Below, one piece after another: positions 1-64,000 of a DNA stretch of 64,000 bases. How positions within the stretch are numbered: position 1 is the first letter of the stretch; every line of letters begins with the position of its first letter. This DNA comes from Microlunatus flavus (GTDB lineage Bacteria > Actinomycetota > Actinomycetes > Propionibacteriales > Propionibacteriaceae), in contig NZ_FOFA01000007.1 in the NCBI RefSeq assembly GCF_900110855.1, positions 1 through 64,000 on the forward strand. Reading direction: 5' to 3'. The notes below the pieces were generated by a model. That model saw only the letters and a list, made by a program, of their open reading frames with translations. It searched no databases and had not been told where the DNA came from. Position numbers and translations under genes: made by a program.

Positions 1-294
1 GGTGAGGAACCTGCGGCGCTCGCTCGCGCGGCGGTGGAGCCCGCCTGCGCCGCGGACCGGGACGGCGACGGCTGGGTCAGTCGCAAGGTCGGCCCGAACG
101 GCGTCGTCTGCGTGGCCTGGCAGCAAGTCAGCGTCGGCAAGCACCGCGCCGGCTCGCGATGCGACGTCCTCGTCACCGACCAGGTCCTGCAGTTCTGGAT
201 CGGCTCCGAGCTGCTCAAGACCGTGACCCGGACCAGCAGCGGGGAGGTGAGGAAGAAGCACGCCGCCGGCAGCCGCCCGCGGCCTAGAGTCTGA
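1..294 (+). CDS. IS481-type transposase, C-terminal fragment (5' end outside window)
   Basis: The frame is open from base 1 to a TGA at 292-294 with no convincing start inside, so the gene enters from the left. The translated segment GVVCVAWQQVSVGKHRAG followed by CDVLVTDQVLQFWIG resembles the C-terminal region of IS481/integrase-core transposases of Actinobacteria. The catalytic DDE residues would lie upstream and cannot be seen. The tail after the KKHA motif looks divergent. I cannot tell whether the element is intact. No clear terminal inverted repeat could be assigned without the other end. Confidence 0.72.
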   Translation, partial: GEEPAALARAAVEPACAADRDGDGWVSRKVGPNGVVCVAWQQVSVGKHRAGSRCDVLVTDQVLQFWIGSELLKTVTRTSSGEVRKKHAAGSRPRPRV

Positions 295-490
295 TTCAGA
301 GTGTCAAGGATCAACCGGTACTCAACCGTCAAGCCTCAAGCGGAACCAGACAGGGGCGCCGTCCGCGCAGGTGCCCAGGTCCTCGAACCGGCCCGCCGGC
401 ACGACCCCACCTGCGCCGTCGCCCCGAGTCCGACCGCGCGCAGGCTGGACGCGCCGAGCGGCCTCGGCCCTGCGTGACAGGCTCGTCGCC
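295..490. other. Intergenic region after the transposase fragment
   Basis: This 196-base stretch starts with an AT-richer segment (about 295-345) that probably holds the end of the insertion sequence. The rest returns to genome-like GC. An in-frame extension of the next gene up to 371 exists but its residue composition looks non-coding. I see no clear promoter or RNA. Confidence 0.35.
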
Positions 491-805
491 ATGAGCTCCA
501 CGCACGAGACGGCGCCCGCCGACCCCCAGGCCGTACGCCGGCTGCTCGGCCAGCTGCGTCACCAGATCGACCAGGCGCTCGAGGACCTCGACGCCCAGGC
601 GCCGGCGGCCGCGGAGCGGCCCGCTCCGGCTCCGCAGACGTTCAGCCGGCCCGCGACCGTTCCGCCGGTGCGCATGGAGCAGCTCCACCGCACCCCCGAA
701 CCCACCGCCGACCTGGACGACCTCGTCGACGTGCTCGCCCCCCGGCTGCTCGAGCGGCTGGTGCCGGCCCTGCGCGACGCGCTGCGCGAGGACCGCCAGG
801 GCTGA
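491..805 (+). CDS. Hypothetical protein, 104 aa
   Basis: I do not recognise a family. The 104-residue product begins MSSTHETAPADPQAVRRLLG. It has a predicted helical N-terminal part (RRLLGQLRHQIDQALEDLD), a Pro/Ala-rich linker at about 38-65, and an acidic/leucine-rich C-terminal helix (DLDDLVDVLAPRLLERLVPA). Codon third positions are strongly G/C, which supports coding. The ATG at 491 is preferred over an in-frame start at 371 because the upstream extension is Arg/Pro-rich. There is no strong Shine-Dalgarno sequence. The gene converges on the ATPase that ends at 819. No signal peptide or membrane segment is seen. Confidence 0.6.
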   Translation: MSSTHETAPADPQAVRRLLGQLRHQIDQALEDLDAQAPAAAERPAPAPQTFSRPATVPPVRMEQLHRTPEPTADLDDLVDVLAPRLLERLVPALRDALREDRQG

Positions 806-818
806 GCGCGCTGCGACC

Positions 819-1550
819 TCAGTCGTCGATCACGTGCCGCAGGTAGCGGTGCGGGTCGGTGAGGTAGGAGCGCCAGTTCGCCACCAGCACGAGGTCGTCC
901 CACGACGTCTCGCGGAGGCCCCAGTCGCCGACCTCGAGGATCGTCGCGCCGGGCAGGGCCGCCAGCACGGGGGAGTGGGTGGCGCAGACGACCTGGGCGC
1001 CCTCGGTCGTGGCGAGCTCGTGCAGCGCCGCGACGAGCGCCAGGGTCGAGGCGAAGGACAGCGCGGTCTCGGGCTCGTCGAGGCAGTAGAAGCCGGGCGA
1101 GCCGAGGTACTTGCGGACCATCTGCAGGATCGACTCGCCGTGGCTCAGCTCGTGGAACTTCGGGTCGCCGGGACCACCGGCGCCGGAGTCCAGGTAGGAC
1201 AGGTAGCCGTGCATCGTCTCGGCGCGCAGGAAGTAGCCCCAGCGCGAGGCCCCGGCCGCACGGGTGAGCCGCAGCCAGTCGTGCAGGTCGGACTCGGTGC
1301 GGACGGTCTCGTGGACGGTGTTGCGGGTGCCGCCCTCCAGCGAGAGCCCGTACGCGCCCGCGATCCCCTCGAGCAGCGTCGACTTGCCGGAACCGTTCTC
1401 GCCGACGACGAAGGTGACGCCCGCGTCGAGCACGAGGCCCTCGCGCAGGACCTGGTCGACCACGGGCAGCGTCGTCGGCCAGCGTCCCCAGGAGACGTCG
1501 GCGTCCTCGCGGCCGTCGACGCGGCGGACCGGTCGGCGGTCGAGGCGCAC
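819..1550 (-). CDS. AAA/ABC-type ATPase (RecF/SMC-like, single domain)
   Basis: A 243-aa soluble ATPase. The Walker A motif GENGSGKST lies at residues 50-58, an ABC-like signature LSHGES at 135-140, Walker B FYCLDEPE at 154-161 and the H-loop CATHSP at about 189-194. This is the compact AAA_21/AAA_23-type fold in which the ATPase resembles ABC transporters but no transmembrane partner is nearby. Such proteins usually act alone or with a nuclease or toxin-like partner, and none is obvious here. The start is GTG at 1550, 10 bases after the stop of the VOC gene, so the two are probably co-transcribed. The substrate is unknown. Confidence 0.75.
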   Translation of the reverse strand: MRLDRRPVRRVDGREDADVSWGRWPTTLPVVDQVLREGLVLDAGVTFVVGENGSGKSTLLEGIAGAYGLSLEGGTRNTVHETVRTESDLHDWLRLTRAAGASRWGYFLRAETMHGYLSYLDSGAGGPGDPKFHELSHGESILQMVRKYLGSPGFYCLDEPETALSFASTLALVAALHELATTEGAQVVCATHSPVLAALPGATILEVGDWGLRETSWDDLVLVANWRSYLTDPHRYLRHVIDD

Positions 1551-1560
1551 GGGTGCGGCG

Positions 1561-1971
1561 TCAGCCGGCGCTGATGTTGACGAGCCAGGAGATCCCGAAC
1601 CGGTCGTCGCACTGCCCGAACTCGTCGCCCCACATCTGCTTCTCCAGCGGGAACGTGACGGTGCCGCCCTCCGACAGCCGACCCCAGTAGCCGCGCAGGG
1701 CGTCGGCGTCGTCCCCGCTGAGGCTGATCGCGATGTTGTTGCCGACGGTGAGGTCCATCGGGCCCGGCACGTCGGAGATCATCAGCGTGAAGCCCATCGG
1801 CGTCTCCAGCTGCCCGTGCATCACGTCGTCCGCCGTGACCCCGGGCGGCGCCTCGCCGAACTCGCCGAACGTCATCACGGTGAAGTCGCCGCCGAAGACC
1901 GCCTGGTAGAACTCCAGGGCTTCGCGGGCCTGCCCGCGGAAGTTGATGTACGGGTTGAGACGCGAGGACAT
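1561..1971 (-). CDS. VOC-family (PhnB/glyoxalase-like) protein
   Basis: A 136-aa protein beginning MSSRLNPYINFRGQAREALE, a typical PhnB-like vicinal-oxygen-chelate opening. It keeps the FYQAVFGG segment and a C-terminal WLVNIS strand. These proteins are often annotated as 3-demethylubiquinone methyltransferase-like, but the real function is usually unknown. The ATG at 1971 has a strong AAGGAG ribosome site about 8 bases upstream, which fixes the start against longer in-frame options. It is the first gene of a short minus-strand unit with the ATPase and is divergent from the hydrolase at 2081. Confidence 0.8.
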   Translation of the reverse strand: MSSRLNPYINFRGQAREALEFYQAVFGGDFTVMTFGEFGEAPPGVTADDVMHGQLETPMGFTLMISDVPGPMDLTVGNNIAISLSGDDADALRGYWGRLSEGGTVTFPLEKQMWGDEFGQCDDRFGISWLVNISAG

Positions 1972-2067
1972 GCGGGCTCCTTCGGTCGCGGGCCAGGGCG
2001 TCGGCCCGGTGGGCAGCACCCTAGACCTGCTCCGCGCGTCGGGGCAGGTCCTCAGAACGCGCACCCG

Positions 2068-2073
2068 TACCCT
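2068..2073 (+). promoter_or_regulatory. -10 hexamer TACCCT, probable leaderless promoter
   Basis: TACCCT lies 7 bases before the ATG at 2081, so transcription would begin at or next to the start codon. No Shine-Dalgarno sequence is seen, in line with a leaderless mRNA. Confidence 0.4.
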
Positions 2074-2080
2074 CGTCGGC

Positions 2081-3118
2081 ATGCGGCAACCGGGCTCGAC
2101 CAGCCGCACCGTCCTGGCCCTGACCTGGCTCGTCGTGGGCGCCGCGATGGTCGCCGTCACGGGCTGGATCGGCTGGACCCGGGGCCGCGTGCTCCTCAAC
2201 GGCCACCCCGCCGCGGTGGTGCTCGGACTGGCGACGGGACTGCTCGGCTTCGTCGCCCTCGCCTGGGCCGTCGCGTCGCTCGTGATCGGCGACCGGCAGG
2301 ACCGCGAGGGCGACCCCGACCACCCCGCCCGGCGCACCCCGGCCCAGCTCGAGCGCCGGGCCCGGGTCCGGATCGTGCTCGCGGTGCCGCTGCTCCTGCT
2401 CGCCCTGCTGTCCGTCGTGCTCCTCGGCTACTCCCGACCGCTGGCCGCCCAGCCGGAGGCGCTCGCCGCCCTGCGCAGCCAGAACGGCGTGCGGACCGTG
2501 GACCGCGTGACCTGGTACGAGCTCGTCCCCACCCTGGAGGACGCCCGCGGCACGACCGTCCGGCCGACGACCGGGCTGGTCTTCCTGCCCGGGGCGCGGG
2601 TCGACCCGCGCGCGTACGCCCCCGAGCTGCGCCGGGTGGCGGAGGCGGGTTACCTCGTCGTCGTGCTCAAGGAACCCTTCGGCTTCTCGATCTTCGACCG
2701 CGACCACACGGCGGCGATCGTCGAGAACCACCCGGAGATCACCCACTGGGTGGTCGGCGGCCACTCGCTCGGAGGCACGGTCGCGGCGTCCTACGCCGAC
2801 GGCGACCGCCGCGTGGAGGGCCTGCTGCTGCTGGCCTCCTACCCCTCCAGCCGCCTCGACCGCACCGACCTGCGGGTCACCTCGGTCTCCGGCGACCAGG
2901 ACGGCCTCGCGACGCCGGCCGACATCGAGGCGTCGAAGGCGAAGCTGCCGCCGAGCACGACGTACGTCGTCGTCCCGGGCGCCGCGCACGCGAGCTTCGG
3001 CGACTACGGCCGCCAGCCCCACGACGGCACGCCGACCGCCGACCCGGTCGCGGTCCAGGAGCAGGTGGCCAAGGCCGCGGTCGACCTGCTGGTCGCGATC
3101 ACGCCCAAAGCGAAGTAG
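2081..3118 (+). CDS. Membrane-anchored alpha/beta hydrolase
   Basis: A 345-aa protein with three hydrophobic N-terminal segments (about 11-32, 44-70, 97-117) followed by a hydrolase domain. The nucleophile elbow GGHSLGG gives Ser229, with Asp274 in GDQDG and His303 in GAAHASFGDYG as the rest of a triad. This fits the Abhydrolase_5/DLH-like families. Its substrate cannot be told from sequence. The catalytic domain is probably outside the membrane. The start ATG at 2081 is set by the leaderless-type -10 just upstream and by the loss of coding character before it. Confidence 0.78.
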   Translation: MRQPGSTSRTVLALTWLVVGAAMVAVTGWIGWTRGRVLLNGHPAAVVLGLATGLLGFVALAWAVASLVIGDRQDREGDPDHPARRTPAQLERRARVRIVLAVPLLLLALLSVVLLGYSRPLAAQPEALAALRSQNGVRTVDRVTWYELVPTLEDARGTTVRPTTGLVFLPGARVDPRAYAPELRRVAEAGYLVVVLKEPFGFSIFDRDHTAAIVENHPEITHWVVGGHSLGGTVAASYADGDRRVEGLLLLASYPSSRLDRTDLRVTSVSGDQDGLATPADIEASKAKLPPSTTYVVVPGAAHASFGDYGRQPHDGTPTADPVAVQEQVAKAAVDLLVAITPKAK

Positions 3119-3145
3119 CGGTCGTCGCGGGCGGCCGATCCTCCC

Positions 3146-3151
3146 TACGAT
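3146..3151 (+). promoter_or_regulatory. -10 hexamer TACGAT, probable leaderless promoter
   Basis: TACGAT is separated by 6 bases from the ATG at 3158, the spacing expected when the first transcribed base is the start codon. It supports ATG 3158 as the true start of the pyrophosphorylase. Confidence 0.5.
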
Positions 3152-3157
3152 CGAGCC

Positions 3158-4540
3158 ATGAGCGCAGAGGGTCTGGAAGCCGCCCGCACGAAGATGGCCG
3201 ACGCCGGGGTGCAGCCCCAGGCGATCGAGGTCTTCACGCACTACTACCACCAGCTGGAGGAGGGCGTCACCGGGCTGATCGCCGAGGACAGCATCGAGCC
3301 CCTCACCGACCCGCCGATGCTGAGCGACGTCGAGGTCAGCCCCGAGCAGGCCGCCGAGGCCCTCGGCGCCACCGCGATCATCAAGCTGAACGGCGGCCTC
3401 GGCACCTCCATGGGGATGGAGAGGGCCAAGTCCCTGCTCCCGGTGCGCGGGGACCGGACGTTCCTCGACCTCATCGTCGAGCAGGTCCTCACCGCACGGG
3501 AGACGTACGGGGCGCGGTTGCCGCTGCTGTTCATGGACAGCTTCCGCACCCACGACGACACCCTCGCCGCGCTCGCGGGCTACGACGACCTGCCGGTCGA
3601 GGGCCTGGGCCTGGACTTCCAGCAGAACCAGGAGCCCAAGCTCCTCGTCGACGGCCTGACGCCGGTCGAGTGGCCGGCCGACCCGTCGCTGGAGTGGTGC
3701 CCGCCCGGCCACGGCGACCTCTACACGACGCTCGAGGGTTCCGGGGTGCTCGACCGGCTGCTCGAGCTCGGCTACCGCTACGCCTCGGTCTCCAACTCCG
3801 ACAACCTCGGTGCCGCCCCGGACGCGACGATCGCCGGGTGGTTCGCGGCGACGGGAGCCCCGTACGCCGCCGAGGTCTGCCGCCGCACCCCTGCCGACCG
3901 CAAGGGCGGCCACCTCGCCGTGCGGAAGTCGGACGGCCAGCTGATCCTCCGCGACACCGCCCAGACCGCGCCGGACGAGATGCACTTCTTCACCGACGAG
4001 CACCGCCACCCGTTCTTCCACTGCAACAACCTGTGGTTCGACCTGGCTGCGGTCTCGAAGGTCCTCAAGGAGCGCAACGCCGTCCTCGGGCTGCCGCTGA
4101 TCAAGAACGTGAAGAACGTCGACCCGTCCGACTCCTCCTCGCCGGAGGTCGTGCAGATCGAGAGCGCGATGGGCGCGGCGATCGAGGTGTTCCCGGGCGC
4201 CACGGCGATCGGCGTCGGGCGCGAGCGCTTCCTGCCCGTCAAGACCACGAACGACCTGATGCTGCTGCGCTCCGACGTCTACGACGTCACCCCGGAGGGC
4301 CGCCTCGAGCGGACCGTGGACCCCGCACCGCTGGTCGACCTGGACAGCCGCCACTACAAGACGATCTCGCGCTTCGACGCCCACTTCCCCGCGGACGTGC
4401 CGTCGCTGCGCGAGGCGCAGAGCCTCACGGTGAAGGGCGACTGGACCTTCGAGGCCGACGTGCGCGTCGTGGGTGCCGCGACCCTGGAGGACGAGGGGTC
4501 GGCCAGCACCGTCCCCAGCGGCACGGTCCTCGGCGGCTGA
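3158..4540 (+). CDS. UTP--glucose-1-phosphate uridylyltransferase (eukaryote-type UDPGP family)
   Basis: A 460-aa cytosolic enzyme making UDP-glucose from UTP and glucose-1-phosphate. The nucleotide-binding loop KLNGGLGTSMGMERAKSLL is at residues 76-94, the signature of the UDPGP (PF01704) family. Further family segments are SNSDNLGA, HPFFHCNNLWFDL and the lysine-containing LPVKTTNDLMLLRSD. This is the type found in eukaryotes and many actinomycetes, not the GalU type. UDP-glucose feeds polysaccharide and glycogen/trehalose synthesis. The downstream 104-aa gene starts 5 bases after its stop and is probably co-transcribed. Confidence 0.9.
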   Translation: MSAEGLEAARTKMADAGVQPQAIEVFTHYYHQLEEGVTGLIAEDSIEPLTDPPMLSDVEVSPEQAAEALGATAIIKLNGGLGTSMGMERAKSLLPVRGDRTFLDLIVEQVLTARETYGARLPLLFMDSFRTHDDTLAALAGYDDLPVEGLGLDFQQNQEPKLLVDGLTPVEWPADPSLEWCPPGHGDLYTTLEGSGVLDRLLELGYRYASVSNSDNLGAAPDATIAGWFAATGAPYAAEVCRRTPADRKGGHLAVRKSDGQLILRDTAQTAPDEMHFFTDEHRHPFFHCNNLWFDLAAVSKVLKERNAVLGLPLIKNVKNVDPSDSSSPEVVQIESAMGAAIEVFPGATAIGVGRERFLPVKTTNDLMLLRSDVYDVTPEGRLERTVDPAPLVDLDSRHYKTISRFDAHFPADVPSLREAQSLTVKGDWTFEADVRVVGAATLEDEGSASTVPSGTVLGG

Positions 4541-4545
4541 GGGCG

Positions 4546-4860
4546 GTGGCCGCCGGCGAGCCGAGGGCCTGGCACCAGGCCCTGGCGTACGCGGTGTCGG
4601 GCGAGCGCCGGCCCGAGCTCGGCGTGCAGGAGGTGCCGGACCTCGACGTGGTCGCCGCGGCCCTGGCCGGACGCACGGTCGGCGCGCACGCGGTCCCGCC
4701 CGACCTGCGCGAGGGGATCGGCGCGGCCCAGCTCGCGGCGCTGGTCACCGCGCTGCGCGCCCGCCTCGACGCAGGCGCGCACCCGGTGCTCGCCGACCGC
4801 GCCCCGGACGCGGACGAGCGCCGGCTCCTCGCCGACGTCCCTCCCCACCACGGGACCTGA
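4546..4860 (+). CDS. Hypothetical protein, 104 aa
   Basis: This gene is unrecognised. It starts with GTG at 4546, five bases after the UDPGP stop, and ends at TGA 4858-4860. The product (VAAGEPRAWHQALAYAVSGE...) is Ala/Leu-rich and contains helical stretches such as AAQLAALVTALRARLDAG. Third codon positions are almost all G or C, which supports translation. It has no membrane segment or cysteine motif. The tight spacing implies co-expression with the pyrophosphorylase. Confidence 0.6.
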   Translation: MAAGEPRAWHQALAYAVSGERRPELGVQEVPDLDVVAAALAGRTVGAHAVPPDLREGIGAAQLAALVTALRARLDAGAHPVLADRAPDADERRLLADVPPHHGT

Positions 4861-4898
4861 GGGGCGCCGGCTCCGCGCGCGGGAGGCCGCACGGACGA

Positions 4899-4949
4899 CA
4901 CTGCGCGCAACCGGCGGCGGCACTCGCGTGTCGCCGGTTGCGCGCAGTG
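4899..4949. terminator. Long perfect hairpin between convergent genes
   Basis: Two 18-base arms, 4899-4916 and 4932-4949, are exact reverse complements (CACTGCGCGCAACCGGCG) around a 15-base loop. It lies between a plus gene ending at 4860 and mscL ending at 4987, so a bidirectional terminator is likely. No U-run follows. Confidence 0.65.
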
Positions 4950-4986
4950 GTGGTGCGCTGCGTGCGGCCCCTCGGGCCGCCGTGGG

Positions 4987-5394
4987 TCAGCGGTGGTCGG
5001 GGACCTGACCGGGGACCGGGTTGCCCGCGGCCTGCTGGCGCAGCAGGTCGCGGATCTCGGTCAGCAGGTCCTCCGACGTGACGGCCGGCGCGGCCTCCGG
5101 CTGGTCCTGCATGGCCTTGAGCCGCTCGCTGATCCGGTTGTACGGCAGGACGACGAGCCAGTAGACGACGGCCGCGGTGAGGATGAAGCTCAGCAGGGCG
5201 GTGATGAAGACGCCGACGCTGATGCCGTAGATCGAGGTCGAGCTGAAGTCGGGCACACCACCGAACTTGCCGATGATGTCCATGATCATCCCGGTGAAGG
5301 CCTTGACCACGGCAGCGAAGGCGGTGCCGATGATGACCGCGACGGCCAGCTCGACGAGGTTGCCCCGCATCAGGAAATCTCGAAAGCCCTTCAC
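4987..5394 (-). CDS. mscL: Large-conductance mechanosensitive channel
   Basis: A 135-aa inner-membrane channel that opens under turgor stress. The N-terminus MKGFRDFLMRGNLVELAVAV is the classic amphipathic S1 helix plus start of TM1, with the second membrane segment at about 66-90 (GVFITALLSFILTAAVVYWL). The C-terminal cytoplasmic helix (SEDLLTEIRDLLRQQ) is present. Length and order match the family. It is immediately downstream of the SAF-domain gene on the same strand with 56 bases between, and both may share a transcript. The synteny mscL-(SAF)-ruc resembles the mycobacterial mscL/Rv0991c region. Confidence 0.95.
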   Translation of the reverse strand: MKGFRDFLMRGNLVELAVAVIIGTAFAAVVKAFTGMIMDIIGKFGGVPDFSSTSIYGISVGVFITALLSFILTAAVVYWLVVLPYNRISERLKAMQDQPEAAPAVTSEDLLTEIRDLLRQQAAGNPVPGQVPDHR

Positions 5395-5450
5395 GTTTCT
5401 CCCCCTGGGCAGATGGGTACACCCCTGACCCGCTGCACGCTAGCAGCGCT

Positions 5451-6101
5451 TCAGCGCCAGATCACGGTCAACGCGCCCGAGGCCGCCGCCCCGGCGAGGG
5501 CTGCGGTCGCGGTGTCGGGGACGTCGAGGACGACGAGCGCGCCGGCGGTGGTCGCCTGGTCGTCGGCGCTGCGGGCGGGGATGGTCACCACCCGGACCGC
5601 ATGGGCCACGGTGCTCGTCCGGCCGCCCTCCGCGGCCACGCCGATCACGTCGACCACGTCGCCGGGCCTCAGCAGGGCGACGACGTCGGCGTCGCCGAGG
5701 CGGACCGGCGCCAGCACGTGCCCGACGCCGACCACCTCGGCCGACGTCACGGCGAGCGGGGTCAGCACCTGGTGCCGGGTCACCGGTGCGGCGAGGCGCT
5801 GCCCGACCAACGCGTCCAGGTCTGCAGTGGCGCGTTCGGGCAGCCCCTCCCGCGGCAGGTCGACGGCCTCGAGGTCGTCGACGCCCAGGACGGTGCCGCC
5901 GGCGAGGTCGCTGCGCGCCCGCACGACCGTCGAGGTCGGCGGCGCGGGCGGGGCCGTTGCTGCCAGCCCGGTGACGACGGTGAGGGCGGCGGCCACCACG
6001 GCCAGCTTGCGCCGGTGCCAGGAGGCCGCGCGGACGAGCCGGCGCAACGGGTGGTGGGTGTGGTGGGGGATGCCCGGACGGGCGGGGGGACGCGGTCGCA
6101 C
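5451..6101 (-). CDS. SAF-domain protein (CpaB/RcpC-like), membrane anchored
   Basis: A 216-aa protein with a basic N-terminus, one membrane segment at about 33-52 and an exported part containing a SAF-type domain (VVRARSDLAGGTVLGVDDLEAVDLP, then QRLAAPVTRHQVLT). A second half resembles the CpaB/RcpC C-terminal region (ADVVALLRPGDVVDVIG). In Flp-pilus systems CpaB is an assembly protein, but no tad/flp genes are here. Stand-alone copies beside mscL and an FmdB-type gene are common in actinomycetes and their role is not established. The extracytoplasmic location is inferred from the membrane segment. Confidence 0.75.
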   Translation of the reverse strand: MRPRPPARPGIPHHTHHPLRRLVRAASWHRRKLAVVAAALTVVTGLAATAPPAPPTSTVVRARSDLAGGTVLGVDDLEAVDLPREGLPERATADLDALVGQRLAAPVTRHQVLTPLAVTSAEVVGVGHVLAPVRLGDADVVALLRPGDVVDVIGVAAEGGRTSTVAHAVRVVTIPARSADDQATTAGALVVLDVPDTATAALAGAAASGALTVIWR

Positions 6102-6151
6102 ACCTCAGTGGTAACGACGCGGCACCCTGATGTGCCGGTCGTCCACAGGAC

Positions 6152-6538
6152 TCAGGCGGCGGAACCCGACCCTGTGGACGAGCTGGCCGCCTTGGCCGGG
6201 GCCTTCGTCTCGGTCTTGGGGCTCGAGGACCCGTTGGTGCCCGAGGACCCGTTGGACCCCGCGGACCCGTTGGACCCCGACGACCCGTTCGACGAGCTGT
6301 CGGAGGAGCTGGTGCTCTTGCTGCTCGAGGAGGACGAGCCGCCGTCGGAGGAGCCCTCCTTCGGCCGGGAGTCGGTCCGGTAGAAGCCCGAGCCCTTGAA
6401 GACGACGCCGACGGCGTTGTAGACCTTCCGCAGCTGCCCGTGGCAGCTCGGGCACTCCGTCAGCGCGGCGTCGCTGAACTTCTGCACGGCCTCGAGGTCG
6501 TGACCGCACTCGGTGCAGCGGTACTGGTAGGTAGGCAT
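6152..6538 (-). CDS. ruc: FmdB-family zinc-ribbon protein, Ruc-like redox chaperone homologue
   Basis: A 128-aa protein. The N-terminal 58 residues form a zinc ribbon with Cys8, Cys11, Cys29 and Cys32 (MPTYQYRCTECGH, then CPSC), as in the FmdB/CxxC_CXXC_SSSS family. The remaining 70 residues are almost only Ser, Gly, Asn, Lys and Asp, so disordered. M. tuberculosis Rv0991c (Ruc) has this same layout and acts as an ATP-independent chaperone activated by cysteine oxidation. Its expression is controlled with the HrcA heat-shock regulon. The CIRCE-like operator 47 bases upstream of this ATG supports orthology. The start is ATG 6538; a longer in-frame start at 6658 would read through the operator. 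Confidence 0.8.
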   Translation of the reverse strand: MPTYQYRCTECGHDLEAVQKFSDAALTECPSCHGQLRKVYNAVGVVFKGSGFYRTDSRPKEGSSDGGSSSSSSKSTSSSDSSSNGSSGSNGSAGSNGSSGTNGSSSPKTETKAPAKAASSSTGSGSAA

Positions 6539-6584
6539 CCGGCTCTTTCCCTCGTGGTCGGCGCCACCGCCCGACCGTGTCTCG

Positions 6585-6611
6585 CTAGCACTCAAGGATA
6601 TCGACTGCCAA
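6585..6611. promoter_or_regulatory. CIRCE-like operator (HrcA site)
   Basis: The left half CTAGCACTC (6585-6593) matches the CIRCE half TTAGCACTC in 8 of 9 positions. A 9-base spacer follows, then GACTGCCAA (6603-6611), matching GAGTGCTAA in 7 of 9. Spacer length is exactly that of CIRCE. It sits between ruc (minus) and the acylase (plus), closer to ruc. HrcA itself is not in the window. Confidence 0.65.
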
Positions 6612-6755
6612 CCCATTCCCGGGCCACGCGCGCAGCCGGGGCGATCCGGGCGACGCACCGCACCTGACGCGGAGCGCGGCGGTGCCGGCCGGCGGCGTAC
6701 GGCGGCGACCCGTGGCGCGGGCCGCGTCGGACCGTGGTTCCCCAGGTCCGCTCAC

Positions 6756-6761
6756 TACTGT
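6756..6761 (+). promoter_or_regulatory. -10 hexamer TACTGT, probable leaderless promoter
   Basis: TACTGT lies 7 bases before GTG 6769. This picks GTG 6769 over the in-frame GTG at 6760, which overlaps the hexamer. Confidence 0.4.
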
Positions 6762-6768
6762 GCACCCC

Positions 6769-9291
6769 GTGCGTCACGTCCCCCGCTGGCTCGTCTTCGC
6801 GCTGGTGGTGGTCGTGCTGGTGGCCGGTGGGCTGCTCAGCCTCGGGACCGCGTCGGTGCGCCGCCCGCTCCCGCAGCTCGAGGGCGAGGCGACGCTGCCC
6901 GGCCTCAACGGTCGCGCGACGGTGCTGCGCGAGGACCACGGCGTCCCCCAGGTCTACGCCGACCAGCCGGAGGACCTCTTCGAGGCGCAGGGCTACGTCG
7001 CCGCGTCCGACCGCTTCTTCGAGATGGACGTGCGCCGCCACGCGGCCGAGGGACGCCTCGCCGAGCTCTTCGGCCCCTCGCAGGTCGCCACCGACACCTT
7101 CGTGCGCACCGTCGGGTTCCAGCGGACCGCCGAGGCCGAGCTGGCGGTGCAGTCCCCCTCGACCCGGCGCTACCTGGACGCGTACGCCTCGGGGGTCAAC
7201 GCCTACCTCCGCGGCCGCTCGCCCGGCCAGGTCTCGCTGGAGTACAGCCTGCTCGCGCTCGACGGGGTCGACCAGGCGCCGGAGGAGTGGACGGCGGTCG
7301 ACTCGCTCGCGGTCTTCAAGACCTTCGGCTGGCTGCTCAGCTCCAACCTCGACGACGAGGTCGAGCGGGCGCTCGACGTCGCCGCGGTGGGGGAGGACCT
7401 CGCGGCCGACCTGACCCCGGCCCACCCCCTCGACGGGCACGAGCCGATCGTCGACCAGGGCACGGTCGTCGGCAAGGCCTTCCGCCCCGACGGCGACCAG
7501 GCGGCCTCCGCCCCGGGCGGGCCGGCGGGCCGGCTCCCGGTGGCCGCCCGCGACGCGGTCGCGGACGCCGGGCGGGCCGGCGCGACGCTCACCGCGCTCT
7601 TCGGGACGCGCGAGGGCATCGGCTCGAACTCGTGGGTCGTCAGCGGCGCCCGGACCGCGAACGGCGCGCCGATGCTGTCGAACGACCCGCACCTGGCAAC
7701 CTCCATCCCGTCGCCGCTGGCCCAGGTGGGCCTGCACTGCACGACGGTGTCCGCCGCCTGCCCCTTCGACGTCACCGGCTACTCGATCACCGGGGTCCCC
7801 GGCGTGGTCATCGGACGCAACGCCTCCGCGGGCTGGGGGCTGACGACCAGCTACGCCGACGTGCAGGACCTCTACCTGGAGGACGTCGCCGGCGACCGGG
7901 TGCGCGTCGGCACGCGGGAGGAGCCGCTCTCGGTCCGGACCGAGGAGCTGAAGGTCGCGGGGGAGGACCCGCGCACCATCACGATCCGGTCCACGCGTCA
8001 CGGCCCGCTGCTCTCCGACGCCAACCCGGACACGGCCACCACGGGGCGGCTCGCGGGCACCCCCGACAAGCCGTACGCGGTCGCCCTCGCGTGGACCGGG
8101 TCGATCCCGGGCCGGTCGATGGACGCGATCCTGGCGATCGACACGGCCACCGACTGGAACCAGTTCCGCTCGGCGGCCGCGCTGCTCGGCACGCCCTCGC
8201 AGAACATCGTCTACGCCGACGTCCACGGAACCATCGGCTACCAGCTCGCCGGGCAGGTCCCGCGGCGCGCTCGGGGCGACGGCCGCAGCCCGCTCCCCGG
8301 CTGGGACACCGGCGCCAACTGGAAGGGGCTCGTCCCCTTCGCCGAGCTGCCGTACGTGAGGAACCCCGCGAGCGGCGTGGTCGTCGCGGCCAACAACCAG
8401 GTGATCGGCGACCAGTACCCGTACGTGATCGGCTCGGCCTACTCCTACGGCTGGCGCAGCCAGGAGCTCAACGACCGGCTCCGCGACGTCCGCGGCCTGA
8501 CGCCCGACCAGGGGGAGCAGCTCTTCTACGACGACCGCTCGCTCTTCGCCGCGACGCTGGTGCCCGAGCTGCTCAAGATCAAGGTCGCCGACGGGTTCGT
8601 CCGCGAGGGGCAGCAGACGCTCGTGGGCTGGGACTACCGCATGGCGCCGGACTCGGCCGCGGCCGCGTACTTCGCGGTGGTCGTCCACGACCTGCGCAAG
8701 CTCGTCCTGTCCGGCCGGCTCCCGCCGGAGCGGTGGCCGGACGAGGACCAGTGGTCCGCGATGCTCGACCGGCTGCTGCTCGAGCCGGACGACGCGTGGT
8801 GGGACGACCCGCGGACGCCCCGGGTCGAGCACCGCGACGACGTGCTGCTCGCCGGCCTCACCCTCGCCCGCAAGGAGGCGACGTCGCTGATGTCGCGCGA
8901 CCCTGCCGACTGGGCGTGGGGCCGCATCCACCGCGTACGGCTGCGCAGCACGACCTTCGGCACCAGCGGGATCGCCCCGCTCGAGGCCCTGTTCAACCGC
9001 GAGGACGACGCCGCGGGCGGAGGCGGGACGACCGTGAAGGCGCTCGGCGGCGAGGCCGGCTCCGGCTACGGCGTGACGCTCGGCTCGGCGATGCGGATGC
9101 TCGTCGACCTCGGCGACGCCGACGGCGGGCGCTGGGTCAACCAGAGCGGCGCGTCCGGGCACCCCTTCGGTCCCTACTACGAGGACCAGGCCCAGCTGTG
9201 GCTCTCGGACCGCACCTGGCCGATGGTCACGACCCGCAACGCCGTCGCGGCCAGGACGCGGCACACGCTGGTCCTGAAGCCGGACGGGTAG
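6769..9291 (+). CDS. Penicillin acylase family (S45) N-terminal nucleophile hydrolase
   Basis: An 840-aa secreted or membrane-anchored amidase precursor. One N-terminal hydrophobic segment (LVFALVVVVLVAGGLLSLG) serves as signal or anchor. The precursor should self-cleave before Ser286 in the GSNSWVVSG motif to give alpha and beta chains, the Ser becoming the N-terminal nucleophile. Family segments NDPHL, TSYADVQDLYLE and the late NREDDAAGGGGTTVKA region are present. Substrates in this family include beta-lactams, acyl-homoserine lactones and other acyl amides, and the one here is unknown. The start GTG 6769 follows a leaderless-type -10. The gene stands alone between ruc and ileS. Confidence 0.85.
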   Translation: MRHVPRWLVFALVVVVLVAGGLLSLGTASVRRPLPQLEGEATLPGLNGRATVLREDHGVPQVYADQPEDLFEAQGYVAASDRFFEMDVRRHAAEGRLAELFGPSQVATDTFVRTVGFQRTAEAELAVQSPSTRRYLDAYASGVNAYLRGRSPGQVSLEYSLLALDGVDQAPEEWTAVDSLAVFKTFGWLLSSNLDDEVERALDVAAVGEDLAADLTPAHPLDGHEPIVDQGTVVGKAFRPDGDQAASAPGGPAGRLPVAARDAVADAGRAGATLTALFGTREGIGSNSWVVSGARTANGAPMLSNDPHLATSIPSPLAQVGLHCTTVSAACPFDVTGYSITGVPGVVIGRNASAGWGLTTSYADVQDLYLEDVAGDRVRVGTREEPLSVRTEELKVAGEDPRTITIRSTRHGPLLSDANPDTATTGRLAGTPDKPYAVALAWTGSIPGRSMDAILAIDTATDWNQFRSAAALLGTPSQNIVYADVHGTIGYQLAGQVPRRARGDGRSPLPGWDTGANWKGLVPFAELPYVRNPASGVVVAANNQVIGDQYPYVIGSAYSYGWRSQELNDRLRDVRGLTPDQGEQLFYDDRSLFAATLVPELLKIKVADGFVREGQQTLVGWDYRMAPDSAAAAYFAVVVHDLRKLVLSGRLPPERWPDEDQWSAMLDRLLLEPDDAWWDDPRTPRVEHRDDVLLAGLTLARKEATSLMSRDPADWAWGRIHRVRLRSTTFGTSGIAPLEALFNREDDAAGGGGTTVKALGGEAGSGYGVTLGSAMRMLVDLGDADGGRWVNQSGASGHPFGPYYEDQAQLWLSDRTWPMVTTRNAVAARTRHTLVLKPDG

Positions 9292-9351
9292 ACCGCGCGG
9301 GGTCGCGGCCGCAGGAGCAGGAACGGGCGTGCCGCAGCCACGCCGTCTGGC

Positions 9352-9357
9352 TACGAT
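9352..9357 (+). promoter_or_regulatory. ileS: -10 hexamer TACGAT of the ileS leader
   Basis: TACGAT is followed about 7 bases later by the first bases of the T-box leader, which places the transcription start near 9363-9366. Confidence 0.45.
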
Positions 9358-9359
9358 GG

Positions 9360-9577
9360 GTCCCATCAGGCGACGACCCGGCCATCACCGGTGAGCCTCC
9401 GGAAGAACGGGTGCGCAGCACCTCAGTAGACCCGGACGGGTGGGCCCGTGACAGCCCTCATGAGCGGGCGGTCGAGCGGGTGGGTCGCCAAGCGGGGTGG
9501 TACCGCGGTGTGCGTCCGGCCGGGCGCTCGTCGTCCTCGTGTCCCAGCGGCAGCGAGCACGACACGAGGACAGCGCG
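9360..9577 (+). promoter_or_regulatory. ileS: T-box riboswitch upstream of ileS (translational type)
   Basis: The conserved T-box sequence GGGTGGTACCGCGG is at 9495-9508. An isoleucine codon ATC at 9384-9386, inside GGCCATCACCGG and followed by GCCTCCGGAAGAAC, is the likely specifier. This layout is that of the actinobacterial ileS T-boxes with a short stem I. Downstream, 9533-9543 is an exact complement of 9561-9571, and the second arm holds the GAGGA ribosome site (9566-9570) ahead of ATG 9578. That helix would hide the ribosome site, so control is probably at translation. Uncharged tRNA-Ile would stabilise the antisequestrator and free the site. Confidence 0.88.
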
Positions 9578-12500
9578 ATGGTGTACCCCAAGCAGACGAC
9601 CGGCCTCCCCAGCGGCGGCCCTTCGGCCGATGACTCGGCGAGCCCGACGAGCTCGTCGACGGGCTCGGGCGTCGGCGTCCCGGCCAGCCCGGACTTCCCG
9701 CGCATCGAGGAGGGGGTCCTCGCGTTCTGGAAGGGCGACGACACCTTCCGCGCCTCGGTCGCGAAGAACCCGACCGGGACGAACGGGTCCAACGAGTTCG
9801 TCTTCTACGACGGCCCGCCCTTCGCCAACGGCCTGCCGCACTACGGCCACCTGCTGACCGGCTACGTCAAGGACATCGTCCCGCGCTACCAGACCATGCG
9901 CGGGCGTCACGTGGAGCGCCGCTTCGGCTGGGACACCCACGGCCTGCCTGCCGAGCTCGAGGCGATGCGCCAGCTCGGGCTCAAGACCAAGGCCGACATC
10001 GAGGCCCTCGGCGTCGAGAAGTTCAACGCCGCCTGCCGCGAGTCCGTGCTCCGCTACACCGACGAGTGGCAGGACTACGTCACCCGCCAGGCGCGCTGGG
10101 TCGACTTCGACAACGACTACAAGACCCTCGAGCCCGACTACATGGAGTCGGTGCTGTGGGCGTTCAAGACGCTCTACGACAAGGGCCTGGTCTACGAGGG
10201 CTGGCGCGTCCTGCCCTACTGCTGGAACGACGAGACGCCGCTGTCCAGCCACGAGCTGCGCATGGACGACGACGTCTACCAGGTGCGCAACGACCCGGCC
10301 GTGACCGTCGGCTTCCGGCTCGAGACCGGTGAGCTCGCGCTGATCTGGACGACGACGCCGTGGACCCTGCCGAGCAACCTGGCGATCATGGTCTCGCCGG
10401 AGATCGACTACGTGGTCGTCGAGAGCGACTTCACCGGCACCACCGAGCGCTACGTCATCGGCGAGGCGCGCGTGGCCGCGTACGCCCGCGAGCTCTTCGG
10501 CGACGCCGCCAAGGAGAAGGACTTCGACTGGCGCAGCCGGGTCGTCGAGCGCCTCACCGGTGCCGACCTGGTCGGGCGCTCCTACACGCCGCCGTTCACC
10601 TACTACGCCGGCCAGCCGCGGGCGCACCGCGTCGTCGTCGCCGACTTCGTCACCACCGACGAGGGCACCGGGCTGGTGCACAGCGCCGGCGCGTTCGGCG
10701 AGGAGGACAAGGAGGTCACCGACCGGGAGGGCATCGAGGCCGTCATGCCCGTCGGGCCGGACGGGAAGTTCACCTGGCCGGTGCAGGAGTACGCCGGGAT
10801 GCTCGTCTTCGACGCGAACCCGCACATCATCGACGACCTCAAGGCCGTCACCCGCGGCGGTGCGGCGGGCTCGGTCTCCGAGGGCACGGTGCTGTTGCGC
10901 CAGGAGTCGTACGCGCACTCCTACCCGCACTGCTGGCGCTGCCGCAACCCGCTGATCTACAAGGCCGTGTCGAGCTGGTTCGTCGAGGTCACCAAGATCA
11001 AGCACCGCATGGGCGAGCTCAACGACCAGATCACCTGGGTGCCCGAGCACGTCAAGGACGGGCAGTTCGGCAAGTGGCTGGCCGGTGCGCGCGACTGGTC
11101 GATCAGCCGCAACCGCTACTGGGGCACGCCGATCCCGATCTGGGTGTCCGACGACCCGGAGCACCCGCGCACCGACGTCTACGGCTCGATCGCCCAGCTC
11201 GAGGCCGACTTCGGCGTGGAGGTCACCGACCTGCACCGCCCCTTCATCGACGAGCTGACCCGGCCCAACCCCGACGACCCGACCGGGCGCTCGACGATGC
11301 GCCGCATCGGCGACGTCTTCGACGTGTGGTTCGACTCGGGCTCGATGCCCTACGCCCAGGTCCACCACCCGTTCGAGAACGCAGACTGGTTCGAGCACCA
11401 CTACCCGGGCGACTTCATCGTCGAGTACATCGGGCAGACGCGCGGCTGGTTCTACACGATGCACGTGCTGGCCACGGCGCTGTTCGACCGGCCGGCGTTC
11501 TCCAGCTGCATCAGCCACGGCATCGTGCTGGGCAGCGACGGCGCCAAGATGAGCAAGTCGCTGCGCAACTACCCCGACGTGTCCGAGGTCTTCGACCGCG
11601 ACGGGGCCGACGCGATGCGCTGGTTCCTCATGTCGAGCCCGATCCTGCGCGGCGGCAACCTGGTCGTCACCGAGCAGGGGATCCGCGAGGGCGTGCGCCA
11701 GACGCTCATCCCGCTGTGGAACGCGTACTACTTCTTCACCCTGTACGCCAACGCCGCGAACGGTGGCGCGGGCTACGAGGCGAAGGTCTCGCGCGACTCC
11801 GAGCACGTCCTCGACCGCTACGTGCTGGGCAAGCTCGACGAGCTGGTCGCGACGCTCGGGCAGCGGCTCGACGCGCTCGACGTCGCGGCGGCCTGCGACG
11901 CGGTGCGCGCGTTCCTGGAGGTGCTGAGCAACTGGTACATCCGGCGCTCGCGCGACCGCTTCTGGGACGGCGACTCCGACGCCTCGCACGCGGCGTTCGA
12001 CACCCTGTACACCGTGCTCGAGACGGTGACGCGCGCCGCGGCCCCGCTGCTGCCGCTGGTCACCGAGGAGGTGTGGCGCGGGCTGACGGGCGGACGTTCC
12101 GTGCACCTGGAGGACTGGCCCGCGCTCCCCGACCCCGCCGAGGGCGCGGCCGACCTGACCGCGGCCATGGACCGCGTCCGCGAGGTCTGCTCCACCGGCT
12201 CGGCCCTGCGCAAGGCCGAGGGGCTGCGCGTACGGCTGCCCCTGTCGCGCCTGACGGTGGTCACCGAGGAGCCGGCGGCCCTCGCACCGTTCGTCGACCT
12301 CGTGCGCGACGAGCTCAACGTCCGCGCGGTCGACCTGGTCGCGGCCGACGACGAGGCCGCGGGCTCCTTCGGCGTCCGCCAGGTCCTGCAGGTCCTGGCG
12401 CGGGCCGCCGGCCCCCGGCTGGGCCGTGACGTGCAGACCGCGATCAAGGGCAGCAAGAGCGGCGACTGGTCGGTCGACGCCGACGGCGCGGTGACCGCGG

Positions 12501-12898
12501 GCGGCATCGCCCTGCAGGCGGGGGAGTACACCCTGGTCACGCAGGTCGCCGAGACCGGCGGCGACGACCACCGCGCGGTCTCGATGCTGCCGGGCGGCGG
12601 GTTCGTGGTGCTCGACACCGCGGTCACGCCGGAGCTGGCGGCCGAGGGCCTCGCCCGCGACGTCGTCCGCGCCGTGCAGCAGGCGCGCCGCGACGCCGGC
12701 CTCGACGTGAGCGACCGCATCACGCTCACGCTCGGCGGCGACGACGCGGTCCGCGCCGCGCTCGAGCAGCACCGCGACCTCGTCGCGCGCGAGGTGCTCG
12801 CGGCCTCGGTCGAGGTCGGGGGACCGCTCGGTGCGGGCGCCACCACGGCGGCTGTCGGGGACGCCCAGCAGGTCGGGCTGGCGCTGGCGAAGGCCTGA
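9578..12898 (+). CDS. ileS: Isoleucine--tRNA ligase
   Basis: A 1106-aa class Ia synthetase of the longer, eukaryote-like type that is common in actinomycetes. The HIGH motif appears as HYGH near residues 88-91 within [16 protein letters not shown], and KMSKS is exact at 657-661. The CP1 editing domain is present ([14 protein letters not shown] region) and a zinc-type CWRCRNP pair lies in the middle. The first 35 residues are a Ser/Gly/Pro-rich extension. ATG 9578 follows the sequestered GAGGA site, which fixes the start. Expression is expected to respond to tRNA-Ile charging through the T-box leader. Confidence 0.96.
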
Positions 12899-12916
12899 GC
12901 CGCGGCGCGGCGGAAA

Positions 12917-12957
12917 CGGGTGGGTTCCTGCACCGTGACGGTGCAGGAACCCACCCG
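12917..12957 (+). terminator. Perfect 20-bp hairpin after ileS
   Basis: Arms 12917-12936 and 12938-12957 (CGGGTGGGTTCCTGCACCGT and its exact complement) form a near-continuous stem with a minimal loop. It starts 19 bases after the ileS stop. There is no T-run. Confidence 0.75.
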
Positions 12958-13076
12958 GTGACCAGGAGGGCGGGGCTGAGGACGCGCCAAGACCTGGCCG
13001 TGGAGGCGGTCGGGGCTGATTGCCATGCGTCGCGGGCGGGTAGGGAGCAGCAGGACCCACCGAGGAAGGCACCCGC

Positions 13077-13265
13077 ATGGCTGACATCAACCCGATCCAC
13101 CTGCAGAAGGCGCTCAAGGGCGCGAGCTACCCCGCGAGCAAGGACGACCTCATCGCCACGGCGAAGGACAACGGCGCGGACGACGAGGTCATGTCGTTCC
13201 TGAACGACCTCCCCGACCGCGAGTTCGGCGGGCCGAACGGCGTCACCAAGGAGATCAGCTCCTAA
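13077..13265 (+). CDS. DUF2795 domain protein, 62 aa
   Basis: A small acidic protein (MADINPIHLQKALKGASYPASK...) that is a full match in length and pattern to the actinobacterial DUF2795 family: a helix with LQKALKG, a YPASKDDLI segment, then DDEVMSFLNDLPDREFGG. The function is unknown, and members are often stress-associated. GAGGAAGG about 9 bases upstream gives a good ribosome site. A 15-bp hairpin follows directly, so it forms a single-gene unit. Confidence 0.85.
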   Translation: MADINPIHLQKALKGASYPASKDDLIATAKDNGADDEVMSFLNDLPDREFGGPNGVTKEISS

Positions 13266-13277
13266 CGAGTTCCACCC

Positions 13278-13313
13278 ACCGCCGCACCGCCCGAGCTGGC
13301 GGTGCGGCGGTGC
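13278..13313 (+). terminator. Perfect 15-bp hairpin after the DUF2795 gene
   Basis: CACCGCCGCACCGCC (13278-13292) pairs with 13299-13313 across a 6-base loop, 12 bases after the stop codon. Confidence 0.75.
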
Positions 13314-13355
13314 CGGTCTGACAAGGGACCGCCCGACATCGACGGAAGGAGCGGC

Positions 13356-14543
13356 ATGCGCGCCGTCACCTGGCAGGGCAAGCGGAACGTCTCGGTCGAG
13401 GAGGTGCCCGACCCCACGATCGAGCAGCCCACCGACGCCATCATCAAGATCACCAGCACCAACATCTGCGGGTCCGACCTGCACCTCTACGAGACCCTCG
13501 GCCCGCTGATGGACCGCGGCGACGTCCTCGGCCACGAGCCGATGGGCATCGTCGAGGCCGTCGGCAGCGAGGTCGGCGACCTCAAGGTCGGCGACCGGGT
13601 CGTCATCCCCTTCCAGATCTCCTGCGGGCACTGCTGGATGTGCACCCGGGGGCTCTACACGCAGTGCGAGACCACCCAGGTCCGCGACCAGGGCAGCGGC
13701 GCCGCGCTCTTCGGCTACTCGAAGCTCTACGGCCAGGTGCCGGGCGGCCAGGCGGAGTACCTGCGGGTCCCGCAGGCGCAGTTCACCCACATCAAGGTCC
13801 CGCACGGCCCGTCGGACGACCGCTTCGTCTACCTCTCCGACGTGCTGCCGACCGCGTGGCAGGCCGTGACGTACGCGGAGGCGCCGCCGGAGGGCTCGCT
13901 GCTGGTCCTCGGCCTCGGCCCGATCGGCGACATGGCGTGCCGCATCGCGCTGCACAACGACCCGGGCCGCACGGTCATCGGCGTCGACCTCGTGCCCGAG
14001 CGGCTCGAGCGGGCCCGCGCGCGCGGCGTCACCGTCATCGACCTGAACGAGGTCGGCGACAACCTGCTCGAGGCCGTGCAGGCCCTGACCGACGGTCGCG
14101 GAGCGGACGCGGTGATCGACGCCGTCGGCCTCGACGCCCACGGCTCGCCCAAGGCGAAGGTCGTGCAGACGGTGGCCGGGCTGCTGCCCGACGCCGTGTC
14201 CGAGCCGCTGCTCAAGACCTCCGGGGTCGACAAGCTCGCCGCCTTCTACTCCGCGATCGAGCTCGTCCGCCGCGGCGGCACGATCTCGCTGAGCGGCGTC
14301 TACGGCGGCGCGGCCGACCCGCTGCCGATGCTCACGCTGTTCGACAAGCAGATCCAGCTGCGGATGGGCCAGGCGAACGTCAAGCGCTGGGTGCCCGACA
14401 TCCTGCCGCTGCTGACCGACGACGACCCGCTGGGCGTCGACACCTTCGCGACGCACCACCTGTCGCTGGAGGAGGCCCCGCACGCCTACGACATCTTCCA
14501 GGAGAAGAAGGACGGCGCCGTCAAGATCGTGCTGAACCCGTGA
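13356..14543 (+). CDS. Zinc-dependent alcohol dehydrogenase (MDR, formaldehyde-dehydrogenase-like)
   Basis: A 395-aa medium-chain dehydrogenase. Catalytic zinc ligands are suggested by Cys38 (NICGSDLH) and His60-Glu61 (GHEPMG). The four-cysteine structural zinc loop is intact at Cys90, Cys93, Cys96 and Cys104. The nucleotide-binding loop GLGPIGD and an acidic VDLVPERLE end of strand 2 suggest NAD preference. The long C-terminal half resembles the glutathione-independent formaldehyde dehydrogenase-like group. ATG 13356 has an AAGGAG site. The next gene starts inside its stop codon (GTGA), so they are translationally coupled. Confidence 0.85.
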   Translation: MRAVTWQGKRNVSVEEVPDPTIEQPTDAIIKITSTNICGSDLHLYETLGPLMDRGDVLGHEPMGIVEAVGSEVGDLKVGDRVVIPFQISCGHCWMCTRGLYTQCETTQVRDQGSGAALFGYSKLYGQVPGGQAEYLRVPQAQFTHIKVPHGPSDDRFVYLSDVLPTAWQAVTYAEAPPEGSLLVLGLGPIGDMACRIALHNDPGRTVIGVDLVPERLERARARGVTVIDLNEVGDNLLEAVQALTDGRGADAVIDAVGLDAHGSPKAKVVQTVAGLLPDAVSEPLLKTSGVDKLAAFYSAIELVRRGGTISLSGVYGGAADPLPMLTLFDKQIQLRMGQANVKRWVPDILPLLTDDDPLGVDTFATHHLSLEEAPHAYDIFQEKKDGAVKIVLNP

Positions 14544-15457
14544 GCCGCACCCGCACCCTCACGGCGGCCACGCCGCTCACGCGGCTGCTCGACACGGTGG
14601 TCGGCGCGATCGAGCACGCCGAGGTCCTCGACAAGGTCTCGGCGCCGATCGCGGCACTGGAGCAGAAGCTCGGGGAGACGCTGCCCTGGTGGAAGAACCT
14701 CGCCAGCGGGACGTTCCTCGGCCACCCCCTGCACCCGCTGCTGGTGACCGTGCCGATCGGCTCGTGGACGGCCGCCGCGGCCTTCGACCTCGTCGGTGAC
14801 CGCAAGGGGGCCAAGCGGCTCGTCGCCATGGGCATCCTGGGCGCGCTGCCGACGATGGCCACCGGCGGTTCCGACTGGGCCTACACCAACGGCGCCGAGC
14901 AGCGGGTCGGGCTCGTGCACGCCTCCGCCAACTCGCTCACGCTGACCGCGTACGGGCTCAGCTGGTGGGAGCGGCACCGCGGCAACCACGGCCGCGGCGT
15001 CGCCTGGTCGGTGCTGGGCGCGGCGACGATGGGCGTCGGCGGCTGGCTCGGCGGCCACATGTCGTACGCCCTGGGCGTCGGCGTGGACACGACCGCGTTC
15101 CAGCACACCGACGAGGAGTGGACGCCGGCGGCGACGTCGGCGGAGGTGCGCGAGGGCGAGCTGACCGCAGGCGACGCGAACGGCGTGCCCGTCGTCCTCA
15201 CCCGCACCCGCGGAGAGGTGGTCGCGCTGGCGGACCGCTGCACGCACCGCGGCGCACCGCTGCACGAGGGGCGGATCGAGGAGGGCTGCATCGTCTGCCC
15301 GTGGCACGACAGCGCGTTCGACCTCGACGGTGCCGTGGTCCGCGGTCCGGCGACCCGGCCGCAGCTCGCGTACGAGGTCGTCGAGCGCGACGGGCAGGTG
15401 CTCGTCCGCTTCAGCGACGAGGAGCGCAGCCTGCGCACCAACCCGGTCGGGGTCTGA
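14540..15457 (+). CDS. DUF2231 membrane domain fused to a Rieske [2Fe-2S] domain
   Basis: A 305-aa fusion. Residues about 50-175 form a DUF2231 membrane domain with four hydrophobic segments and the hallmark GHPLHPLLVTVPIGSW. The C-terminal part is a Rieske domain with Cys234-His236 (CTHRG) and Cys253-His256 (CPWHD), both pairs complete. Such proteins probably pass electrons near the membrane, but partners are not established. It starts with a GTG overlapping the stop of the alcohol dehydrogenase, which suggests a functional link, for example as an electron acceptor. That link is inference. Confidence 0.82.
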   Translation: MSRTRTLTAATPLTRLLDTVVGAIEHAEVLDKVSAPIAALEQKLGETLPWWKNLASGTFLGHPLHPLLVTVPIGSWTAAAAFDLVGDRKGAKRLVAMGILGALPTMATGGSDWAYTNGAEQRVGLVHASANSLTLTAYGLSWWERHRGNHGRGVAWSVLGAATMGVGGWLGGHMSYALGVGVDTTAFQHTDEEWTPAATSAEVREGELTAGDANGVPVVLTRTRGEVVALADRCTHRGAPLHEGRIEEGCIVCPWHDSAFDLDGAVVRGPATRPQLAYEVVERDGQVLVRFSDEERSLRTNPVGV

Positions 15458-15465
15458 CCGGTCCC

Positions 15466-15774
15466 GTGAGCGCCTCCGACCCGGACGTGGCCGATCCGCA
15501 CGACGCCGTCGTGCGCCGCCACGTCCGGGTCACCGGGCGCGTGCAGAACGTCACCTACCGCGACTCGACCCGCGAGCAGGCCGAGCGGCTCGGCGTCGTG
15601 GGCTGGGTGCGCAACTGTCCCGACGGTTCGGTCGAGGCCGAGCTCGAGGGTTCCGAGGCGGTGCTCGACGACCTGCTCCGCTGGATGCACGACGGGCCGC
15701 TGCTGGCCCGCGTCGACGCCGTCGAGGTCGAGGTCGTCCCGCCCGCCGGGGACGAACGGTTCCGGGTGCGCTGA
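15466..15774 (+). CDS. acyP: Acylphosphatase
   Basis: A 102-aa enzyme that hydrolyses acyl phosphates. The P-loop-like GRVQNVTYRDSTREQAERLG carries the catalytic Arg (family GRVQGVxFR; here Asn replaces the second Gly and Tyr the Phe). The substrate-positioning Asn is in GWVRNCPDGSVE. The family's usual length is about 90 residues, with a short N-terminal extension here. It begins with GTG 15466, eight bases after the Rieske-fusion stop, as the last gene of that unit. It converges on the 5-FTHF cyclo-ligase. Confidence 0.9.
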   Translation: MSASDPDVADPHDAVVRRHVRVTGRVQNVTYRDSTREQAERLGVVGWVRNCPDGSVEAELEGSEAVLDDLLRWMHDGPLLARVDAVEVEVVPPAGDERFRVR

Positions 15775-15784
15775 CTTCTCCCGC

Positions 15785-16432
15785 TCAGGCGTACGGGGGC
15801 TCGCACTCCAGGACCCCGTCCGGGGTGACGATGCGGTCGACCCGGTGGTCCCAGGGCTGGGCCGGGATGGCGTCCAGGACTTCGTCGCGGTTCAGCAGGA
15901 CGAGGACGGGCGAGGCCTGGCCCGCGTGGCGCAGCGCCCGGTCGTACCAGCCGCCGCCGCGTCCCAGCCGGTCGCCGCGACGGTTCGCGGCGAGGCCGGC
16001 GCACACGACGACCTCCGCCTCCGGCAGCTGGCGGGCCGGCAGGCGCACGCCGGTCGGCTCCAGCAGCCCGAGCGGTCCAGCCCGCAGCGCGTCCGGCCCC
16101 TCGTACGCGGCCCACGCCGGCTCGTCGAGACGACCTCCCGCCCCGTCCGTCAGCACCGGCAGGACCACCCGGACCCGGCGCGCAGCCAGCCAGCCCACCA
16201 GGCGCAGCGTGTCCGGCTCGTCGCCGGAGGAGAGGTACGCCGCGACCGTGTCGGGCCGCCGGGCGTCGAGGGCGTCGGCCAGCACCGCGAACCGCGCCTC
16301 GTCGTCCGCGTCCCGCTCGGCCGCGCCGCGGGCGGCCCGGCGCAGCAGCACGGCGGCCCGCAGCCGGCGCTTGGCCCCGGCGAGGGCGGCCTGGTCGGCC
16401 GCGTCCTGCCCGCCGTGGACGTCCCCGCTCAT
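15785..16432 (-). CDS. 5-formyltetrahydrofolate cyclo-ligase
   Basis: A 215-aa enzyme that converts 5-formyl-THF to 5,10-methenyl-THF with ATP. The strongest motif is RLGRGGGWYDRAL near the C-terminus, the family's ATP/substrate loop, preceded by VVVCAGLAANRRGDRLG. The N-terminal basic helix (AKRRLRAAVLLRR) is also typical. Its ATG overlaps the stop of the LacI gene (ATGA at 16429-16432), so it is coupled to that regulator. In mycobacteria the homologue (Rv0992c) lies next to the ruc homologue, whereas here they are 9 kb apart. Confidence 0.87.
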   Translation of the reverse strand: MSGDVHGGQDAADQAALAGAKRRLRAAVLLRRAARGAAERDADDEARFAVLADALDARRPDTVAAYLSSGDEPDTLRLVGWLAARRVRVVLPVLTDGAGGRLDEPAWAAYEGPDALRAGPLGLLEPTGVRLPARQLPEAEVVVCAGLAANRRGDRLGRGGGWYDRALRHAGQASPVLVLLNRDEVLDAIPAQPWDHRVDRIVTPDGVLECEPPYA

Positions 16433-17460
16433 CGGGGCTCCCGGACGGGGACGGGCCCGGTCGTGAGGCGGAGCACCACGCGCGTCGGCACCAGCACGTC
16501 CGGGTGCTCGGGCACCTCGCCGGCGGCCAGCGTCAGCGCGAGCTCGGCGGCGGCGGTCCCGAGCACGTCCACGGGCTGGGCGATGGTGCTGAGCCCCATC
16601 CGCCCGGCGTGGGCGTGGTCGTCGAAGCCGATCACCGAGAGGTCCCGCGGCGCGCGGATCCCCACCTGGTCGAGCGCGACGAGCGCGTTGAGGGCGAGGT
16701 CGTCGGAGTCCACCGCCAGGGCGGTGGGCGGGTCGGTCATCGACAGCACGGCCTGCGCCACCACGTCGCCGGCCTGCGGGTGCGGCGCGACGAGCAGGAT
16801 CCGGTCCTCCTCGCCCACCCCCGCCTCGTCCATCGCGTCGTGGAACCCCTGGACGCGGCGGGCGGAGCTGAAGACGAAGCCCGGCCGGTGCAGGTCGGTC
16901 TGCACGAAGCCGATCCGGCGGTGCCCGAGCCCGAGCAGGGTCCGGACCCCCTGCCGGGTGCCGTCGACGTCGTCGATCGCGACGCTCGGGACGCCCGCGA
17001 CGCGCTGGTTGAGGTAGACCAGCGGCAGTCCGATGCTGTGCAGCCGGTTGCGCTCGGCCGCCGTCAGCGCGAACGAGGCGACGATCAGGGCGTCCACGTT
17101 GCGCCGCACCGGCAGCCGGGTGAAGAAGGCGTCGCGCTCGGCGGCGTCCTGGGCCCGGAAGATCGTCAGCTCGACGTCGGCGAGCGCGAGCCGGGCGTAC
17201 ACGGCGTCGAGGACCGACCCGCTGAACCACGTCTGCAGGGGCGAGCCGATGAGGACGCCGACGCGCCCGAGCCGTCCCCGGGCCAGCCCGGAGGCCGCCC
17301 GGGAGATCGCGAAGGAGAGCTCCTCGGCGACGGCCGCGACCCGCGCGGTGGTCTCGGCGGAGACGAGCGGCGAGCCGCGCAGCGCCCGGGACACGGTGGC
17401 CACGGACACGCCCGCCAGGCGCGCCACGTCGGCCATGCTCGCGTGGTTGTCCGTCGGCAC
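16429..17460 (-). CDS. LacI-family transcriptional regulator
   Basis: A 343-aa regulator. The N-terminal helix-turn-helix is MADVARLAGVSVATVSRALRG (residues 9-29), followed by a hinge and a periplasmic-binding-like sugar domain. It is divergent from the GH13 glucosidase at 17634, and a LacI-type palindrome lies at the glucosidase promoter, so it probably represses that gene until a maltose- or isomaltose-type sugar is present. The start is ATG 17460. The stop overlaps the start of the folate gene, which would place that housekeeping gene partly under this transcript. Confidence 0.88.
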   Translation of the reverse strand: MPTDNHASMADVARLAGVSVATVSRALRGSPLVSAETTARVAAVAEELSFAISRAASGLARGRLGRVGVLIGSPLQTWFSGSVLDAVYARLALADVELTIFRAQDAAERDAFFTRLPVRRNVDALIVASFALTAAERNRLHSIGLPLVYLNQRVAGVPSVAIDDVDGTRQGVRTLLGLGHRRIGFVQTDLHRPGFVFSSARRVQGFHDAMDEAGVGEEDRILLVAPHPQAGDVVAQAVLSMTDPPTALAVDSDDLALNALVALDQVGIRAPRDLSVIGFDDHAHAGRMGLSTIAQPVDVLGTAAAELALTLAAGEVPEHPDVLVPTRVVLRLTTGPVPVREPR

Positions 17461-17533
17461 CCCTGACCCCCCGGTCCCGGGGCGGGGCCCGGTCTGGGTC
17501 AGGAGGGTAACAAGGGGGTGGTTCCTCCGGCTT

Positions 17534-17563
17534 TTGCGCGCGTCCGGGGCCGGTCCCTACGCT
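17534..17563 (+). promoter_or_regulatory. Promoter of the GH13 glucosidase
   Basis: TTGCGC (17534-17539) and TACGCT (17558-17563) are 18 bases apart. The predicted start falls inside or just before the LacI-type palindrome. Confidence 0.5.
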
Positions 17564-17569
17564 GGGCGC

Positions 17570-17581
17570 GCAAGCGGTTGC
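17570..17581. promoter_or_regulatory. LacI-family operator GCAAGCGGTTGC
   Basis: The site is GCAA-N4-TTGC centred on CG, the usual LacI/GalR core, placed at the start point of the glucosidase promoter. Repression by the adjacent LacI regulator is inferred. Confidence 0.55.
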
Positions 17582-17633
17582 ACACGCTGCCCCGTCGCCC
17601 TCTCCCGCCCCGAACCCTTCTCGAGGACCTGCC

Positions 17634-19340
17634 GTGCCCGCTCCTGACCCCGCGCCGCTCGACGCCGCCGGCCCCGACGCCCGATCCGACGCCCGCCCGG
17701 GCTCCCGGCCCGACCTGGGGGCCACCTGGTGGCGCCAGGCGGTCGTCTACCAGGTCTACCCGCGCAGCTTCGCCGACAGCGACGGCGACGGGCTCGGCGA
17801 CATCCCCGGCGTCACCTCGCGCGTCGGCTACCTCGCCGAGCTGGGTGTCGACGCGATCTGGCTGAGCCCGTTCTACCCCTCGGCGCTGGCCGACGGCGGC
17901 TACGACGTGGACGACTACCGCGACGTCGCGCCCGAGCTCGGCACGCTCACCGACTTCGACGCGCTCGTCGGTGCCGCGCACGCGGTGGGCATCAAGATCA
18001 TCGTCGACATCGTGCCCAACCACACCTCCAACCGGCACGCCTGGTTCCTGGAGGCGCTGGCGTCGGCCCCGGGGTCCGCGGCGCGCAACCGCTACGTCTT
18101 CCGGGACGGCACGGGCGTTGACGGCTCGCTGCCGCCGTCGGACTGGCAGAGCCACTTCGGCGGGCCCGCGTGGACCCGGCTGACGGACGCGGACGGCAAC
18201 CCGGAGCAGTGGTACCTGCACCTGTTCGCCCCCGAGCAGCCCGACCTGAACTGGGACAACCGCGAGGTCCACGAGGAGTTCCTGACCACCCTGCGCTTCT
18301 GGGCCGACCGCGGGGTCGACGGCTACCGCGTCGACGTGGCGCACGCGCTGGCCAAGGACCTGTCCGACCCGCTGCGCAGCAAGCCGGAGACGCCCGGCGA
18401 GCTGCCGCTCGACGGCAGCGACCCGCTCTTCGACCGCAACGAGGTCCACGAGATCTACGCGGAGTGGCGGCAGGTGTTCGACTCCTACGACCCGCCGCGC
18501 ACGGCCGTGGCCGAGGCGTTCTCCGCACCCGAGCGGCGCGCGCTCTACGCCCGTCCGACCGAGCTGGGCCAGGCCTTCAACTTCGACCTTCTCAAGGCCG
18601 ACTTCGACGCCGCCGAGTTCCGCGAGGTCGTCGAGTTCTGCCTCGCCCAGGCCGCCGAGGCGGGGTCGTCGTCGACGTGGGTGCTGTCCAACCACGACGT
18701 CGTGCGGCACGCCTCGCGCTACGGGCTGCCCACCGGCACCGACCTCGACGACTGGCTGATGACCGACGGCCTCGGCACGATCCTCGACGAGGAGCAGGGC
18801 CTGCGCAGGGCCCGCGCGGCCGTGCTGTTCATGCTCGCGCTGCCCGGTTCGGCGTACCTCTACCAGGGCGAGGAGCTCGGCCTCCAGGAGGTCGCCGACC
18901 TGCCGGCGGGCGCGCTGCAGGACCCGATCTGGCTGCGGACCCAGCACACCAAGAAGGGCCGCGACGGCGCCCGGGTCCCGCTGCCGTGGACCGAGGAGGG
19001 CGCGACGTACGGCTTCGGCTCCGGGAACGCGTGGCTGCCGCAGCCCGCGGCCTGGTCACGGGTGGCGGTCGACCAGCAGGACGGCGTCGGCGGCTCGACC
19101 CTCGAGCTCTACCGCGACGCGCTGCGGATCCGCCGCGAGCTCCAGACCGACGAGACCCTCGACTGGATCGACGCCGGCCGCGACGACGTCGTGCACCTCG
19201 TCCGGCCCGGCGGCTGGCACTGCGTGACGAACTTCGGCACCGAGCCGTACGCGCTCCCGGCCGGCGAGGTCCGCGTCGCCAGCGCCGAGCTCGTGGACGG
19301 GCAGCTGCCCGGCGAGTCGAGCGCCTGGTTCACCGCCTGA
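17634..19340 (+). CDS. GH13 alpha-glucosidase (oligo-1,6-/maltase type)
   Basis: A 568-aa cytosolic glycosidase. It contains the GH13 conserved regions: DIVPNH near residue 125, GYRVDVAH near 231 with the nucleophile Asp, AVAEAFS near 292 with the acid/base Glu, and LSNHDV near 352. The opening WWRQAVVYQVYPRSFADSDGDG is typical of alpha-1,4/1,6-glucosidases and trehalose-6-phosphate hydrolases. GTG 17634 has a GAGGA site. Control by the divergent LacI protein is likely. A 33-residue Pro/Ala/Asp-rich N-terminal extension precedes the domain. Confidence 0.9.
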   Translation: MPAPDPAPLDAAGPDARSDARPGSRPDLGATWWRQAVVYQVYPRSFADSDGDGLGDIPGVTSRVGYLAELGVDAIWLSPFYPSALADGGYDVDDYRDVAPELGTLTDFDALVGAAHAVGIKIIVDIVPNHTSNRHAWFLEALASAPGSAARNRYVFRDGTGVDGSLPPSDWQSHFGGPAWTRLTDADGNPEQWYLHLFAPEQPDLNWDNREVHEEFLTTLRFWADRGVDGYRVDVAHALAKDLSDPLRSKPETPGELPLDGSDPLFDRNEVHEIYAEWRQVFDSYDPPRTAVAEAFSAPERRALYARPTELGQAFNFDLLKADFDAAEFREVVEFCLAQAAEAGSSSTWVLSNHDVVRHASRYGLPTGTDLDDWLMTDGLGTILDEEQGLRRARAAVLFMLALPGSAYLYQGEELGLQEVADLPAGALQDPIWLRTQHTKKGRDGARVPLPWTEEGATYGFGSGNAWLPQPAAWSRVAVDQQDGVGGSTLELYRDALRIRRELQTDETLDWIDAGRDDVVHLVRPGGWHCVTNFGTEPYALPAGEVRVASAELVDGQLPGESSAWFTA

Positions 19341-19378
19341 GCAGCCCCCTCTGTCCTCGGCTCCGGGCTTCTGCGACA

Positions 19379-19442
19379 TCTGCTCGCTCTTCTCGAGTCT
19401 GCGCGCTCAGCAACGCGCGCAGACTTCAGAAGAGCGAGCAGA
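19379..19442. terminator. Large bulged hairpin between convergent genes
   Basis: Outer arms of 15 bases (19379-19393 and 19428-19442, TCTGCTCGCTCTTCT) and inner arms of 10 (19396-19405 and 19416-19425) are all perfectly complementary. It lies between the GH13 gene and nei, which converge. Confidence 0.65.
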
Positions 19443-19488
19443 CGGCGGACCCCTCGGCGGAGTCGGCTTCGCGACGGAGCGAGGACAG

Positions 19489-20289
19489 TTACACAGCCGG
19501 CTGGCAGTGCGGGCACCAGAAGAGGTTCCGCGCGACCATCACCGCGTGCGCGATCGGGGTGTCGCAGCGCCGGCAGGGTTCGCCGGTGCGGCGGTAGACG
19601 TAGAACGAGTCCGCGCGCGTCGCGCGTCCCGTACGCCGCTCCCGGTCCTCGTGCTCGGTCGTGACGATGCGGCCGGCCCGGACGCCGGCCTGCATGAGCT
19701 TGGTCAGGTCGGCCCACATGTCGTCGAACACGGCGGGCTCGAGGTCGCGGCCGAGGACGTAGGGGTTCACGCCGTGGCGGTAGAGGATCTCGGCCCGGTA
19801 GACGTTGCCGATCCCGGCGAGCACGTGCTGGTCCATGAGCAGCGCGCCGATCGCCACCCGGCTGCGCCCGATGCGCTCGCGGGCCGGCGCCGGGTCGGTC
19901 CTCGGGCGCAGCGGGTCGGGTCCGAGGGCCGCGGTGATCTCGGTCTTCTCGGCCGGGGTGACGATCTCGCAGCGGGTCGCCCCGCGCAGGTCCAGGTAGT
20001 GCCCGGCGCCCTCGATGCGCAGCCGCAGCGCGCCGCGCGGCTCCGGCGCCGGCAGCGGACCCTCGGCGAACTTGCCGTACAGCCCGAGGTGCACGTGCAC
20101 GTAGACGTCGCCGGAGTAGCGGTGGAAGAGGTGCTTCCCCCAGGCGTCCGTGCCCTCGAACGTGCGCCCGTCGATCAGCGCGGCCCCGTCGGCGAAGCGT
20201 CCCTGCGGGCTCGAGGCGGCCACCTCGTGACCGGCGAAGGTCGCCTTGTGCAGGCGCGCCAGCCGGTGGATGGTGTGGCCCTCGGGCAT
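19489..20289 (-). CDS. nei: Fpg/Nei-family DNA glycosylase (endonuclease VIII-like)
   Basis: A 266-aa base-excision repair enzyme with AP-lyase activity. The mature N-terminal Pro2-Glu3 nucleophile pair is in MPEGHTIHRLA, the form typical of Nei rather than Fpg (PELPEVE). A helix-two-turn-helix region with DQHVLAGIGNVYRAE and the zinc finger CRRCDTPIAHAV...CPHC at the C-terminus are intact. It acts on oxidised pyrimidines and AP sites. The start is ATG 20289. Downstream is the large hairpin shared with the GH13 gene. Confidence 0.92.
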   Translation of the reverse strand: MPEGHTIHRLARLHKATFAGHEVAASSPQGRFADGAALIDGRTFEGTDAWGKHLFHRYSGDVYVHVHLGLYGKFAEGPLPAPEPRGALRLRIEGAGHYLDLRGATRCEIVTPAEKTEITAALGPDPLRPRTDPAPARERIGRSRVAIGALLMDQHVLAGIGNVYRAEILYRHGVNPYVLGRDLEPAVFDDMWADLTKLMQAGVRAGRIVTTEHEDRERRTGRATRADSFYVYRRTGEPCRRCDTPIAHAVMVARNLFWCPHCQPAV

Positions 20290-20593
20290 CGTCTTCTGTC
20301 CTCGCTCCGCTCGGACGCGGGTCGCGCTCGGGTCCTCTGCCTTCCTTGTTCGCGGTGACGACGGAGAAGCGTGTCGTCACCGCTCGCTCGTCCAGGCAGA
20401 GGCGCGCGAACCGGTCGTGGTCCAGCCGCTTCGCACGGCGGCGGGTGCCGAGCCTAGGTGTGCCACGCTCGGACGCCGGGAGGGAGTTCCGGTGCCCGGG
20501 CGTCCGTGGACGCAGCGAGGCGGTGACCGGGCGTGGGACCGCGCCCGGCGCGGGTCCCGAGCGTGACGCGTACGCCGCCATAGGGTTCGGCTC
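20290..20593. other. Intergenic region between nei and moeA
   Basis: This is a 304-base divergent region. It contains a hairpin with 10-base arms CGGTGACGAC (20353-20362) and its complement (20373-20382), and the moeA -10 at 20581. Small ORFs in it lack coding bias. I see no RNA gene. Confidence 0.4.
20581..20586 (+). promoter_or_regulatory. moeA: -10 hexamer TAGGGT, probable leaderless promoter
   Basis: TAGGGT lies 7 bases before ATG 20594 and no ribosome site is present, so the moeA block is probably read from a leaderless mRNA. Confidence 0.45.
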
Positions 20594-21913
20594 ATGCCCC
20601 TCTTCGGACGCAAGAAGAACGACGAGGCGCTGCGGCACACCCCCGAGGTCGCGGTGCTCCCGGAGCCGCCCGCGCCTGGGCCCGACGGGCTGCGCACGCT
20701 CGAGCAGCACCGCGACTACCTGCTGTCGTGCGTCGAGGAGCTGATGCCGTTCGGGCAGCACGTGCTCGACGCCCTCGGCCTCAGCATCTGCGAGGACGTG
20801 ACCTCCGGCATCGACCTGCCGCGCTTCGACAACACCGCCATGGACGGCTACGCGGTCCGCGCGGCCGACGTCCAGTACGCGACCGAGGTCCGGCCCGTCC
20901 GGCTCCCGGTCGTCGGCGAGGTCCCCGCGGGCGCCGCGGCCCCGCACCGCCTCTCGCCCGGCACGGCGATGAAGATCATGACCGGCGCGCCGATCCCCGC
21001 GGACGCGGACGCGGTGGTCCCGTACGAGGCGACCGACCGCGGCGCGACCGACGTCACGGTGCACCGGGCCAGCACCGCCGGCCAGCACATCCGCCGCCAG
21101 GGCGAGGACGTCGCGGTCGGCGACCTGGTCCTCGCCGCCGGCTCCCGCATCGGCGTGCGCGACGTCGGCCTGCTGGCCGCCGTCGGCGTCGACAAGGTGA
21201 TGGTGCGCCCCCGTCCCCGGGTCGTGGTGATCTCCACCGGCTCCGAGCTCGTCGACCCCGGCCTGGCGCTCGACCCCGAGCAGATCTACGACTCGAACTC
21301 CTACCTGCTCGCCGCCGCGGCCAAGGACGCCGGGGCTCAGGTCTTCCGGGTGGGCCACGTCGGCGACGACCCTGCCGCGCTCAAGCAGCTCGTCTACGAC
21401 CAGCTCGTCCGCGCCGACCTCATCCTCACCACCGGTGGCGTGAGCCAGGGCGACTACGACATCGTCAAGGCCGTGCTCCCCGAGCTCGGCGCCACCGACT
21501 TCGCCGCGGTCGCGATGCAGCCGGGCAAGCCGCAGGGCTTCGGGCTGATCGGGGAGGACCGGACGCCGATCATCATGCTGCCGGGCAACCCGGTCAGCGC
21601 GTTCGTGTCCTTCGAGGCCTTCGTCCGGCCGGTGATCCGCAAGCTGATGGGTCTCACGCCGTACGTCCGCCCCGGCCTCCGCTGCGCCGCCGCGCACGCC
21701 ATGAGCTCGATCCGTGGCCGTACGCAGCTGGCCCGCGCCGTCGTCACGGCCGACGAGACGGGCGCGCGCACGGTGGCGCTCGTCGGCGGCCACGGGTCGC
21801 ACCTGATCGGCGACCTCGCGCGGGCCGACGCGCTCGTCGTGCTGCCCGCCGAGACCGAGTTCGTCGCGGCGGGGACCGAGCTCGAGGTGTGGCCGCTGGA
21901 CCAGCCGCGATGA
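20594..21913 (+). CDS. moeA: Molybdopterin molybdenumtransferase MoeA / gephyrin-like protein Glp
   Basis: A 439-aa protein that inserts molybdate into adenylated molybdopterin. Key segments are FDNTAMDGYAVRAAD, GEVPAGAAAPHRLSPGTAMKIMTGAPIP, VISTGSEL, TTGGVSQGDYD and the C-terminal PGNPVSAFVSFEAFVRP. An N-terminal extension (MPLFGRKKNDEALR) precedes the domain. In Corynebacterium a gene of this family next to glpR (Glp) works in cell division with FtsZ and GlpR. The glpR homologue downstream at 23742 makes that role possible here besides, or instead of, cofactor synthesis. It overlaps moaC by ATGA. Confidence 0.9.
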   Translation: MPLFGRKKNDEALRHTPEVAVLPEPPAPGPDGLRTLEQHRDYLLSCVEELMPFGQHVLDALGLSICEDVTSGIDLPRFDNTAMDGYAVRAADVQYATEVRPVRLPVVGEVPAGAAAPHRLSPGTAMKIMTGAPIPADADAVVPYEATDRGATDVTVHRASTAGQHIRRQGEDVAVGDLVLAAGSRIGVRDVGLLAAVGVDKVMVRPRPRVVVISTGSELVDPGLALDPEQIYDSNSYLLAAAAKDAGAQVFRVGHVGDDPAALKQLVYDQLVRADLILTTGGVSQGDYDIVKAVLPELGATDFAAVAMQPGKPQGFGLIGEDRTPIIMLPGNPVSAFVSFEAFVRPVIRKLMGLTPYVRPGLRCAAAHAMSSIRGRTQLARAVVTADETGARTVALVGGHGSHLIGDLARADALVVLPAETEFVAAGTELEVWPLDQPR

Positions 21914-22410
21914 GCGGCGAGCAGGCCCCGGACGCGTCGGGACTGACCCATCTGGACGCCTCTGGTCAGGCCCGCATGGTCGACGTCTCCGCCAAGGAGG
22001 TGACCGTCCGCACGGCGACGGCGGCGGGCCTCGTCCGCCTGAGCCCCGCCTGCGTGGCGACGCTGCGCGCCGGGGACGTGCCCAAGGGCGACGCCCTCGC
22101 CGTCGCCCGCATCGCCGGGATCATGGCCGCGAAGAAGACCCCCGACCTCGTGCCGCTGTGCCACCCCCTCATGATCAGCGGCGTGGACGTGCAGGCCGAG
22201 GTGACCGACGAGGGCGTCGCGCTGCGGGCCACGGTCAGGACGGCCGAGCGCACCGGCGTCGAGATGGAGGCGCTCACCGCCGTCAGCGTCGCCGGGCTGA
22301 CCGTGGTCGACATGGTCAAGGCGATCGACCGCGACGCGGTGATCACCGACGTCCGCGTGATCGCCAAGTCGGGCGGTCGCAGCGGCGACTACCGGAGGGC
22401 GGGGGAGTGA
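21910..22410 (+). CDS. moaC: Cyclic pyranopterin monophosphate synthase MoaC
   Basis: A 166-aa enzyme of the first stage of molybdenum-cofactor synthesis. Hallmark sequences are MVDVSAKEVTVRTATA, KGDALAVARIAGIMAAKKT, LCHPLMISGVDV, and GVEMEALTAVSVAGLTVVDM followed by KAIDR. All catalytic-loop residues seem intact. ATG 21910 overlaps the moeA stop and the next gene's GTG overlaps this stop. Its product supports the xanthine dehydrogenase encoded 20 kb away. Confidence 0.95.
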   Translation: MSGEQAPDASGLTHLDASGQARMVDVSAKEVTVRTATAAGLVRLSPACVATLRAGDVPKGDALAVARIAGIMAAKKTPDLVPLCHPLMISGVDVQAEVTDEGVALRATVRTAERTGVEMEALTAVSVAGLTVVDMVKAIDRDAVITDVRVIAKSGGRSGDYRRAGE

Positions 22411-22910
22411 CGGAGGTGGCTGGTCCGACCTCGCAGAGGCCGACCGCGCTGGTGGTCACCGTCTCCACGCGGGCGTCGGCCGGGGTCTACGAGGACCGCT
22501 CGGGGCCCGTGCTGGTCGCCGGTCTCAGCGACGCCGGCTTCACGGTCGGCGACCCGGTCGTCGTGCCGGACGGCGAGGAGGTCGGCGCCGCGCTGCGCGC
22601 CGCCGTCGCCGCGGGCCACGCGGTCGTCCTCACCACCGGGGGCACCGGCCTCAGCCCCGACGACCGCACGCCCGAGCAGACGCGGGCGGTTCTCGAGCGC
22701 GAGGTCCCCCAGCTCAGCGCAGCCGTGGCCGCGTACGGGGTGGAGCACGGCGTGCCCACGGCCGTGCTGAGCCGCGGAGTCGCCGGCACGGCGGGCCGCA
22801 CGCTCATCGTCAACGTCCCGGGGTCGAGCGGCGGTGCGCGCGACGCGATGACGGTGCTGGCGCCCGTCCTGCAGCACGCGGTCGCGCAGCTCCGCGGCGG
22901 CGACCACTGA
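22407..22910 (+). CDS. mog: MogA/MoaB-type molybdopterin adenylyltransferase
   Basis: A 167-aa MoCF-fold protein that adenylates molybdopterin before metal insertion by MoeA. It shows VVTVSTRASAGVYEDRSGP, VVLTTGGTGLSPDDRTPEQT and NVPGSSGGARDAM, which are the substrate-binding loops of MogA/MoaB. GTG 22407 overlaps the moaC stop (GTGA). It is the third gene of the coupled moeA-moaC-mog block. Confidence 0.92.
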   Translation: MTEVAGPTSQRPTALVVTVSTRASAGVYEDRSGPVLVAGLSDAGFTVGDPVVVPDGEEVGAALRAAVAAGHAVVLTTGGTGLSPDDRTPEQTRAVLEREVPQLSAAVAAYGVEHGVPTAVLSRGVAGTAGRTLIVNVPGSSGGARDAMTVLAPVLQHAVAQLRGGDH

Positions 22911-22931
22911 GCCGGGTGCGGTGAAGCGCTC

Positions 22932-23582
22932 ATGAGCTCCGGCTACAGCTACGGCACGCACCACTGGCCGGTCAGCCTGCGCCACGACCGGGTGGTGCTC
23001 GCGCCGATGCGTCGTCGCGACCAGGCGGTCTGGGAACGCGTCCGGCGCCGCAACGCCGGCTGGCTCAAGCCGTGGGAGGCGACGCTGCCGCCCGGCTCCT
23101 CGGCGGGCCCGACGTCGTACGGGGCGCTGGTCCGCTCGCTGAGCCGGCAGGCGCGCGACGACCGGATGCTGCCGTGGCTCGTCTTCTACGACGACCAGCC
23201 GGGCGGTCCGGCGACGCTGGCCGGCCAGCTCACGGTCAGCGGGATCGTCGGCGGCTCGGCGTCGTGGGGCCAGATCGGCTACTGGGTCGACCAGCGACTG
23301 GCCGGGCGGGGCATCATCCCGACGGCGGTGGCGCTCGCGGTCGACTACTGCTTCTCCGTCATGCGGCTGCACCGCATCGAGATCGCCATCCGGCCCGAGA
23401 ACGCCGCGAGCCTGCGCGTGGTGGAGAAGCTCGGCTTCCGGCCCGAGGGGATGCGGCCGCGCTACCTCCACATCGACGGCGACTGGCGCGACCACCTCGT
23501 CTTCGCGCTCAACGCCGAGGAGGTCGGCGAGGGCCTCGTGCGCCGCTACGACGCGCAGCGCACCCGGCCGCAGCAGCCCTGA
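22932..23582 (+). CDS. rimJ: GNAT N-acetyltransferase (RimJ/RimL-like)
   Basis: A 216-aa acetyltransferase. The acetyl-CoA-binding region is GYWVDQRLAGRGIIPTAVAL, followed by the HRIEIAIRPENAASLRVVEKLGFRPEG motif that defines the RimJ/RimL group acting on protein N-termini. The mycobacterial homologue Rv0995 (rimJ) also sits between moeA1 and the glpR homologue Rv0996. ATG 22932 is 21 bases after mog and has only a weak ribosome site. The exact substrate is unknown. Confidence 0.85.
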   Translation: MSSGYSYGTHHWPVSLRHDRVVLAPMRRRDQAVWERVRRRNAGWLKPWEATLPPGSSAGPTSYGALVRSLSRQARDDRMLPWLVFYDDQPGGPATLAGQLTVSGIVGGSASWGQIGYWVDQRLAGRGIIPTAVALAVDYCFSVMRLHRIEIAIRPENAASLRVVEKLGFRPEGMRPRYLHIDGDWRDHLVFALNAEEVGEGLVRRYDAQRTRPQQP

Positions 23583-23729
23583 GGCAGGCGGCGCCCGAGC
23601 CGTACGGCCACCGTCGGCCGGACCCTGCGGCGGGGTCGGCACCGTTCCGTGACCTGCCGTCCGGGCGAGGTCACGCGGTGATCACGCGACACACCCCGCG
23701 GGGTCGGCTGCGCCGGGTGCCGCAGCCAA

Positions 23730-23735
23730 TAACGT
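23730..23735 (+). promoter_or_regulatory. glpR: -10 hexamer TAACGT, probable leaderless promoter
   Basis: TAACGT is 6 bases before GTG 23742. The gap of 159 bases after rimJ plus this hexamer suggests that glpR has its own promoter. Confidence 0.45.
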
Positions 23736-23741
23736 TCGCTC

Positions 23742-24536
23742 GTGGGGACGACGGGACTGATCTTCGCGGCCATCGCGATCGCCTGGCTGGCTTACCTGGT
23801 GCCGCACTTCGTGCGTCGCCGCGACGGCGAGCCCGACGTGGACGCGGAGGCCGACCGCGCCGACCCGTTCTCCGACTCCGTGCGCATCCTGCGGCACGGC
23901 ACCGCGCCGCTGCTCGACCAGGACCTGGCCGAGCTGCGTGAGTTCGAGGTGTCGACGCCGGTCACCCGACGGGCCGCCGTCGCCGACCTGCGCCGCCTCG
24001 AGCGCGTCGCCGCCTCGCGCCGCCGCCGCGTGCTGTCGGCCCTGTTCGCGATCCTCTGCGGCGTCGTCAGCGTCTGCTCGGTCGGCTGGCTGCCCTGGTG
24101 GAGCGTCGCCGTCCCGGGCGGCCTCGTGCTCCTCTTCGTCGTGGTCTCGCGGATCAGCGTCCGCGCGATGCGGCGCGACCTCGACGCGCGCTACGTGGCC
24201 ATCAGCCGCGGCAGCGACGAGAAGACCGTGATGATCAGCCGCAAGGACGCCGAGGCCAAGACCGCCAAGGTCAAGAAGGCCAAGAAGAAGGACGCCAAGG
24301 CCGACGCCGACGGCAAGCCGGGTCTGTGGGACCCGCTGCCCATCACCGTCCCCACCTACGTCTCCAAGCCGCTCGCGCCGCGCACCGTGCGGACCATCGA
24401 CCTCTCCGCCCCCGACGTGACCTCCTCCGGCCGGCAGAGCGTCCCGGTCACCGCCGACGCGCCCGAGGCACCGCTCGTCGTCGAGGTCGCGGCGGAGGGC
24501 GAGCAGGACGGCGGGGCGAAGGCCGCCTCGGCCTGA
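23742..24536 (+). CDS. glpR: GlpR/SepX-like divisome membrane protein
   Basis: A 264-aa membrane protein. Membrane segments are at about 5-23 (LIFAAIAIAWLAYLVPHFV) and as a pair at about 97-139. A conserved cytoplasmic stretch between them reads DPFSDSVRILRHG. A Lys/Ala-rich linker near 175-195 is followed by a PLPITVPTYVSKP segment and a disordered tail. This layout and the position after moeA-rimJ match the gephyrin-like protein receptor GlpR of Corynebacterium, its mycobacterial homologue Rv0996, and SepX of Streptomyces. All are reported to link to FtsZ-ring function. No enzyme domain is seen. Confidence 0.8.
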   Translation: MGTTGLIFAAIAIAWLAYLVPHFVRRRDGEPDVDAEADRADPFSDSVRILRHGTAPLLDQDLAELREFEVSTPVTRRAAVADLRRLERVAASRRRRVLSALFAILCGVVSVCSVGWLPWWSVAVPGGLVLLFVVVSRISVRAMRRDLDARYVAISRGSDEKTVMISRKDAEAKTAKVKKAKKKDAKADADGKPGLWDPLPITVPTYVSKPLAPRTVRTIDLSAPDVTSSGRQSVPVTADAPEAPLVVEVAAEGEQDGGAKAASA

Positions 24537-24606
24537 GCGCGTCTCGCCGGGAGGCACCTGCAGCCTCTCGGTGGTAAGGTCTGAGACCGGTCGGGAACGA
24601 CCACGA

Positions 24607-24682
24607 GGGGCCTTGGCGCAGTTGGTAGCGCGTCTCGTTCGCAATGAGAAGGTCAGGGGTTCGAATCCCCTAGGCTCCACCA
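24607..24682 (+). tRNA. tRNA-Ala (anticodon CGC)
   Basis: Acceptor GGGGCCT pairs with AGGCTCC and includes the G3:U70 pair that identifies alanine tRNA. The anticodon stem TCTCG/TGAGA encloses the loop TTCGCAA, with anticodon CGC reading GCG. The T arm is AGGGG-TTCGAAT-CCCCT. The discriminator A is at 24679 and CCA is encoded at 24680-24682. Confidence 0.95.
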
Positions 24683-24685
24683 CCC

Positions 24686-24717
24686 AGCCCGTCGTCGGCA
24701 TCGGTCGGCGGCGGGCT
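24686..24717 (+). terminator. Hairpin after tRNA-Ala
   Basis: AGCCCG (24686-24691) pairs with 24712-24717 and the stem continues inward through G-U and C-G pairs to about 24697/24706. It starts 4 bases after the tRNA. Confidence 0.55.
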
Positions 24718-25025
24718 TCGTCGTTCCGTGACCCTCACCGGTGCCGGTGCACGTTGTCCCCGGCCCTCGGCCCCGCCGAGACGAGCGGGCCCCGCTGTCG
24801 GACCGACCAGACGACGGACGGTCCCGACAGCGCGTGCGCGGCCTGGTGACGGGCAGCCCCGCCCGTGCCTGAGGCCTCTGAGGGGCGGCCGCGCCGGCGC
24901 CGGCAACCTGGTCGACACCGCCGGAACCCCGCATCTGGGGGTGGGGCGACCCCCTCCGTCTGAGGCTGTGGCCCGAGCGGCGGTTGCCGGAGCCTGGTCC
25001 CCGGGTTCATCGGGGGAGGACGAGG
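24718..25025. other. Intergenic region before the haem peroxidase
   Basis: About 308 bases without a supported gene. It contains a hairpin with a 13-bp stem and one bulge (24793-24805 with 24819-24832, CGCTGTCGGACCG). I found no clear promoter. The purine-side DNA may begin here, but no copy of the tRNA 3' end was seen as an attachment site. Confidence 0.4.
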
Positions 25026-26739
25026 ATGCACAGCAGCACCGACGACGTCAGGTGTCCGTTCAGCGGTCGGCAGTCGCAGGTCCCGCTCGGTCCGGGGCGA
25101 GGAGACCGGGCGGCCGGAACGCGGCCGCCCGCCGCAGGCACGGTGGGTCGACGGACGTTCCTCGCCGCCGCCTTCGCCGGGTTGCTGTCCACCCGGCTGG
25201 TCGGCGGGGTCGCCGGCATCGGCGACAGCGTCAAGGCCTTCGCCGGCACGCGGGCCCGCAAGGGCACGCACGGGGAGGTGCTGCGGGGCCTGAACGTCGC
25301 CGTGCAGGACCGGACCAAGGAGGCCCGCTTCGGCCTGATGTTCAAGAAGCTGCCCGCGTACGGCCCGGCGGACACGCTGCTCAGCGGCCTCGCGGTCCGC
25401 ATGAACGACGGCAAGGCGCCGCTCTCCGACGTCAAGGACAGCGACGTCGGGTTCGACACCCCGATCCCCGCCGGGTTCGTCTACTTCGGTCAGTTCGTCG
25501 ACCACGACATGACCCTGGACCGGACGCCGCTGACCCTGCAGCAGCAGGACCCGAAGGCGCTGACGAACTTCGACACGCCGCGCTTCGACCTCGGCAGCGT
25601 CTACGGCCGCGGTCCGACCAGCAGCCCGGAGCTGTACGACAGGTCCCGTCCCGGCTACCTGCTCGTCAACCCCCCACGACGGACTCGTGGACCTCCCGCG
25701 CGACGAGGTGGGCGCCGCCTACCTCGGCGACCCGCGCAACGACGAGAACCTCGTGGTCGCCCAGCTGCACACCGTGTTCCTGCGGCTGCACAACGCGTTC
25801 CGCGACCAGGGCAAGACGTTCGCCCAGGCCCAGAAGCTGTGCCGCTGGCACTACCAGTGGCTGATCGTCCACGACTTCCTGCCGCGCATCGTGGGTCCCG
25901 ACCTCGTCCAGCGGCTGGTCGTCGCCAAGGACGGCGTGCTCACCGCCGACGCGGCGTTCTACAAGCCCCGGAACCTCAGCAAGCCCTACATCCCGGTGGA
26001 GTACTCCGTCGCGGCCTACCGCTACGGCCACAGCATGATCCGCGCCGAGTACGAGGTGCAGGACGGCCACACGGTCCCGATCTTCGGCCGCGACGGCGAC
26101 GAGGACCTGCGCGGCAACCGGCCGATCCCCGAGAACCTGTGGATCGACTGGAACTACTTCTTCGACATCCCCGGTGTCGAGCCGCCCGACGACCGCAACA
26201 TGGCGCGCAAGATCGACACCCAGATCTCGCTGCCGCTGGCCACGCTGCCTCCGACGGTCGTCGCGCCGACGGCCGGGGCGATCGTCGCCCTCGCGGAGCG
26301 CAACCTGCTGCGCGGCAAGCGGCTGGGCCTCCCCGCCGGCCAGGACGTCGCGACGGCGATGGGCGTCGCGCCGCTGACCAACGCCCAGCTCGGGCTGAGC
26401 GGAGGGGGCTGGAACAAGAAGGCGCCGCTCTGGTACTACGTCCTCAAGGAGGCCGAGCTCGGCGGAGGGAACCGGCTGGGCGCGGTGGGCGGGCGCATCG
26501 TGGCCGAGGTGGTCCTCGGCCTGCTCGCCGCGGACAAGACCTCCTACTTCAACGCCAACCCCGGCTTCGACCCGGGGAGCACCTTCCGGGTCGGCGACCT
26601 GATCCTGATGGCCGGCGCCTTCGACGAGCGCGGGCGGGTCACGCCGGACCCGACCGCCCCCGAGCCTGTCCCGAATCCGGTCGCCGAGGCACCGGAGCCC
26701 GACCCGGCGGCCGTCGACCCGCTGCCCGGGCCGGTCTGA
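25026..26739 (+). pseudogene. Animal-type haem peroxidase with a +1 frameshift
   Basis: Two overlapping frames make one peroxidase of about 570 residues. Frame one (from ATG 25026, GGAGGACGAGG upstream) has a twin-arginine-like signal VGRRTFLAAAFAGLL and the distal His160 in FGQFVDHDMTLD. Frame two continues with DLPRDEVGAAYLGDPRNDEN, LHTVFLRLHNAF and the proximal-His segment AYRYGHSMIRAEY. The switch falls at a run of six C at 25670-25675. Removing one C restores an unbroken frame (VNPHDGLVDLPRD). This is a real inactivating slip or a sequencing error. Codon use on both sides looks functional. An exported haem peroxidase is the likely original product. Confidence 0.8.
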
Positions 26740-27212
26740 CGGACGCTACGGACGGACGACCAGCCCCGGGCCGAGGATCTGCTCCGCCTGGTCCCGCAGC
26801 ACCGGGTCGGGGACCGTCGGGTCCGCCGCACGAGCTCGCGGCCTGGGCTACGCCCCCTGAGCTCGTCGAAGGGCGTCGCAGAGGTCGGCTGCGGCTCTCA
26901 CTCGGCAAGGGTCGCCAACCCCTCCGGGGCCCTTCGACGAGCTCAGGGGGCGTTCCTCGCGGGCCCTTCGACCAGCTCAGGCCTGACGCGCGGCTCCTCG
27001 GAGCGCTCCGGCCACCCGACGCAGCTCGTCTTGGCCGTCTGCCACGAAGCCCAGGTGGCTGACACCGGCGAAGGCGGGCGTGCGGGCTCCCCTGCGTAGG
27101 GGTCGACGAGCGCGACCGGCCGCGCGACACGCCAGGGCGGCACCGGCCCGACGGGAAGGTACGTGTTCGCCTCGACCCCGGGGCGTACGGACCGCCCTGG
27201 CAGGCTGACGGG
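26740..27212. other. Repeat-bearing gap with probable remains of a minus-strand gene
   Basis: In this 473-base gap, three copies of the dispersed repeat lie at 26855-26873, 26930-26948 and 26964-26981. On the minus strand, 26749 to about 26830 reads as a plausible C-terminus (DPTVPDPVLRDQAEQILGPG then LVVRP and stop). From about 27190 down to 26985, coding-like segments VEANTYLPVGPVPPWRVARP and FAGVSHLGFVADGQDELRRV lie in different frames. This looks like an older gene broken by repeat insertion and frameshifts. The family is not recognised. Confidence 0.35.
26855..26981. repeat. Three dispersed copies of the CCCTGAGC-N2-GTCGAAGGG repeat
   Basis: The forward copy at 26855-26873 faces two reverse copies at 26930-26948 and 26964-26981, so the set forms an inverted arrangement. 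The last copy has one end base changed. Confidence 0.75.
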
Positions 27213-29048
27213 GTGACCCGCCAGGAGGACCAGCCGCCGCCCCCGACCATCTCCGACCACGGGATGGTTGGCGACCTGAGGACCGCGGCCCTGGTCGCGA
27301 CCGACGGCAGCATCGACTGGTTCTGCCCGGGACGCTTCGACGCCCCGAGCGTCTTCGCCCGGCTCCTCGACACCGACAAGGGTGGCTCATGGGACCTGCG
27401 GCCGGTGGACGGCGAGGTGCGGGCGCACCAGTTCTACTTCCCGGACTCCAACATCCTCAACACGCGCTTCCTCACCGACGAGGGCATGGTCGAGGTGCAC
27501 GACTTCATGCCCCTGCTCAAGCCGGACGACGCCGAGCACCGGCAGCGCCTGGTCCGGCGCGTCCAGTGCGTGCGTGGCGAGATCCGCCTGGCCATGCGCC
27601 TGGCCGCGCGACCCGACTACGCCCGCGAACGTCCGACCCTGCGCGAGGTCGACGGCGGCGTGCTCATCGAGTCGGCCTCGCTGCGGCTCGGGCTGAGCGC
27701 GACGGCGGACCTGCGCATCGAGGGCGACGACGTCGTCGCGGACCTGCGGCTGTCCGAGGGCGACCGGGTGCTGCTCGTGCTCGAGGTGCTCGACGCCGGG
27801 GACGGCGACGACTTCGTCCCCTGCCAGGCCGGCGACGCCGACGCGCTGTTCGGCGCGACGAACCGCTACTGGCAGGACTGGATCGGCCAGTCGTCGTACA
27901 AGGGCCGCTGGCGCGAGACCGTGAACCGGTCCGCCCTGACGCTGAAGATGCTCTGCCACGAGCCGAGCGGCGGCATCGTCGCCGCCGTCACGACGAGCCT
28001 GCCCGAGGAGATCGGCGGCGGGCGGAACTGGGACTACCGCTACGTCTGGATCCGCGACGCCGGCTTCAGCCTGTACGCGCTGCTGCGGCTCGGGTTCCTC
28101 TCCGAGGCGGCCGCCTTCATCCGCTGGCTGTCGGAACGGCTCGGCGAGCAGGACGAGCAGAGCAGCGAGGAGCTCGGCCCGCTCCGGGTGCTCTACGACC
28201 TCGACGGCAACATCCCGAGCGACGAGGAGGAGCTCGACCACCTGGCGGGCTACGCCGGCTCCAAGCCGGTCCGCGTCGGCAACGCCGCCGCCGGCCAGCT
28301 CCAGCTCGACATCTACGGCGACCTCATCGACTCGATCTACCTTTACAACAAGTACGGCCCGGGCATCAGCTACGACGCCTGGCAGGACCTCCGCCGCCTC
28401 GTGGACTGGCTCCTGGAGCACTGGGACGCCCCGGACGCCGGCATGTGGGAGTCGCGCGACGAGCCGCGCCAGCACACGACCTCGCGGATCATGGAGTGGG
28501 TCGCGATCGAGCGCGCCGTACGGGTGGCCCGCCAGCGGGGGCTGCCGGGCGACATCACCGAGTGGTCCCGGGTCCGCGACGAGATCTACGCCAACGTGAT
28601 GGACGAGTGCTGGGACGACGAGCAGCAGACGTTCGTCCAGGCGACGGGCTCCAAGGCGGTCGACGCCGGCCTGCTGCTGATGCCCCAGGTGAAGTTCGTC
28701 GCGCCGCGCGACCCGCGGTTCCTGTCCACGCTGAAGGTCGTCGAGGAACGTCTGGTCACCGACACCCTCGTGTTCCGCTACGACGTCGAGAGCGCGCCCG
28801 ACGGGGTCTCGGGCGGCGAGGGCACCTTCTCGCTGTGCTCGTTCTGGTACGTCGAGGCCCTGACCCGGGTCGGCCGCATCGCCGAGGCGCGGCTGGCGCT
28901 GGAGAAGATGATGACCTACGCCAACCACCTCGGGCTCTTCGCCGAGCAGATCGGCCTCAACGGCGAGCAGCTCGGCAACTTCCCCCAGGCCTTCACCCAC
29001 CTCGCGCTCATCAGCGCCGCGCACAACCTGGACCGCGAGCTCGGCTGA
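27213..29048 (+). CDS. GH15-family glycosidase (glucoamylase/trehalase-like)
   Basis: A 611-aa protein. The N-terminal beta-rich domain opens TISDHGMVGDLRTAALVATDGSIDWFCPGRFDAPSVFARL, typical of bacterial GH15 enzymes, including the actinobacterial trehalases. The alpha/alpha-barrel part holds GGGRNWDYRYVWIRDAGFSLYALLRLGF and later ESRDEPRQHTTSRIMEWVAIERA. There is no signal peptide, so it is probably intracellular. Glucoamylase and alpha,alpha-trehalase activities cannot be told apart by eye. GTG 27213 gives the longest reading, while ATG 27264 would also keep the domain. It is a single gene, with a large hairpin after the stop. Confidence 0.85.
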   Translation: MTRQEDQPPPPTISDHGMVGDLRTAALVATDGSIDWFCPGRFDAPSVFARLLDTDKGGSWDLRPVDGEVRAHQFYFPDSNILNTRFLTDEGMVEVHDFMPLLKPDDAEHRQRLVRRVQCVRGEIRLAMRLAARPDYARERPTLREVDGGVLIESASLRLGLSATADLRIEGDDVVADLRLSEGDRVLLVLEVLDAGDGDDFVPCQAGDADALFGATNRYWQDWIGQSSYKGRWRETVNRSALTLKMLCHEPSGGIVAAVTTSLPEEIGGGRNWDYRYVWIRDAGFSLYALLRLGFLSEAAAFIRWLSERLGEQDEQSSEELGPLRVLYDLDGNIPSDEEELDHLAGYAGSKPVRVGNAAAGQLQLDIYGDLIDSIYLYNKYGPGISYDAWQDLRRLVDWLLEHWDAPDAGMWESRDEPRQHTTSRIMEWVAIERAVRVARQRGLPGDITEWSRVRDEIYANVMDECWDDEQQTFVQATGSKAVDAGLLLMPQVKFVAPRDPRFLSTLKVVEERLVTDTLVFRYDVESAPDGVSGGEGTFSLCSFWYVEALTRVGRIAEARLALEKMMTYANHLGLFAEQIGLNGEQLGNFPQAFTHLALISAAHNLDRELG

Positions 29049-29072
29049 CCCCGCCGGAACCCTCCTCCTCCT

Positions 29073-29135
29073 CGGAAAGTGGTCACTCCCGGGCATGCAC
29101 GCGGCGTGTCGCGGGCCCGGATTGACCACTTTCCG
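29073..29135. terminator. Large hairpin between convergent genes
   Basis: CGGAAAGTGGTCA (29073-29085) pairs exactly with 29123-29135, with further inner pairing of a CCGGGC/GCCCGG pair. It lies between the GH15 gene and the racemase homologue. Confidence 0.6.
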
Positions 29136-29166
29136 GGAAAGGGAGGGAAGGGAAGGGAAGGGTCGG

Positions 29167-29889
29167 CTAGACCGGCAGGGGCCAGCCGACGAACCGTTTC
29201 GGCCGCGGGCGGGCGTACGTGCGGACGCGGGAGGTGGTCAGGCCGAGGCGGACGAGGCCCTCGGCGAGGGTGACCGCCGCGGCGACGCCGTCGACGACCG
29301 GGGCGCCGGTGCGGGCGGCGACGGCCTCGGCCAGCCCGGCCATGCCGCCGCAGCCGAGGACGACGACCTCGGCGTGGTCCTCGCGCACGGCGAGCTCGGC
29401 CTGCGCGGCGATCGCCTCGACCGCCGCGGCCGGGTCGGACTCCAGCTCGAGCACCGCGAGGCCGCTGGCGCGGACGGACGCGCACCGCTGCGCGAGGCCG
29501 GCGAGCAGCAGCCGGTCCTCGATCAGCGGAACGGTGCGGTCCAGCGTCGTCACCACCGAGTAGCGGTGGCCGAGGAGCTGCGCGGTCATGGCCGCCGCCT
29601 CGGTGATGTCGACGACGGGGGAGTCCGCGACCTCCTGCAGCCCCTCACGGCCGTGCTCGCCGTAGCCCGCCTGGACGACCGCGTCGTACGGCTCGGGGTA
29701 GGCGCGCACCGCCTCCATCACCGCGACGGCGGCGACGTAGCTCTCGTAGCTGCCCTCGACCGACTCCGCCCCGAAGGACGGCGTCAGGGCGACGATCTCG
29801 GTCCCGGGCGACGCGGCCGCCCGGGCGGTCGCCGCGATCGTCGCCGTCATCGACTCCGTCGTGTTGACGTTGACGACCAGGATGCGCAC
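29167..29889 (-). CDS. Asp/Glu/hydantoin racemase-family protein (allantoin/hydantoin racemase-like)
   Basis: A 240-aa protein beginning MRILVVNVNTTESMT, the usual opening of hydantoin and allantoin racemases. Known members use two cysteines, one in an ACFGD-type loop and one in an LGCAGM-type loop. Here the second is present (Cys180 in VVLGCGGMAG) but the first is glycine (Gly75 in VVQAGYGEHG). It therefore belongs to a subfamily whose chemistry may differ; arylmalonate decarboxylase also uses a single Cys with Gly at the other site. It starts 4 bases after the NCS1 permease, so it probably acts on the imported ureide or hydantoin. Confidence 0.75.
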   Translation of the reverse strand: MRILVVNVNTTESMTATIAATARAAASPGTEIVALTPSFGAESVEGSYESYVAAVAVMEAVRAYPEPYDAVVQAGYGEHGREGLQEVADSPVVDITEAAAMTAQLLGHRYSVVTTLDRTVPLIEDRLLLAGLAQRCASVRASGLAVLELESDPAAAVEAIAAQAELAVREDHAEVVVLGCGGMAGLAEAVAARTGAPVVDGVAAAVTLAEGLVRLGLTTSRVRTYARPRPKRFVGWPLPV

Positions 29890-29893
29890 GCCG

Positions 29894-31483
29894 CTACTGG
29901 CCCTGCCCGTCGTGGCAGAGCTCCCGGTCCTCGTCGAGGCGGCCGATGACCGGGCGCGAACGCTCCAGCAGCCAGAAGGCGAGGAAGCCGAGCCCGCAGC
30001 CGACGAACCAGCTGAAGTCGCCCGCGTGGGACAGGATCGCGCTCGTCGAGCCGCCCCACACCACGCCGCCGACGAGGACGAGGGCGATGGCGGGCAGGCC
30101 GCCGATGATCACCGAGGCGACCGCGTTCGGGTTGTAGCCGTTGCGGAACCAGTACCGCCCGGACGTCGACATCGTGTACATGTCGTCGACCCACACCCGC
30201 TGCTTCGAGATCAGGTAGTAGCCGGCGATGAGGATCCCGAACAGCGGGCCGATCAGGGCGCCGAGGATGCCGAGGGTGAAGAGGATGCCCTCGCTGGAGT
30301 TGTACCAGTTCCACGGCGTGAGGACGACGGACCCGACGGCCGCGATCATGCCGCCCATACGCCAGCTGATCTTGCGCGGGTTGACGTTGGAGAAGTCGAA
30401 CGCCGGCGAGATGAAGTTGGCGACGATGTTGATTCCGACGGTCGCGATGACGAAGGTCAGGCCGCCCAGCAGGATCGCGAAGCCGGAGTCGATGCGCTGC
30501 ACGGTCTCGATCGGGTCGGTGACCAGCTCGCCGAACACCGGCACGGTGGCCGACGCGGTGACGACGGTGAGGATCGAGAAGAAGAGGAAGTTCAGCGGCA
30601 GGCCGAGCCAGTTGCCCTTGCGGACGCTGCGGAACGTCTTCGCGTAGCGGGAGAAGTCGCCGAAGTTGAGCATCGGCCCGGAGAAGTACGACACCACGGC
30701 CGCGATCGCGGCGATCATGACCGGGATCGAGGCGGCCAGCGACAGGGGCTCGCCCGACGACAGGTTGAGGCTGATGTTGCCGATGCCGGCCTTGGCCACG
30801 AGGTAGACGCAGAGGACGATCATCACCACGTAGACCGCGGGACCGGCCCAGTCGATGAACCGCTTGATCGCCTCCATGCCGCGCCAGAATACGGCGGCCT
30901 GCGCGACCCACAGGATCGCGTAGCAGAGGTAGCCGAGCGGGGACAGGCCGAGGAAGGTCGTCTCGTTCAGCGCCGCCGAGCCCGGCAGGAACTTGAGGAA
31001 GATGATCATCAGCGACGTCGACGCCAGGTAGGTCTGCACGCCGTACCAGGCGATGGCGATGCAGCCGCGGATGATGGCGGGCAGGTTGGCCCCGCGCACG
31101 CCGAACACCGCCCGGTTGATCACAGGGTAGGGGACGCCGGTGATCTGGCTCGGCTTGGCGACCAGGTTGCAGAAGACCATGACGATGCCGATGCCGATCA
31201 CCAGCGAGACGAGCACCTGCCACGACGCGATGCCGAGGCTGAACAGCGCGCCCGCGGTGACGTAGCCGCCGACGGAGTGCACGTCGGACATCCAGAAGGC
31301 GAAGATGTTGTACGCGCTCCAGCTCTGCTTCTTCAGCGGCGCGAGGTCGGTGTTGGCCAGGCGGTCGTCGTAGCCGGGCTTGACGAGCCCGTCGCCGCCG
31401 CCGTGCCCCGCGGGATGCTCCTGGGCGTCGGAGCCGACGTGCTCGGCGAGGTCGGTCAGGCCGTTCTGGGACCGCTGGCTCAT
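29894..31483 (-). CDS. NCS1-family nucleobase/hydantoin/allantoin:cation symporter
   Basis: A 529-aa membrane protein with about 12 hydrophobic segments. Family segments are NIFAFWMSDVHSVGGYVTAG in TM1, YPVINRAVFGVRGANLPAII and IAWYGVQTYLASTSL. Later come GPMLNFGDFSRY and NIVANFISPAFDFSNVNPRK. These match NCS1 transporters such as Mhp1, PucI and allantoin permeases. ATG 31483 has a GGAGGA site 7 bases upstream and is preferred to an in-frame start at 31564. Sharing a transcript with the racemase homologue and lying in a ureide cluster favours allantoin or a hydantoin as substrate. Confidence 0.87.
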   Translation of the reverse strand: MSQRSQNGLTDLAEHVGSDAQEHPAGHGGGDGLVKPGYDDRLANTDLAPLKKQSWSAYNIFAFWMSDVHSVGGYVTAGALFSLGIASWQVLVSLVIGIGIVMVFCNLVAKPSQITGVPYPVINRAVFGVRGANLPAIIRGCIAIAWYGVQTYLASTSLMIIFLKFLPGSAALNETTFLGLSPLGYLCYAILWVAQAAVFWRGMEAIKRFIDWAGPAVYVVMIVLCVYLVAKAGIGNISLNLSSGEPLSLAASIPVMIAAIAAVVSYFSGPMLNFGDFSRYAKTFRSVRKGNWLGLPLNFLFFSILTVVTASATVPVFGELVTDPIETVQRIDSGFAILLGGLTFVIATVGINIVANFISPAFDFSNVNPRKISWRMGGMIAAVGSVVLTPWNWYNSSEGILFTLGILGALIGPLFGILIAGYYLISKQRVWVDDMYTMSTSGRYWFRNGYNPNAVASVIIGGLPAIALVLVGGVVWGGSTSAILSHAGDFSWFVGCGLGFLAFWLLERSRPVIGRLDEDRELCHDGQGQ

Positions 31484-31506
31484 GGAGGCTCCTCCGCGGT
31501 GGCTGT

Positions 31507-31522
31507 CGGAACGTCGGTTCCG
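31507..31522. promoter_or_regulatory. Palindrome CGGAAC-N4-GTTCCG, candidate operator
   Basis: This 16-base perfect inverted repeat lies 24 bases upstream of the NCS1 permease ATG. The same form (CGGAAG-N4-CTTCCG) recurs at 47762-47777 in the xdh/permease divergent region. The binding protein is unknown; the IclR regulator at 52739 is one candidate. Confidence 0.45.
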
Positions 31523-31691
31523 CTGGCTGAGGTGGCCCTCGACGTCGAGCGCCGTCCCGCTCATCCTGAGGAATCTTCATGTCAACGGTGTGAAGACCGT
31601 GCACCAGTTCTGGGTCGAACCCGGCGAGCCGCGGTGCCGAGGGGTAGAGGGGCGGTGGCCGGCGGTGCGTGCCCCGGCAGGTCGCGCACGG

Positions 31692-31720
31692 TTGCTGTTC
31701 CATTCAGCAGAAACTAAAGT
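31692..31720 (+). promoter_or_regulatory. Promoter of the aceB-allE-uricase operon
   Basis: TTGCTG (31692-31697) and TAAAGT (31715-31720) are separated by 17 bases. The predicted start, near 31727, coincides with a CGGAAGTC half-site. Confidence 0.55.
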
Positions 31721-31848
31721 CCACCCAACGGAAGTCGCCCGTTCGCTCCCGACCGACCGTACGGCGGCGGGGCGAGCCCGCGGTGGAGAGTGCTGCCACG
31801 ATGATCCCGACGACCGCCGACGGCTCACGCACCCGAGAGAAGGCCCGT

Positions 31849-33447
31849 ATGACGCTCGAGCTCACCGACCCGACCCCCGTCGCCCGCGCCGAGGAGATCC
31901 TCACGCCGGAGGCGCTGGCCTTCGTCGAGGCGCTGCACGAGCGGTTCGCGGACCGGCGCGACGAGCTGCTGGGCGCGCGGCGGGCCCGTCGCGAGGAGGC
32001 CGCGCGGACCGGCCGCCTGGACTTCCTGCCCGAGACCCGCGAGGTCCGGGAGTCCGACTGGCAGGTGGCCCCCGCGCCGCCCGCGCTGCGGGACCGCCGC
32101 GTGGAGATGACCGGGCCCGCGACCCCGGCCAAGATGGCGATCAACGCGCTGAACTCGGGCGCCAAGGTCTGGCTCGCCGACATGGAGGACGCGAGCTGCC
32201 CGGCGTGGGCCAACGTCGTCGACGCCGTGGCGAACCTGCGCGACGCCGCCCGCGGCACGCTCGCCTTCACCGCCGAGAACGGCCGGGAGTACGCGCTGCG
32301 CACCGACGCCCCCCTCGCGGTCGTCGTCATGCGCCCCCGCGGCTGGCACCTCGACGAGGCCCACGTCCTGCTCGACGGCCGCCGCGGCGTCGGCGCCCTG
32401 GTCGACTTCGGCCTGCACTTCTTCCACCTGGCGCAGCAGCTGCTCGAGAACGGGCAGGGGCCGTACTACTACCTCCCGAAGATGGAGTCGTACCTCGAGG
32501 CGCGGCTGTGGAACGACGTCTTCACCTTCGCCCAGGCCGAGCTCGGGATCCCGTACGGCACGATCCGCGCGACGATGCTGATCGAGACGATCCCGGCGGC
32601 CTTCCAGATGGAGGAGCTCCTCTACGAGCTGCGCGACCACGCCTCCGGGCTCAACGCCGGGCGCTGGGACTACCTCTTCAGCATCATCAAGTACTTCCGC
32701 GACGCGGGGCCGGACTTCGTGCTCGTCGACCGGTCCGACATCACCATGACGGCGCCCTTCATGCGCGCCTACACGGAGCTGCTGGTCAAGACCTGCCACG
32801 CCCGCGGCGCCTTCGCCATGGGCGGGATGGCCGCCGTCATCCCCAACCGCAAGGACCCCGAGGTCAACGCGGCCGCCTTCGCCAAGGTGCGCGCCGACAA
32901 GGAGCGGGAGGCCGGCGACGGCTTCGACGGCTCGTGGGTGGCGCACCCCGACCTCGTGCCGGTGTGCCGGGAGGTCTTCGACGCCGTGCTCGGCGACAAG
33001 CCCAACCAGGTCGACCGCCGCCGCGACGACGTGCAGGTGAGCGCCGAGGAGCTGCTCGACGTGAGCTCGGCGCCGGGCTCCAACACGCTCACCGGGCTGC
33101 GCAACAACCTCTACGTCGCGCTCGCCTACACCGCCGTCTGGCTCTCCGGGAACGGCGCCGTCGCGATCCACAACCTCATGGAGGACGCGGCGACCGCGGA
33201 GATCAGCCGGGCCCAGGTGTGGCAGCTGATCCGCAACGCGACCGTGCTCTCCGACACCGGCGAGCCCGTCACCCGCGACCTGGTCGCCCGCGTGATCGAG
33301 GAGGAGGCCGGCCGCCTGCACGGCGAGGTCGGCGACGCGGCGTTCGAGCGCTACTACCGCCCCGCCCAGCGGCTGATCTCCGACCTCTGCCTGTCCGACG
33401 ACTTCGTCGACTTCCTGACGCTCCCGGCGTACGAGCAGGTGGCATGA
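31849..33447 (+). CDS. aceB: Malate synthase A
   Basis: A 532-aa enzyme that condenses glyoxylate with acetyl-CoA to malate. Signature regions are VEMTGPATPAKMAINALNSG, the acidic DMEDASCPAW, YYYLPKMESYLEARLWNDVF, TIRATMLIETIPAAFQMEE and MGGMAAVIPNRKD. Length matches the A form, not the 720-aa G form. There is no isocitrate lyase nearby, and the gene heads the ureide operon. Its job is therefore probably to use glyoxylate released from ureidoglycolate. ATG 31849 has a GAGAAGG site. The stop overlaps the next ATG. Confidence 0.95.
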   Translation: MTLELTDPTPVARAEEILTPEALAFVEALHERFADRRDELLGARRARREEAARTGRLDFLPETREVRESDWQVAPAPPALRDRRVEMTGPATPAKMAINALNSGAKVWLADMEDASCPAWANVVDAVANLRDAARGTLAFTAENGREYALRTDAPLAVVVMRPRGWHLDEAHVLLDGRRGVGALVDFGLHFFHLAQQLLENGQGPYYYLPKMESYLEARLWNDVFTFAQAELGIPYGTIRATMLIETIPAAFQMEELLYELRDHASGLNAGRWDYLFSIIKYFRDAGPDFVLVDRSDITMTAPFMRAYTELLVKTCHARGAFAMGGMAAVIPNRKDPEVNAAAFAKVRADKEREAGDGFDGSWVAHPDLVPVCREVFDAVLGDKPNQVDRRRDDVQVSAEELLDVSSAPGSNTLTGLRNNLYVALAYTAVWLSGNGAVAIHNLMEDAATAEISRAQVWQLIRNATVLSDTGEPVTRDLVARVIEEEAGRLHGEVGDAAFERYYRPAQRLISDLCLSDDFVDFLTLPAYEQVA

Positions 33448-34781
33448 CGGACCGGGGCCTGGCCGGGACGCTCCTCGGCGGCACGTTCCTCGACAACGCC
33501 TTCCTCGACGAGGCCGACGCCCGGCTGGCGCAGACCGACGCGCACCTGGCCCGGGCCTACCCGGGCGGTCGCGGGCAGCGTCAGCCCGTGCACACCGTCT
33601 ACGTCCCCGGGCCGCGCTACACCGCCGACCTGCCGCGGCGGTGGGGGAGCGAGGCCGCAGCGCTGCTGGACCAGCACGGCGGGATCGACGCGCTGACCGC
33701 GCTCGTCGGGCTGCCCGACGACGTCGCCGAGCGGGTCGCGCCCCGCGTCGTCGCCAAGCTCGCGAGCGAGCCGGTCGAGGACCTGCGGATCGACTTCGAG
33801 GACGGCTACGGCCGGCCCGGCGACGCGCAGGAGGACGCCGACGTCGTCCGGGCGGCGACCGCCCTCGCCGGCGCGCTGCGCGAGGGGCGGGCACCGGCCT
33901 TCGTCGGGATCCGGTTCAAGTGCTTCGAGGCGCCCACTCGGCGCCGCGGGCTGCGGACCCTCGACCTCTTCCTCGCCACCCTGCTGGAGCACGGCGAGCT
34001 GCCCGACGGCCTGCGGCTGACGCTGCCGAAGGTCAGCACCGCGAGCCAGGTCGACGTGATGGTCGACGCCTGCGCGGCGATCGAGCGGGCGGCCGGGCTG
34101 CCCGAGGGCCGTCTCGGCTTCGAGGTGCAGGTGGAGACGCCGCCGCTGGTCCTGGGCGCCGACGGCCGCAACGAGGTCGCCGCCGCGCTGCACGCGGGCG
34201 CCGGTCGGGTCACCGGGCTGCACTACGGGACGTACGACTACAGCGCCTCGCTGGAGGTCGCCGCCGAGCAGCAGTCGATGGCGCACCCCGCCGCCGACCA
34301 CGCCAAGCTGGTGATGCAGACCGCCGCCGCCGAGACCGGGGTGCAGCTCTCCGACGGTTCCACGAACGTGCTCCCCGTGGGCGACGCCGACGCGGTGCGC
34401 CACGCCTGGCGGCTGCACCACGACCTGGTCCGCCGCAGCCTGGAGCGCGCCTACTACCAGGGCTGGGACCTGCACCCGGGCCAGCTGCCGACCCGCTTCC
34501 TGGCCACCTTCGCGTTCTTCGCCGGCGGCTTCGACCGCGCCGCCGGCCGCCTGCGCGCGTACCTGCAGCGCGACGAGGGCGGTGTCCTCGACGAGCCGGC
34601 GACCGCGCGGGCGCTGGCCCGCTTCGTCGACCGCGGCGTGTCCTGCGGGGCCGTCGACGAGGAGACGCTGCGCGGCGCGACCGGCCTCGACCGCACGGCG
34701 CTGGCCCGCCTGGCCCAGCCCAAGTCCGACACCGAGAGCCTCCGCGCTCCGGTCCCCCCGCTCGAGGAGGAGCACGCGTGA
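33444..34781 (+). CDS. DUF6986-type aldolase/citrate-lyase-like protein of unknown function
   Basis: A 445-aa protein with a HpcH/HpaI or CitE-like TIM-barrel pattern. Acidic metal-site-like segments DLRIDFEDGYGRPGDAQED and EVQVETPPLVLG, and substrate-loop features GIRFKCFEAPTRRRGLRTLD and TGLHYGTYDYSASL, suggest Mg-dependent binding of a 2-oxoacid or CoA ester. The reaction is not known. It overlaps both neighbours by 4 bases (aceB stop and allE start), so it is made in step with malate synthase and ureidoglycine aminohydrolase. A role with glyoxylate or a ureide carbon skeleton is inferred from that position. Confidence 0.75.
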   Translation: MTDRGLAGTLLGGTFLDNAFLDEADARLAQTDAHLARAYPGGRGQRQPVHTVYVPGPRYTADLPRRWGSEAAALLDQHGGIDALTALVGLPDDVAERVAPRVVAKLASEPVEDLRIDFEDGYGRPGDAQEDADVVRAATALAGALREGRAPAFVGIRFKCFEAPTRRRGLRTLDLFLATLLEHGELPDGLRLTLPKVSTASQVDVMVDACAAIERAAGLPEGRLGFEVQVETPPLVLGADGRNEVAAALHAGAGRVTGLHYGTYDYSASLEVAAEQQSMAHPAADHAKLVMQTAAAETGVQLSDGSTNVLPVGDADAVRHAWRLHHDLVRRSLERAYYQGWDLHPGQLPTRFLATFAFFAGGFDRAAGRLRAYLQRDEGGVLDEPATARALARFVDRGVSCGAVDEETLRGATGLDRTALARLAQPKSDTESLRAPVPPLEEEHA

Positions 34782-35680
34782 CCAGCCCCGGGACGACCGA
34801 CCCGACCAGCGCCGACCCCGCCCGGCTGGAGCCGCAGGGCGCGCCGCTGCCGTTCACCGGCTACCACGTCGCCGCCGGCGGGCACCCTCCGCAGACCGCG
34901 CTGATGACCGACCGGGCGATGTTCACCGAGGCGTACGCGGTCATCCCCAGCGGCGTGATCCGCGACATCACGGCCAGCTACCTGCCCTTCTGGGACGCGA
35001 CCCGCGCGTGGGTGCTCGCACGGCCGCTGTCCGGCTTCGCCGAGACGTTCTCGCAGTACGTCATGGAGGTCTCGTCCGGCGGCGGCAGCGACCGCCCGGA
35101 GCAGGACCCCGCGGCGGAGGGCGTCCTCTTCGTCGTCGACGGGGAGGGGCGGCTGACGCTCGACGAGACGGAGCACCGGCTCGAGGCCGGCAGCTTCGTC
35201 TACCTTCCGCCGGGGCAGCGCTGGACGCTGCACAACGACGGGACGGACCCCTTGAGCTTCCACTGGGTCCGCAAGGCGTACGAGCGCGTCGAGGGCCTCC
35301 CTGCGCCCGAGGCGTTCGTCAGCAGCGACCGCGACGTCGCCCCGACGCCGATGCCGGACACCGACGGCCGGTGGGCGACGACGCGGTTCGTCGACCCGGC
35401 CGACCTGCGCCACGACATGCACGTCAACGTCGTCACCTTCGAGCCCGGCGCGGTGATCCCCTTCGCCGAGACCCACGTGATGGAGCACGGCCTCTACGTC
35501 CTCGAGGGCAAGGCGGTCTACCGCCTCAACACCGACTGGGTCGAGGTCACCGCCGGTGACTTCATGTGGCTGCGGGCCTTCTGCCCGCAGGCCTGCTACG
35601 CGGGCGGTCCGGGAAGGTTCCGCTACCTGCTCTACAAGGACGTCAACCGGCACGCCCGCCTCTCGCGGCAGTTCCTCTGA
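34778..35680 (+). CDS. allE: (S)-ureidoglycine aminohydrolase
   Basis: A 300-aa double-cupin enzyme that removes ammonia from (S)-ureidoglycine to give (S)-ureidoglycolate. The N-terminal cupin contains SGGGSDRPEQDPAAEGVLFV and YLPPGQRWTLHN. The C-terminal cupin has the metal-site pattern VTFEPGAVIPFAETHVMEHG, then GLYVLEGKAVYRLNTDWVEV and FCPQACYAGG. All expected His/Glu ligands seem present. GTG 34778 overlaps the previous stop and has GAGGAGGAG upstream. It implies the allantoate amidohydrolase (AllC) route rather than allantoicase, although allC is absent from the window. Confidence 0.92.
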   Translation: MTSPGTTDPTSADPARLEPQGAPLPFTGYHVAAGGHPPQTALMTDRAMFTEAYAVIPSGVIRDITASYLPFWDATRAWVLARPLSGFAETFSQYVMEVSSGGGSDRPEQDPAAEGVLFVVDGEGRLTLDETEHRLEAGSFVYLPPGQRWTLHNDGTDPLSFHWVRKAYERVEGLPAPEAFVSSDRDVAPTPMPDTDGRWATTRFVDPADLRHDMHVNVVTFEPGAVIPFAETHVMEHGLYVLEGKAVYRLNTDWVEVTAGDFMWLRAFCPQACYAGGPGRFRYLLYKDVNRHARLSRQFL

Positions 35681-35755
35681 CACCGCGTCGCTGAGAGGTC
35701 GCAGGCCCAGGACCGCGACCCGACCGACACCCACCCGTCACGAGAGGTCAGCACG

Positions 35756-37216
35756 ATGTCGGGCATGACCCAGACCGCGCAGGACCGGCACCCGGTCGAC
35801 GCCGTGCTGCCCGCCCCGCAGATGCTGCTCTACGGGCTGCAGCACGTGCTCAGCATGTACGCGGGCGTCGTGGCGGTGCCGCTGATCATCGGCACGGCGC
35901 TCAAGCTCTCGCCGACCGACATCACCTTCCTGGTCTCGGCCGGGCTGTTCATGTCCGGTGTCGCGACCCTCCTGCAGACCCTCGGGGTCTGGAAGATCGG
36001 GGCTCGGCAGCCGATCGTCCAGGGCACCTCGTTCGCGGCCGTCTCCACGATGCTCGCCGTGGGTCTGGCCGCGGGGGGCGGCCGCGACGGGCTGCGCGCG
36101 ATCTTCGGCGCCCTGCTGCTGGCGGGGGCGATCGCCTTCCTGATCGCGCCCGTCTTCACCCAGCTGCTGCACTTCTTCCCCGAGGTCGTCACCGGCGTCG
36201 TGATCACGGTGATCGGCATCTCGCTGCTGCCCGTGGCCATCCGCTGGGCGGGCGGCGGCACGCCGGGGGTGACGCCGACCTTCGGCGCGCCGACGAACCT
36301 GCTCGTCGCGTTCCTCACCGTCGTGATCATCGTGCTGATCTACCGCTTCGCGCCGCCGTTCTTCAGCCGCGTCGCGATCCTGCTCGGGCTGGTGCTCGGC
36401 ACCGTCGTGGCCATCCCCTTCGGCCTCACCAGCTTCTCCCGCATCGGCGACGCCGGCATCTTCCAGGTCCCGACGCCCTTCCACTTCGGGACGCCGGTCT
36501 TCGCCGTCGGCGCGACGATCTCGATGCTCGTGGTGATGCTGGTGATCATGACCGAGACGACGGCCGACATCCTGGCCATCGGCGAGGTCGTCGGCAAGCC
36601 CGCCGACCGGCAGACGGTGACCAACGGGCTGCGGGCCGACATGGGGGCCACCGCGCTGGCGAGCGTGTTCAACGGCTTCTCTCTGAGCGCCTTCGCCCAG
36701 AACGTCGGCCTCGTCGCGATCACCGGCATCAAGAGCCGCTTCGTCGTCGCCGTCAGCGGCGCGATCCTCGTCGTCCTCGGGCTCTTCCCGGTGCTCGGTG
36801 CGCTGGTCGCGCTCGTGCCGCTGCCCGTGCTCGGCGGCGCGGGGCTGGCCCTGTTCGGCACCGTCGCCGCGAGCGGCATCCGGACCCTGTCGCGGGTCGA
36901 CTTCTCCGGCAACGCGAACATCGTCATCGTGGCCTTCTCGCTCGCCATGGGCCTGATCCCGATCGCCGTGCCGACCTTCTACGACGCGTTCCCGTCCTGG
37001 TTCACGGTGATCTTCGATTCCGGCATCACCGCGGCCGCGCTGACGGCGGTCCTGCTCAACGTCGTCTTCAACATCCTGGGCCGCGAGCCGGCGCCGAGCG
37101 AGGGTCCGATCTCGGCCGAGGGGCCCGCCCCCGCGGCGATCTCGCGAGAGGACGAGGCGAGACTCGACCCCTCGGGTCCCGTGGCGCGCGGGGAACAGCG
37201 GGCGGCGAACCCGTGA
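35756..37216 (+). CDS. NCS2-family purine (urate/xanthine) permease
   Basis: A 486-aa membrane transporter with about 14 hydrophobic segments. It begins HPVDAVLPAPQMLLYGLQHVLSMYAGVVAVPLIIG, the NCS2/NAT opening. Other family segments are QPIVQGTSFAAVS, MTETTADILAIGEVVGKPAD and the NAT-motif region with SAFAQNVGLVAITGIKSR. The urate/xanthine subgroup is favoured by its place directly before uraH and uricase. ATG 35756 has a GAGAGGT site. A second NCS2 protein with a fused domain is at 47915, so two purine importers are encoded. Confidence 0.9.
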   Translation: MSGMTQTAQDRHPVDAVLPAPQMLLYGLQHVLSMYAGVVAVPLIIGTALKLSPTDITFLVSAGLFMSGVATLLQTLGVWKIGARQPIVQGTSFAAVSTMLAVGLAAGGGRDGLRAIFGALLLAGAIAFLIAPVFTQLLHFFPEVVTGVVITVIGISLLPVAIRWAGGGTPGVTPTFGAPTNLLVAFLTVVIIVLIYRFAPPFFSRVAILLGLVLGTVVAIPFGLTSFSRIGDAGIFQVPTPFHFGTPVFAVGATISMLVVMLVIMTETTADILAIGEVVGKPADRQTVTNGLRADMGATALASVFNGFSLSAFAQNVGLVAITGIKSRFVVAVSGAILVVLGLFPVLGALVALVPLPVLGGAGLALFGTVAASGIRTLSRVDFSGNANIVIVAFSLAMGLIPIAVPTFYDAFPSWFTVIFDSGITAAALTAVLLNVVFNILGREPAPSEGPISAEGPAPAAISREDEARLDPSGPVARGEQRAANP

Positions 37217-37247
37217 GCCCGGGGGCCGGACGGACAGAAGGAGACCG

Positions 37248-37574
37248 ATGAGCTTCGTGACCGCGCACGTGCTCGACGCGAGCGCCGGCAGGCCGGCCAC
37301 CGGGGTCGCCGTGACGCTGTCCGACGCGTCGGGAGGCGTGCTCGCCGAGGCCGTGACGAACGACGACGGCCGGGTGACCGACCTCGGGCCCGACGCGCTC
37401 GAGCCCGGGACGTACGAGGTGCGGTTCGCCAGCGGCGCCCACTTCGCCGCGCAGGGCGTCGCGTGCTTCCACCCGTACGTGCCCGTCGTCTTCACCGTCG
37501 AGGCCGGCCAGGCGCACTACCACGTGCCCCTGCTGCTGAGCCCGTTCGCCTACACGACCTACCGCGGCAGCTGA
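37248..37574 (+). CDS. uraH: 5-hydroxyisourate hydrolase
   Basis: A 108-aa transthyretin-like enzyme that opens 5-hydroxyisourate, the uricase product, to OHCU. It has the N-terminal TAHVLDASAGRPATG and the diagnostic C-terminal YRGS. HFAAQGVACFHPYVPVVFTV is the central segment, and the family's active-site His and Arg residues are visible (HVLD, HFAA..FHPY, YRGS). It is 31 bases after the permease and 57 before uricase, in one operon. There is no signal peptide, so it is cytosolic. Confidence 0.95.
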   Translation: MSFVTAHVLDASAGRPATGVAVTLSDASGGVLAEAVTNDDGRVTDLGPDALEPGTYEVRFASGAHFAAQGVACFHPYVPVVFTVEAGQAHYHVPLLLSPFAYTTYRGS

Positions 37575-37631
37575 GCCCGCACCGCGCCTGCTGAGCGTCC
37601 AGACCCGCACGACCCGACGGAGGGAACCGCC

Positions 37632-38522
37632 ATGACCGAGATCCGGCTGACCGCCAACCAGTACGGCAAGGCCGAGAACCGGGTTGTCCGCGTCACGCGC
37701 GACACCGACCGGCACGACCTGGTCGACCTGAACGTGACGTCGCAGCTGCGGGGGGACTTCGACGCGGCGTTCCTCGAGGGCGACAACGCCCACGTCGTCG
37801 CGACGGACACGCAGAAGAACACGATCTTCGCATTCGCCCGGGAGCCGATCAGCTCACCGGAGCAGTTCCTGGTCAAGCTCGCCGACCACTTCACCGGTGA
37901 GTTCGCCTGGGTGAGCGGCGGTCGCTGGGCGGCGGAGGAGTTCGGCTGGTCGCGGATCGGCGACCACGACCACTCCTTCTACCGCAGCTCGCCGGAGACC
38001 CGCACCGCCGTCCTCGTCCGTGACGGCGGCACCGACGCGCTGATCTCGGGCTTCTCCGGCCTGACGGTGATGAAGACGACGCAGTCCGGCTTCGTCGGCT
38101 ACCCGCGCGACCGCTACACGACGCTGCCCGAGACCGAGGACCGCATCCTCGCGACCGACGTCTCGACGCGCTGGCGCTACCGGGCCGACGCGGTCGACGG
38201 CCTCGACTTCGACGCGACGTACGACAGCATCAAGGCGACGATCATGACCACGTTCACGCAGGGCTACTCGAAGGCCCTGCAGCAGACGCTGCACGCGATG
38301 GCGGCCGCGGTCATCGAGGCGCACGACGTCGTCGACGAGATCAAGTTCTCCTGCCCGAACAAGCACCACTTCCTGTCGGACCTGTCGCCGTTCGAGCTGG
38401 ACAACCCGGGCGTCGTCTTCTACGCCGCCGACCGCCCGTACGGGCTCATCGAGGCGACGTTCCAGCGCGAGGGCGCCCCGACGGCCGACGCCGCCTGGGT
38501 CGGGATCGCCGGCTTCTGCTGA
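37632..38522 (+). CDS. uaZ: Uricase (factor-independent urate hydroxylase)
   Basis: A 296-aa tunnelling-fold oxidase that converts urate, O2 and water to 5-hydroxyisourate and H2O2. Recognisable pieces are MTEIRLTANQYGKAENRVVRV, VATDTQKNTIFAFA with the active-site Thr-Asp loop, SGFVGYPRDRYTTLPETEDR, and FSCPNKHHFLSDLSPF. Length is that of the single-domain enzyme, not the PucL fusion. It ends the operon, and a large hairpin follows at 38570. H2O2 made here could need catalase or peroxidase. The broken haem peroxidase upstream is exported and not an obvious partner. Confidence 0.95.
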   Translation: MTEIRLTANQYGKAENRVVRVTRDTDRHDLVDLNVTSQLRGDFDAAFLEGDNAHVVATDTQKNTIFAFAREPISSPEQFLVKLADHFTGEFAWVSGGRWAAEEFGWSRIGDHDHSFYRSSPETRTAVLVRDGGTDALISGFSGLTVMKTTQSGFVGYPRDRYTTLPETEDRILATDVSTRWRYRADAVDGLDFDATYDSIKATIMTTFTQGYSKALQQTLHAMAAAVIEAHDVVDEIKFSCPNKHHFLSDLSPFELDNPGVVFYAADRPYGLIEATFQREGAPTADAAWVGIAGFC

Positions 38523-38569
38523 GCTGCTGGTCACGTCCCAGGCCGGCGAGGCTCTCTCCCGATCTCCCG

Positions 38570-38626
38570 CGAGCGGTAGGTTGCCGCGCCCAATCGGTCG
38601 ACCCAGGCGCGGCAACCTACCGCTCG
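38570..38626. terminator. Perfect 21-bp hairpin between convergent genes
   Basis: Arms 38570-38590 and 38606-38626 are exact complements around a 15-base loop. They begin CGAGCGGTAGG, a segment that recurs in the 41148 hairpin. It lies between uricase and the MFS gene. Confidence 0.7.
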
Positions 38627-38659
38627 GCGGGGTGTGAGGGGTAGGGCCGCAGTGGCGGG

Positions 38660-40048
38660 TCAGCGGTGGGCGTGCACGATGTGCAGGCCGAGCCGCGAGC
38701 GGCGGTGCAGCTCGAGCTCCACGGTGAGGTGCGCGCGGTGGGCGATGACGAGCCCGACGCCGATGGACACCAGCGCCACGAGCGCGCCGCAGCCGAGCAT
38801 GCTCGCGCGGGCACCGACGTGGTCGATGAGCCAGCCGACCACCGGTCCGCCGACGGCCTGGCCGCCGAGCAGCACGAGCAGGTAGACGCCCATGACCCGA
38901 CCGCGGAGCGCGGGCGGCGCCGTGGTCTGGACGAGCGAGTTGGCGCCGGTGAGGAAGAGCAGCGTGCAGAAGCCGACGACGACGAGCACGGCGCCGAACG
39001 CCCAGGCCGACGGCGCGATCGCCGCGACCATCAGCATGGCGCCGAGCAGCACGAGGGTCCCGGTCAGCGTCCGGACCCGGGGCGCCGAGTGCCGGCGGGC
39101 CGACACGACCGCCCCGGCGAGCGCGCCGAGGGCGCTCAGGGAGTTGAAGAGGCTGTAGCCGCCGACGCCGGCGGTGAAGACGTGGTCCGCGAACGCCGCG
39201 AGGATCACCGGCATGTTCAGCCCGAAGAGGCCGATGGTCGCGGCCAGCACGATGGACCAGGCGACCTCCGACGTACGCCCGATGTAGCGCAGCGCGGCCC
39301 GCAGCTCGCCCGCACCGCCCTCGGAGCGCTCGGGGACGAGCGCGGCCTGCGGGCGGATGACCAGCACCATCGACACGACGACCAGGCAGGCCGCCGCGTT
39401 GAGCAGGAACGACCAGCCCTGGCCGACCGCGTGGATCAGGGCACCGGACAGGGCGGGACCCACGAGCGCGCCGAGCTGGAAGACCGAGGAGTTGAGGCTC
39501 ACGGCGTTGCGGATGTGGTGCGGCCCGACGAGCTCGGAGACGAAGACCTGGCGGGTCGGGTTGTCGACGACGGTGACCAGGCCGAGGACGGCGGCGAGCA
39601 CGTAGACGTGCCAGGCCTGCACCGTGTGGGTGAGCGCGAGCGTGCCGAGGGTGGCGGCGACGAGCGCCGCGGTCGACTGCGTGACGACGAGGATCCGCCG
39701 CTTGGGGAAGCGGTCGGCGACCACGCCGCCGAAGAGGCCGAGCAGGAGCATCGGCAGGAACTGCAGGGCCACGGCCACCCCGACGGCGGTCACGCTGCCG
39801 GTCAGCTCGAGCACGAGCCAGTCCTGCGCGATGCGCTGCATCCACAGACCCGTGGTCGCCACGACCTGGGAGGTCAGGAAGAGCCGGTAGTCGCGCACCT
39901 CCAGCGCGGCCAACGACCGGGGCCAGGTGCGGACGCGTCCGGCGCGCCGCAGGGCGGACGCTGCGGTGGTGCGCGCGGCGGGCTGGGAGGACTGGGACGT
40001 CGGAGACGTCAGGGCGTGTTCGGCGGGAGCCGCGGACACAGGGTTCAC
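38660..40048 (-). CDS. MFS transporter (EntS/MFS_3-like)
   Basis: A 462-aa transporter with 12 predicted membrane segments and a 50-residue basic N-terminal extension. ALEVRDYRLFLTSQVVATTG and the loop GGVVADRFPKRRILVVTQ are typical of the MFS_3 (EntS-like) exporters. The substrate is unknown. It is divergent from a LysR regulator with 203 bases between, which probably controls it. It sits between uricase and guanine deaminase, so export of a purine or a metabolite is possible but unproven. GTG 40048 is the only reasonable start and its ribosome site is weak. Confidence 0.82.
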   Translation of the reverse strand: MNPVSAAPAEHALTSPTSQSSQPAARTTAASALRRAGRVRTWPRSLAALEVRDYRLFLTSQVVATTGLWMQRIAQDWLVLELTGSVTAVGVAVALQFLPMLLLGLFGGVVADRFPKRRILVVTQSTAALVAATLGTLALTHTVQAWHVYVLAAVLGLVTVVDNPTRQVFVSELVGPHHIRNAVSLNSSVFQLGALVGPALSGALIHAVGQGWSFLLNAAACLVVVSMVLVIRPQAALVPERSEGGAGELRAALRYIGRTSEVAWSIVLAATIGLFGLNMPVILAAFADHVFTAGVGGYSLFNSLSALGALAGAVVSARRHSAPRVRTLTGTLVLLGAMLMVAAIAPSAWAFGAVLVVVGFCTLLFLTGANSLVQTTAPPALRGRVMGVYLLVLLGGQAVGGPVVGWLIDHVGARASMLGCGALVALVSIGVGLVIAHRAHLTVELELHRRSRLGLHIVHAHR

Positions 40049-40192
40049 CCGAATTCGAGAAGCGAGGCGGTGCGGAGCGGCACCTCACGAGGGGGGCGCC
40101 GGCTCACAGGGTCTCGGCTCGACGATGAACCGACCGCTCGAGACTAAAACGCTCAAGGAGGATTGCGCGGCGGAATGGACTCGATTTCTCCT

Positions 40193-40207
40193 ATTGTGTT
40201 CCCCAAT
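40193..40207. promoter_or_regulatory. LysR-type box ATTG-N7-CAAT
   Basis: This 15-base imperfect palindrome has the T-N11-A form and ATTG/CAAT ends, 45 bases before the LysR ATG in the MFS/LysR divergent region. It is a likely target of that regulator. Confidence 0.45.
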
Positions 40208-40251
40208 GACCGGGCCGTACGAGGCCCCGGCGCGGCGGACGAGGGGTGCCG

Positions 40252-41142
40252 ATGGCGCAGGACGTGACCTTCGACCCGGTGCTCCTGCGCACCTTCCTCG
40301 CGGTGGCGACGGGCCTCAGCTTCACGCGCGCCGCCGAGCAGCTCGGGCTCAGCCAGCCGACCGTCTCGCAGCACGTGCGGCGGCTCGAGGAGGTGGCCAA
40401 GCGCCAGCTCCTGCGCCGCGACACCCGCTCGGTGTCCCTCACCGACAACGGTCAGGCCATGGCCGGCTTCGCGCGCACGATCCTCGCGGCGAACGACGAG
40501 GCGGTCGCGTACTTCACGGGCTCGGCGATGAGCGGCCGGCTGCGGTTCGGGGCGGCGGACGAGCTGGCGCTGAGCGAGCTGCCGACGATCCTCCGGCAGT
40601 TCCGCGAGCTCTACCCCCGGATCAACCTCGAGCTCACCGTCACCCAGAGCGGCACGCTCTACCGCCGCCTCGTGGCCAACCACCTCGACCTGATCTTCAT
40701 CAACCAGGAGGCCGACCTCGGCCGGGGCACCCTCGTCCGCCGCGACCGGCTCGTCTGGGTCGGCATCGAGCGGATCCAGCTTGCGCCGGACCAGCCCGTC
40801 CCGGTGATCACGTACCACGCACCGAGCCTCAGCCGGTCGGCCGCCATCAACGCCCTGGACGAGGCTCACCGCACCTGGCGGATCACGTGCAACACCCGCG
40901 AGATCAACGGCGTGCTGGCGGCCGCCCGCGCGGGCATCGGCATCTGCGTCCTGGCCCAGAGCCGGGTGCCCGGCGACCTCCGGATCCTCTCGGGCCGCTT
41001 CGACCTGCCCGCACTGCCCGACGTCGAGATGGCCCTCGTCGACAACCCGCGCTCCGCCCGCGAGCCCATCGAGGCGCTCAGCCGGGCGATCGTCAACCTG
41101 CCGCTCGGCCCGCACCTGGCGTCGGAACGTTCGCCGCGCTGA
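40252..41142 (+). CDS. LysR-family transcriptional regulator
   Basis: A 296-aa regulator. The winged HTH is [36 protein letters not shown] (about 11-45), followed by the two-lobe effector domain ([24 protein letters not shown]). The [18 protein letters not shown] segment is typical of the C-terminal lobe. ATG 40252 has GAGG 7 bases upstream and is chosen over the GTG two codons earlier. Divergence from the MFS gene and the LysR-type box suggest that it controls that exporter and itself. The inducer is unknown. Confidence 0.88.
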
Positions 41143-41147
41143 CCCGC

Positions 41148-41202
41148 GAGCGGTAGGCCTTCCCGCTCCGAAGCGTTCGGCGACCGGGCAGGCGTACCGC
41201 TC
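41148..41202. terminator. Imperfect hairpin between convergent LysR and guaD genes
   Basis: 18-base arms 41148-41165 and 41185-41202 match in 16 positions. The outer part GAGCGGTAGG is the same as in the 38570 hairpin. Confidence 0.55.
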
Positions 41203-41209
41203 AACGAGG

Positions 41210-42517
41210 TCAGGTACCGCTCGCGGTGATCAGCCGGCGACCGGCCGACCAGACGCCCGCCACGTCGGCCGGCGTGCCGAGCGCGAAGACGCGGGCGAGG
41301 AGGTCGCTCGCGTCCTTGGCGTGGGCCAGGTTGACCGCCAGCGTGCTGCTGGGCGCCGGCCGCAGCCAGACGGCGTCGAACTCCTTGCCCACGCCCAGGT
41401 CGCCGACGCGGTCGGACAGGCCGAGGGCCTCGGCGCCGGCGCGCGTGGTCAGGTGCAGCAGGTGCACGGGGGACAGCGGTACGCCCTCGGCGCCGAGGAG
41501 CTGCTGCACGAAGTAGGCCTGCAGCCCCTCCTTGACCAGCGAGAACCCGGTGCCGGCCCCGACGTCGCTCCCGAGCGCCACGCCGACGCCGCGCTCGAGG
41601 TGGCGCCGCAGCGGGAACAGCCCGCTGCCGAGCGCCGCGTTGCTCGTCGGGCAGTGCGCGACCCACGCGCGGGCGTCGGCGAGGACGTCGAGCTCGTGGT
41701 CGGTGGGGTGCACGTTGTGCGCGAGCACGGTGCGGGGACCGACGAGGCCGTGGTGGGCGTACGTGTCGAGGTAGTGGCGCCGTTCCGGGAACAGCGCGCG
41801 AACCTCCTCGACCTCGGCGCCGTTCTCGTTGACGTGCGACGTGAGGAACAGGCCGTCCGCCGCGTCGAGGAGCTCGGCGCACACGTCGAGCAGCGGTTCG
41901 GAGGCCGAGAGCGAGAAGCGCGGGGTGACCGCGTACCGCAACCGGTCCTGCCCGTGCCACCGCTCGATGAGCTTGCGCCCCTCGGACAGCGCGACCTCGG
42001 GCGTGGTCAGCAGCTCGTCGCGCAGGATGCGGTCGCTCACCACCTGCCCGGCGGTGATCCGCAGGCCGCGCCGCTCGGCCGCCGTGAACAGGGTGTCGAC
42101 GGCGTCGGCGAAGTGCGAGCCGAAGACGAGCGCGGTCGTCGTCCCCGCCGCGACGAGCCCGTCGAGGAACTCCTCGGCGACCACGGCCGCGTACGCGTTG
42201 TCGGCCAGTCGCGCCTCCTCCGGCAGCGCGCAGTCACGGAGCCAGTCGAGCAGCGGCATGCCCAGCCCGCCGATCGCGCGGACCTGCGGGTAGTGCACGT
42301 GGGTGTCGACGAACCCCGGCAGCAGCACGCCGTCACGCAGGTCGACGGTGTCCTCGTCGGGGTGGGACCGGCGGAGGTCGGCGTACGGGCCGCGCTCGAC
42401 GACGCGACCGTCGCGCACGAGCAGGCCGGCGTCGTCGTCGGCGCGGAGGGCGGCGGAGGGTTCGGTCGTGAAGGGGTTCGCGGCGACGTCGACGACCAGG
42501 GCGCGGTAGAGGGTCAT
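41210..42517 (-). CDS. guaD: Guanine deaminase
   Basis: A 435-aa amidohydrolase that converts guanine to xanthine. The metal site HxH is in [40 protein letters not shown] and the metal-binding Asp in [15 protein letters not shown] are all present, as in the zinc-dependent ATZ/TRZ-type guanine deaminases. It is the last gene of the xdhA-xdhB-xdhC-guaD operon, and its ATG overlaps the xdhC stop. It supplies xanthine for the dehydrogenase in the same transcript. Confidence 0.93.
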
Positions 42518-43583
42518 GCGCCCGTCCCCCTCGAGCCGTGCGACGCGGTGGTCGGGTGGACGCCAACCCCTTCGGGGCCCTTCGACGAGCTCAGGGAGCG
42601 TTCTCGGCCCTTCGACGAGCTCAGGGAGCGTTCACGGCCCTTCGACGAGCTCAGGGAGCGTTCGTGGCCCTTCGACGAGCTCAGGGAGCGTTCGTGGCCC
42701 TTCGGTGAGCTCAGGGAGCGATCCTGGCCCTTCGGTGAGCTCAGGGAGCGTTCCCGGCCCTTCGGTGAGCTCAGGGAGCGTTCCTCGCGATCGGCGGTCA
42801 GGGTCTGCAGGAGGGCGGCGGCGACGCTGACGGCGATGACCGCCGGGTCCTTACCGGTGATGCCGGGCAGGCCGATGGGCGAGGTGATGCGGGCGAGCGC
42901 GGCCTCGTCGTGGCCCTCGGCGAGGAGGTTGCGACGGAACCTGGCCCACTTGGCGCTCGACCCGATCAGCCCGACGCTGCCGAGCCCGGGGAGCCGGAGC
43001 GCCGCGTCGCAGAGGGCGAAGTCCTCGGCGTGGTCGTGCGTCATGACGAGCACGTGCGCGCCGCGGGGGAGGCGTTCGAGGACGGTCTCGCCCACCAGTC
43101 TGCGGTGCACGGTGACGTCGGCGACGCCCTCCGTCACGTCCGCGAGGCGCAGCGGGTCGAGCTCCTCGGTCCGCGAGTCGACCAGGTGCAGCGACAGCTC
43201 GAGGCGCGACAGGATCCGCGCGAGCTCGTAGCCGACGTGCCCGACGCCGAAGATCGCGACGGTGGGGCGGACGGGGAGGGGTTCGAGGAGCAGGGTCACC
43301 TCGCCGCCGCAGCACTGCCGGCCGTGCTCGGTGCGGGCATGCTCGTTGAGGCGCATCTCGAGCGTCTCCGGCGTCGACGCTTCCGAGACGAGGAGCTCAC
43401 GCGCCCGGTCGACCGCCGTCTGCTCGAGGTTGCCGCCGCCGACGCTGCCCCAGGTGCGCGCCGTGCTCACGACCATCTTGGCGCCGGCGTCACGCGGGGC
43501 GTGCCCGCGCACGGCGGTGACCGTGACGAGGACGCCGGCCTCGCCGTCGCGTCGTAGCTGCTGAACCGCCCCGACCCAGTCGG

Positions 43584-43587
<4 letters not shown>
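42514..43587 (-). CDS. xdhC: XdhC-type accessory protein with a repeat-encoded tail
   Basis: A 357-aa protein that in known systems binds Moco and inserts the sulfurated form into xanthine dehydrogenase. XdhC/CoxI features are [16 protein letters not shown], the [10 protein letters not shown] cysteine pair, and the Rossmann-like [33 protein letters not shown] and [20 protein letters not shown] follow. After about residue 265 come seven copies of a decapeptide like [10 protein letters not shown], then a short tail. These are translated from the 30-bp DNA repeats at 42571-42780. The frame stays open and its TGA overlaps the guaD ATG, so the tail is probably made. Confidence 0.88.
42571..42780. 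repeat. Seven 30-bp tandem repeats inside xdhC
   Basis: Seven units start at 42571, 42601, 42631, 42661, 42691, 42721 and 42751, each containing the core CCCTTCG-N4-GCTCAGGG followed by AGCG. The first four units read CGACGA at the variable place and the last three CGGTGA. The period is a multiple of three, so each unit encodes ten residues on the minus strand. Confidence 0.95.
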
Positions 43588-46045
<2,458 letters not shown>

Positions 46046-46049
<4 letters not shown>

Positions 46050-47581
46050 CGGGACGCTCCGTCCGTCTGCTGCTCGCTGACCAGCTTGAGCAGGCTCTGG
46101 CGCAGCATCGCCCGCCGGTAGCGGGCCGACGCGCGGTGGTCGTCGAGCGGCGTGCCCTCGCTCCCGAGCGCCGCGGCCGCCTCGGCCGCCCCCTCGGGGG
46201 TCCAGGGTCGGCCGACGAGCGCGTCCTCGGTGGTCCGGGCGCGGACCGGCGTCGCCGCCACGCCGCCGAGGCCGATGCGGGCCTGGGTGACCACGCTCCC
46301 TGAGCCTGTCGAAGGGCTGTCGAGCGTCAGCGCGAACGCCACGGACACGCTCGAGATGTCGTCGAACCTGCGCTTGGCGATCTTGTGGAACGCGACGAGC
46401 GGCGCGAGCGGCTTGGGGATGATCACGGACTTGATCAGCTCGTCGGGCCGCCGGACGGAGGCGCGGTAGCCGGTGAAGTAGTCGGCCAGCGCGACGCGGT
46501 GCTCGCAGCGCCGGGAGGCGAGCACGACCTGGGCGTCCAGGGCCAGCAGCACCGGCATGCTGTCGCCGATCGGGCTCGCGGTGCCCAGGTTGCCGCCGAA
46601 GGTCGCCGCGTTGCGGATCAGCCGCGACGCGAACTGCGGGAACAGCTCGGCCAGCAGCGGCACGCGGCCGTCGAGCCGACGCTCGACCTCGGTGAGGGTG
46701 AGCGAGGCACCGATCTCGAACGCCTCGTCCGTCTCGACGAGGCTGCGCAGCTCGGGAAGACGGTCGAGCGCGACGGTCAGACCCGTACGGCTGTGGCGCA
46801 GGTTGAGCTCGACGCCCCAGTCGGTGGAGCCGCCGAGCAGCGTGGCGTCGGGGTGCTCGGCCAGCAGCCCGAGCGCCTCGACCAGCGTCCCCGGGCGGAC
46901 GAAGCTCCCCTGCGGGCTGGAGGTCCGGGTCGGACGCGCGGCGGGCGCCGCGGTCCGGGTGCGCGTGAGCAGCGCGTCCCCGTCGACGGGCGTGCCGAGC
47001 GCGTACGCGGCGTCGCGGATCGGGCGGTAGCCCGTGCAGCGGCACAGGTTGCCGCTCAGCGCGTGCAGGTCGAAGCCGTTCGGGCCGTGCTCGTGAGCCG
47101 GCTCCTGACCGTCGGCGGCGGGGGAGCGGTCGCCCCGGTAGTACTCGGCGGCCATCGAGCAGACGAAGCCGGGCGTGCAGTAGCCGCACTGCGACCCGCC
47201 CCGGTCGGCCATCTCGCGCTGGACCGGGTGCAGGGCGTCCGGGCGTCCGAGGCCCTCGGCCGTGAGCACCTCCTGGCCGTCGAGCGCCGCAGCGGGCGCG
47301 AGGCAGGCGTTGACGGAGACCCAGGTGCTGGCGGTGGCGCCGTCGGCGCCCGCCGTGCTGCTGGTCTCGTCGGGACGCAGGACCATGACCGCGCAGGCAC
47401 CGCACTCGCCCTCGGCGCAGCCCTCCTTCGACCCGGTCAGCCCCTCGGCGCGCAGCCAGTCGAGCAGCGTCACGTGGCCGCCGACCTCGCCGAGCGCGCG
47501 TTCCCGGCCGTTCACCACGACCGAGGGCGCGCCCGCCGTGGGTTCGACCACCGAGGGCACCGCCGTCGAGGGCACCGCCAT
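46046..47581 (-). CDS. xdhA: Xanthine dehydrogenase, FeS/FAD subunit
   Basis: A 511-aa subunit with two [2Fe-2S] clusters and FAD. Cys55, Cys60, Cys63 and Cys93 form the plant-type cluster. Cys132, Cys135, Cys180 and Cys182 form the second (QCGYCTPGFVCS, LCRCTGYRPI). The FAD domain opens FVRPGTLVEALGLLAEHPDATLLGG and has RNAATFGGNLGTASPIGD. Residues 422-429 (SPSTGSGS) are encoded by one copy of the dispersed repeat placed in a loop of the C-terminal FAD domain. The start is ATG 47581. It is the first gene of the xdhA-xdhB-xdhC-guaD operon. Confidence 0.94.
46298..46316. repeat. Single dispersed-repeat copy inside xdhA
   Basis: An exact copy of CCCTGAGC-N2-GTCGAAGGG with CT at the variable place, read on the minus strand in frame within the FAD domain. 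Confidence 0.9.
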
Positions 47582-47761
47582 GCCAGCCTCCGTCCCGAGC
47601 CGCGACGGCGCGCACGCCCGGGCTCCGGACGTCGGCGTCGTCGCATGGTTGGGTCTCGAGTCTGGCTGGTCCGGCGTCGGTTATCCATGCGCAACGGCGT
47701 CGGTCCGTGACTCGTAGCGTAACCGGAACCTGGCGTCACACGCTCTCCGGCTGCCGCTGGA

Positions 47762-47777
47762 CGGAAGTCCGCTTCCG
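47762..47777. promoter_or_regulatory. Palindrome CGGAAG-N4-CTTCCG, candidate operator
   Basis: A 16-base perfect inverted repeat located 45 bases upstream of the -35 of the permease-UraD gene. It has the same architecture as the palindrome at 31507-31522 before the NCS1 permease. Confidence 0.5.
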
Positions 47778-47821
47778 ATGAGCGAGAACGGCAGGACCTC
47801 ACGCCGCACGCCTCGCGGTCC

Positions 47822-47851
47822 TTGACGGACGTGAGGCCGTGTCCCTAGCCT
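47822..47851 (+). promoter_or_regulatory. Promoter of the permease-UraD gene
   Basis: TTGACG (47822-47827) and TAGCCT (47846-47851) are separated by 18 bases. The transcript would have a leader of about 57 bases. Confidence 0.6.
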
Positions 47852-47914
47852 CTCCGCAGCCGGTGCGGCGACTCCGTGCAGCGGAGGGCGCGAGCCTGGC
47901 GGAAGGGGCACCCG

Positions 47915-49852
47915 ATGGCCACCACTGCCGCTCTGCCCGAGCGACCGGCGCGCCGCGCCAAGCACCCCGTCGACGAGGTGCTGCCTCCCGTCCAGCTCGC
48001 GGTGTACGGGTTCCAGCACGTCCTCGCCTTCTACGCCGGCGCGGTCGTCGTACCGATCCTGCTCGCCAGCGCGATCGGGCTCGACCAGCGGCAGCTGATC
48101 CACCTGATCAACGCCGACCTCTTCACCTGCGGCATCGCCTCGATCATCCAGTCGGTCGGCTTCTGGAAGGTCGGCGTCAAGCTGCCGCTGCTGCAGGGCG
48201 TGACCTTCACGGCCGTGTCGCCGATGATCGCGATCGGCCTCGCGGCGGGCGGCGGGTCGCAGGGCCTGCTCGTGATCTACGGCGCGGTGATCGTCGCCGG
48301 CCTGTTCACCTTCCTCATCGCCCCGTGGTTCAGCCGGTTGATCAGGTTCTTCCCGCCGGTCGTCACCGGGTCGGTGATCACGATCATCGGGATCGCGCTG
48401 CTCCCGGTCGCCGCCGGTGACGCCGTCGGCGGGGCGGGCCCGACGGCCGACCCGACCAGCCCCAGGAACCTCGCGTACGCCATCGGCACGCTCGCCCTGA
48501 TCGTCGCGATCCAGCGCATCTTCCGCGGGTTCCTCGCCACCGTCGCCGTGCTCGCGGGCCTCGTCGTGGGCACGCTGGTGGCCTGGGTCCTGGGCGACGC
48601 GGACTTCAGCGGGGTGGCCGACTCGGGCTGGGTCGGGCTGACCACGCCGTTCTTCTTCGGCTGGCCCAAGTTCTCGGTCGCCGCGATCATCTCGATGGTC
48701 GTCGTCATGCTGATCACCGCCGTCGAGACCACCGGCGACGTCTTCGCGACCGGCGAGATCGTGGAGAAGCGGATCAAGCGCGACGACATCGCGCGCGCCC
48801 TGCGCGCCGACGGGCTGGCCACGACCATCGGCGGCATCTTCAACTCGTTCCCGTACACCTGCTTCGCCGAGAACGTCGGCCTCGTGCGCCTCACCCGCGT
48901 CAAGAGCCGCTACGTCGTGGCGACCGCCGGAGCGATCATGATCGTCCTCGGCCTGGTCCCCAAGGCCGGTGCGCTCGTCGCCGGCATCCCGCACCCCGTG
49001 CTCGGCGGAGCGGCGCTGGCGATGTTCGCGACGGTCGCGGTGGTGGGCTTCCAGACCCTGTCGCGGGTCGACTTCCACGACCACCGCAACGTGGTGATCG
49101 TCTCGACCGCGGTCGGCCTCGCGCTCTACGTGACCGTGCAGCCCGACGTCGCCAAGGCGGTGCCGTCGTGGGCGCAGATCATCTTCGGCTCGGGCATCAC
49201 GGTCGGCAGCATCGTGGCGATCGGGCTCAACCTGCTCTTCCACCACGTCGGCCGCAGCCGCGGCGCCGCCGTCGCGGGCTCGCCCGGGCGCGACCTCGTC
49301 GGGCTCAACGACGTCAACCAGATGAGCCGCGAGCAGTTCGTCGAGACCTTCGGCGGGCTGTTCCAGGGCCCGCGCTGGGTGGTCGAGCGCGCGTACGACG
49401 AGCGCCCGTTCGCCGACACCCGCGAGCTGCGGCGGGCCTTGCAGGACGCGCTGCTGGTGGCGAGCAAGGACGAGCAGCGCGAGCTCTTCGCCGCCTATCC
49501 CGAGCTCGGCTCCGACGACGTCGCCTCCGGCGGAGCCGGGGCGGGATCGTTCGGCGACCAGTCCGCCCTCGGGCTCACCCGGCTCGACGACGAGGCCCAC
49601 GGGGAGCTCGCCGCCCTGGCGAAGGAGTACCAGGAGCGGTTCGGCTTCCCGCTGATCATCTCCGTGCGCGACCGGGCGTCGTTCGAGCAGATCCTCGAGC
49701 ACGGCCGCCACCGCCTCGACAACTCCCCGACCCAGGAGCACGCGCTGGCGCTCATCGAGATCGCCAGCATCGCGGGTCACCGCTTCGACGACCTCGTCGC
49801 CGACGCGAACCCGATCTACTCCGCCCGCACCCGCGGCCTGGCCGACGCCTGA
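47915..49852 (+). CDS. NCS2 purine permease fused to an OHCU-decarboxylase (UraD) domain
   Basis: A 645-aa two-part protein. Residues 1 to about 450 form a complete NCS2 permease (HPVDEVLPPVQLAVYGFQHV, METTGDVF-type ETTGDVFATGEIVEKRIKRD, CFAENVGLVRLTRVKSR) with about 14 membrane segments. From about 462 to 625 it continues as a UraD-like domain (LNDVNQMSREQFVETFGGLF, RPFADTRELRRAL, ERFGFPLIISV, ALALIEIASIAGHRFDDLV). UraD decarboxylates OHCU to (S)-allantoin. Compared by eye with Bacillus PucL, the catalytic His is Tyr528 (AAYPELG) and the Glu is Asp548 (GDQSALG). ATG 47915 has a GGAAGGGG site. Transport of urate or xanthine is likely; decarboxylase activity is uncertain. Confidence 0.9.
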   Translation: MATTAALPERPARRAKHPVDEVLPPVQLAVYGFQHVLAFYAGAVVVPILLASAIGLDQRQLIHLINADLFTCGIASIIQSVGFWKVGVKLPLLQGVTFTAVSPMIAIGLAAGGGSQGLLVIYGAVIVAGLFTFLIAPWFSRLIRFFPPVVTGSVITIIGIALLPVAAGDAVGGAGPTADPTSPRNLAYAIGTLALIVAIQRIFRGFLATVAVLAGLVVGTLVAWVLGDADFSGVADSGWVGLTTPFFFGWPKFSVAAIISMVVVMLITAVETTGDVFATGEIVEKRIKRDDIARALRADGLATTIGGIFNSFPYTCFAENVGLVRLTRVKSRYVVATAGAIMIVLGLVPKAGALVAGIPHPVLGGAALAMFATVAVVGFQTLSRVDFHDHRNVVIVSTAVGLALYVTVQPDVAKAVPSWAQIIFGSGITVGSIVAIGLNLLFHHVGRSRGAAVAGSPGRDLVGLNDVNQMSREQFVETFGGLFQGPRWVVERAYDERPFADTRELRRALQDALLVASKDEQRELFAAYPELGSDDVASGGAGAGSFGDQSALGLTRLDDEAHGELAALAKEYQERFGFPLIISVRDRASFEQILEHGRHRLDNSPTQEHALALIEIASIAGHRFDDLVADANPIYSARTRGLADA

Positions 49853-49903
49853 GCCGTACGCCCCAATACCTGTGACGCGTGGGTCAGCGGTCGGCGCGGC
49901 CGG

Positions 49904-51490
49904 TCAGGCCTCGCCGCGGCGGAGGAGGCGGCCGTGCGGGGTGCCGTCGAGGTCGACGGCCTCGCCGCGGAGGTACGTACGCCGCACGCGGCCGGAGAGG
50001 GCGCGGCCCTGGTAGGGCGTGATCGGGTTCTTGTGGTGGAGCTTGCCCGCGTCGACGACGAAGGCGTCGTCCGGCGCGAACACGGCCAGGTCGGCGTCGT
50101 GGCCGAGGGCGATCGACCCCTTGGACCGCAGCCCGACGCGCTTCGCGGGCCGTGTGGCCATCCAGTCGACGACCCGCTCGAGGCCGACGCCCCGCTTGCG
50201 CGCCTCGGTCCAGATCAGCGAGAGCCCGAGCTGGAGGGAGGAGATGCCGCCCCAGGCGACGCCGAAGTCGCCGTTCTCGAGGTCCTTGAGGTCGAGGGTC
50301 GAGGGGGAGTGGTCGGAGACGACGAAGTCGATCGTTCCGTCGAGCAGCCCGTCCCACAGGGCCTCGCGGTTGCTCGCCTCGCGCACCGGCGGGCAGCACT
50401 TGAAGGCGGTCGCGCCGTCGGGCACCTCCTCGGCGAGCAGCGTCAGGTAGTGCGGGCAGGTCTCCACGGTCAGGTCGACGCCGTCGCGCTTGGCCGTGGC
50501 GATCATGGGCAGCGCGTCGGACGACGACAGGTGCAGCAGGTGCGCCTTGGCGCCGGTCCAGCGGGCGCGCTCGATGACCTCGGCGATGGCGAGGCTCTCC
50601 GCGCCGCGGGGACGTGAGGCGAGGAACGACGCGTACACGTCGCCCCTGGGGTGCGGGGCGCGGTCGATCGCGCGGGAGTCCTCGGCGTGCACGATCATCA
50701 GCGAGTCGAACGACCGGAGCACGGCGAGGTCCTGCTCCAGCTCGTCGGCCTCGAGGTGCGGGAACTCGTCGACGCCGGAGTGCAGCAGGAAGCACTTGAA
50801 CCCGAAGACGCCGTCGTCGTGCAGCGCGCGCAGGTGCGGCGCGTTGCCCGGCACGGCCCCGCCCCAGAAGCCCACGTCGACGAACACCTGACCGTCGGCG
50901 AACAGCCGCTTGTACTCCAGCGCGGGCGCGTTGACCGTGGCCGGGATCGAGTTCAGCGGCATGTCGACCAGCGTCGTGACGCCGCCGGCCGCCGCTGCGC
51001 GGGTCGCCGAGGCGAACCCCTCCCAGGTCGTCCGGCCCGGCTCGTTGATGTGCACGTGGGTGTCGACGAGGCCCGGCAGCAGCACCTCGTCGTCGGCGAG
51101 CTCGACGAGCGTACGGGCGGGCAGGCCGGCGCCGAGCGGTTCGATGGCGACGACCGTGCCGTCGCGCACCCCGATCTCGCGGGCGACGATCCCCGCTGTG
51201 GTCAGGATGCGGCGGCCGCGGACCACCAGGTCGAGCTCCCGCGAACCGCCGGCGCGTGCGGCCCGGGTTCCCGCGGCGGGGCCGTCGGGGACGGCATGCT
51301 CCTGCCGGTAGGCCGTGATGAGGCCCCGGATCCGCTCCGGGTCGTTGACCCGGTCCGCCACCGTCCGGGCGTCGTCGTCGGCGGCGCTGACGGCGGCCTC
51401 GACCGCGTCCGGCCTCGTGGCCGAGCGGGCCGACCCCTCCCGGGCCACCGCCGTCGGGTCGAGGTCCTCGGGGTCGTGCTGACGGGTCAC
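49904..51490 (-). CDS. allB: Allantoinase
   Basis: A 528-aa cyclic amidohydrolase that opens (S)-allantoin to allantoate. The metal site is LLPGLVDTHVHINEPGRTTWEG, the carbamylated Lys is in GFKCFLLHSG, and His ligands are in IVHAEDSR and LLHLSSSDA. The final Asp is in DFVVSDHSPS. The catalytic part starts near residue 80. An unusual 75-residue acidic N-terminal region (ending ERIRGLITAYRQEHAVP) precedes it and is not part of the usual 450-residue enzyme. GTG 51490 overlaps the glycerate-kinase stop. An ATG-less long ORF extension upstream is antisense shadow. Confidence 0.92.
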   Translation of the reverse strand: MTRQHDPEDLDPTAVAREGSARSATRPDAVEAAVSAADDDARTVADRVNDPERIRGLITAYRQEHAVPDGPAAGTRAARAGGSRELDLVVRGRRILTTAGIVAREIGVRDGTVVAIEPLGAGLPARTLVELADDEVLLPGLVDTHVHINEPGRTTWEGFASATRAAAAGGVTTLVDMPLNSIPATVNAPALEYKRLFADGQVFVDVGFWGGAVPGNAPHLRALHDDGVFGFKCFLLHSGVDEFPHLEADELEQDLAVLRSFDSLMIVHAEDSRAIDRAPHPRGDVYASFLASRPRGAESLAIAEVIERARWTGAKAHLLHLSSSDALPMIATAKRDGVDLTVETCPHYLTLLAEEVPDGATAFKCCPPVREASNREALWDGLLDGTIDFVVSDHSPSTLDLKDLENGDFGVAWGGISSLQLGLSLIWTEARKRGVGLERVVDWMATRPAKRVGLRSKGSIALGHDADLAVFAPDDAFVVDAGKLHHKNPITPYQGRALSGRVRRTYLRGEAVDLDGTPHGRLLRRGEA

Positions 51491-52650
51491 CGTTCCTCCT
51501 CCGTGTCTTCGTCGGCCGTCGGCTCCCCGTCGAGCCACTCCTCCGCGATCCGCGCGCCCACCTGCTCCAGCAGCTCGGCGGCGTGGGCGATGCTCCGCGC
51601 CGGGTCCGGCTCGAGGTCGGACAGCGGGTAGACGGCGCTGACGCCGGCGGCGGCCGCGTGCCCAGGTTCGAGCAGGCTCCGACCAGCGACCGCGACCGTT
51701 CGGACTCCCGCGCGCCCCGCCGCCGCGGCGACCCCGACCGGCGCCTTGCCCGCCAGCGACTGCTCGTCCAGCGAACCCTCGCCCGTCACCACGAGCGACG
51801 CCCCCTGCGCCGCGTCGGCGAAGCCCACGAGGTCCAGGACCAGCTCGATGCCGGGCCGCAGCGTGGCGCCGAGGAGGGCAAGGGCGGCGAACCCGGTCCC
51901 GCCCGCCGCACCCGCACCGAGCGCCTCCCGCAGGTCGCTCCCGGTCGCGTCGCCGACGACGTCCGCCCAGCGGGCGAGGGCCGCGTCGAGCCGGGCCACC
52001 TGCTCGGCGTCGGCCCCCTTCTGAGGCCCGAAGACCGCGGCCGCGCCCCGCGACCCGAGCAGCGGGTGGTCGACGTCGCTGGCCACCACGACGTCGACGT
52101 CGTCGAGGGGGACGAGGCCGCCGAGGTCCAGCGACGCGAGGTCGGCCAGCGCGGCGCCGCCGCGGTCGAGCTCGACGCCGTCCGCGTCCAGCAGCCGCGC
52201 GCCGAGCGCCTGGACCAGGCCGGCGCCGCCGTCGGTCGAAGCGCTGCCGCCCAGGCCGAGCACCACGCGCCGGGCCCCGTGCTCGAGCGCGTGCCGGAGG
52301 ACCTGACCGAGCCCGTACGTCGACGCCGTCAGCGGGGCGGGGCGGCCGCCCGGCAGCAGGTCGAGCCCGCAGGCCCCGGCGAGCTCGACGACGGCGTCGT
52401 CGCCGCGGACCGCGTACGGCGCCCGCACGGGTTCGCCGGTCGGACCCTCGACGGTGACGACGACCTCCCGGTGGCCGGCGGCGAGCGCGGCCGCGACGGT
52501 TCCGTCCCCGCCGTCGGCGACCGGCAGCAGCACGAGCTCCGCGTCCGGGCGTACGGAACGGACACCCGCGGCCAGCGCCTCCGCGACGCCGACCGCCGGC
52601 AGGCACCCCTTGAACTTGTCGGGGGCGAGCACCACCCGGATCTCCGCCAT
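51487..52650 (-). CDS. glxK: Glycerate kinase (GarK/GlxK family)
   Basis: A 387-aa enzyme that phosphorylates D-glycerate. Family features are VVLAPDKFKGCLPAVGVAEAL at the N-terminus, ADGGDGTVAAAL, GLGGSASTDGGAGLVQALGARL and GEGSLDEQSLAGKAPVGVA. It starts at ATG 52650 and is followed by allB with a 4-base overlap. In ureide pathways it takes glycerate made from glyoxylate via tartronate semialdehyde, but glyoxylate carboligase and the reductase are not in this window. It is divergent from the IclR regulator at 52739, which probably controls it. Confidence 0.93.
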   Translation of the reverse strand: MAEIRVVLAPDKFKGCLPAVGVAEALAAGVRSVRPDAELVLLPVADGGDGTVAAALAAGHREVVVTVEGPTGEPVRAPYAVRGDDAVVELAGACGLDLLPGGRPAPLTASTYGLGQVLRHALEHGARRVVLGLGGSASTDGGAGLVQALGARLLDADGVELDRGGAALADLASLDLGGLVPLDDVDVVVASDVDHPLLGSRGAAAVFGPQKGADAEQVARLDAALARWADVVGDATGSDLREALGAGAAGGTGFAALALLGATLRPGIELVLDLVGFADAAQGASLVVTGEGSLDEQSLAGKAPVGVAAAAGRAGVRTVAVAGRSLLEPGHAAAAGVSAVYPLSDLEPDPARSIAHAAELLEQVGARIAEEWLDGEPTADEDTEEER

Positions 52651-52726
52651 GGGCCCAGTCCAGCAGGTCGGCGGACGCGTGGACGCCGCCGCCCGGCGGT
52701 CGGCCCTCCGCCAGCGTCGTCGGGAG

Positions 52727-52732
52727 TACCTT
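52727..52732 (+). promoter_or_regulatory. -10 hexamer TACCTT, probable leaderless promoter of the IclR gene
   Basis: TACCTT ends 6 bases before ATG 52739. The operator palindrome at 52733 begins right after it. Confidence 0.5.
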
Positions 52733-52747
52733 TTCCGCATGGCGGAA
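52733..52747. promoter_or_regulatory. Palindrome TTCCGC-ATG-GCGGAA over the IclR start codon
   Basis: This 15-base perfect inverted repeat is centred on the start codon of the IclR gene. It directly follows the -10 and lies in the divergent region with the glycerate kinase-allB operon. This is the expected place for an autoregulatory operator of an AllR-like IclR protein. Confidence 0.6.
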
Positions 52748-53518
52748 GCAGGGCCGCGCAGCCCCGAGCGGGTCCAGTCGCTGGACCGGACGTTCGGCCT
52801 GCTCGAGCAGCTCGCCGACGGACCCCTGACGCTGTCGCAGCTAGCCGAGGCGACGTCGCTCCCGATGCCCACGGTGCACCGGCTGCTGCGGTTCCTGACG
52901 AGCCAGGGCTACGTGCGGCAGGACCGCGCCAAGCGCTACTCGCTGGGCCTGCGGATGATCCGGCTCGGGCAGAGCGCCAGCCGCGGGCTCGGGCCGTGGA
53001 TCACGCCCTACCTCGCCCGCCTGGTCGACCTCTTCGGCGAGACGGCCAACATGGCGCTGCTCGAGGGCGACGCCTGCGTCTACGTCGCCCAGGTGCCGTC
53101 GCCGCGGTCGATGCGGATGTTCACCGAGGTCGGTCGCGTCGTGATGCTGCACTGCACCGGCGTGGGCAAGGCGATCCTGTCCGAGCTCGACGACGACCAG
53201 GTCTCGGCGCTGCTCGAGCGCGCAGGCCTGCCGTCGCGCACCGAGCACACGATCACCACGGTCCCGGCGATGCTCGAGACGCTGCACCGCGGCCGCCGCG
53301 ACGGCTACGTCCTCGACGACGGCGAGCAGGAGCTCGGCGTGCGCTGCGTCGCCGTGCCGCTCAAGGACCTGCCGTTCCGGGCAGCCATCTCCATCTCGGG
53401 CCCGTCGAGCCGCGTCCGGAGCGAGGACGTGCCGCGCATCGCCCCGCAGCTGGTCGCCATCGCCGCCGAGGTGAGCGCGCAGTTCGCCGCCGGCCGCGGC
53501 GTCGAGCTCACCGGCTGA
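52739..53518 (+). CDS. IclR-family regulator (AllR-like)
   Basis: A 259-aa regulator. The winged HTH is at about 20-75 (LSQLAEATSLPMPTVHRLLRFL, then TSQGYVRQDRAKRYSLGLRM), followed by the IclR effector domain (NMALLEGDACVYVAQVPSPRSMR, GVGKAILSELDDDQV, VPLKDLPFRAAISISGP). Divergence from allB-glycerate kinase and placement at the edge of the ureide island suggest an AllR role, with glyoxylate or allantoin-type ligands in known members. ATG 52739 is set by the leaderless-type -10. The palindrome across its start codon suggests autoregulation. Confidence 0.88.
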   Translation: MAEAGPRSPERVQSLDRTFGLLEQLADGPLTLSQLAEATSLPMPTVHRLLRFLTSQGYVRQDRAKRYSLGLRMIRLGQSASRGLGPWITPYLARLVDLFGETANMALLEGDACVYVAQVPSPRSMRMFTEVGRVVMLHCTGVGKAILSELDDDQVSALLERAGLPSRTEHTITTVPAMLETLHRGRRDGYVLDDGEQELGVRCVAVPLKDLPFRAAISISGPSSRVRSEDVPRIAPQLVAIAAEVSAQFAAGRGVELTG

Positions 53519-53542
53519 CACGGACCGCCGACCTCGTCGAGG

Positions 53543-53561
53543 CCCTTCGACAGACCCAGGG
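53543..53561. repeat. Degenerate dispersed-repeat copy
   Basis: CCCTTCGACAGACCCAGGG differs from the repeat in the variable middle and one core base. It lies in the 53-base gap between the converging IclR and pmt genes and may act as part of the terminator. Confidence 0.6.
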
Positions 53562-53571
53562 AGCGTCCGCC

Positions 53572-55218
53572 TCAGATCCAGCTGCGGAACCACATCCGGG
53601 TCAGCCAGCTGGGGTAGGGGAGCAGCTCGTCGGTGAGGATCGGGTAGAGGTACGCGAAGTTCGCGATCACCACCGCGACGAAGACGCCGACGACGATCCC
53701 GGCGAGCATCCTCCGGTCGCCCGAGCGCGCGTCGCCGAGGAGCCGTCCGGTCACGAGGGCCACGGCCATCACCGAGAACGGGATGATCATGATCGCGTAG
53801 AAGAAGAACAGCGGGCGGGAGTCGTACTGGAACCACGGGATCCAGCCGGCCAGCACCCCCACGACCGGGATGCCGAAGCGCCAGTCGCGCCCGCCGACCC
53901 AGAGCAGCAGAGCCACGACCAGGCAGGGGATCGCGACCCACCACAGGATCGGCGTGCCGATGCCGCTGATCACCCGGATGCAGTTGTCGGGGCCGGCGCA
54001 GCCGTCGGTGCCCGGGGCGATGTTGTTGACCGCGTCGATGCCGATCGGGCGGGCCACGAGCAGCCAGCCCCAGGGGTCGGCGCGGTAGGCGTGCTGGGCG
54101 TGGTTGATGAAGTCGCCGGTGTGGAAGTTCCAGATGTCGCGCTGGTACTGCAGCCACGACGCCAGCGTGTTCCCGAGCAGCTTCGTCGTGCCGGCGTCGG
54201 GGTGCTTGGCGCCCCAGTCGCGGTCGTAGCCGCCCGACGTGGCGAACCAGCCCGCCCAGGTCGCGACGTACACGCCGATCGACACGACCACGAGCGACAC
54301 GAAGGCCGGCAGCCCGTCGCGCAGCAGGGCCAGGTTCGCCCGGCGGCCGGCGCCGGCGAGGCGGCGGGCGCCCACGTCCCACACGACGCTCAGCAGGGCG
54401 AAGGCGGCGAGCACGTAGAGGGCGTTCCACTTGGTGCCGAGCGCCAGGCCCCAGCAGACGCCGGAGGCGATGCGCCACGGCCGGAACCACAGCGCCGGGC
54501 CGAACGCGCGGGCCAGGTCGGGCTGCTCCGTACGGTCGAGGTGGTCGGCCAGCCGCCCTCGGAACCAGTCGCGGTCCGCGGCGAGGCAGGCGACGGCGGC
54601 CACGGTGAAGAAGGCGACGAAGACGTCGAGCAGCGCGGTGCGCGACATGACGAACGCCAGGCCGTCGACCGCGAGCAGGAGCCCCGCCAGCCCGCCGATC
54701 AGCGTCGAGCGCGACACCCGGCGCACGAGGCGGGTCAGCACCAGGACGAGCAGGACGCCGAAGACGAGCGGCGCGATGCGCCACCCGAACGAGTTCATGC
54801 CGAACAGGTGCTCGCCGAACGCGATCAGCCACTTGCCGACCGGCGGGTGCACCACGAACTCCGCCGTCTTCTGCATGACGTCGACGTTGCCGCTGGTGAT
54901 CTGGTCGTTCGCGTTCTCCGGCCAGTTGCGCTCGTAGCCGAACTTCAGCAGCGAGTACGCGTCCTTGGCGTAGTACGTCTCGTCGAACACGAGCTTGTTC
55001 GGGTACGCGAGCCCCGGCAGCCGGAGCACGAGGGCGAGGCCCGTCACGAGGAGGGTGACGACCCAGCCGCGCAGGCGGTCGGTGGGCATCGCGTCGCGGA
55101 GCCGGTCGACGGTGGTCAGCGGCGGGGCCGGCGGCTCGGCCGTCGCCGTCCGCGACGGAGCCGTGTCCGCGGGAGGGAGGGACGCCGGCGGCCCGAGCTC
55201 GAGCACCGGCCGCGTCAC
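53572..55218 (-). CDS. pmt: Protein O-mannosyltransferase (PMT family)
   Basis: A 548-aa polytopic glycosyltransferase that moves mannose from polyprenyl-phosphate-mannose to secreted proteins. The first extracytoplasmic loop has the diagnostic acidic pair in FDETYYAKDAYSLLKFGYER. HPPVGKWLIAFGEHLFGMNS and a series of membrane segments follow, with VTGRLLGD and TDELLPYPSWLTRMWF at the end. This is the actinobacterial type (M. tuberculosis Rv1002c). GTG 55218 follows a minus-strand TACTCT by 7 bases, so a leaderless start is likely. It is divergent from rsmI as in mycobacteria. Confidence 0.92.
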   Translation of the reverse strand: MTRPVLELGPPASLPPADTAPSRTATAEPPAPPLTTVDRLRDAMPTDRLRGWVVTLLVTGLALVLRLPGLAYPNKLVFDETYYAKDAYSLLKFGYERNWPENANDQITSGNVDVMQKTAEFVVHPPVGKWLIAFGEHLFGMNSFGWRIAPLVFGVLLVLVLTRLVRRVSRSTLIGGLAGLLLAVDGLAFVMSRTALLDVFVAFFTVAAVACLAADRDWFRGRLADHLDRTEQPDLARAFGPALWFRPWRIASGVCWGLALGTKWNALYVLAAFALLSVVWDVGARRLAGAGRRANLALLRDGLPAFVSLVVVSIGVYVATWAGWFATSGGYDRDWGAKHPDAGTTKLLGNTLASWLQYQRDIWNFHTGDFINHAQHAYRADPWGWLLVARPIGIDAVNNIAPGTDGCAGPDNCIRVISGIGTPILWWVAIPCLVVALLLWVGGRDWRFGIPVVGVLAGWIPWFQYDSRPLFFFYAIMIIPFSVMAVALVTGRLLGDARSGDRRMLAGIVVGVFVAVVIANFAYLYPILTDELLPYPSWLTRMWFRSWI

Positions 55219-55225
55219 GCGGGCA

Positions 55226-55231
55226 AGAGTA
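55226..55231 (-). promoter_or_regulatory. pmt: -10 hexamer TACTCT, probable leaderless promoter of pmt
   Basis: On the minus strand TACTCT is 7 bases before GTG 55218. Confidence 0.45.
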
Positions 55232-55268
55232 ACCAGGCGAACCTGTGACGAGGTGCCATTCTGACCAG

Positions 55269-56150
55269 GTGCAGCAGCGGGCGTCGGAGGCGGGCGCGGG
55301 ACCCGGGAGCGGCGTGCTCGTGCTCGCCGGGACGCCGATCGGCGACGTGGACGACGCCTCGCCCCGGCTACGGGCCGAGCTCGCCGGGGCCGACGTGGTC
55401 GCCGCGGAGGACACCCGCCGGCTCCGCGCGCTGCTGCAGCGGATGGGGGTGACGACCCAGGCCCGCGTGGTGTCGTACTTCGAGGGCAACGAGGCGGCCC
55501 GCACGGGCGAGCTCGTCGAGGCCCTGCAGGGCGGCGCACGGGTCGTCGTGGCGACCGACGCCGGGATGCCCTCGGTGTCCGACCCCGGCTACCGGCTCGT
55601 GGCCGCCGCGGTGGAGGCCGGCATCCGCGTGACGAGCGTTCCCGGACCCTCGGCCGTCCTCACCTCGCTCGCGCTCTCCGGGCTCCCGGTCGACCGCTTC
55701 TGCTTCGAGGGGTTCCTGTCCCGCAAGGCCGGCGAACGGTCCCGCCAGCTCGCCCGCCTCACCACCGAACCCCGGACGATGGTGTTCTTCGAGGCGCCGC
55801 ACCGCACGGCGGAGACGCTGGCCGCGATGGTCGAGGCCTTCGGCGCCGAGCGCCCGGGCGCGGTGTGCCGCGAGCTGACCAAGACGTACGAGGAGGTCGT
55901 CCGTGGCTCGCTCGCCGAGCTCGCGGCGTGGGCGGCCGAGGAGGTCCGCGGCGAGGTCACCCTGGTCGTCTCGGGCGCGCTCGAGCCGGAGGCCGACCTC
56001 GAGGGCGCAGCGGCCGAGGTCGCCGAGCTCGTCGCCGGCGGCGTACGCCTCAAGCCCGCCGTGGCCGAGGTCGCCGAACGTTCCGGGGTCGCCCGCAACG
56101 CCCTGTACGCCGCGGCGCTCGAGCTGACCCGGCAGCGCAAGGCGCCCTGA
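55269..56150 (+). CDS. rsmI: 16S rRNA (cytidine-1402-2'-O)-methyltransferase RsmI
   Basis: A 293-aa SAM-dependent enzyme of the tetrapyrrole-methylase fold. Family segments are [71 protein letters not shown] and [15 protein letters not shown]. The C-terminal HTH-like region ([20 protein letters not shown]) is typical. GTG 55269 is preceded 6 bases upstream by CATTCT, a possible leaderless -10. An in-frame GTG at 55245 is the alternative. It is divergent from pmt, and the large repeat array follows it. Confidence 0.92.
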
Positions 56151-56522
56151 GGAACGCTCCTGAGCCTGTCGAAGGGCTCCAGAGGAACGCTCCTGAGCCT
56201 GTCGAAGGGCTCCAGAGAAACGCTCCCTGAGCTCGTCGAAGGGCCCCGGCTGAACGCTCCCTGAGCTCGTCGAAGGGCCCCGGAGGGGTCAGCGTTCCCC
56301 TCCCGCAGCCGGAGAAGCCAACCTCTTCGAGGCCCTTCGACAAGCTCAGGGGGCGTTCTCGAGGCCCTTCGGCAAGCTCAGGGGGCGTTCTCGAGGCCCT
56401 TCGACAAGCTCAGGGGGCGTTCTCGAGGCCCTTCGGCAAGCTCAGGGGGCGTTCTCGAGGCCCTTCGACAAGCTCAGGGGGCGTTCTCGAGGCCCTTCGA
56501 CAAGCTCAGGGGGCGTTCTCGC
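56151..56522. repeat. Inverted pair of tandem-repeat arrays between rsmI and tatD
   Basis: Four forward units (starting 56151, 56184, 56217 and 56251) contain CCTGAGC-N2-GTCGAAGGG. They face six reverse units of exactly 32 bp (starting 56331, 56363, 56395, 56427, 56459 and 56491) containing CCCTTCG-N4-GCTCAGGGGG. A unique core of about 45 bases separates them. The two halves can pair, so a very large hairpin or cruciform is possible. No gene is supported in it; the tatD start follows at 56557. Confidence 0.95.
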
Positions 56523-56556
56523 GGGGAGGGGCTCCCCTGTGAGGAAGGATCGGGGC

Positions 56557-57438
56557 GTGAGCTCACGGACCGACTGGACCGACCTGCCCCCGGCGCCCGA
56601 GGCGCTGCCGGGGCCGGTGGTCGACACCCACTGCCACCTCGACATCACCGCCGAGCTGTCGGGGCTCGACCCCGACGACGCGCTCGCGCGGGCCGCGGCC
56701 GTCGGGATCACGCGGGTCGCGCAGATCGGGTGCGACGTCGAGCAGTCCCGCTGGGCGGTCGACTTCGCGCGGCGTCACCCCTCGGTCGTCGCGGGCGTCG
56801 CCCTGCACCCGAACGACGCCGCCCGGCTCGGCGCGTCGGACCCGGCCGCCCTCGCCGAGGGCCTGGCTGTCGTGGAGTCCCTGGCCGGCGACCCCGAGGT
56901 CCGGGTCGTCGGCGAGACCGGGCTGGACTTCTTCCGCACGCCCGACGGGGCCGGGCAGGCGTTCCAGCGCGAGTCGTTCGCCGCCCACATCGCCATGGCC
57001 AAGGCCCACGACCGGACCCTGATGATCCACGACCGCGACGCCCACGACGCCGTCCTCGACGTCCTCGACGCGGAGGGCGTGCCCGATCGGGTGGTCATGC
57101 ACTGCTTCAGCGGCGACGAGGTGTTCGCGCGGGCCTGCCTCGACCGCGGGGCGCACCTGTCCTTCGCGGGCACGGTGACCTTCAAGGCGAACGCCCACCT
57201 GCGCCGCGCCCTCGCCGTCGCCCCGCTCGAGAAGGTCCTCGTCGAGACGGACGCGCCGTTCCTCACGCCGCTGCCGGTGCGCGGCCGGCCCAACGCGTCC
57301 TACCTGATCCCCTACACCGCCCGGGTCATGGCCGAGGTCCGACAGCTGCCGTTGGAGGAGCTCTGCGCGGCCCTGACCGCCAACGCCGAGGCGGCCCTGG
57401 GCGGCACCTGGCCCGCGTACGCCGCCGCGAGCGCCTGA
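56557..57438 (+). CDS. tatD: TatD-family metal-dependent deoxyribonuclease
   Basis: A 293-aa TIM-barrel hydrolase. Metal ligands are in VVDTHCHLDIT (HxH), GETGLDFFR (Glu), MIHDRDAHD and MHCFSGDEVFA (His), and VETDAPFLTP (Asp). TatD enzymes act as 3'-5' nucleases in repair or DNA turnover. GTG 56557 has AAGGA 7 bases upstream and is preferred to the GTG at 56539. It is the first gene after the repeat array. In mycobacteria tatD-rpfB-rsmA-ispE are neighbours in the same order. Confidence 0.93.
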   Translation: MSSRTDWTDLPPAPEALPGPVVDTHCHLDITAELSGLDPDDALARAAAVGITRVAQIGCDVEQSRWAVDFARRHPSVVAGVALHPNDAARLGASDPAALAEGLAVVESLAGDPEVRVVGETGLDFFRTPDGAGQAFQRESFAAHIAMAKAHDRTLMIHDRDAHDAVLDVLDAEGVPDRVVMHCFSGDEVFARACLDRGAHLSFAGTVTFKANAHLRRALAVAPLEKVLVETDAPFLTPLPVRGRPNASYLIPYTARVMAEVRQLPLEELCAALTANAEAALGGTWPAYAAASA

Positions 57439-57439
57439 G

Positions 57440-58051
57440 GTGGAGCTCGCCGACGCGCTGCGCCGCCGACGGATGGTGCGCCGCTACGACCCGGACGCGG
57501 CCGTCGCGCCGGAGTCGCTCGAGGCGGTGCTCGCCGCGGCGCTGCGCGCTCCGTCGGCCGGCTTCACGCAGGGCGTCTCGCTGCTGGTCCTCGACACGCC
57601 CGAGCAGCGCGCGCTCTTCTGGTCGGCGACCGCCGGGGAGGACGGTGCGTCGAACCGCTGGCTCGACGGCATGCTGACGGCCCCGGTGCTCGTCCTCGTG
57701 CTGACCGACCGGGAGGCGTACCTCGACCGCTACGCCGAGCCGGACAAGGGCTGGACCGACCGGGACGAGGGCCGCTGGTCGGCGCCGTACTGGTTCGTCG
57801 ACGCCGGCATGGCCGCGATGGCCATGCTGCTGCGCGCCGTCGACCTCGGCCTGGGGGCGTGCTTCTTCGGGGTGCCGGTGGAGCGAGCCGATGCCGTGCA
57901 CGCCGCGTTCGGGGTGCCCGGGACGCTGCTCGGGGTGGGCGTCGTGAGCCTGGGGGTCCCTGCGGCGGACGGCGACCGCGGCAGCCGCGGGTCGCCCGCA
58001 CGACGGGGCCGCCGGCCGGCGGAGGACCTCGTCCACCGCGGCCGCTGGTGA
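57440..58051 (+). CDS. Nitroreductase-family flavoprotein
   Basis: A 203-aa flavoprotein. The N-terminal VELADALRRRRMVRRYDPDAAV holds the Arg-rich FMN-phosphate site (RRMVRRY). ALRAPSAGFTQGVSLLVLD and the later AAMAMLLRAVDLGLGACFFG are typical of NAD(P)H-dependent nitroreductases. The C-terminus is basic and disordered. GTG 57440 follows the tatD stop by one base, so the two genes are co-transcribed. The substrate is unknown. It is inserted between tatD and rpfB, which are adjacent in mycobacteria. Confidence 0.85.
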   Translation: MELADALRRRRMVRRYDPDAAVAPESLEAVLAAALRAPSAGFTQGVSLLVLDTPEQRALFWSATAGEDGASNRWLDGMLTAPVLVLVLTDREAYLDRYAEPDKGWTDRDEGRWSAPYWFVDAGMAAMAMLLRAVDLGLGACFFGVPVERADAVHAAFGVPGTLLGVGVVSLGVPAADGDRGSRGSPARRGRRPAEDLVHRGRW

Positions 58052-58094
58052 GCGTCGACCGGCCCATTCGCTCGGCGGTCAAGAGATTGTAGGT

Positions 58095-58123
58095 TTGACG
58101 ACCTCTCAGGCGCTCGTTATGGT
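58095..58123 (+). promoter_or_regulatory. rpfB: Near-consensus promoter of rpfB
   Basis: TTGACG (58095-58100) and TATGGT (58118-58123) are separated by 17 bases. A leader of about 65 bases follows, with a small hairpin GCGGCC/GGCCGC at 58136-58152. Confidence 0.65.
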
Positions 58124-58193
58124 TCCGTGACCTTTGCGGCCGGAGTGGCCGCTTGACCCGACCGGCCCGTTCGCGTGGCCAGCCAGGAGCAAC

Positions 58194-59270
58194 GTGCGCG
58201 CCATCGTCCCCGTGATCGCCGGAGCGGCCGTCCTCGCCGTCGGCGGCGGATCCATCGCCTACGCCGGGATGCGTTCCGACGTCGCCCTCGCCGTCGACGG
58301 CCAGACCAGCCAGGTGACGACGAGCGCCTCGACCGTGGGCGACCTGCTCTCGGCGCAGCACATCCAGGTCGGTCCCCACGACGTCGTCGCGCCCGCGCCG
58401 ACCACCGAGCTGCGCGACGGCACGCAGGTCTCCGTCCGCTTCGGCCGGCAGGTGACCGTGGACGTCGACGGCGCGCCCCAGACGCTGTGGACGACCGCGA
58501 CCGACGTCGGCGGCGCGCTCACCGCGCTCGGGCTCGAGACCCAGGGCGCCGACCTCTCCACGAGCCGCAGCACGCCGATCGGGCGCCAGGGGCTCACCGT
58601 GGCCGTCGCCACCCCGAAGAAGGTCACGATCAGGGCGGCGGGCAAGACCCGCACCCTCACCACCACCGGTGCGACCGTCGGCGACGCGCTCCAGGCCGCC
58701 GGCATCAGGCCGGACGCCGACGACGAGCTCAGCACCTCGGCCAAGACCGCCCTCAAGGACGGCACCAAGGTTACCTTCGTCCGCGTCGACGTGACCTCGA
58801 CGAGCAAGCGCGGGGACGTCGCGTACGCGACCGTCACCAAGAAGTCGTCCAAGCTCGAGCGCGGCAAGACCCGCACCGAGACCGCCGGCAAGGCCGGCAG
58901 CAAGACCACGACCTACCGCGTCGTCGCCCACGACGGCAAGGAGGTCAGCCGCAAGAAGACCAGGACCGTCGTCACCCGCAAGCCGGTGACGCGCGTCGTG
59001 GTCGTCGGCACCAAGGCGCCGAAGGTCTCGACCTCGACCGCGGGTGTGGCGAACGTCGGCCTGTGGGACAAGATCGCCGCGTGCGAGTCCGGCGGCAACT
59101 GGTCGATCAACACCGGCAACGGCTACTACGGCGGGCTGCAGTTCAACCTGCAGACCTGGCGCGCGTACGGCGGCACGGGCCGTCCGGACCAGCAGAGCAA
59201 GGCCGCCCAGATCGCCGTGGCCGAGCGGGTGCGCAAGGCCTCCGGCCTGAGCGCCTGGTCCTGCGCCTGA
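58194..59270 (+). CDS. rpfB: Resuscitation-promoting factor, RpfB type
   Basis: A 358-aa secreted peptidoglycan-cleaving protein. A signal/anchor lies at 3-24. Three DUF348-like repeats follow at about 28-68, 86-126 and 143-186, then a G5 domain at about 195-272. The C-terminal transglycosylase-like domain (288-358) is WDKIAACESGGNWSINTGNG with catalytic Glu298, then YYGGLQFNLQTWRAYGG and a final Cys pair (Cys297, Cys357). This is the full RpfB layout. GTG 58194 has an AGGAG site. RpfB aids exit from dormancy and cell separation in related bacteria. Confidence 0.95.
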   Translation: MRAIVPVIAGAAVLAVGGGSIAYAGMRSDVALAVDGQTSQVTTSASTVGDLLSAQHIQVGPHDVVAPAPTTELRDGTQVSVRFGRQVTVDVDGAPQTLWTTATDVGGALTALGLETQGADLSTSRSTPIGRQGLTVAVATPKKVTIRAAGKTRTLTTTGATVGDALQAAGIRPDADDELSTSAKTALKDGTKVTFVRVDVTSTSKRGDVAYATVTKKSSKLERGKTRTETAGKAGSKTTTYRVVAHDGKEVSRKKTRTVVTRKPVTRVVVVGTKAPKVSTSTAGVANVGLWDKIAACESGGNWSINTGNGYYGGLQFNLQTWRAYGGTGRPDQQSKAAQIAVAERVRKASGLSAWSCA

Positions 59271-59310
59271 CGCACCACGACGGCACGAGTGACGACGGGC
59301 GGGGGGCCTG

Positions 59311-60159
59311 GTGAGCCTCCTGGACCCCCGCTCCGTCCGTGAGATCGCCGCGCGCCTCGACCTGCGGCCGACCAAGCAGCGCGGGCAGAACTTCGTCGTC
59401 GACGCCAACACCGTCCGGCGCATCGTCACTGCCTCCGGGATCGGCCCCACCGACGTCGTCCTCGAGGTCGGCCCGGGCCTGGGGTCGCTGACCCTGGGCC
59501 TGCTGGAGGTCGCCGACCGCGTCGTCGCCGTCGAGATCGACGAGCTGCTGGCCGGCGAGCTGCCCCGGACCGTCGCCGAGCGGGCGCCTGACCGGGCCGA
59601 CCGCCTCGACGTCGTGACCGCCGACGCGATGCGGGTCACCGAGCTGCCGGCGACGCCCACGGCCGTCGTCGCGAACCTGCCCTACAACGTCGCCGTGCCC
59701 GTCCTGCTGCACCTGCTCGCGACGTTCCCGGAATGGCAGCGCGGCCTGGTCATGGTGCAGGCCGAGGTGGCCGACCGCATCGCCGCACCGCCCGGCTCCA
59801 AGGTCTACGGCGTCCCCTCGGTCAAGACGGCCTGGTACGCCGAGTCGTGGCGGGCCGGTTCGGTGTCGCCGTCGGTGTTCTGGCCGGTGCCCAACGTCGA
59901 CTCCGGCCTGGTCGCCCTGCGCCGCCGCGAGCCACCGGAGACCACCGCCACGCGCGAGCAGGTGTTCGCGGTCGTCGACGCCGCGTTCGGGCAGCGGCGC
60001 AAGATGCTGCGCTCCGCGCTGTCGGGCACCTTCGGCTCGTCCGCGGCGGCCTCGGAGGCCCTGCTGGCCGCCGGCGTGGACCCGCAGGCGCGCGGCGAGG
60101 TGCTCGACGTGGCGGCCTTCGCCCGGGTCGCCGCGCAGCTCTCCGGACCGGCTGCGTAG
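59311..60159 (+). CDS. rsmA: 16S rRNA (adenine1518/1519-N6)-dimethyltransferase RsmA (KsgA)
   Basis: A 282-aa SAM-dependent methyltransferase. It shows the N-terminal [18 protein letters not shown], the SAM loop [15 protein letters not shown], the acidic [11 protein letters not shown] and the catalytic [30 protein letters not shown] and the C-terminal [14 protein letters not shown] complete the family pattern. GTG 59311 has a G-rich ribosome site. It lies 40 bases after rpfB and its stop codon overlaps the -10 of ispE. Confidence 0.95.
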
Positions 60160-60162
60160 GCT
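60157..60162 (+). promoter_or_regulatory. ispE: -10 hexamer TAGGCT over the rsmA stop, leaderless-type
   Basis: TAGGCT begins with the rsmA stop TAG and ends 7 bases before the ispE ATG at 60170. No ribosome site is present. Confidence 0.4.
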
Positions 60163-60169
60163 CCCGGGA

Positions 60170-61099
60170 ATGGCTTCGCCCCTGCCGCCCGCCCCGGTCG
60201 GCGTGCACGTCCGGGCGCCCGCCAAGATCAACCTCGCGCTCAAGGTCGGTCCGCCGCGTCCCGACGGCTACCACCCGCTCGCGACCGTCTACCACGCGGT
60301 CTCCCTCTACGACGACGTCCACGCGGAGTGGGCCGAGCCCGACGAGTTCGAGCTCGAGGTCAGCGGGGAGGGCGTCGACCAGGTCCCGCTCGACGACAGC
60401 AACCTCGCCCTGCGCGCGGCCCGGCTGCTCGCGCGGGTGCACGGCGGCCGCGACCGCCTGGGCGTACGGCTGTCGATCCGCAAGGCCATCCCGGTCGCCG
60501 GCGGGCTGGCGGGCGGTTCCGCGGACGGGGCCGCGGCGCTGCTGGCCTGCGCGACGCTGTGGGACATCGACCTCGCGCCGGAGGTGCTGCGCCACCTGGG
60601 CGCGGAGCTGGGCAGCGACGTGCCCTTCTCGCTGCTGGGCGGCACGGCCGTCGGCGGTGGGCGTGGCGAGGACGTCGCGCCGGCGCTGGCCCGTGGGAGC
60701 TACCACTGGGTGCTCGCCTTTGGCCAGGAGGGGCTGTCGACCCCGGCGGTCTACCGCAGGTTCGACGAGCTCAACCCGGGACCGACCATGCCCGAGGTGC
60801 CGGCCGACCTCATGAACGCCCTGCGCGGCGGCGATCCATACGAGCTCGGGGCCGCGCTCACCAACGACCTGCAGCCGGCCGCGCTCAGCCTGCGTCCGCA
60901 GCTGCGTCGGGTCCTCGACACCGGCCTCGAGCTGGGCGCCGTCGGGGCCGTGGTGTCGGGCTCGGGGCCCACCTGCGCCTTCCTCGTCGAGGACGAGGAG
61001 GACGCGGTCGACCTCAGCGTGTCGCTGAGCGCCGAGGGCGTCGCGCGCAAGGTGCTGCGGGCCAGCGGACCGGTGGTCGGGGCGCGCGTCGTCGGCTGA
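60170..61099 (+). CDS. ispE: 4-diphosphocytidyl-2-C-methyl-D-erythritol kinase
   Basis: A 309-aa GHMP kinase of the MEP isoprenoid pathway. The substrate-binding VRAPAKINLALKVGPPRPDG, the ATP loop PVAGGLAGGSADGAAALLA, GSDVPFSLLGGTAVGGGRGE and VVSGSGPTCAFLVE are all intact. It follows rsmA by 10 bases, as in mycobacteria (Rv1010-Rv1011). Presence shows that the organism uses the MEP route. It could be read both from upstream and from its own leaderless promoter. Confidence 0.95.
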   Translation: MASPLPPAPVGVHVRAPAKINLALKVGPPRPDGYHPLATVYHAVSLYDDVHAEWAEPDEFELEVSGEGVDQVPLDDSNLALRAARLLARVHGGRDRLGVRLSIRKAIPVAGGLAGGSADGAAALLACATLWDIDLAPEVLRHLGAELGSDVPFSLLGGTAVGGGRGEDVAPALARGSYHWVLAFGQEGLSTPAVYRRFDELNPGPTMPEVPADLMNALRGGDPYELGAALTNDLQPAALSLRPQLRRVLDTGLELGAVGAVVSGSGPTCAFLVEDEEDAVDLSVSLSAEGVARKVLRASGPVVGARVVG

Positions 61100-61121
61100 G
61101 GCCCGACGTCGGCGCACGCCC

Positions 61122-61127
61122 TAGTGT
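61122..61127 (+). promoter_or_regulatory. -10 hexamer TAGTGT, probable leaderless promoter
   Basis: TAGTGT is 6 bases before GTG 61134 of the LtrA-like gene. Confidence 0.5.
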
Positions 61128-61133
61128 TCGGGC

Positions 61134-62351
61134 GTGAGCGCGCCCGGGGCCACCGCCCGACTGCTGCGGCCCCTGCGTCCGCGTGATCCCGACGAGCGGG
61201 GGCGGGTCGCCTCGCCGCTCGAGCTGCTGACCGACCTGTGCTTCGTGGTCGCCGTCGGCCAGGCCGCGGCGGCCCTGCACCACGGCCTGCTGGCCGGCGA
61301 GACGGGGCCCGCGGTGCAGGGCTACGTGATGGCCTTCTTCGCCATCTGGTGGGCCTGGTTGAACTTCAGCTGGTTCTCCTCGGCGTACGACAACGACGAC
61401 GTCGGCTTCCGCCTCCTGACGATCCTGCAGATCCTCGGCGTCCTCGTGCTCGCCGGCGGCATCACCACGCTGACGCTCGGGATCGACGAGGGCGAGGGTC
61501 ACTTCGGCCTCGTCGTCGCGGGCTACGTGATCATGCGCGTCGGCCTGGTGCTGCAGTGGCTGCGCGCCGCCCGGAACGACCCGCCGCACCGGAGGACCTG
61601 CCTGCGCTACGCCCTCGGCATCGTGGTCGTCCAGCTCGGCTGGGGCGGCTTCTACCTCGCCACCCGCGAGCAGGCGCTGGTCGCGCCGCTGTTCGCCCTG
61701 CTGGTCGTGGCCGAGCTAGCGGTGCCCTTCTGGGCGGAGCGGTCGGGGACGACGACGTGGCACCCGCACCACATCGCCGAGCGCTACGGGCTGTTCTTCA
61801 TCATCGTGCTCGGCGAGACGATCCTGTCCTCCACGCTGGCCGTCCAGGAGGCGTTCACGGGGGAGACCGAGCACCGCGTCGCCGTCGCGGCCGTCACCGT
61901 CGGCGGGGTGCTCATCGTCTTCAGCCTGTGGTGGCTCTACTTCTCCCGCGAGGCGGCCGAGGCGCTGGCCCGGGCGAAGCGGGACGCGACCCACGTGGAG
62001 TACCTCTTCGGCTTCGGCCACTACGTGATCTACGCCGCCGCGGCGGCGGTCGGCGCCGGGCTGGCCGCGCGGGCGGAGTACGTCGGCCACCCGACCGACC
62101 CGCACCTGGACCTCGTGACCTCGGCCGCGGTCACCGTCCCGGTCGCGGTGCTGCTGCTGGCGATGTGGGCGGTCCATCTGCGCCTGCACGACCGGACCTG
62201 GCTCAACGCCGTCCCGTTCTTCGCCGCCGCGGCGGTGGTGCTGGCCAGCACGCCGCTGGAGGTGTCCGAGCTCGTGGCCGGGGCCGTGCTGGCCGTGCTC
62301 GTGGCCGTCCAGACGCGGCTCGTGGCCCGCGCCTCAGCCGTCGTCGGCTGA
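61134..62351 (+). CDS. Low-temperature-requirement protein A (LtrA) family membrane protein
   Basis: A 405-aa polytopic membrane protein with about 11 hydrophobic segments. The family's opening is present (ASPLELLTDLCFVVAVGQAA), as are AWLNFSWFSSAYDNDDVGFR, HIAERYGLFFIIVLGETILS and a C-terminal helix-rich region. LtrA was named from growth at low temperature in Listeria, and its transport or enzymatic role is unknown. GTG 61134 follows a leaderless-type -10. The last 18 bases overlap the end of the convergent MarR gene. Confidence 0.85.
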   Translation: MSAPGATARLLRPLRPRDPDERGRVASPLELLTDLCFVVAVGQAAAALHHGLLAGETGPAVQGYVMAFFAIWWAWLNFSWFSSAYDNDDVGFRLLTILQILGVLVLAGGITTLTLGIDEGEGHFGLVVAGYVIMRVGLVLQWLRAARNDPPHRRTCLRYALGIVVVQLGWGGFYLATREQALVAPLFALLVVAELAVPFWAERSGTTTWHPHHIAERYGLFFIIVLGETILSSTLAVQEAFTGETEHRVAVAAVTVGGVLIVFSLWWLYFSREAAEALARAKRDATHVEYLFGFGHYVIYAAAAAVGAGLAARAEYVGHPTDPHLDLVTSAAVTVPVAVLLLAMWAVHLRLHDRTWLNAVPFFAAAAVVLASTPLEVSELVAGAVLAVLVAVQTRLVARASAVVG

Positions 62352-62852
62352 GCCCGGCGCGGCGTACGAGGCGAGCAGCTCCCGCAGGGCGCCCGCGAGC
62401 CGGCGGCGCCCGGGGTCGTCGAGGGCGGCGAGAAGCTCGTGCTCGGCGCCGAGGAGGTCGACGAGCGCGCCGTCGACCGTGGTCCGGCCCTGCTCGGTCA
62501 GCTCGACCCGGACCGAGCGCCGGTCGTCGGGGTCGCTGTCGCGGCGCACCAGCCCGCGCGCGGCGAGCCGGTCCACCCGGTTGGTCATGGTCCCCGACGT
62601 CACCCCGGTCGCCCTCACCAGCGACCCGGGGGAGGCGCGGTAGGGCTCGCCCGAGCGGCGCAGCGCGGCCAGGACGTCGAACTCCCAGCCCTCCAGCTGG
62701 TGGCGGCTGAAGGCCGCCGCTCGCGCCCGGTCGACGTGGCGCGCGAGCCGGTCGACGCGCGACAGCACCTCCATCGGCGAGGTGTCGAGGTCGGGGCGCT
62801 CGCGGGCCCAGGCGTCGACGAGGTCGTCGACCTCGTCGCGGGGCTCCCTCAC
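62334..62852 (-). CDS. MarR-family transcriptional regulator
   Basis: A 172-aa regulator with a winged HTH (about 65-130): LEGWEFDVLAALRRSGEPYR, LVRATGVTSGTMTNRVDRLA and the wing DPDDRRSVRVELTEQGR. GTG 62852 is preceded on the minus strand by TAGCCT at a 6-base spacing, so a leaderless start is likely. A perfect 18-bp palindrome lies just upstream. It follows the MFS gene on the same strand (65 bases), and the pair may form an exporter-regulator unit. The ligand is unknown. Confidence 0.88.
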   Translation of the reverse strand: MREPRDEVDDLVDAWARERPDLDTSPMEVLSRVDRLARHVDRARAAAFSRHQLEGWEFDVLAALRRSGEPYRASPGSLVRATGVTSGTMTNRVDRLAARGLVRRDSDPDDRRSVRVELTEQGRTTVDGALVDLLGAEHELLAALDDPGRRRLAGALRELLASYAAPGSADDG

Positions 62853-62858
62853 GGCGCC

Positions 62859-62864
62859 AGGCTA
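62859..62864 (-). promoter_or_regulatory. -10 hexamer TAGCCT, probable leaderless promoter of the MarR gene
   Basis: On the minus strand TAGCCT is 6 bases before GTG 62852. Confidence 0.45.
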
Positions 62865-62874
62865 GGGGTCGGGT

Positions 62875-62892
62875 TGTCTCGACGTCGAGACA
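62875..62892. promoter_or_regulatory. MarR-type operator palindrome
   Basis: TGTCTCGACGTCGAGACA is a perfect 18-base palindrome located just upstream of the MarR -10. TCTCGA-N2-TCGAGA cores are typical MarR targets. Autoregulation is the simplest reading. Confidence 0.6.
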
Positions 62893-62917
62893 CCTGCCCG
62901 TGGAGGTGCAGGCCCGC

Positions 62918-64000
62918 TCAGGCGAGGTCGCGGTCCTCGCGCGGTATCGTGGCCGCGAGGGCGACGATCCCGGCGCAGAGCACGGCCGGGACCGCCATCG
63001 CGTGGTGGATCCCGAGGTGGCGCACGAGGAAGCCGACCACCGCCGGACCGGCGAGGAAGGACGCGTAGCCGAAGGTCACCACGACCGCGAGCACCCGCCC
63101 GCCGCCGAGGTGGCCGGCGACCGCGTACACCTGCGGGGCGATCATGCCCACGCCGAGGCCGACCAGCGCCCATCCCGCGACGAGCAGCGGGAGCGGGCTC
63201 ACGAGGGTCACGGTGAGGTAGCCCAGCGCGGCGCAGGCCCCGCCGAAGCGCACCACGGCCCGGCGCCCGAAACGCGTCACGAGGCGGTCGCCGAGGAGGC
63301 GGATGACGACCATGAAGCCGCTCACCGCGACCAGGCCGACGGCGCCTGTCGTGGTGTCGACGCGGGCCACGTCGGTCACGTGGATCGACGACCAGTCGAC
63401 CGCGGTGCCCTCCGAGAGGCCGAAGGCCAGGGCCATGATCCCGAGCACGTACGCCGCCCGCGGCACCCGCGTGCGGGCGCCGTCGGAGGAACGGTGCACG
63501 ACCGGCGCGGCGACCGGGGCGATGCGGGCGAGGACCACCAGCACGACCGCACCCACGACGACGAGGGTCAGCAGCAGCGGCGTGACGACCGCGCCGCCGC
63601 TCAGCCCGAACCCGGCCGCCAGGCCGAGCACGGCGGCCGCGCCGAGGAGGTTCCCGATCGAGAAGAAGGCGTGGAACGAGCTCATCACCGGCCCGCGCCG
63701 GGCGACCTCGACCTGGACCCCGATGGCGTTCATCGACACGTCCATCGCCCCGTTGCCGAGGCCGAGCAGCACCGCGCCCGCGACGGCGACCGGGTAGGTC
63801 GGCGCGAGGGCCAGCACCGCGGCGGTCAGCAGCAGCAGCGGCAGGGCGACGAGGGTGATGCGCCGGGCGCCCACCGCGTCCGACAGCCGTCCGCCGACCT
63901 GCATCGAGGTGATGCCGGCGATGCCGGCCGCGAAGAGCATCAGCGCGACCTGGCCGTCGCCGATGGCGAGCTTGTCGCGCAGCGAGGGGAGGCTGCCGCC
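62918..64000 (-). CDS. MFS transporter (YbjJ-like), 5' end outside window
   Basis: The frame stays open to the right edge (361 codons visible), so the start is beyond 64000. Visible residues begin GGSLPSLRDKLAIGDGQVAL, the first-loop segment of YbjJ-like MFS proteins, followed by GGRLSDAVGARRITLVALPL. AGAVLLGLGNGAMDVSMNAIGV and SSFHAFFSIGNLLGAAA come next. About 11 membrane segments are seen. The substrate is unknown. It is upstream of the MarR gene on the same strand, with the MarR operator between them. Confidence 0.85.
   Translation of the reverse strand, partial: GGSLPSLRDKLAIGDGQVALMLFAAGIAGITSMQVGGRLSDAVGARRITLVALPLLLLTAAVLALAPTYPVAVAGAVLLGLGNGAMDVSMNAIGVQVEVARRGPVMSSFHAFFSIGNLLGAAAVLGLAAGFGLSGGAVVTPLLLTLVVVGAVVLVVLARIAPVAAPVVHRSSDGARTRVPRAAYVLGIMALAFGLSEGTAVDWSSIHVTDVARVDTTTGAVGLVAVSGFMVVIRLLGDRLVTRFGRRAVVRFGGACAALGYLTVTLVSPLPLLVAGWALVGLGVGMIAPQVYAVAGHLGGGRVLAVVVTFGYASFLAGPAVVGFLVRHLGIHHAMAVPAVLCAGIVALAATIPREDRDLA

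Follow-up and report, generated by a model that had tools for sequence, protein, structure and literature searches.

What does a domain of the UraD family (OHCU decarboxylase) do at the end of a purine importer? The question arises from a single gene in the purine cluster of the window, by which we mean the whole stretch of 64,000 nucleotides that was analysed. A first-pass annotation had described this gene as one uninterrupted frame of 645 codons, with an NCS2 permease followed by a UraD-like domain, and had proposed that it tethers the third uricolytic step to the importer in a urate-import metabolon, or that the soluble domain regulates transport. The gene and its mapped features are as follows.

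47915..49852, + strand: NCS2/NAT purine permease fused to a degenerate UraD (OHCU decarboxylase) domain, 645 codons plus stop
47901..47908, + strand: GGAAGGGG, ribosome-binding-like site before the ATG at 47915, read in the sequence; putative role
47993..49147, + strand: Xan_ur_permease domain PF00860, residues 27-411 (Pfam 355.7 bits, cut-off 27)
48869..48898, + strand: NAT signature ENVGLVRLTR, residues 319-328 (motif matched in the translation)
49250..49315, + strand: linker of ~20 residues, about residues 446-467, after the last hydrophobic stretch
49316..49786, + strand: UraD-family domain PF09349, residues 468-624, active-site residues replaced (132.9 bits, cut-off 24)
49496..49498, + strand: TAT, Tyr528, at the position of the UraD catalytic His (structure alignments)
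49556..49558, + strand: GAC, Asp548, at the position of the Glu of SxxEQ (structure alignments)
49781..49783, + strand: CGC, Arg623, conserved UraD pocket Arg, kept
49799..49816, + strand: ADANPI tail motif, residues 629-634, past the end of the Pfam UraD domain

Pfam and NCBIfam models, together with a reading of the frame, confirmed the two-domain architecture. The frame 47915-49852 (+) is open throughout, with no stop between permease and UraD domain, and the internal ATG (Met470, 49322) shows no clear Shine-Dalgarno-like run in the 25 bases upstream, as inspected by eye. The same single frame occurs in many genomes, and an assembly error, chance or an internal start is ruled out as the origin of the fusion. 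The permease part is complete: PF00860 is covered from profile position 2 to 388 of 389, and the NCBIfam xanthine permease model TIGR03173 scores 522.8 bits (cut-off 414.15). It also conforms to the NAT signature, defined as [QEP]-N-x-G-xxxx-T-[GRK] (PMC5972032, in part), and carries a TM8-like ETTGD motif. Hydropathy gives merged hydrophobic stretches up to residue 446, in which the 14 transmembrane segments typical of NCS2/NAT carriers do not stand out separately. The C-terminal part matches both PF09349 and TIGR03164 (UHCUDC, NCBIfam; 109.6 bits, cut-off 96.25) and retains the pocket arginine, but lacks the catalytic histidine and glutamate of UraD; in two of three other fusions scanned, TIGR03164 falls below its cut-off.

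We take His67, Glu87 and Arg161 to be the active residues of zebrafish UraD, and His, Glu and Arg are presumably the active residues of the family, as known from the zebrafish and Arabidopsis structures. In alignments of the window's fused domain to solved structures, the HP motif of UraD becomes YP and SxxEQ becomes SFGDQ. To count these replacements more widely, we gathered fused domains with PF09349 from 147 genomes of the order and from a class sample, with a protein query from a phylum sample, with a sequence pattern from GTDB species genomes (best 80 of 215 relatives), and from two plasmid records. Some Kribbella genomes were common to the order sample and the pattern scan, and duplicates were therefore dropped before counting, which reduced 140 fused rows to 113, or to 109 under a stricter rule. 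The scan pattern, [KRH]FG[FM]PL.., holds no active-site residue, yet favours this fusion lineage, and a permease fusion with an intact histidine could exist in an unsampled one.

No fused domain carries the histidine: among the 113 distinct sequences, the position is Tyr in 99 and Phe in 14 (96 and 13 of 109 after stricter duplicate removal). The glutamate position is Asp in 106 and Glu in 7, hence acidic throughout, although a possible one-position shift of the alignment makes this column less certain in the group without uricase. The pocket arginine is present in 112 of 113, the remaining domain being masked at this position, and the pocket proline in 100; the 13 that have lost the proline include all six genomes without detected uricase, whose fused domains lack the pocket glutamine of SxxEQ as well. 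This glutamine is replaced by His in 25 of 37 fusion loci with an adjacent uricase (best 80 of 215 relatives). The ADANPI tail, in a loose form, is found in 104 of the 113; the deep fusions of groups f58 and f60 lack it.

UraDs that are not fused to this permease are different. Of 134 distinct sequences, 132 have the histidine, L070 has Tyr and the last is a fragment; in the pattern-scan set, one of 39 such rows (L137_S5950) is a fragment of a UraD found in two pieces. The window genome itself encodes a stand-alone UraD on another contig (C16:634142, L001) with HP and EQ intact. Among the matches listed for the class sample, 31 long-frame PF09349 stretches were examined, of which four are permease fusions; the other 27 comprise 25 with His, L070 with Tyr and L072, a short match that was left unscored. 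L070, from genome G404, keeps the glutamate and represents a second, separate loss of the histidine in a UraD relative outside the permease fusions. Taken from these alignments, the fused domain appears to be a pseudoenzyme, that is, a member of the UraD fold family that has lost its catalytic histidine.

The domain is a constant feature of its permease lineage. With the permease part as query, the 147 order genomes yielded 43 matches at 68-100% identity, every one of them a fusion; the next-best permeases of this sample are 54% identical and have no PF09349 match in frame. In a separate scan, both domains lay in one frame at 80 of 80 loci (best 80 of 215 relatives). The PF00860-PF09349 order, whose spread the first-pass annotation had left to be mapped, is present in many actinobacteria: among these best 80 of 215, the fusion was found in Kribbella, Nocardioides, Phycicoccus, Pedococcus, Geodermatophilus, Pseudonocardia, Rhodococcus, Mycolicibacterium and Flexivirga, as well as in three genomes of the alphaproteobacterium Labrys (L174, L176, L177), which probably received it by gene transfer. 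All three Labrys stretches also hold a xanthine dehydrogenase large subunit, and the Labrys genomes have an intact-residue UraD in a 477-aa frame. In the window's own genus, G001, G012 and G113 have uricase and UraD and lack the close permease, and G050 has none of these, so the fusion gene seems to be gained and lost as a unit.

Plasmids carry the fusion too, and their records contain a warning for annotation, since one of the two copies is named uraD and the other a solute carrier family 23 protein. The former, on a Rubrobacter radiotolerans plasmid, is probably misnamed. The latter, on a Rhodococcus qingshengii plasmid, is followed by uraD, uraH and pucL, and the UraD directly behind the fusion has intact residues. 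Two further observations concern the diversity of UraD-containing frames. Genome G464 (group f58) has two different NCS2-UraD fusions (L089 and L090). In the class sample, among the matches listed, the UraD matches L059-L066 and L230-L240 form the last part of permease-free frames of ~500-1300 codons, which may represent further UraD fusions in some cases and just GC-rich open frames in others.

For the origin of the fusion, we built a tree of 81 UraD domains with the active-site columns left out. It comprised 51 fused representatives (<85% identity), one fusion from a Rhodococcus plasmid and a selection of 29 other UraDs, of which 26 came from loci and three from solved structures; L180, which has a masked stretch, was excluded. 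All 52 fused rows form one clade (support 100/99), which sits among UraDs encoded by separate genes in group f58 and in Deinococcus. A 100/100 split divides all of these from a further 16 rows, including the stand-alone UraD of the window genome, which passes TIGR03180. Separate, adjoining permease and uraD genes in the same permease-then-UraD order are found in Deinococcus sp. QL22 (with a 4-base overlap), Priestia and two f58 genomes, and the neighbouring but separate NCS2 and uraD genes Rxyl_2840/2841 have been tabulated before (Table 2 of PMC4016543, in part). His and Glu are intact in the four unfused pairs that we looked at, and such an adjoining pair looks like the state before fusion. 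The fusion architecture is old and conserved rather than a local peculiarity. The course that we favour is a single, early fusion of the UraD domain in these bacteria, followed by loss of the catalytic histidine, which would have turned the domain into a lasting accessory part of one permease lineage.

Does the fused domain nevertheless depend on urate breakdown? In the window, the fusion lies in a purine cluster with the following other members.

35756..37216, + strand: second NCS2 permease, no UraD domain (Pfam)
37248..37574, + strand: HIU hydrolase (PF00576; Pfam)
37632..38522, + strand: uricase (PF01014; Pfam)
41210: amidohydrolase (Pfam scan)
42514..43530, - strand: XdhC-like factor (range scanned)
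43584..45983, - strand: xanthine dehydrogenase large (molybdopterin) subunit (range scanned; start approximate)
46046..47581, - strand: xanthine dehydrogenase FeS/FAD subunit, divergent from the fusion (Pfam)
49904..51241, - strand: amidohydrolase PF01979, probably allantoinase (name taken from the cluster context)
51487: glycerate kinase
52454: IclR regulator

The domain is thus confined to one of the two NCS2 permeases of the cluster, as the first-pass annotation had stated. The second permease is 50% identical to the fusion permease and has the NAT motif QNVGLVAITG; judged from the two motifs (ENVGLVRLTR and QNVGLVAITG), the pair may divide substrates between them.

Beyond the window, among the 80 fusion loci (best 80 of 215 relatives), the stretch examined around the fusion contains a second UraD in 38, uricase in 37, HIU hydrolase in 37 and the xanthine dehydrogenase large subunit in 48. 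All 35 fusion-bearing genomes of group f2, the window's genome and its sister genome G104 have a second PF09349 match. The remaining fusion genomes of the order sample (G092, G110, G137, G080, G077 and G042) have none, and no uricase, HIU hydrolase or PF20256 xanthine dehydrogenase large subunit was detected in them, as judged by single Pfam models and, for urate oxidases, by the PF01014-type uricase. When 17 window proteins, mostly from the purine cluster, were compared with the 18-19 kb around the fusion in these six genomes, the fusion alone was matched. Ten neighbouring proteins scanned in the six stretches included no purine-catabolic family, and one of the ten belonged to no known family. 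G276 and G404 gave no uricase match, yet both encode HIU hydrolase as well as a UraD whose active-site residues are intact. Because the fusion is retained in six genomes without the detected pathway, the fused domain is not tied to uricolysis. Given that both Pro and Gln have been lost there, its role in these six genomes may be structural only.

The domain is under purifying selection. We estimated dN/dS after excluding pairs with dS of 0 or >=2.5. Between the window and G104, the domain and the permease are almost equal (0.124 and 0.127). In Kribbella, the median is 0.154 for the domain and 0.101 for the permease; the corresponding values are 0.066 and 0.031 for Rhodococcus, 0.197 and 0.117 for Nocardioides, 0.545 and 0.298 for the six genomes lacking a detected uricase, and 0.468 and 0.362 for group f58. 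In each of these five groups, which are those with more than one pair, constraint is thus weaker on the domain than on the permease. In the 13 genomes of group f2 that hold both forms, the median of the intact stand-alone UraD is 0.252, as against 0.109 in the fused domain and 0.105 in the permease, with the fused domain below the stand-alone UraD in 75 of 78 pairs, which share genomes and are hence non-independent. The degenerate domain is thus better conserved than its intact cousin in these 13 genomes and must therefore have a function. The strength of selection is silent on what that function is.

Which function, then, could it be? The fusion, the loss of catalytic residues, the single clade, the purifying selection and the retention without detected uricolysis are all observed here, and no loss of the domain occurred in the order sample. 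On these grounds, the domain probably controls or stabilises the importer and performs no chemistry. By analogy with carriers that bear a regulatory domain, we lean, with modest confidence, towards a non-catalytic UraD-fold accessory domain that controls the transporter of one NCS2 permease lineage in a STAS-like manner. The regulatory role suggested briefly in the first-pass annotation agrees with the findings and stays a candidate.

UraD enzymes are homodimers, NCS2 termini are cytosolic, and SLC26 carriers have a soluble STAS domain at the C-terminus. The NAT carrier UapA is a homodimer as well and is structurally homologous to SLC26 (PMC4837479, in part). We infer from these features how the protein could be built and controlled. 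The importer would be an NCS2 carrier of the xanthine/urate kind with a pseudoenzyme as C-terminal extension, most likely on the cytosolic face. Since both UraD enzymes and NCS2 carriers are homodimers, paired UraD domains could bridge the two carriers of an NCS2 dimer below the membrane. The remaining pocket, with Arg623, mostly Pro and an aromatic residue for His, might then tune transport to a bound cytosolic ligand or to a conformation, in whichever direction. In its simplest form, the mechanism would place a paired accessory domain where STAS sits under SLC26 carriers.

A more specific version of this accessory role is that the pseudo-UraD acts as an allosteric sensor, binds a cytosolic purine or ureide in the former decarboxylase pocket, and in response throttles or opens the importer that carries it. 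We regard this as a tentative possibility, somewhat short of an even chance. The retained arginine, mostly retained proline, aromatic residue and acidic residue might allow a ligand to bind without turnover, and hence sensing. However, the sensor is weakened by the replacement of the pocket glutamine by His in most fusion loci with an adjacent uricase, so that even in loci with the pathway the pocket differs from that of an active UraD. If the sensor reading is true, these proteins would form a new family of nucleobase carriers that regulate themselves and would parallel SLC26-STAS within NCS2; their regulator would be a pathway enzyme that was disabled while its binding site was kept.

Among the alternatives, a purely structural role survives best, although we consider it rather unlikely. 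Here, a pseudo-UraD dimer would help the NCS2 dimer to fold, assemble or remain stable and would bind no ligand, which fits a domain that was never lost from the lineage in the order sample, that persists without detected uricolysis while its pocket residues drift in those genomes, and that tolerates Tyr or Phe at the His position and a variable pocket glutamine. Packing alone, however, need not require the near-invariant arginine and an acidic residue at every glutamate position, and UapA dimerises without any such domain (PMC4837479, in part).

We find it improbable that the domain is a non-catalytic scaffold that recruits uricase, HIU hydrolase and the stand-alone UraD to the membrane. A second UraD, uricase, HIU hydrolase or xanthine dehydrogenase does lie near many of the 80 fusion loci (best 80 of 215), and the genes form an operon in Rhodococcus, but the fusion persists in all six genomes that gave no match to any of these proteins, and 7 of the 12 tree UraDs near a fusion fall in the distant UraD branch. 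Still less credit goes to a new enzyme activity, in which the Tyr/Asp pair would catalyse another reaction on the purine ring or its products: the strong constraint and the kept arginine would suit it, yet Phe replaces Tyr in 14 of 113 domains and thereby removes the hydroxyl.

An active decarboxylase tethered to the importer, the metabolon of the first-pass annotation, is very improbable despite passing the PF09349 and TIGR03164 cut-offs. The catalytic histidine is missing from 113 of 113 domains, with Tyr for His and Asp for Glu in the window, where an intact UraD is encoded elsewhere in the genome. The idea of a metabolon further conflicts with the six genomes that keep the fusion without detected uricase, HIU hydrolase, second UraD or xanthine dehydrogenase large subunit: a tether for the urate step should not be needed where the step is absent. 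Finally, a neutral relic on its way to disappearance is hardly credible, for although active-site residues are lost and constraint is weaker in genomes without uricase, dN/dS is near 0.1 and below that of the intact UraD of the same 13 genomes, and one old clade shows no loss among 43 members.

Several known systems come close to the fusion. With the NCS2/NAT permeases PbuX, PucJ/PucK, UacT, XanQ and UapA it shares PF00860, TIGR03173, the NAT signature and ETTGD, and it adds a C-terminal extension of ~190 residues that contains the UraD-family domain. To the UraDs of zebrafish (2o70), Agrobacterium (Atu2327, 2o8i) and Klebsiella (3o7h) it is related by domain family and by the pocket arginine (58.6 bits to 2o70 and 71.1 to 2o8i); unlike these enzymes, the fused domain lacks the catalytic His and Glu, is part of a membrane protein and is also present where no urate oxidation was detected. 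The membrane part of SLC26/SulP proteins is structurally homologous to NAT proteins (PMC4837479, in part), but the C-terminal domain of the fusion is PF09349 and not STAS, so that the likeness is one of analogy. UraD is part of longer proteins elsewhere, too. Plant TTL joins UraD to HIU hydrolase, with both activities reported (PMC2834698, in part), and the model NF010373 names a UraD fusion with carbamoyl hydrolase; here, in contrast, UraD is joined to a carrier and its active site has degenerated.

The domain order is already visible in public records, and the fusion itself is not new to databases. In the open-licence literature, we found no paper on a pseudoenzyme domain of an NCS2/NAT carrier, on this fusion or on its degenerate active site, and the words 'fusion' and 'decarboxylase' are absent from the main texts of one paper on NAT evolution and one on an NCS2 classifier. 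The NCS2/NAT family ranges from bacterial carriers to the human transporters of vitamin C, and its members are being considered as antimicrobial targets (PMC6308229, in part). A conserved, degenerate UraD on a single carrier lineage offers a clean, testable case of a metabolic enzyme becoming part of a transporter.

Several minor observations concern the remainder of the window. Upstream of the purine cluster, genes for an Asp/Glu/hydantoin racemase, an NCS1 permease and malate synthase (29167-33444) would fit the use of allantoin and glyoxylate. A 350-aa frame at 25687-26736 gives a partial match to animal haem peroxidase alone (PF03098, residues 12-126). A dispersed 17-base repeat, CCTTCGACRAGCTCAGG, occurs at 26856-26981, 42579-42685, 46299-46315 and 56159-56510; it has 129 exact copies in the 4.79 Mb genome as compared to none for a backwards control, several of them in tandem at steps of ~30-35 bases. 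At 42576-42784, the 3' end of the XdhC-like frame contains seven 30-base units with this repeat, so that the predicted protein has a repetitive tail, ERSLSS[SP]KG.
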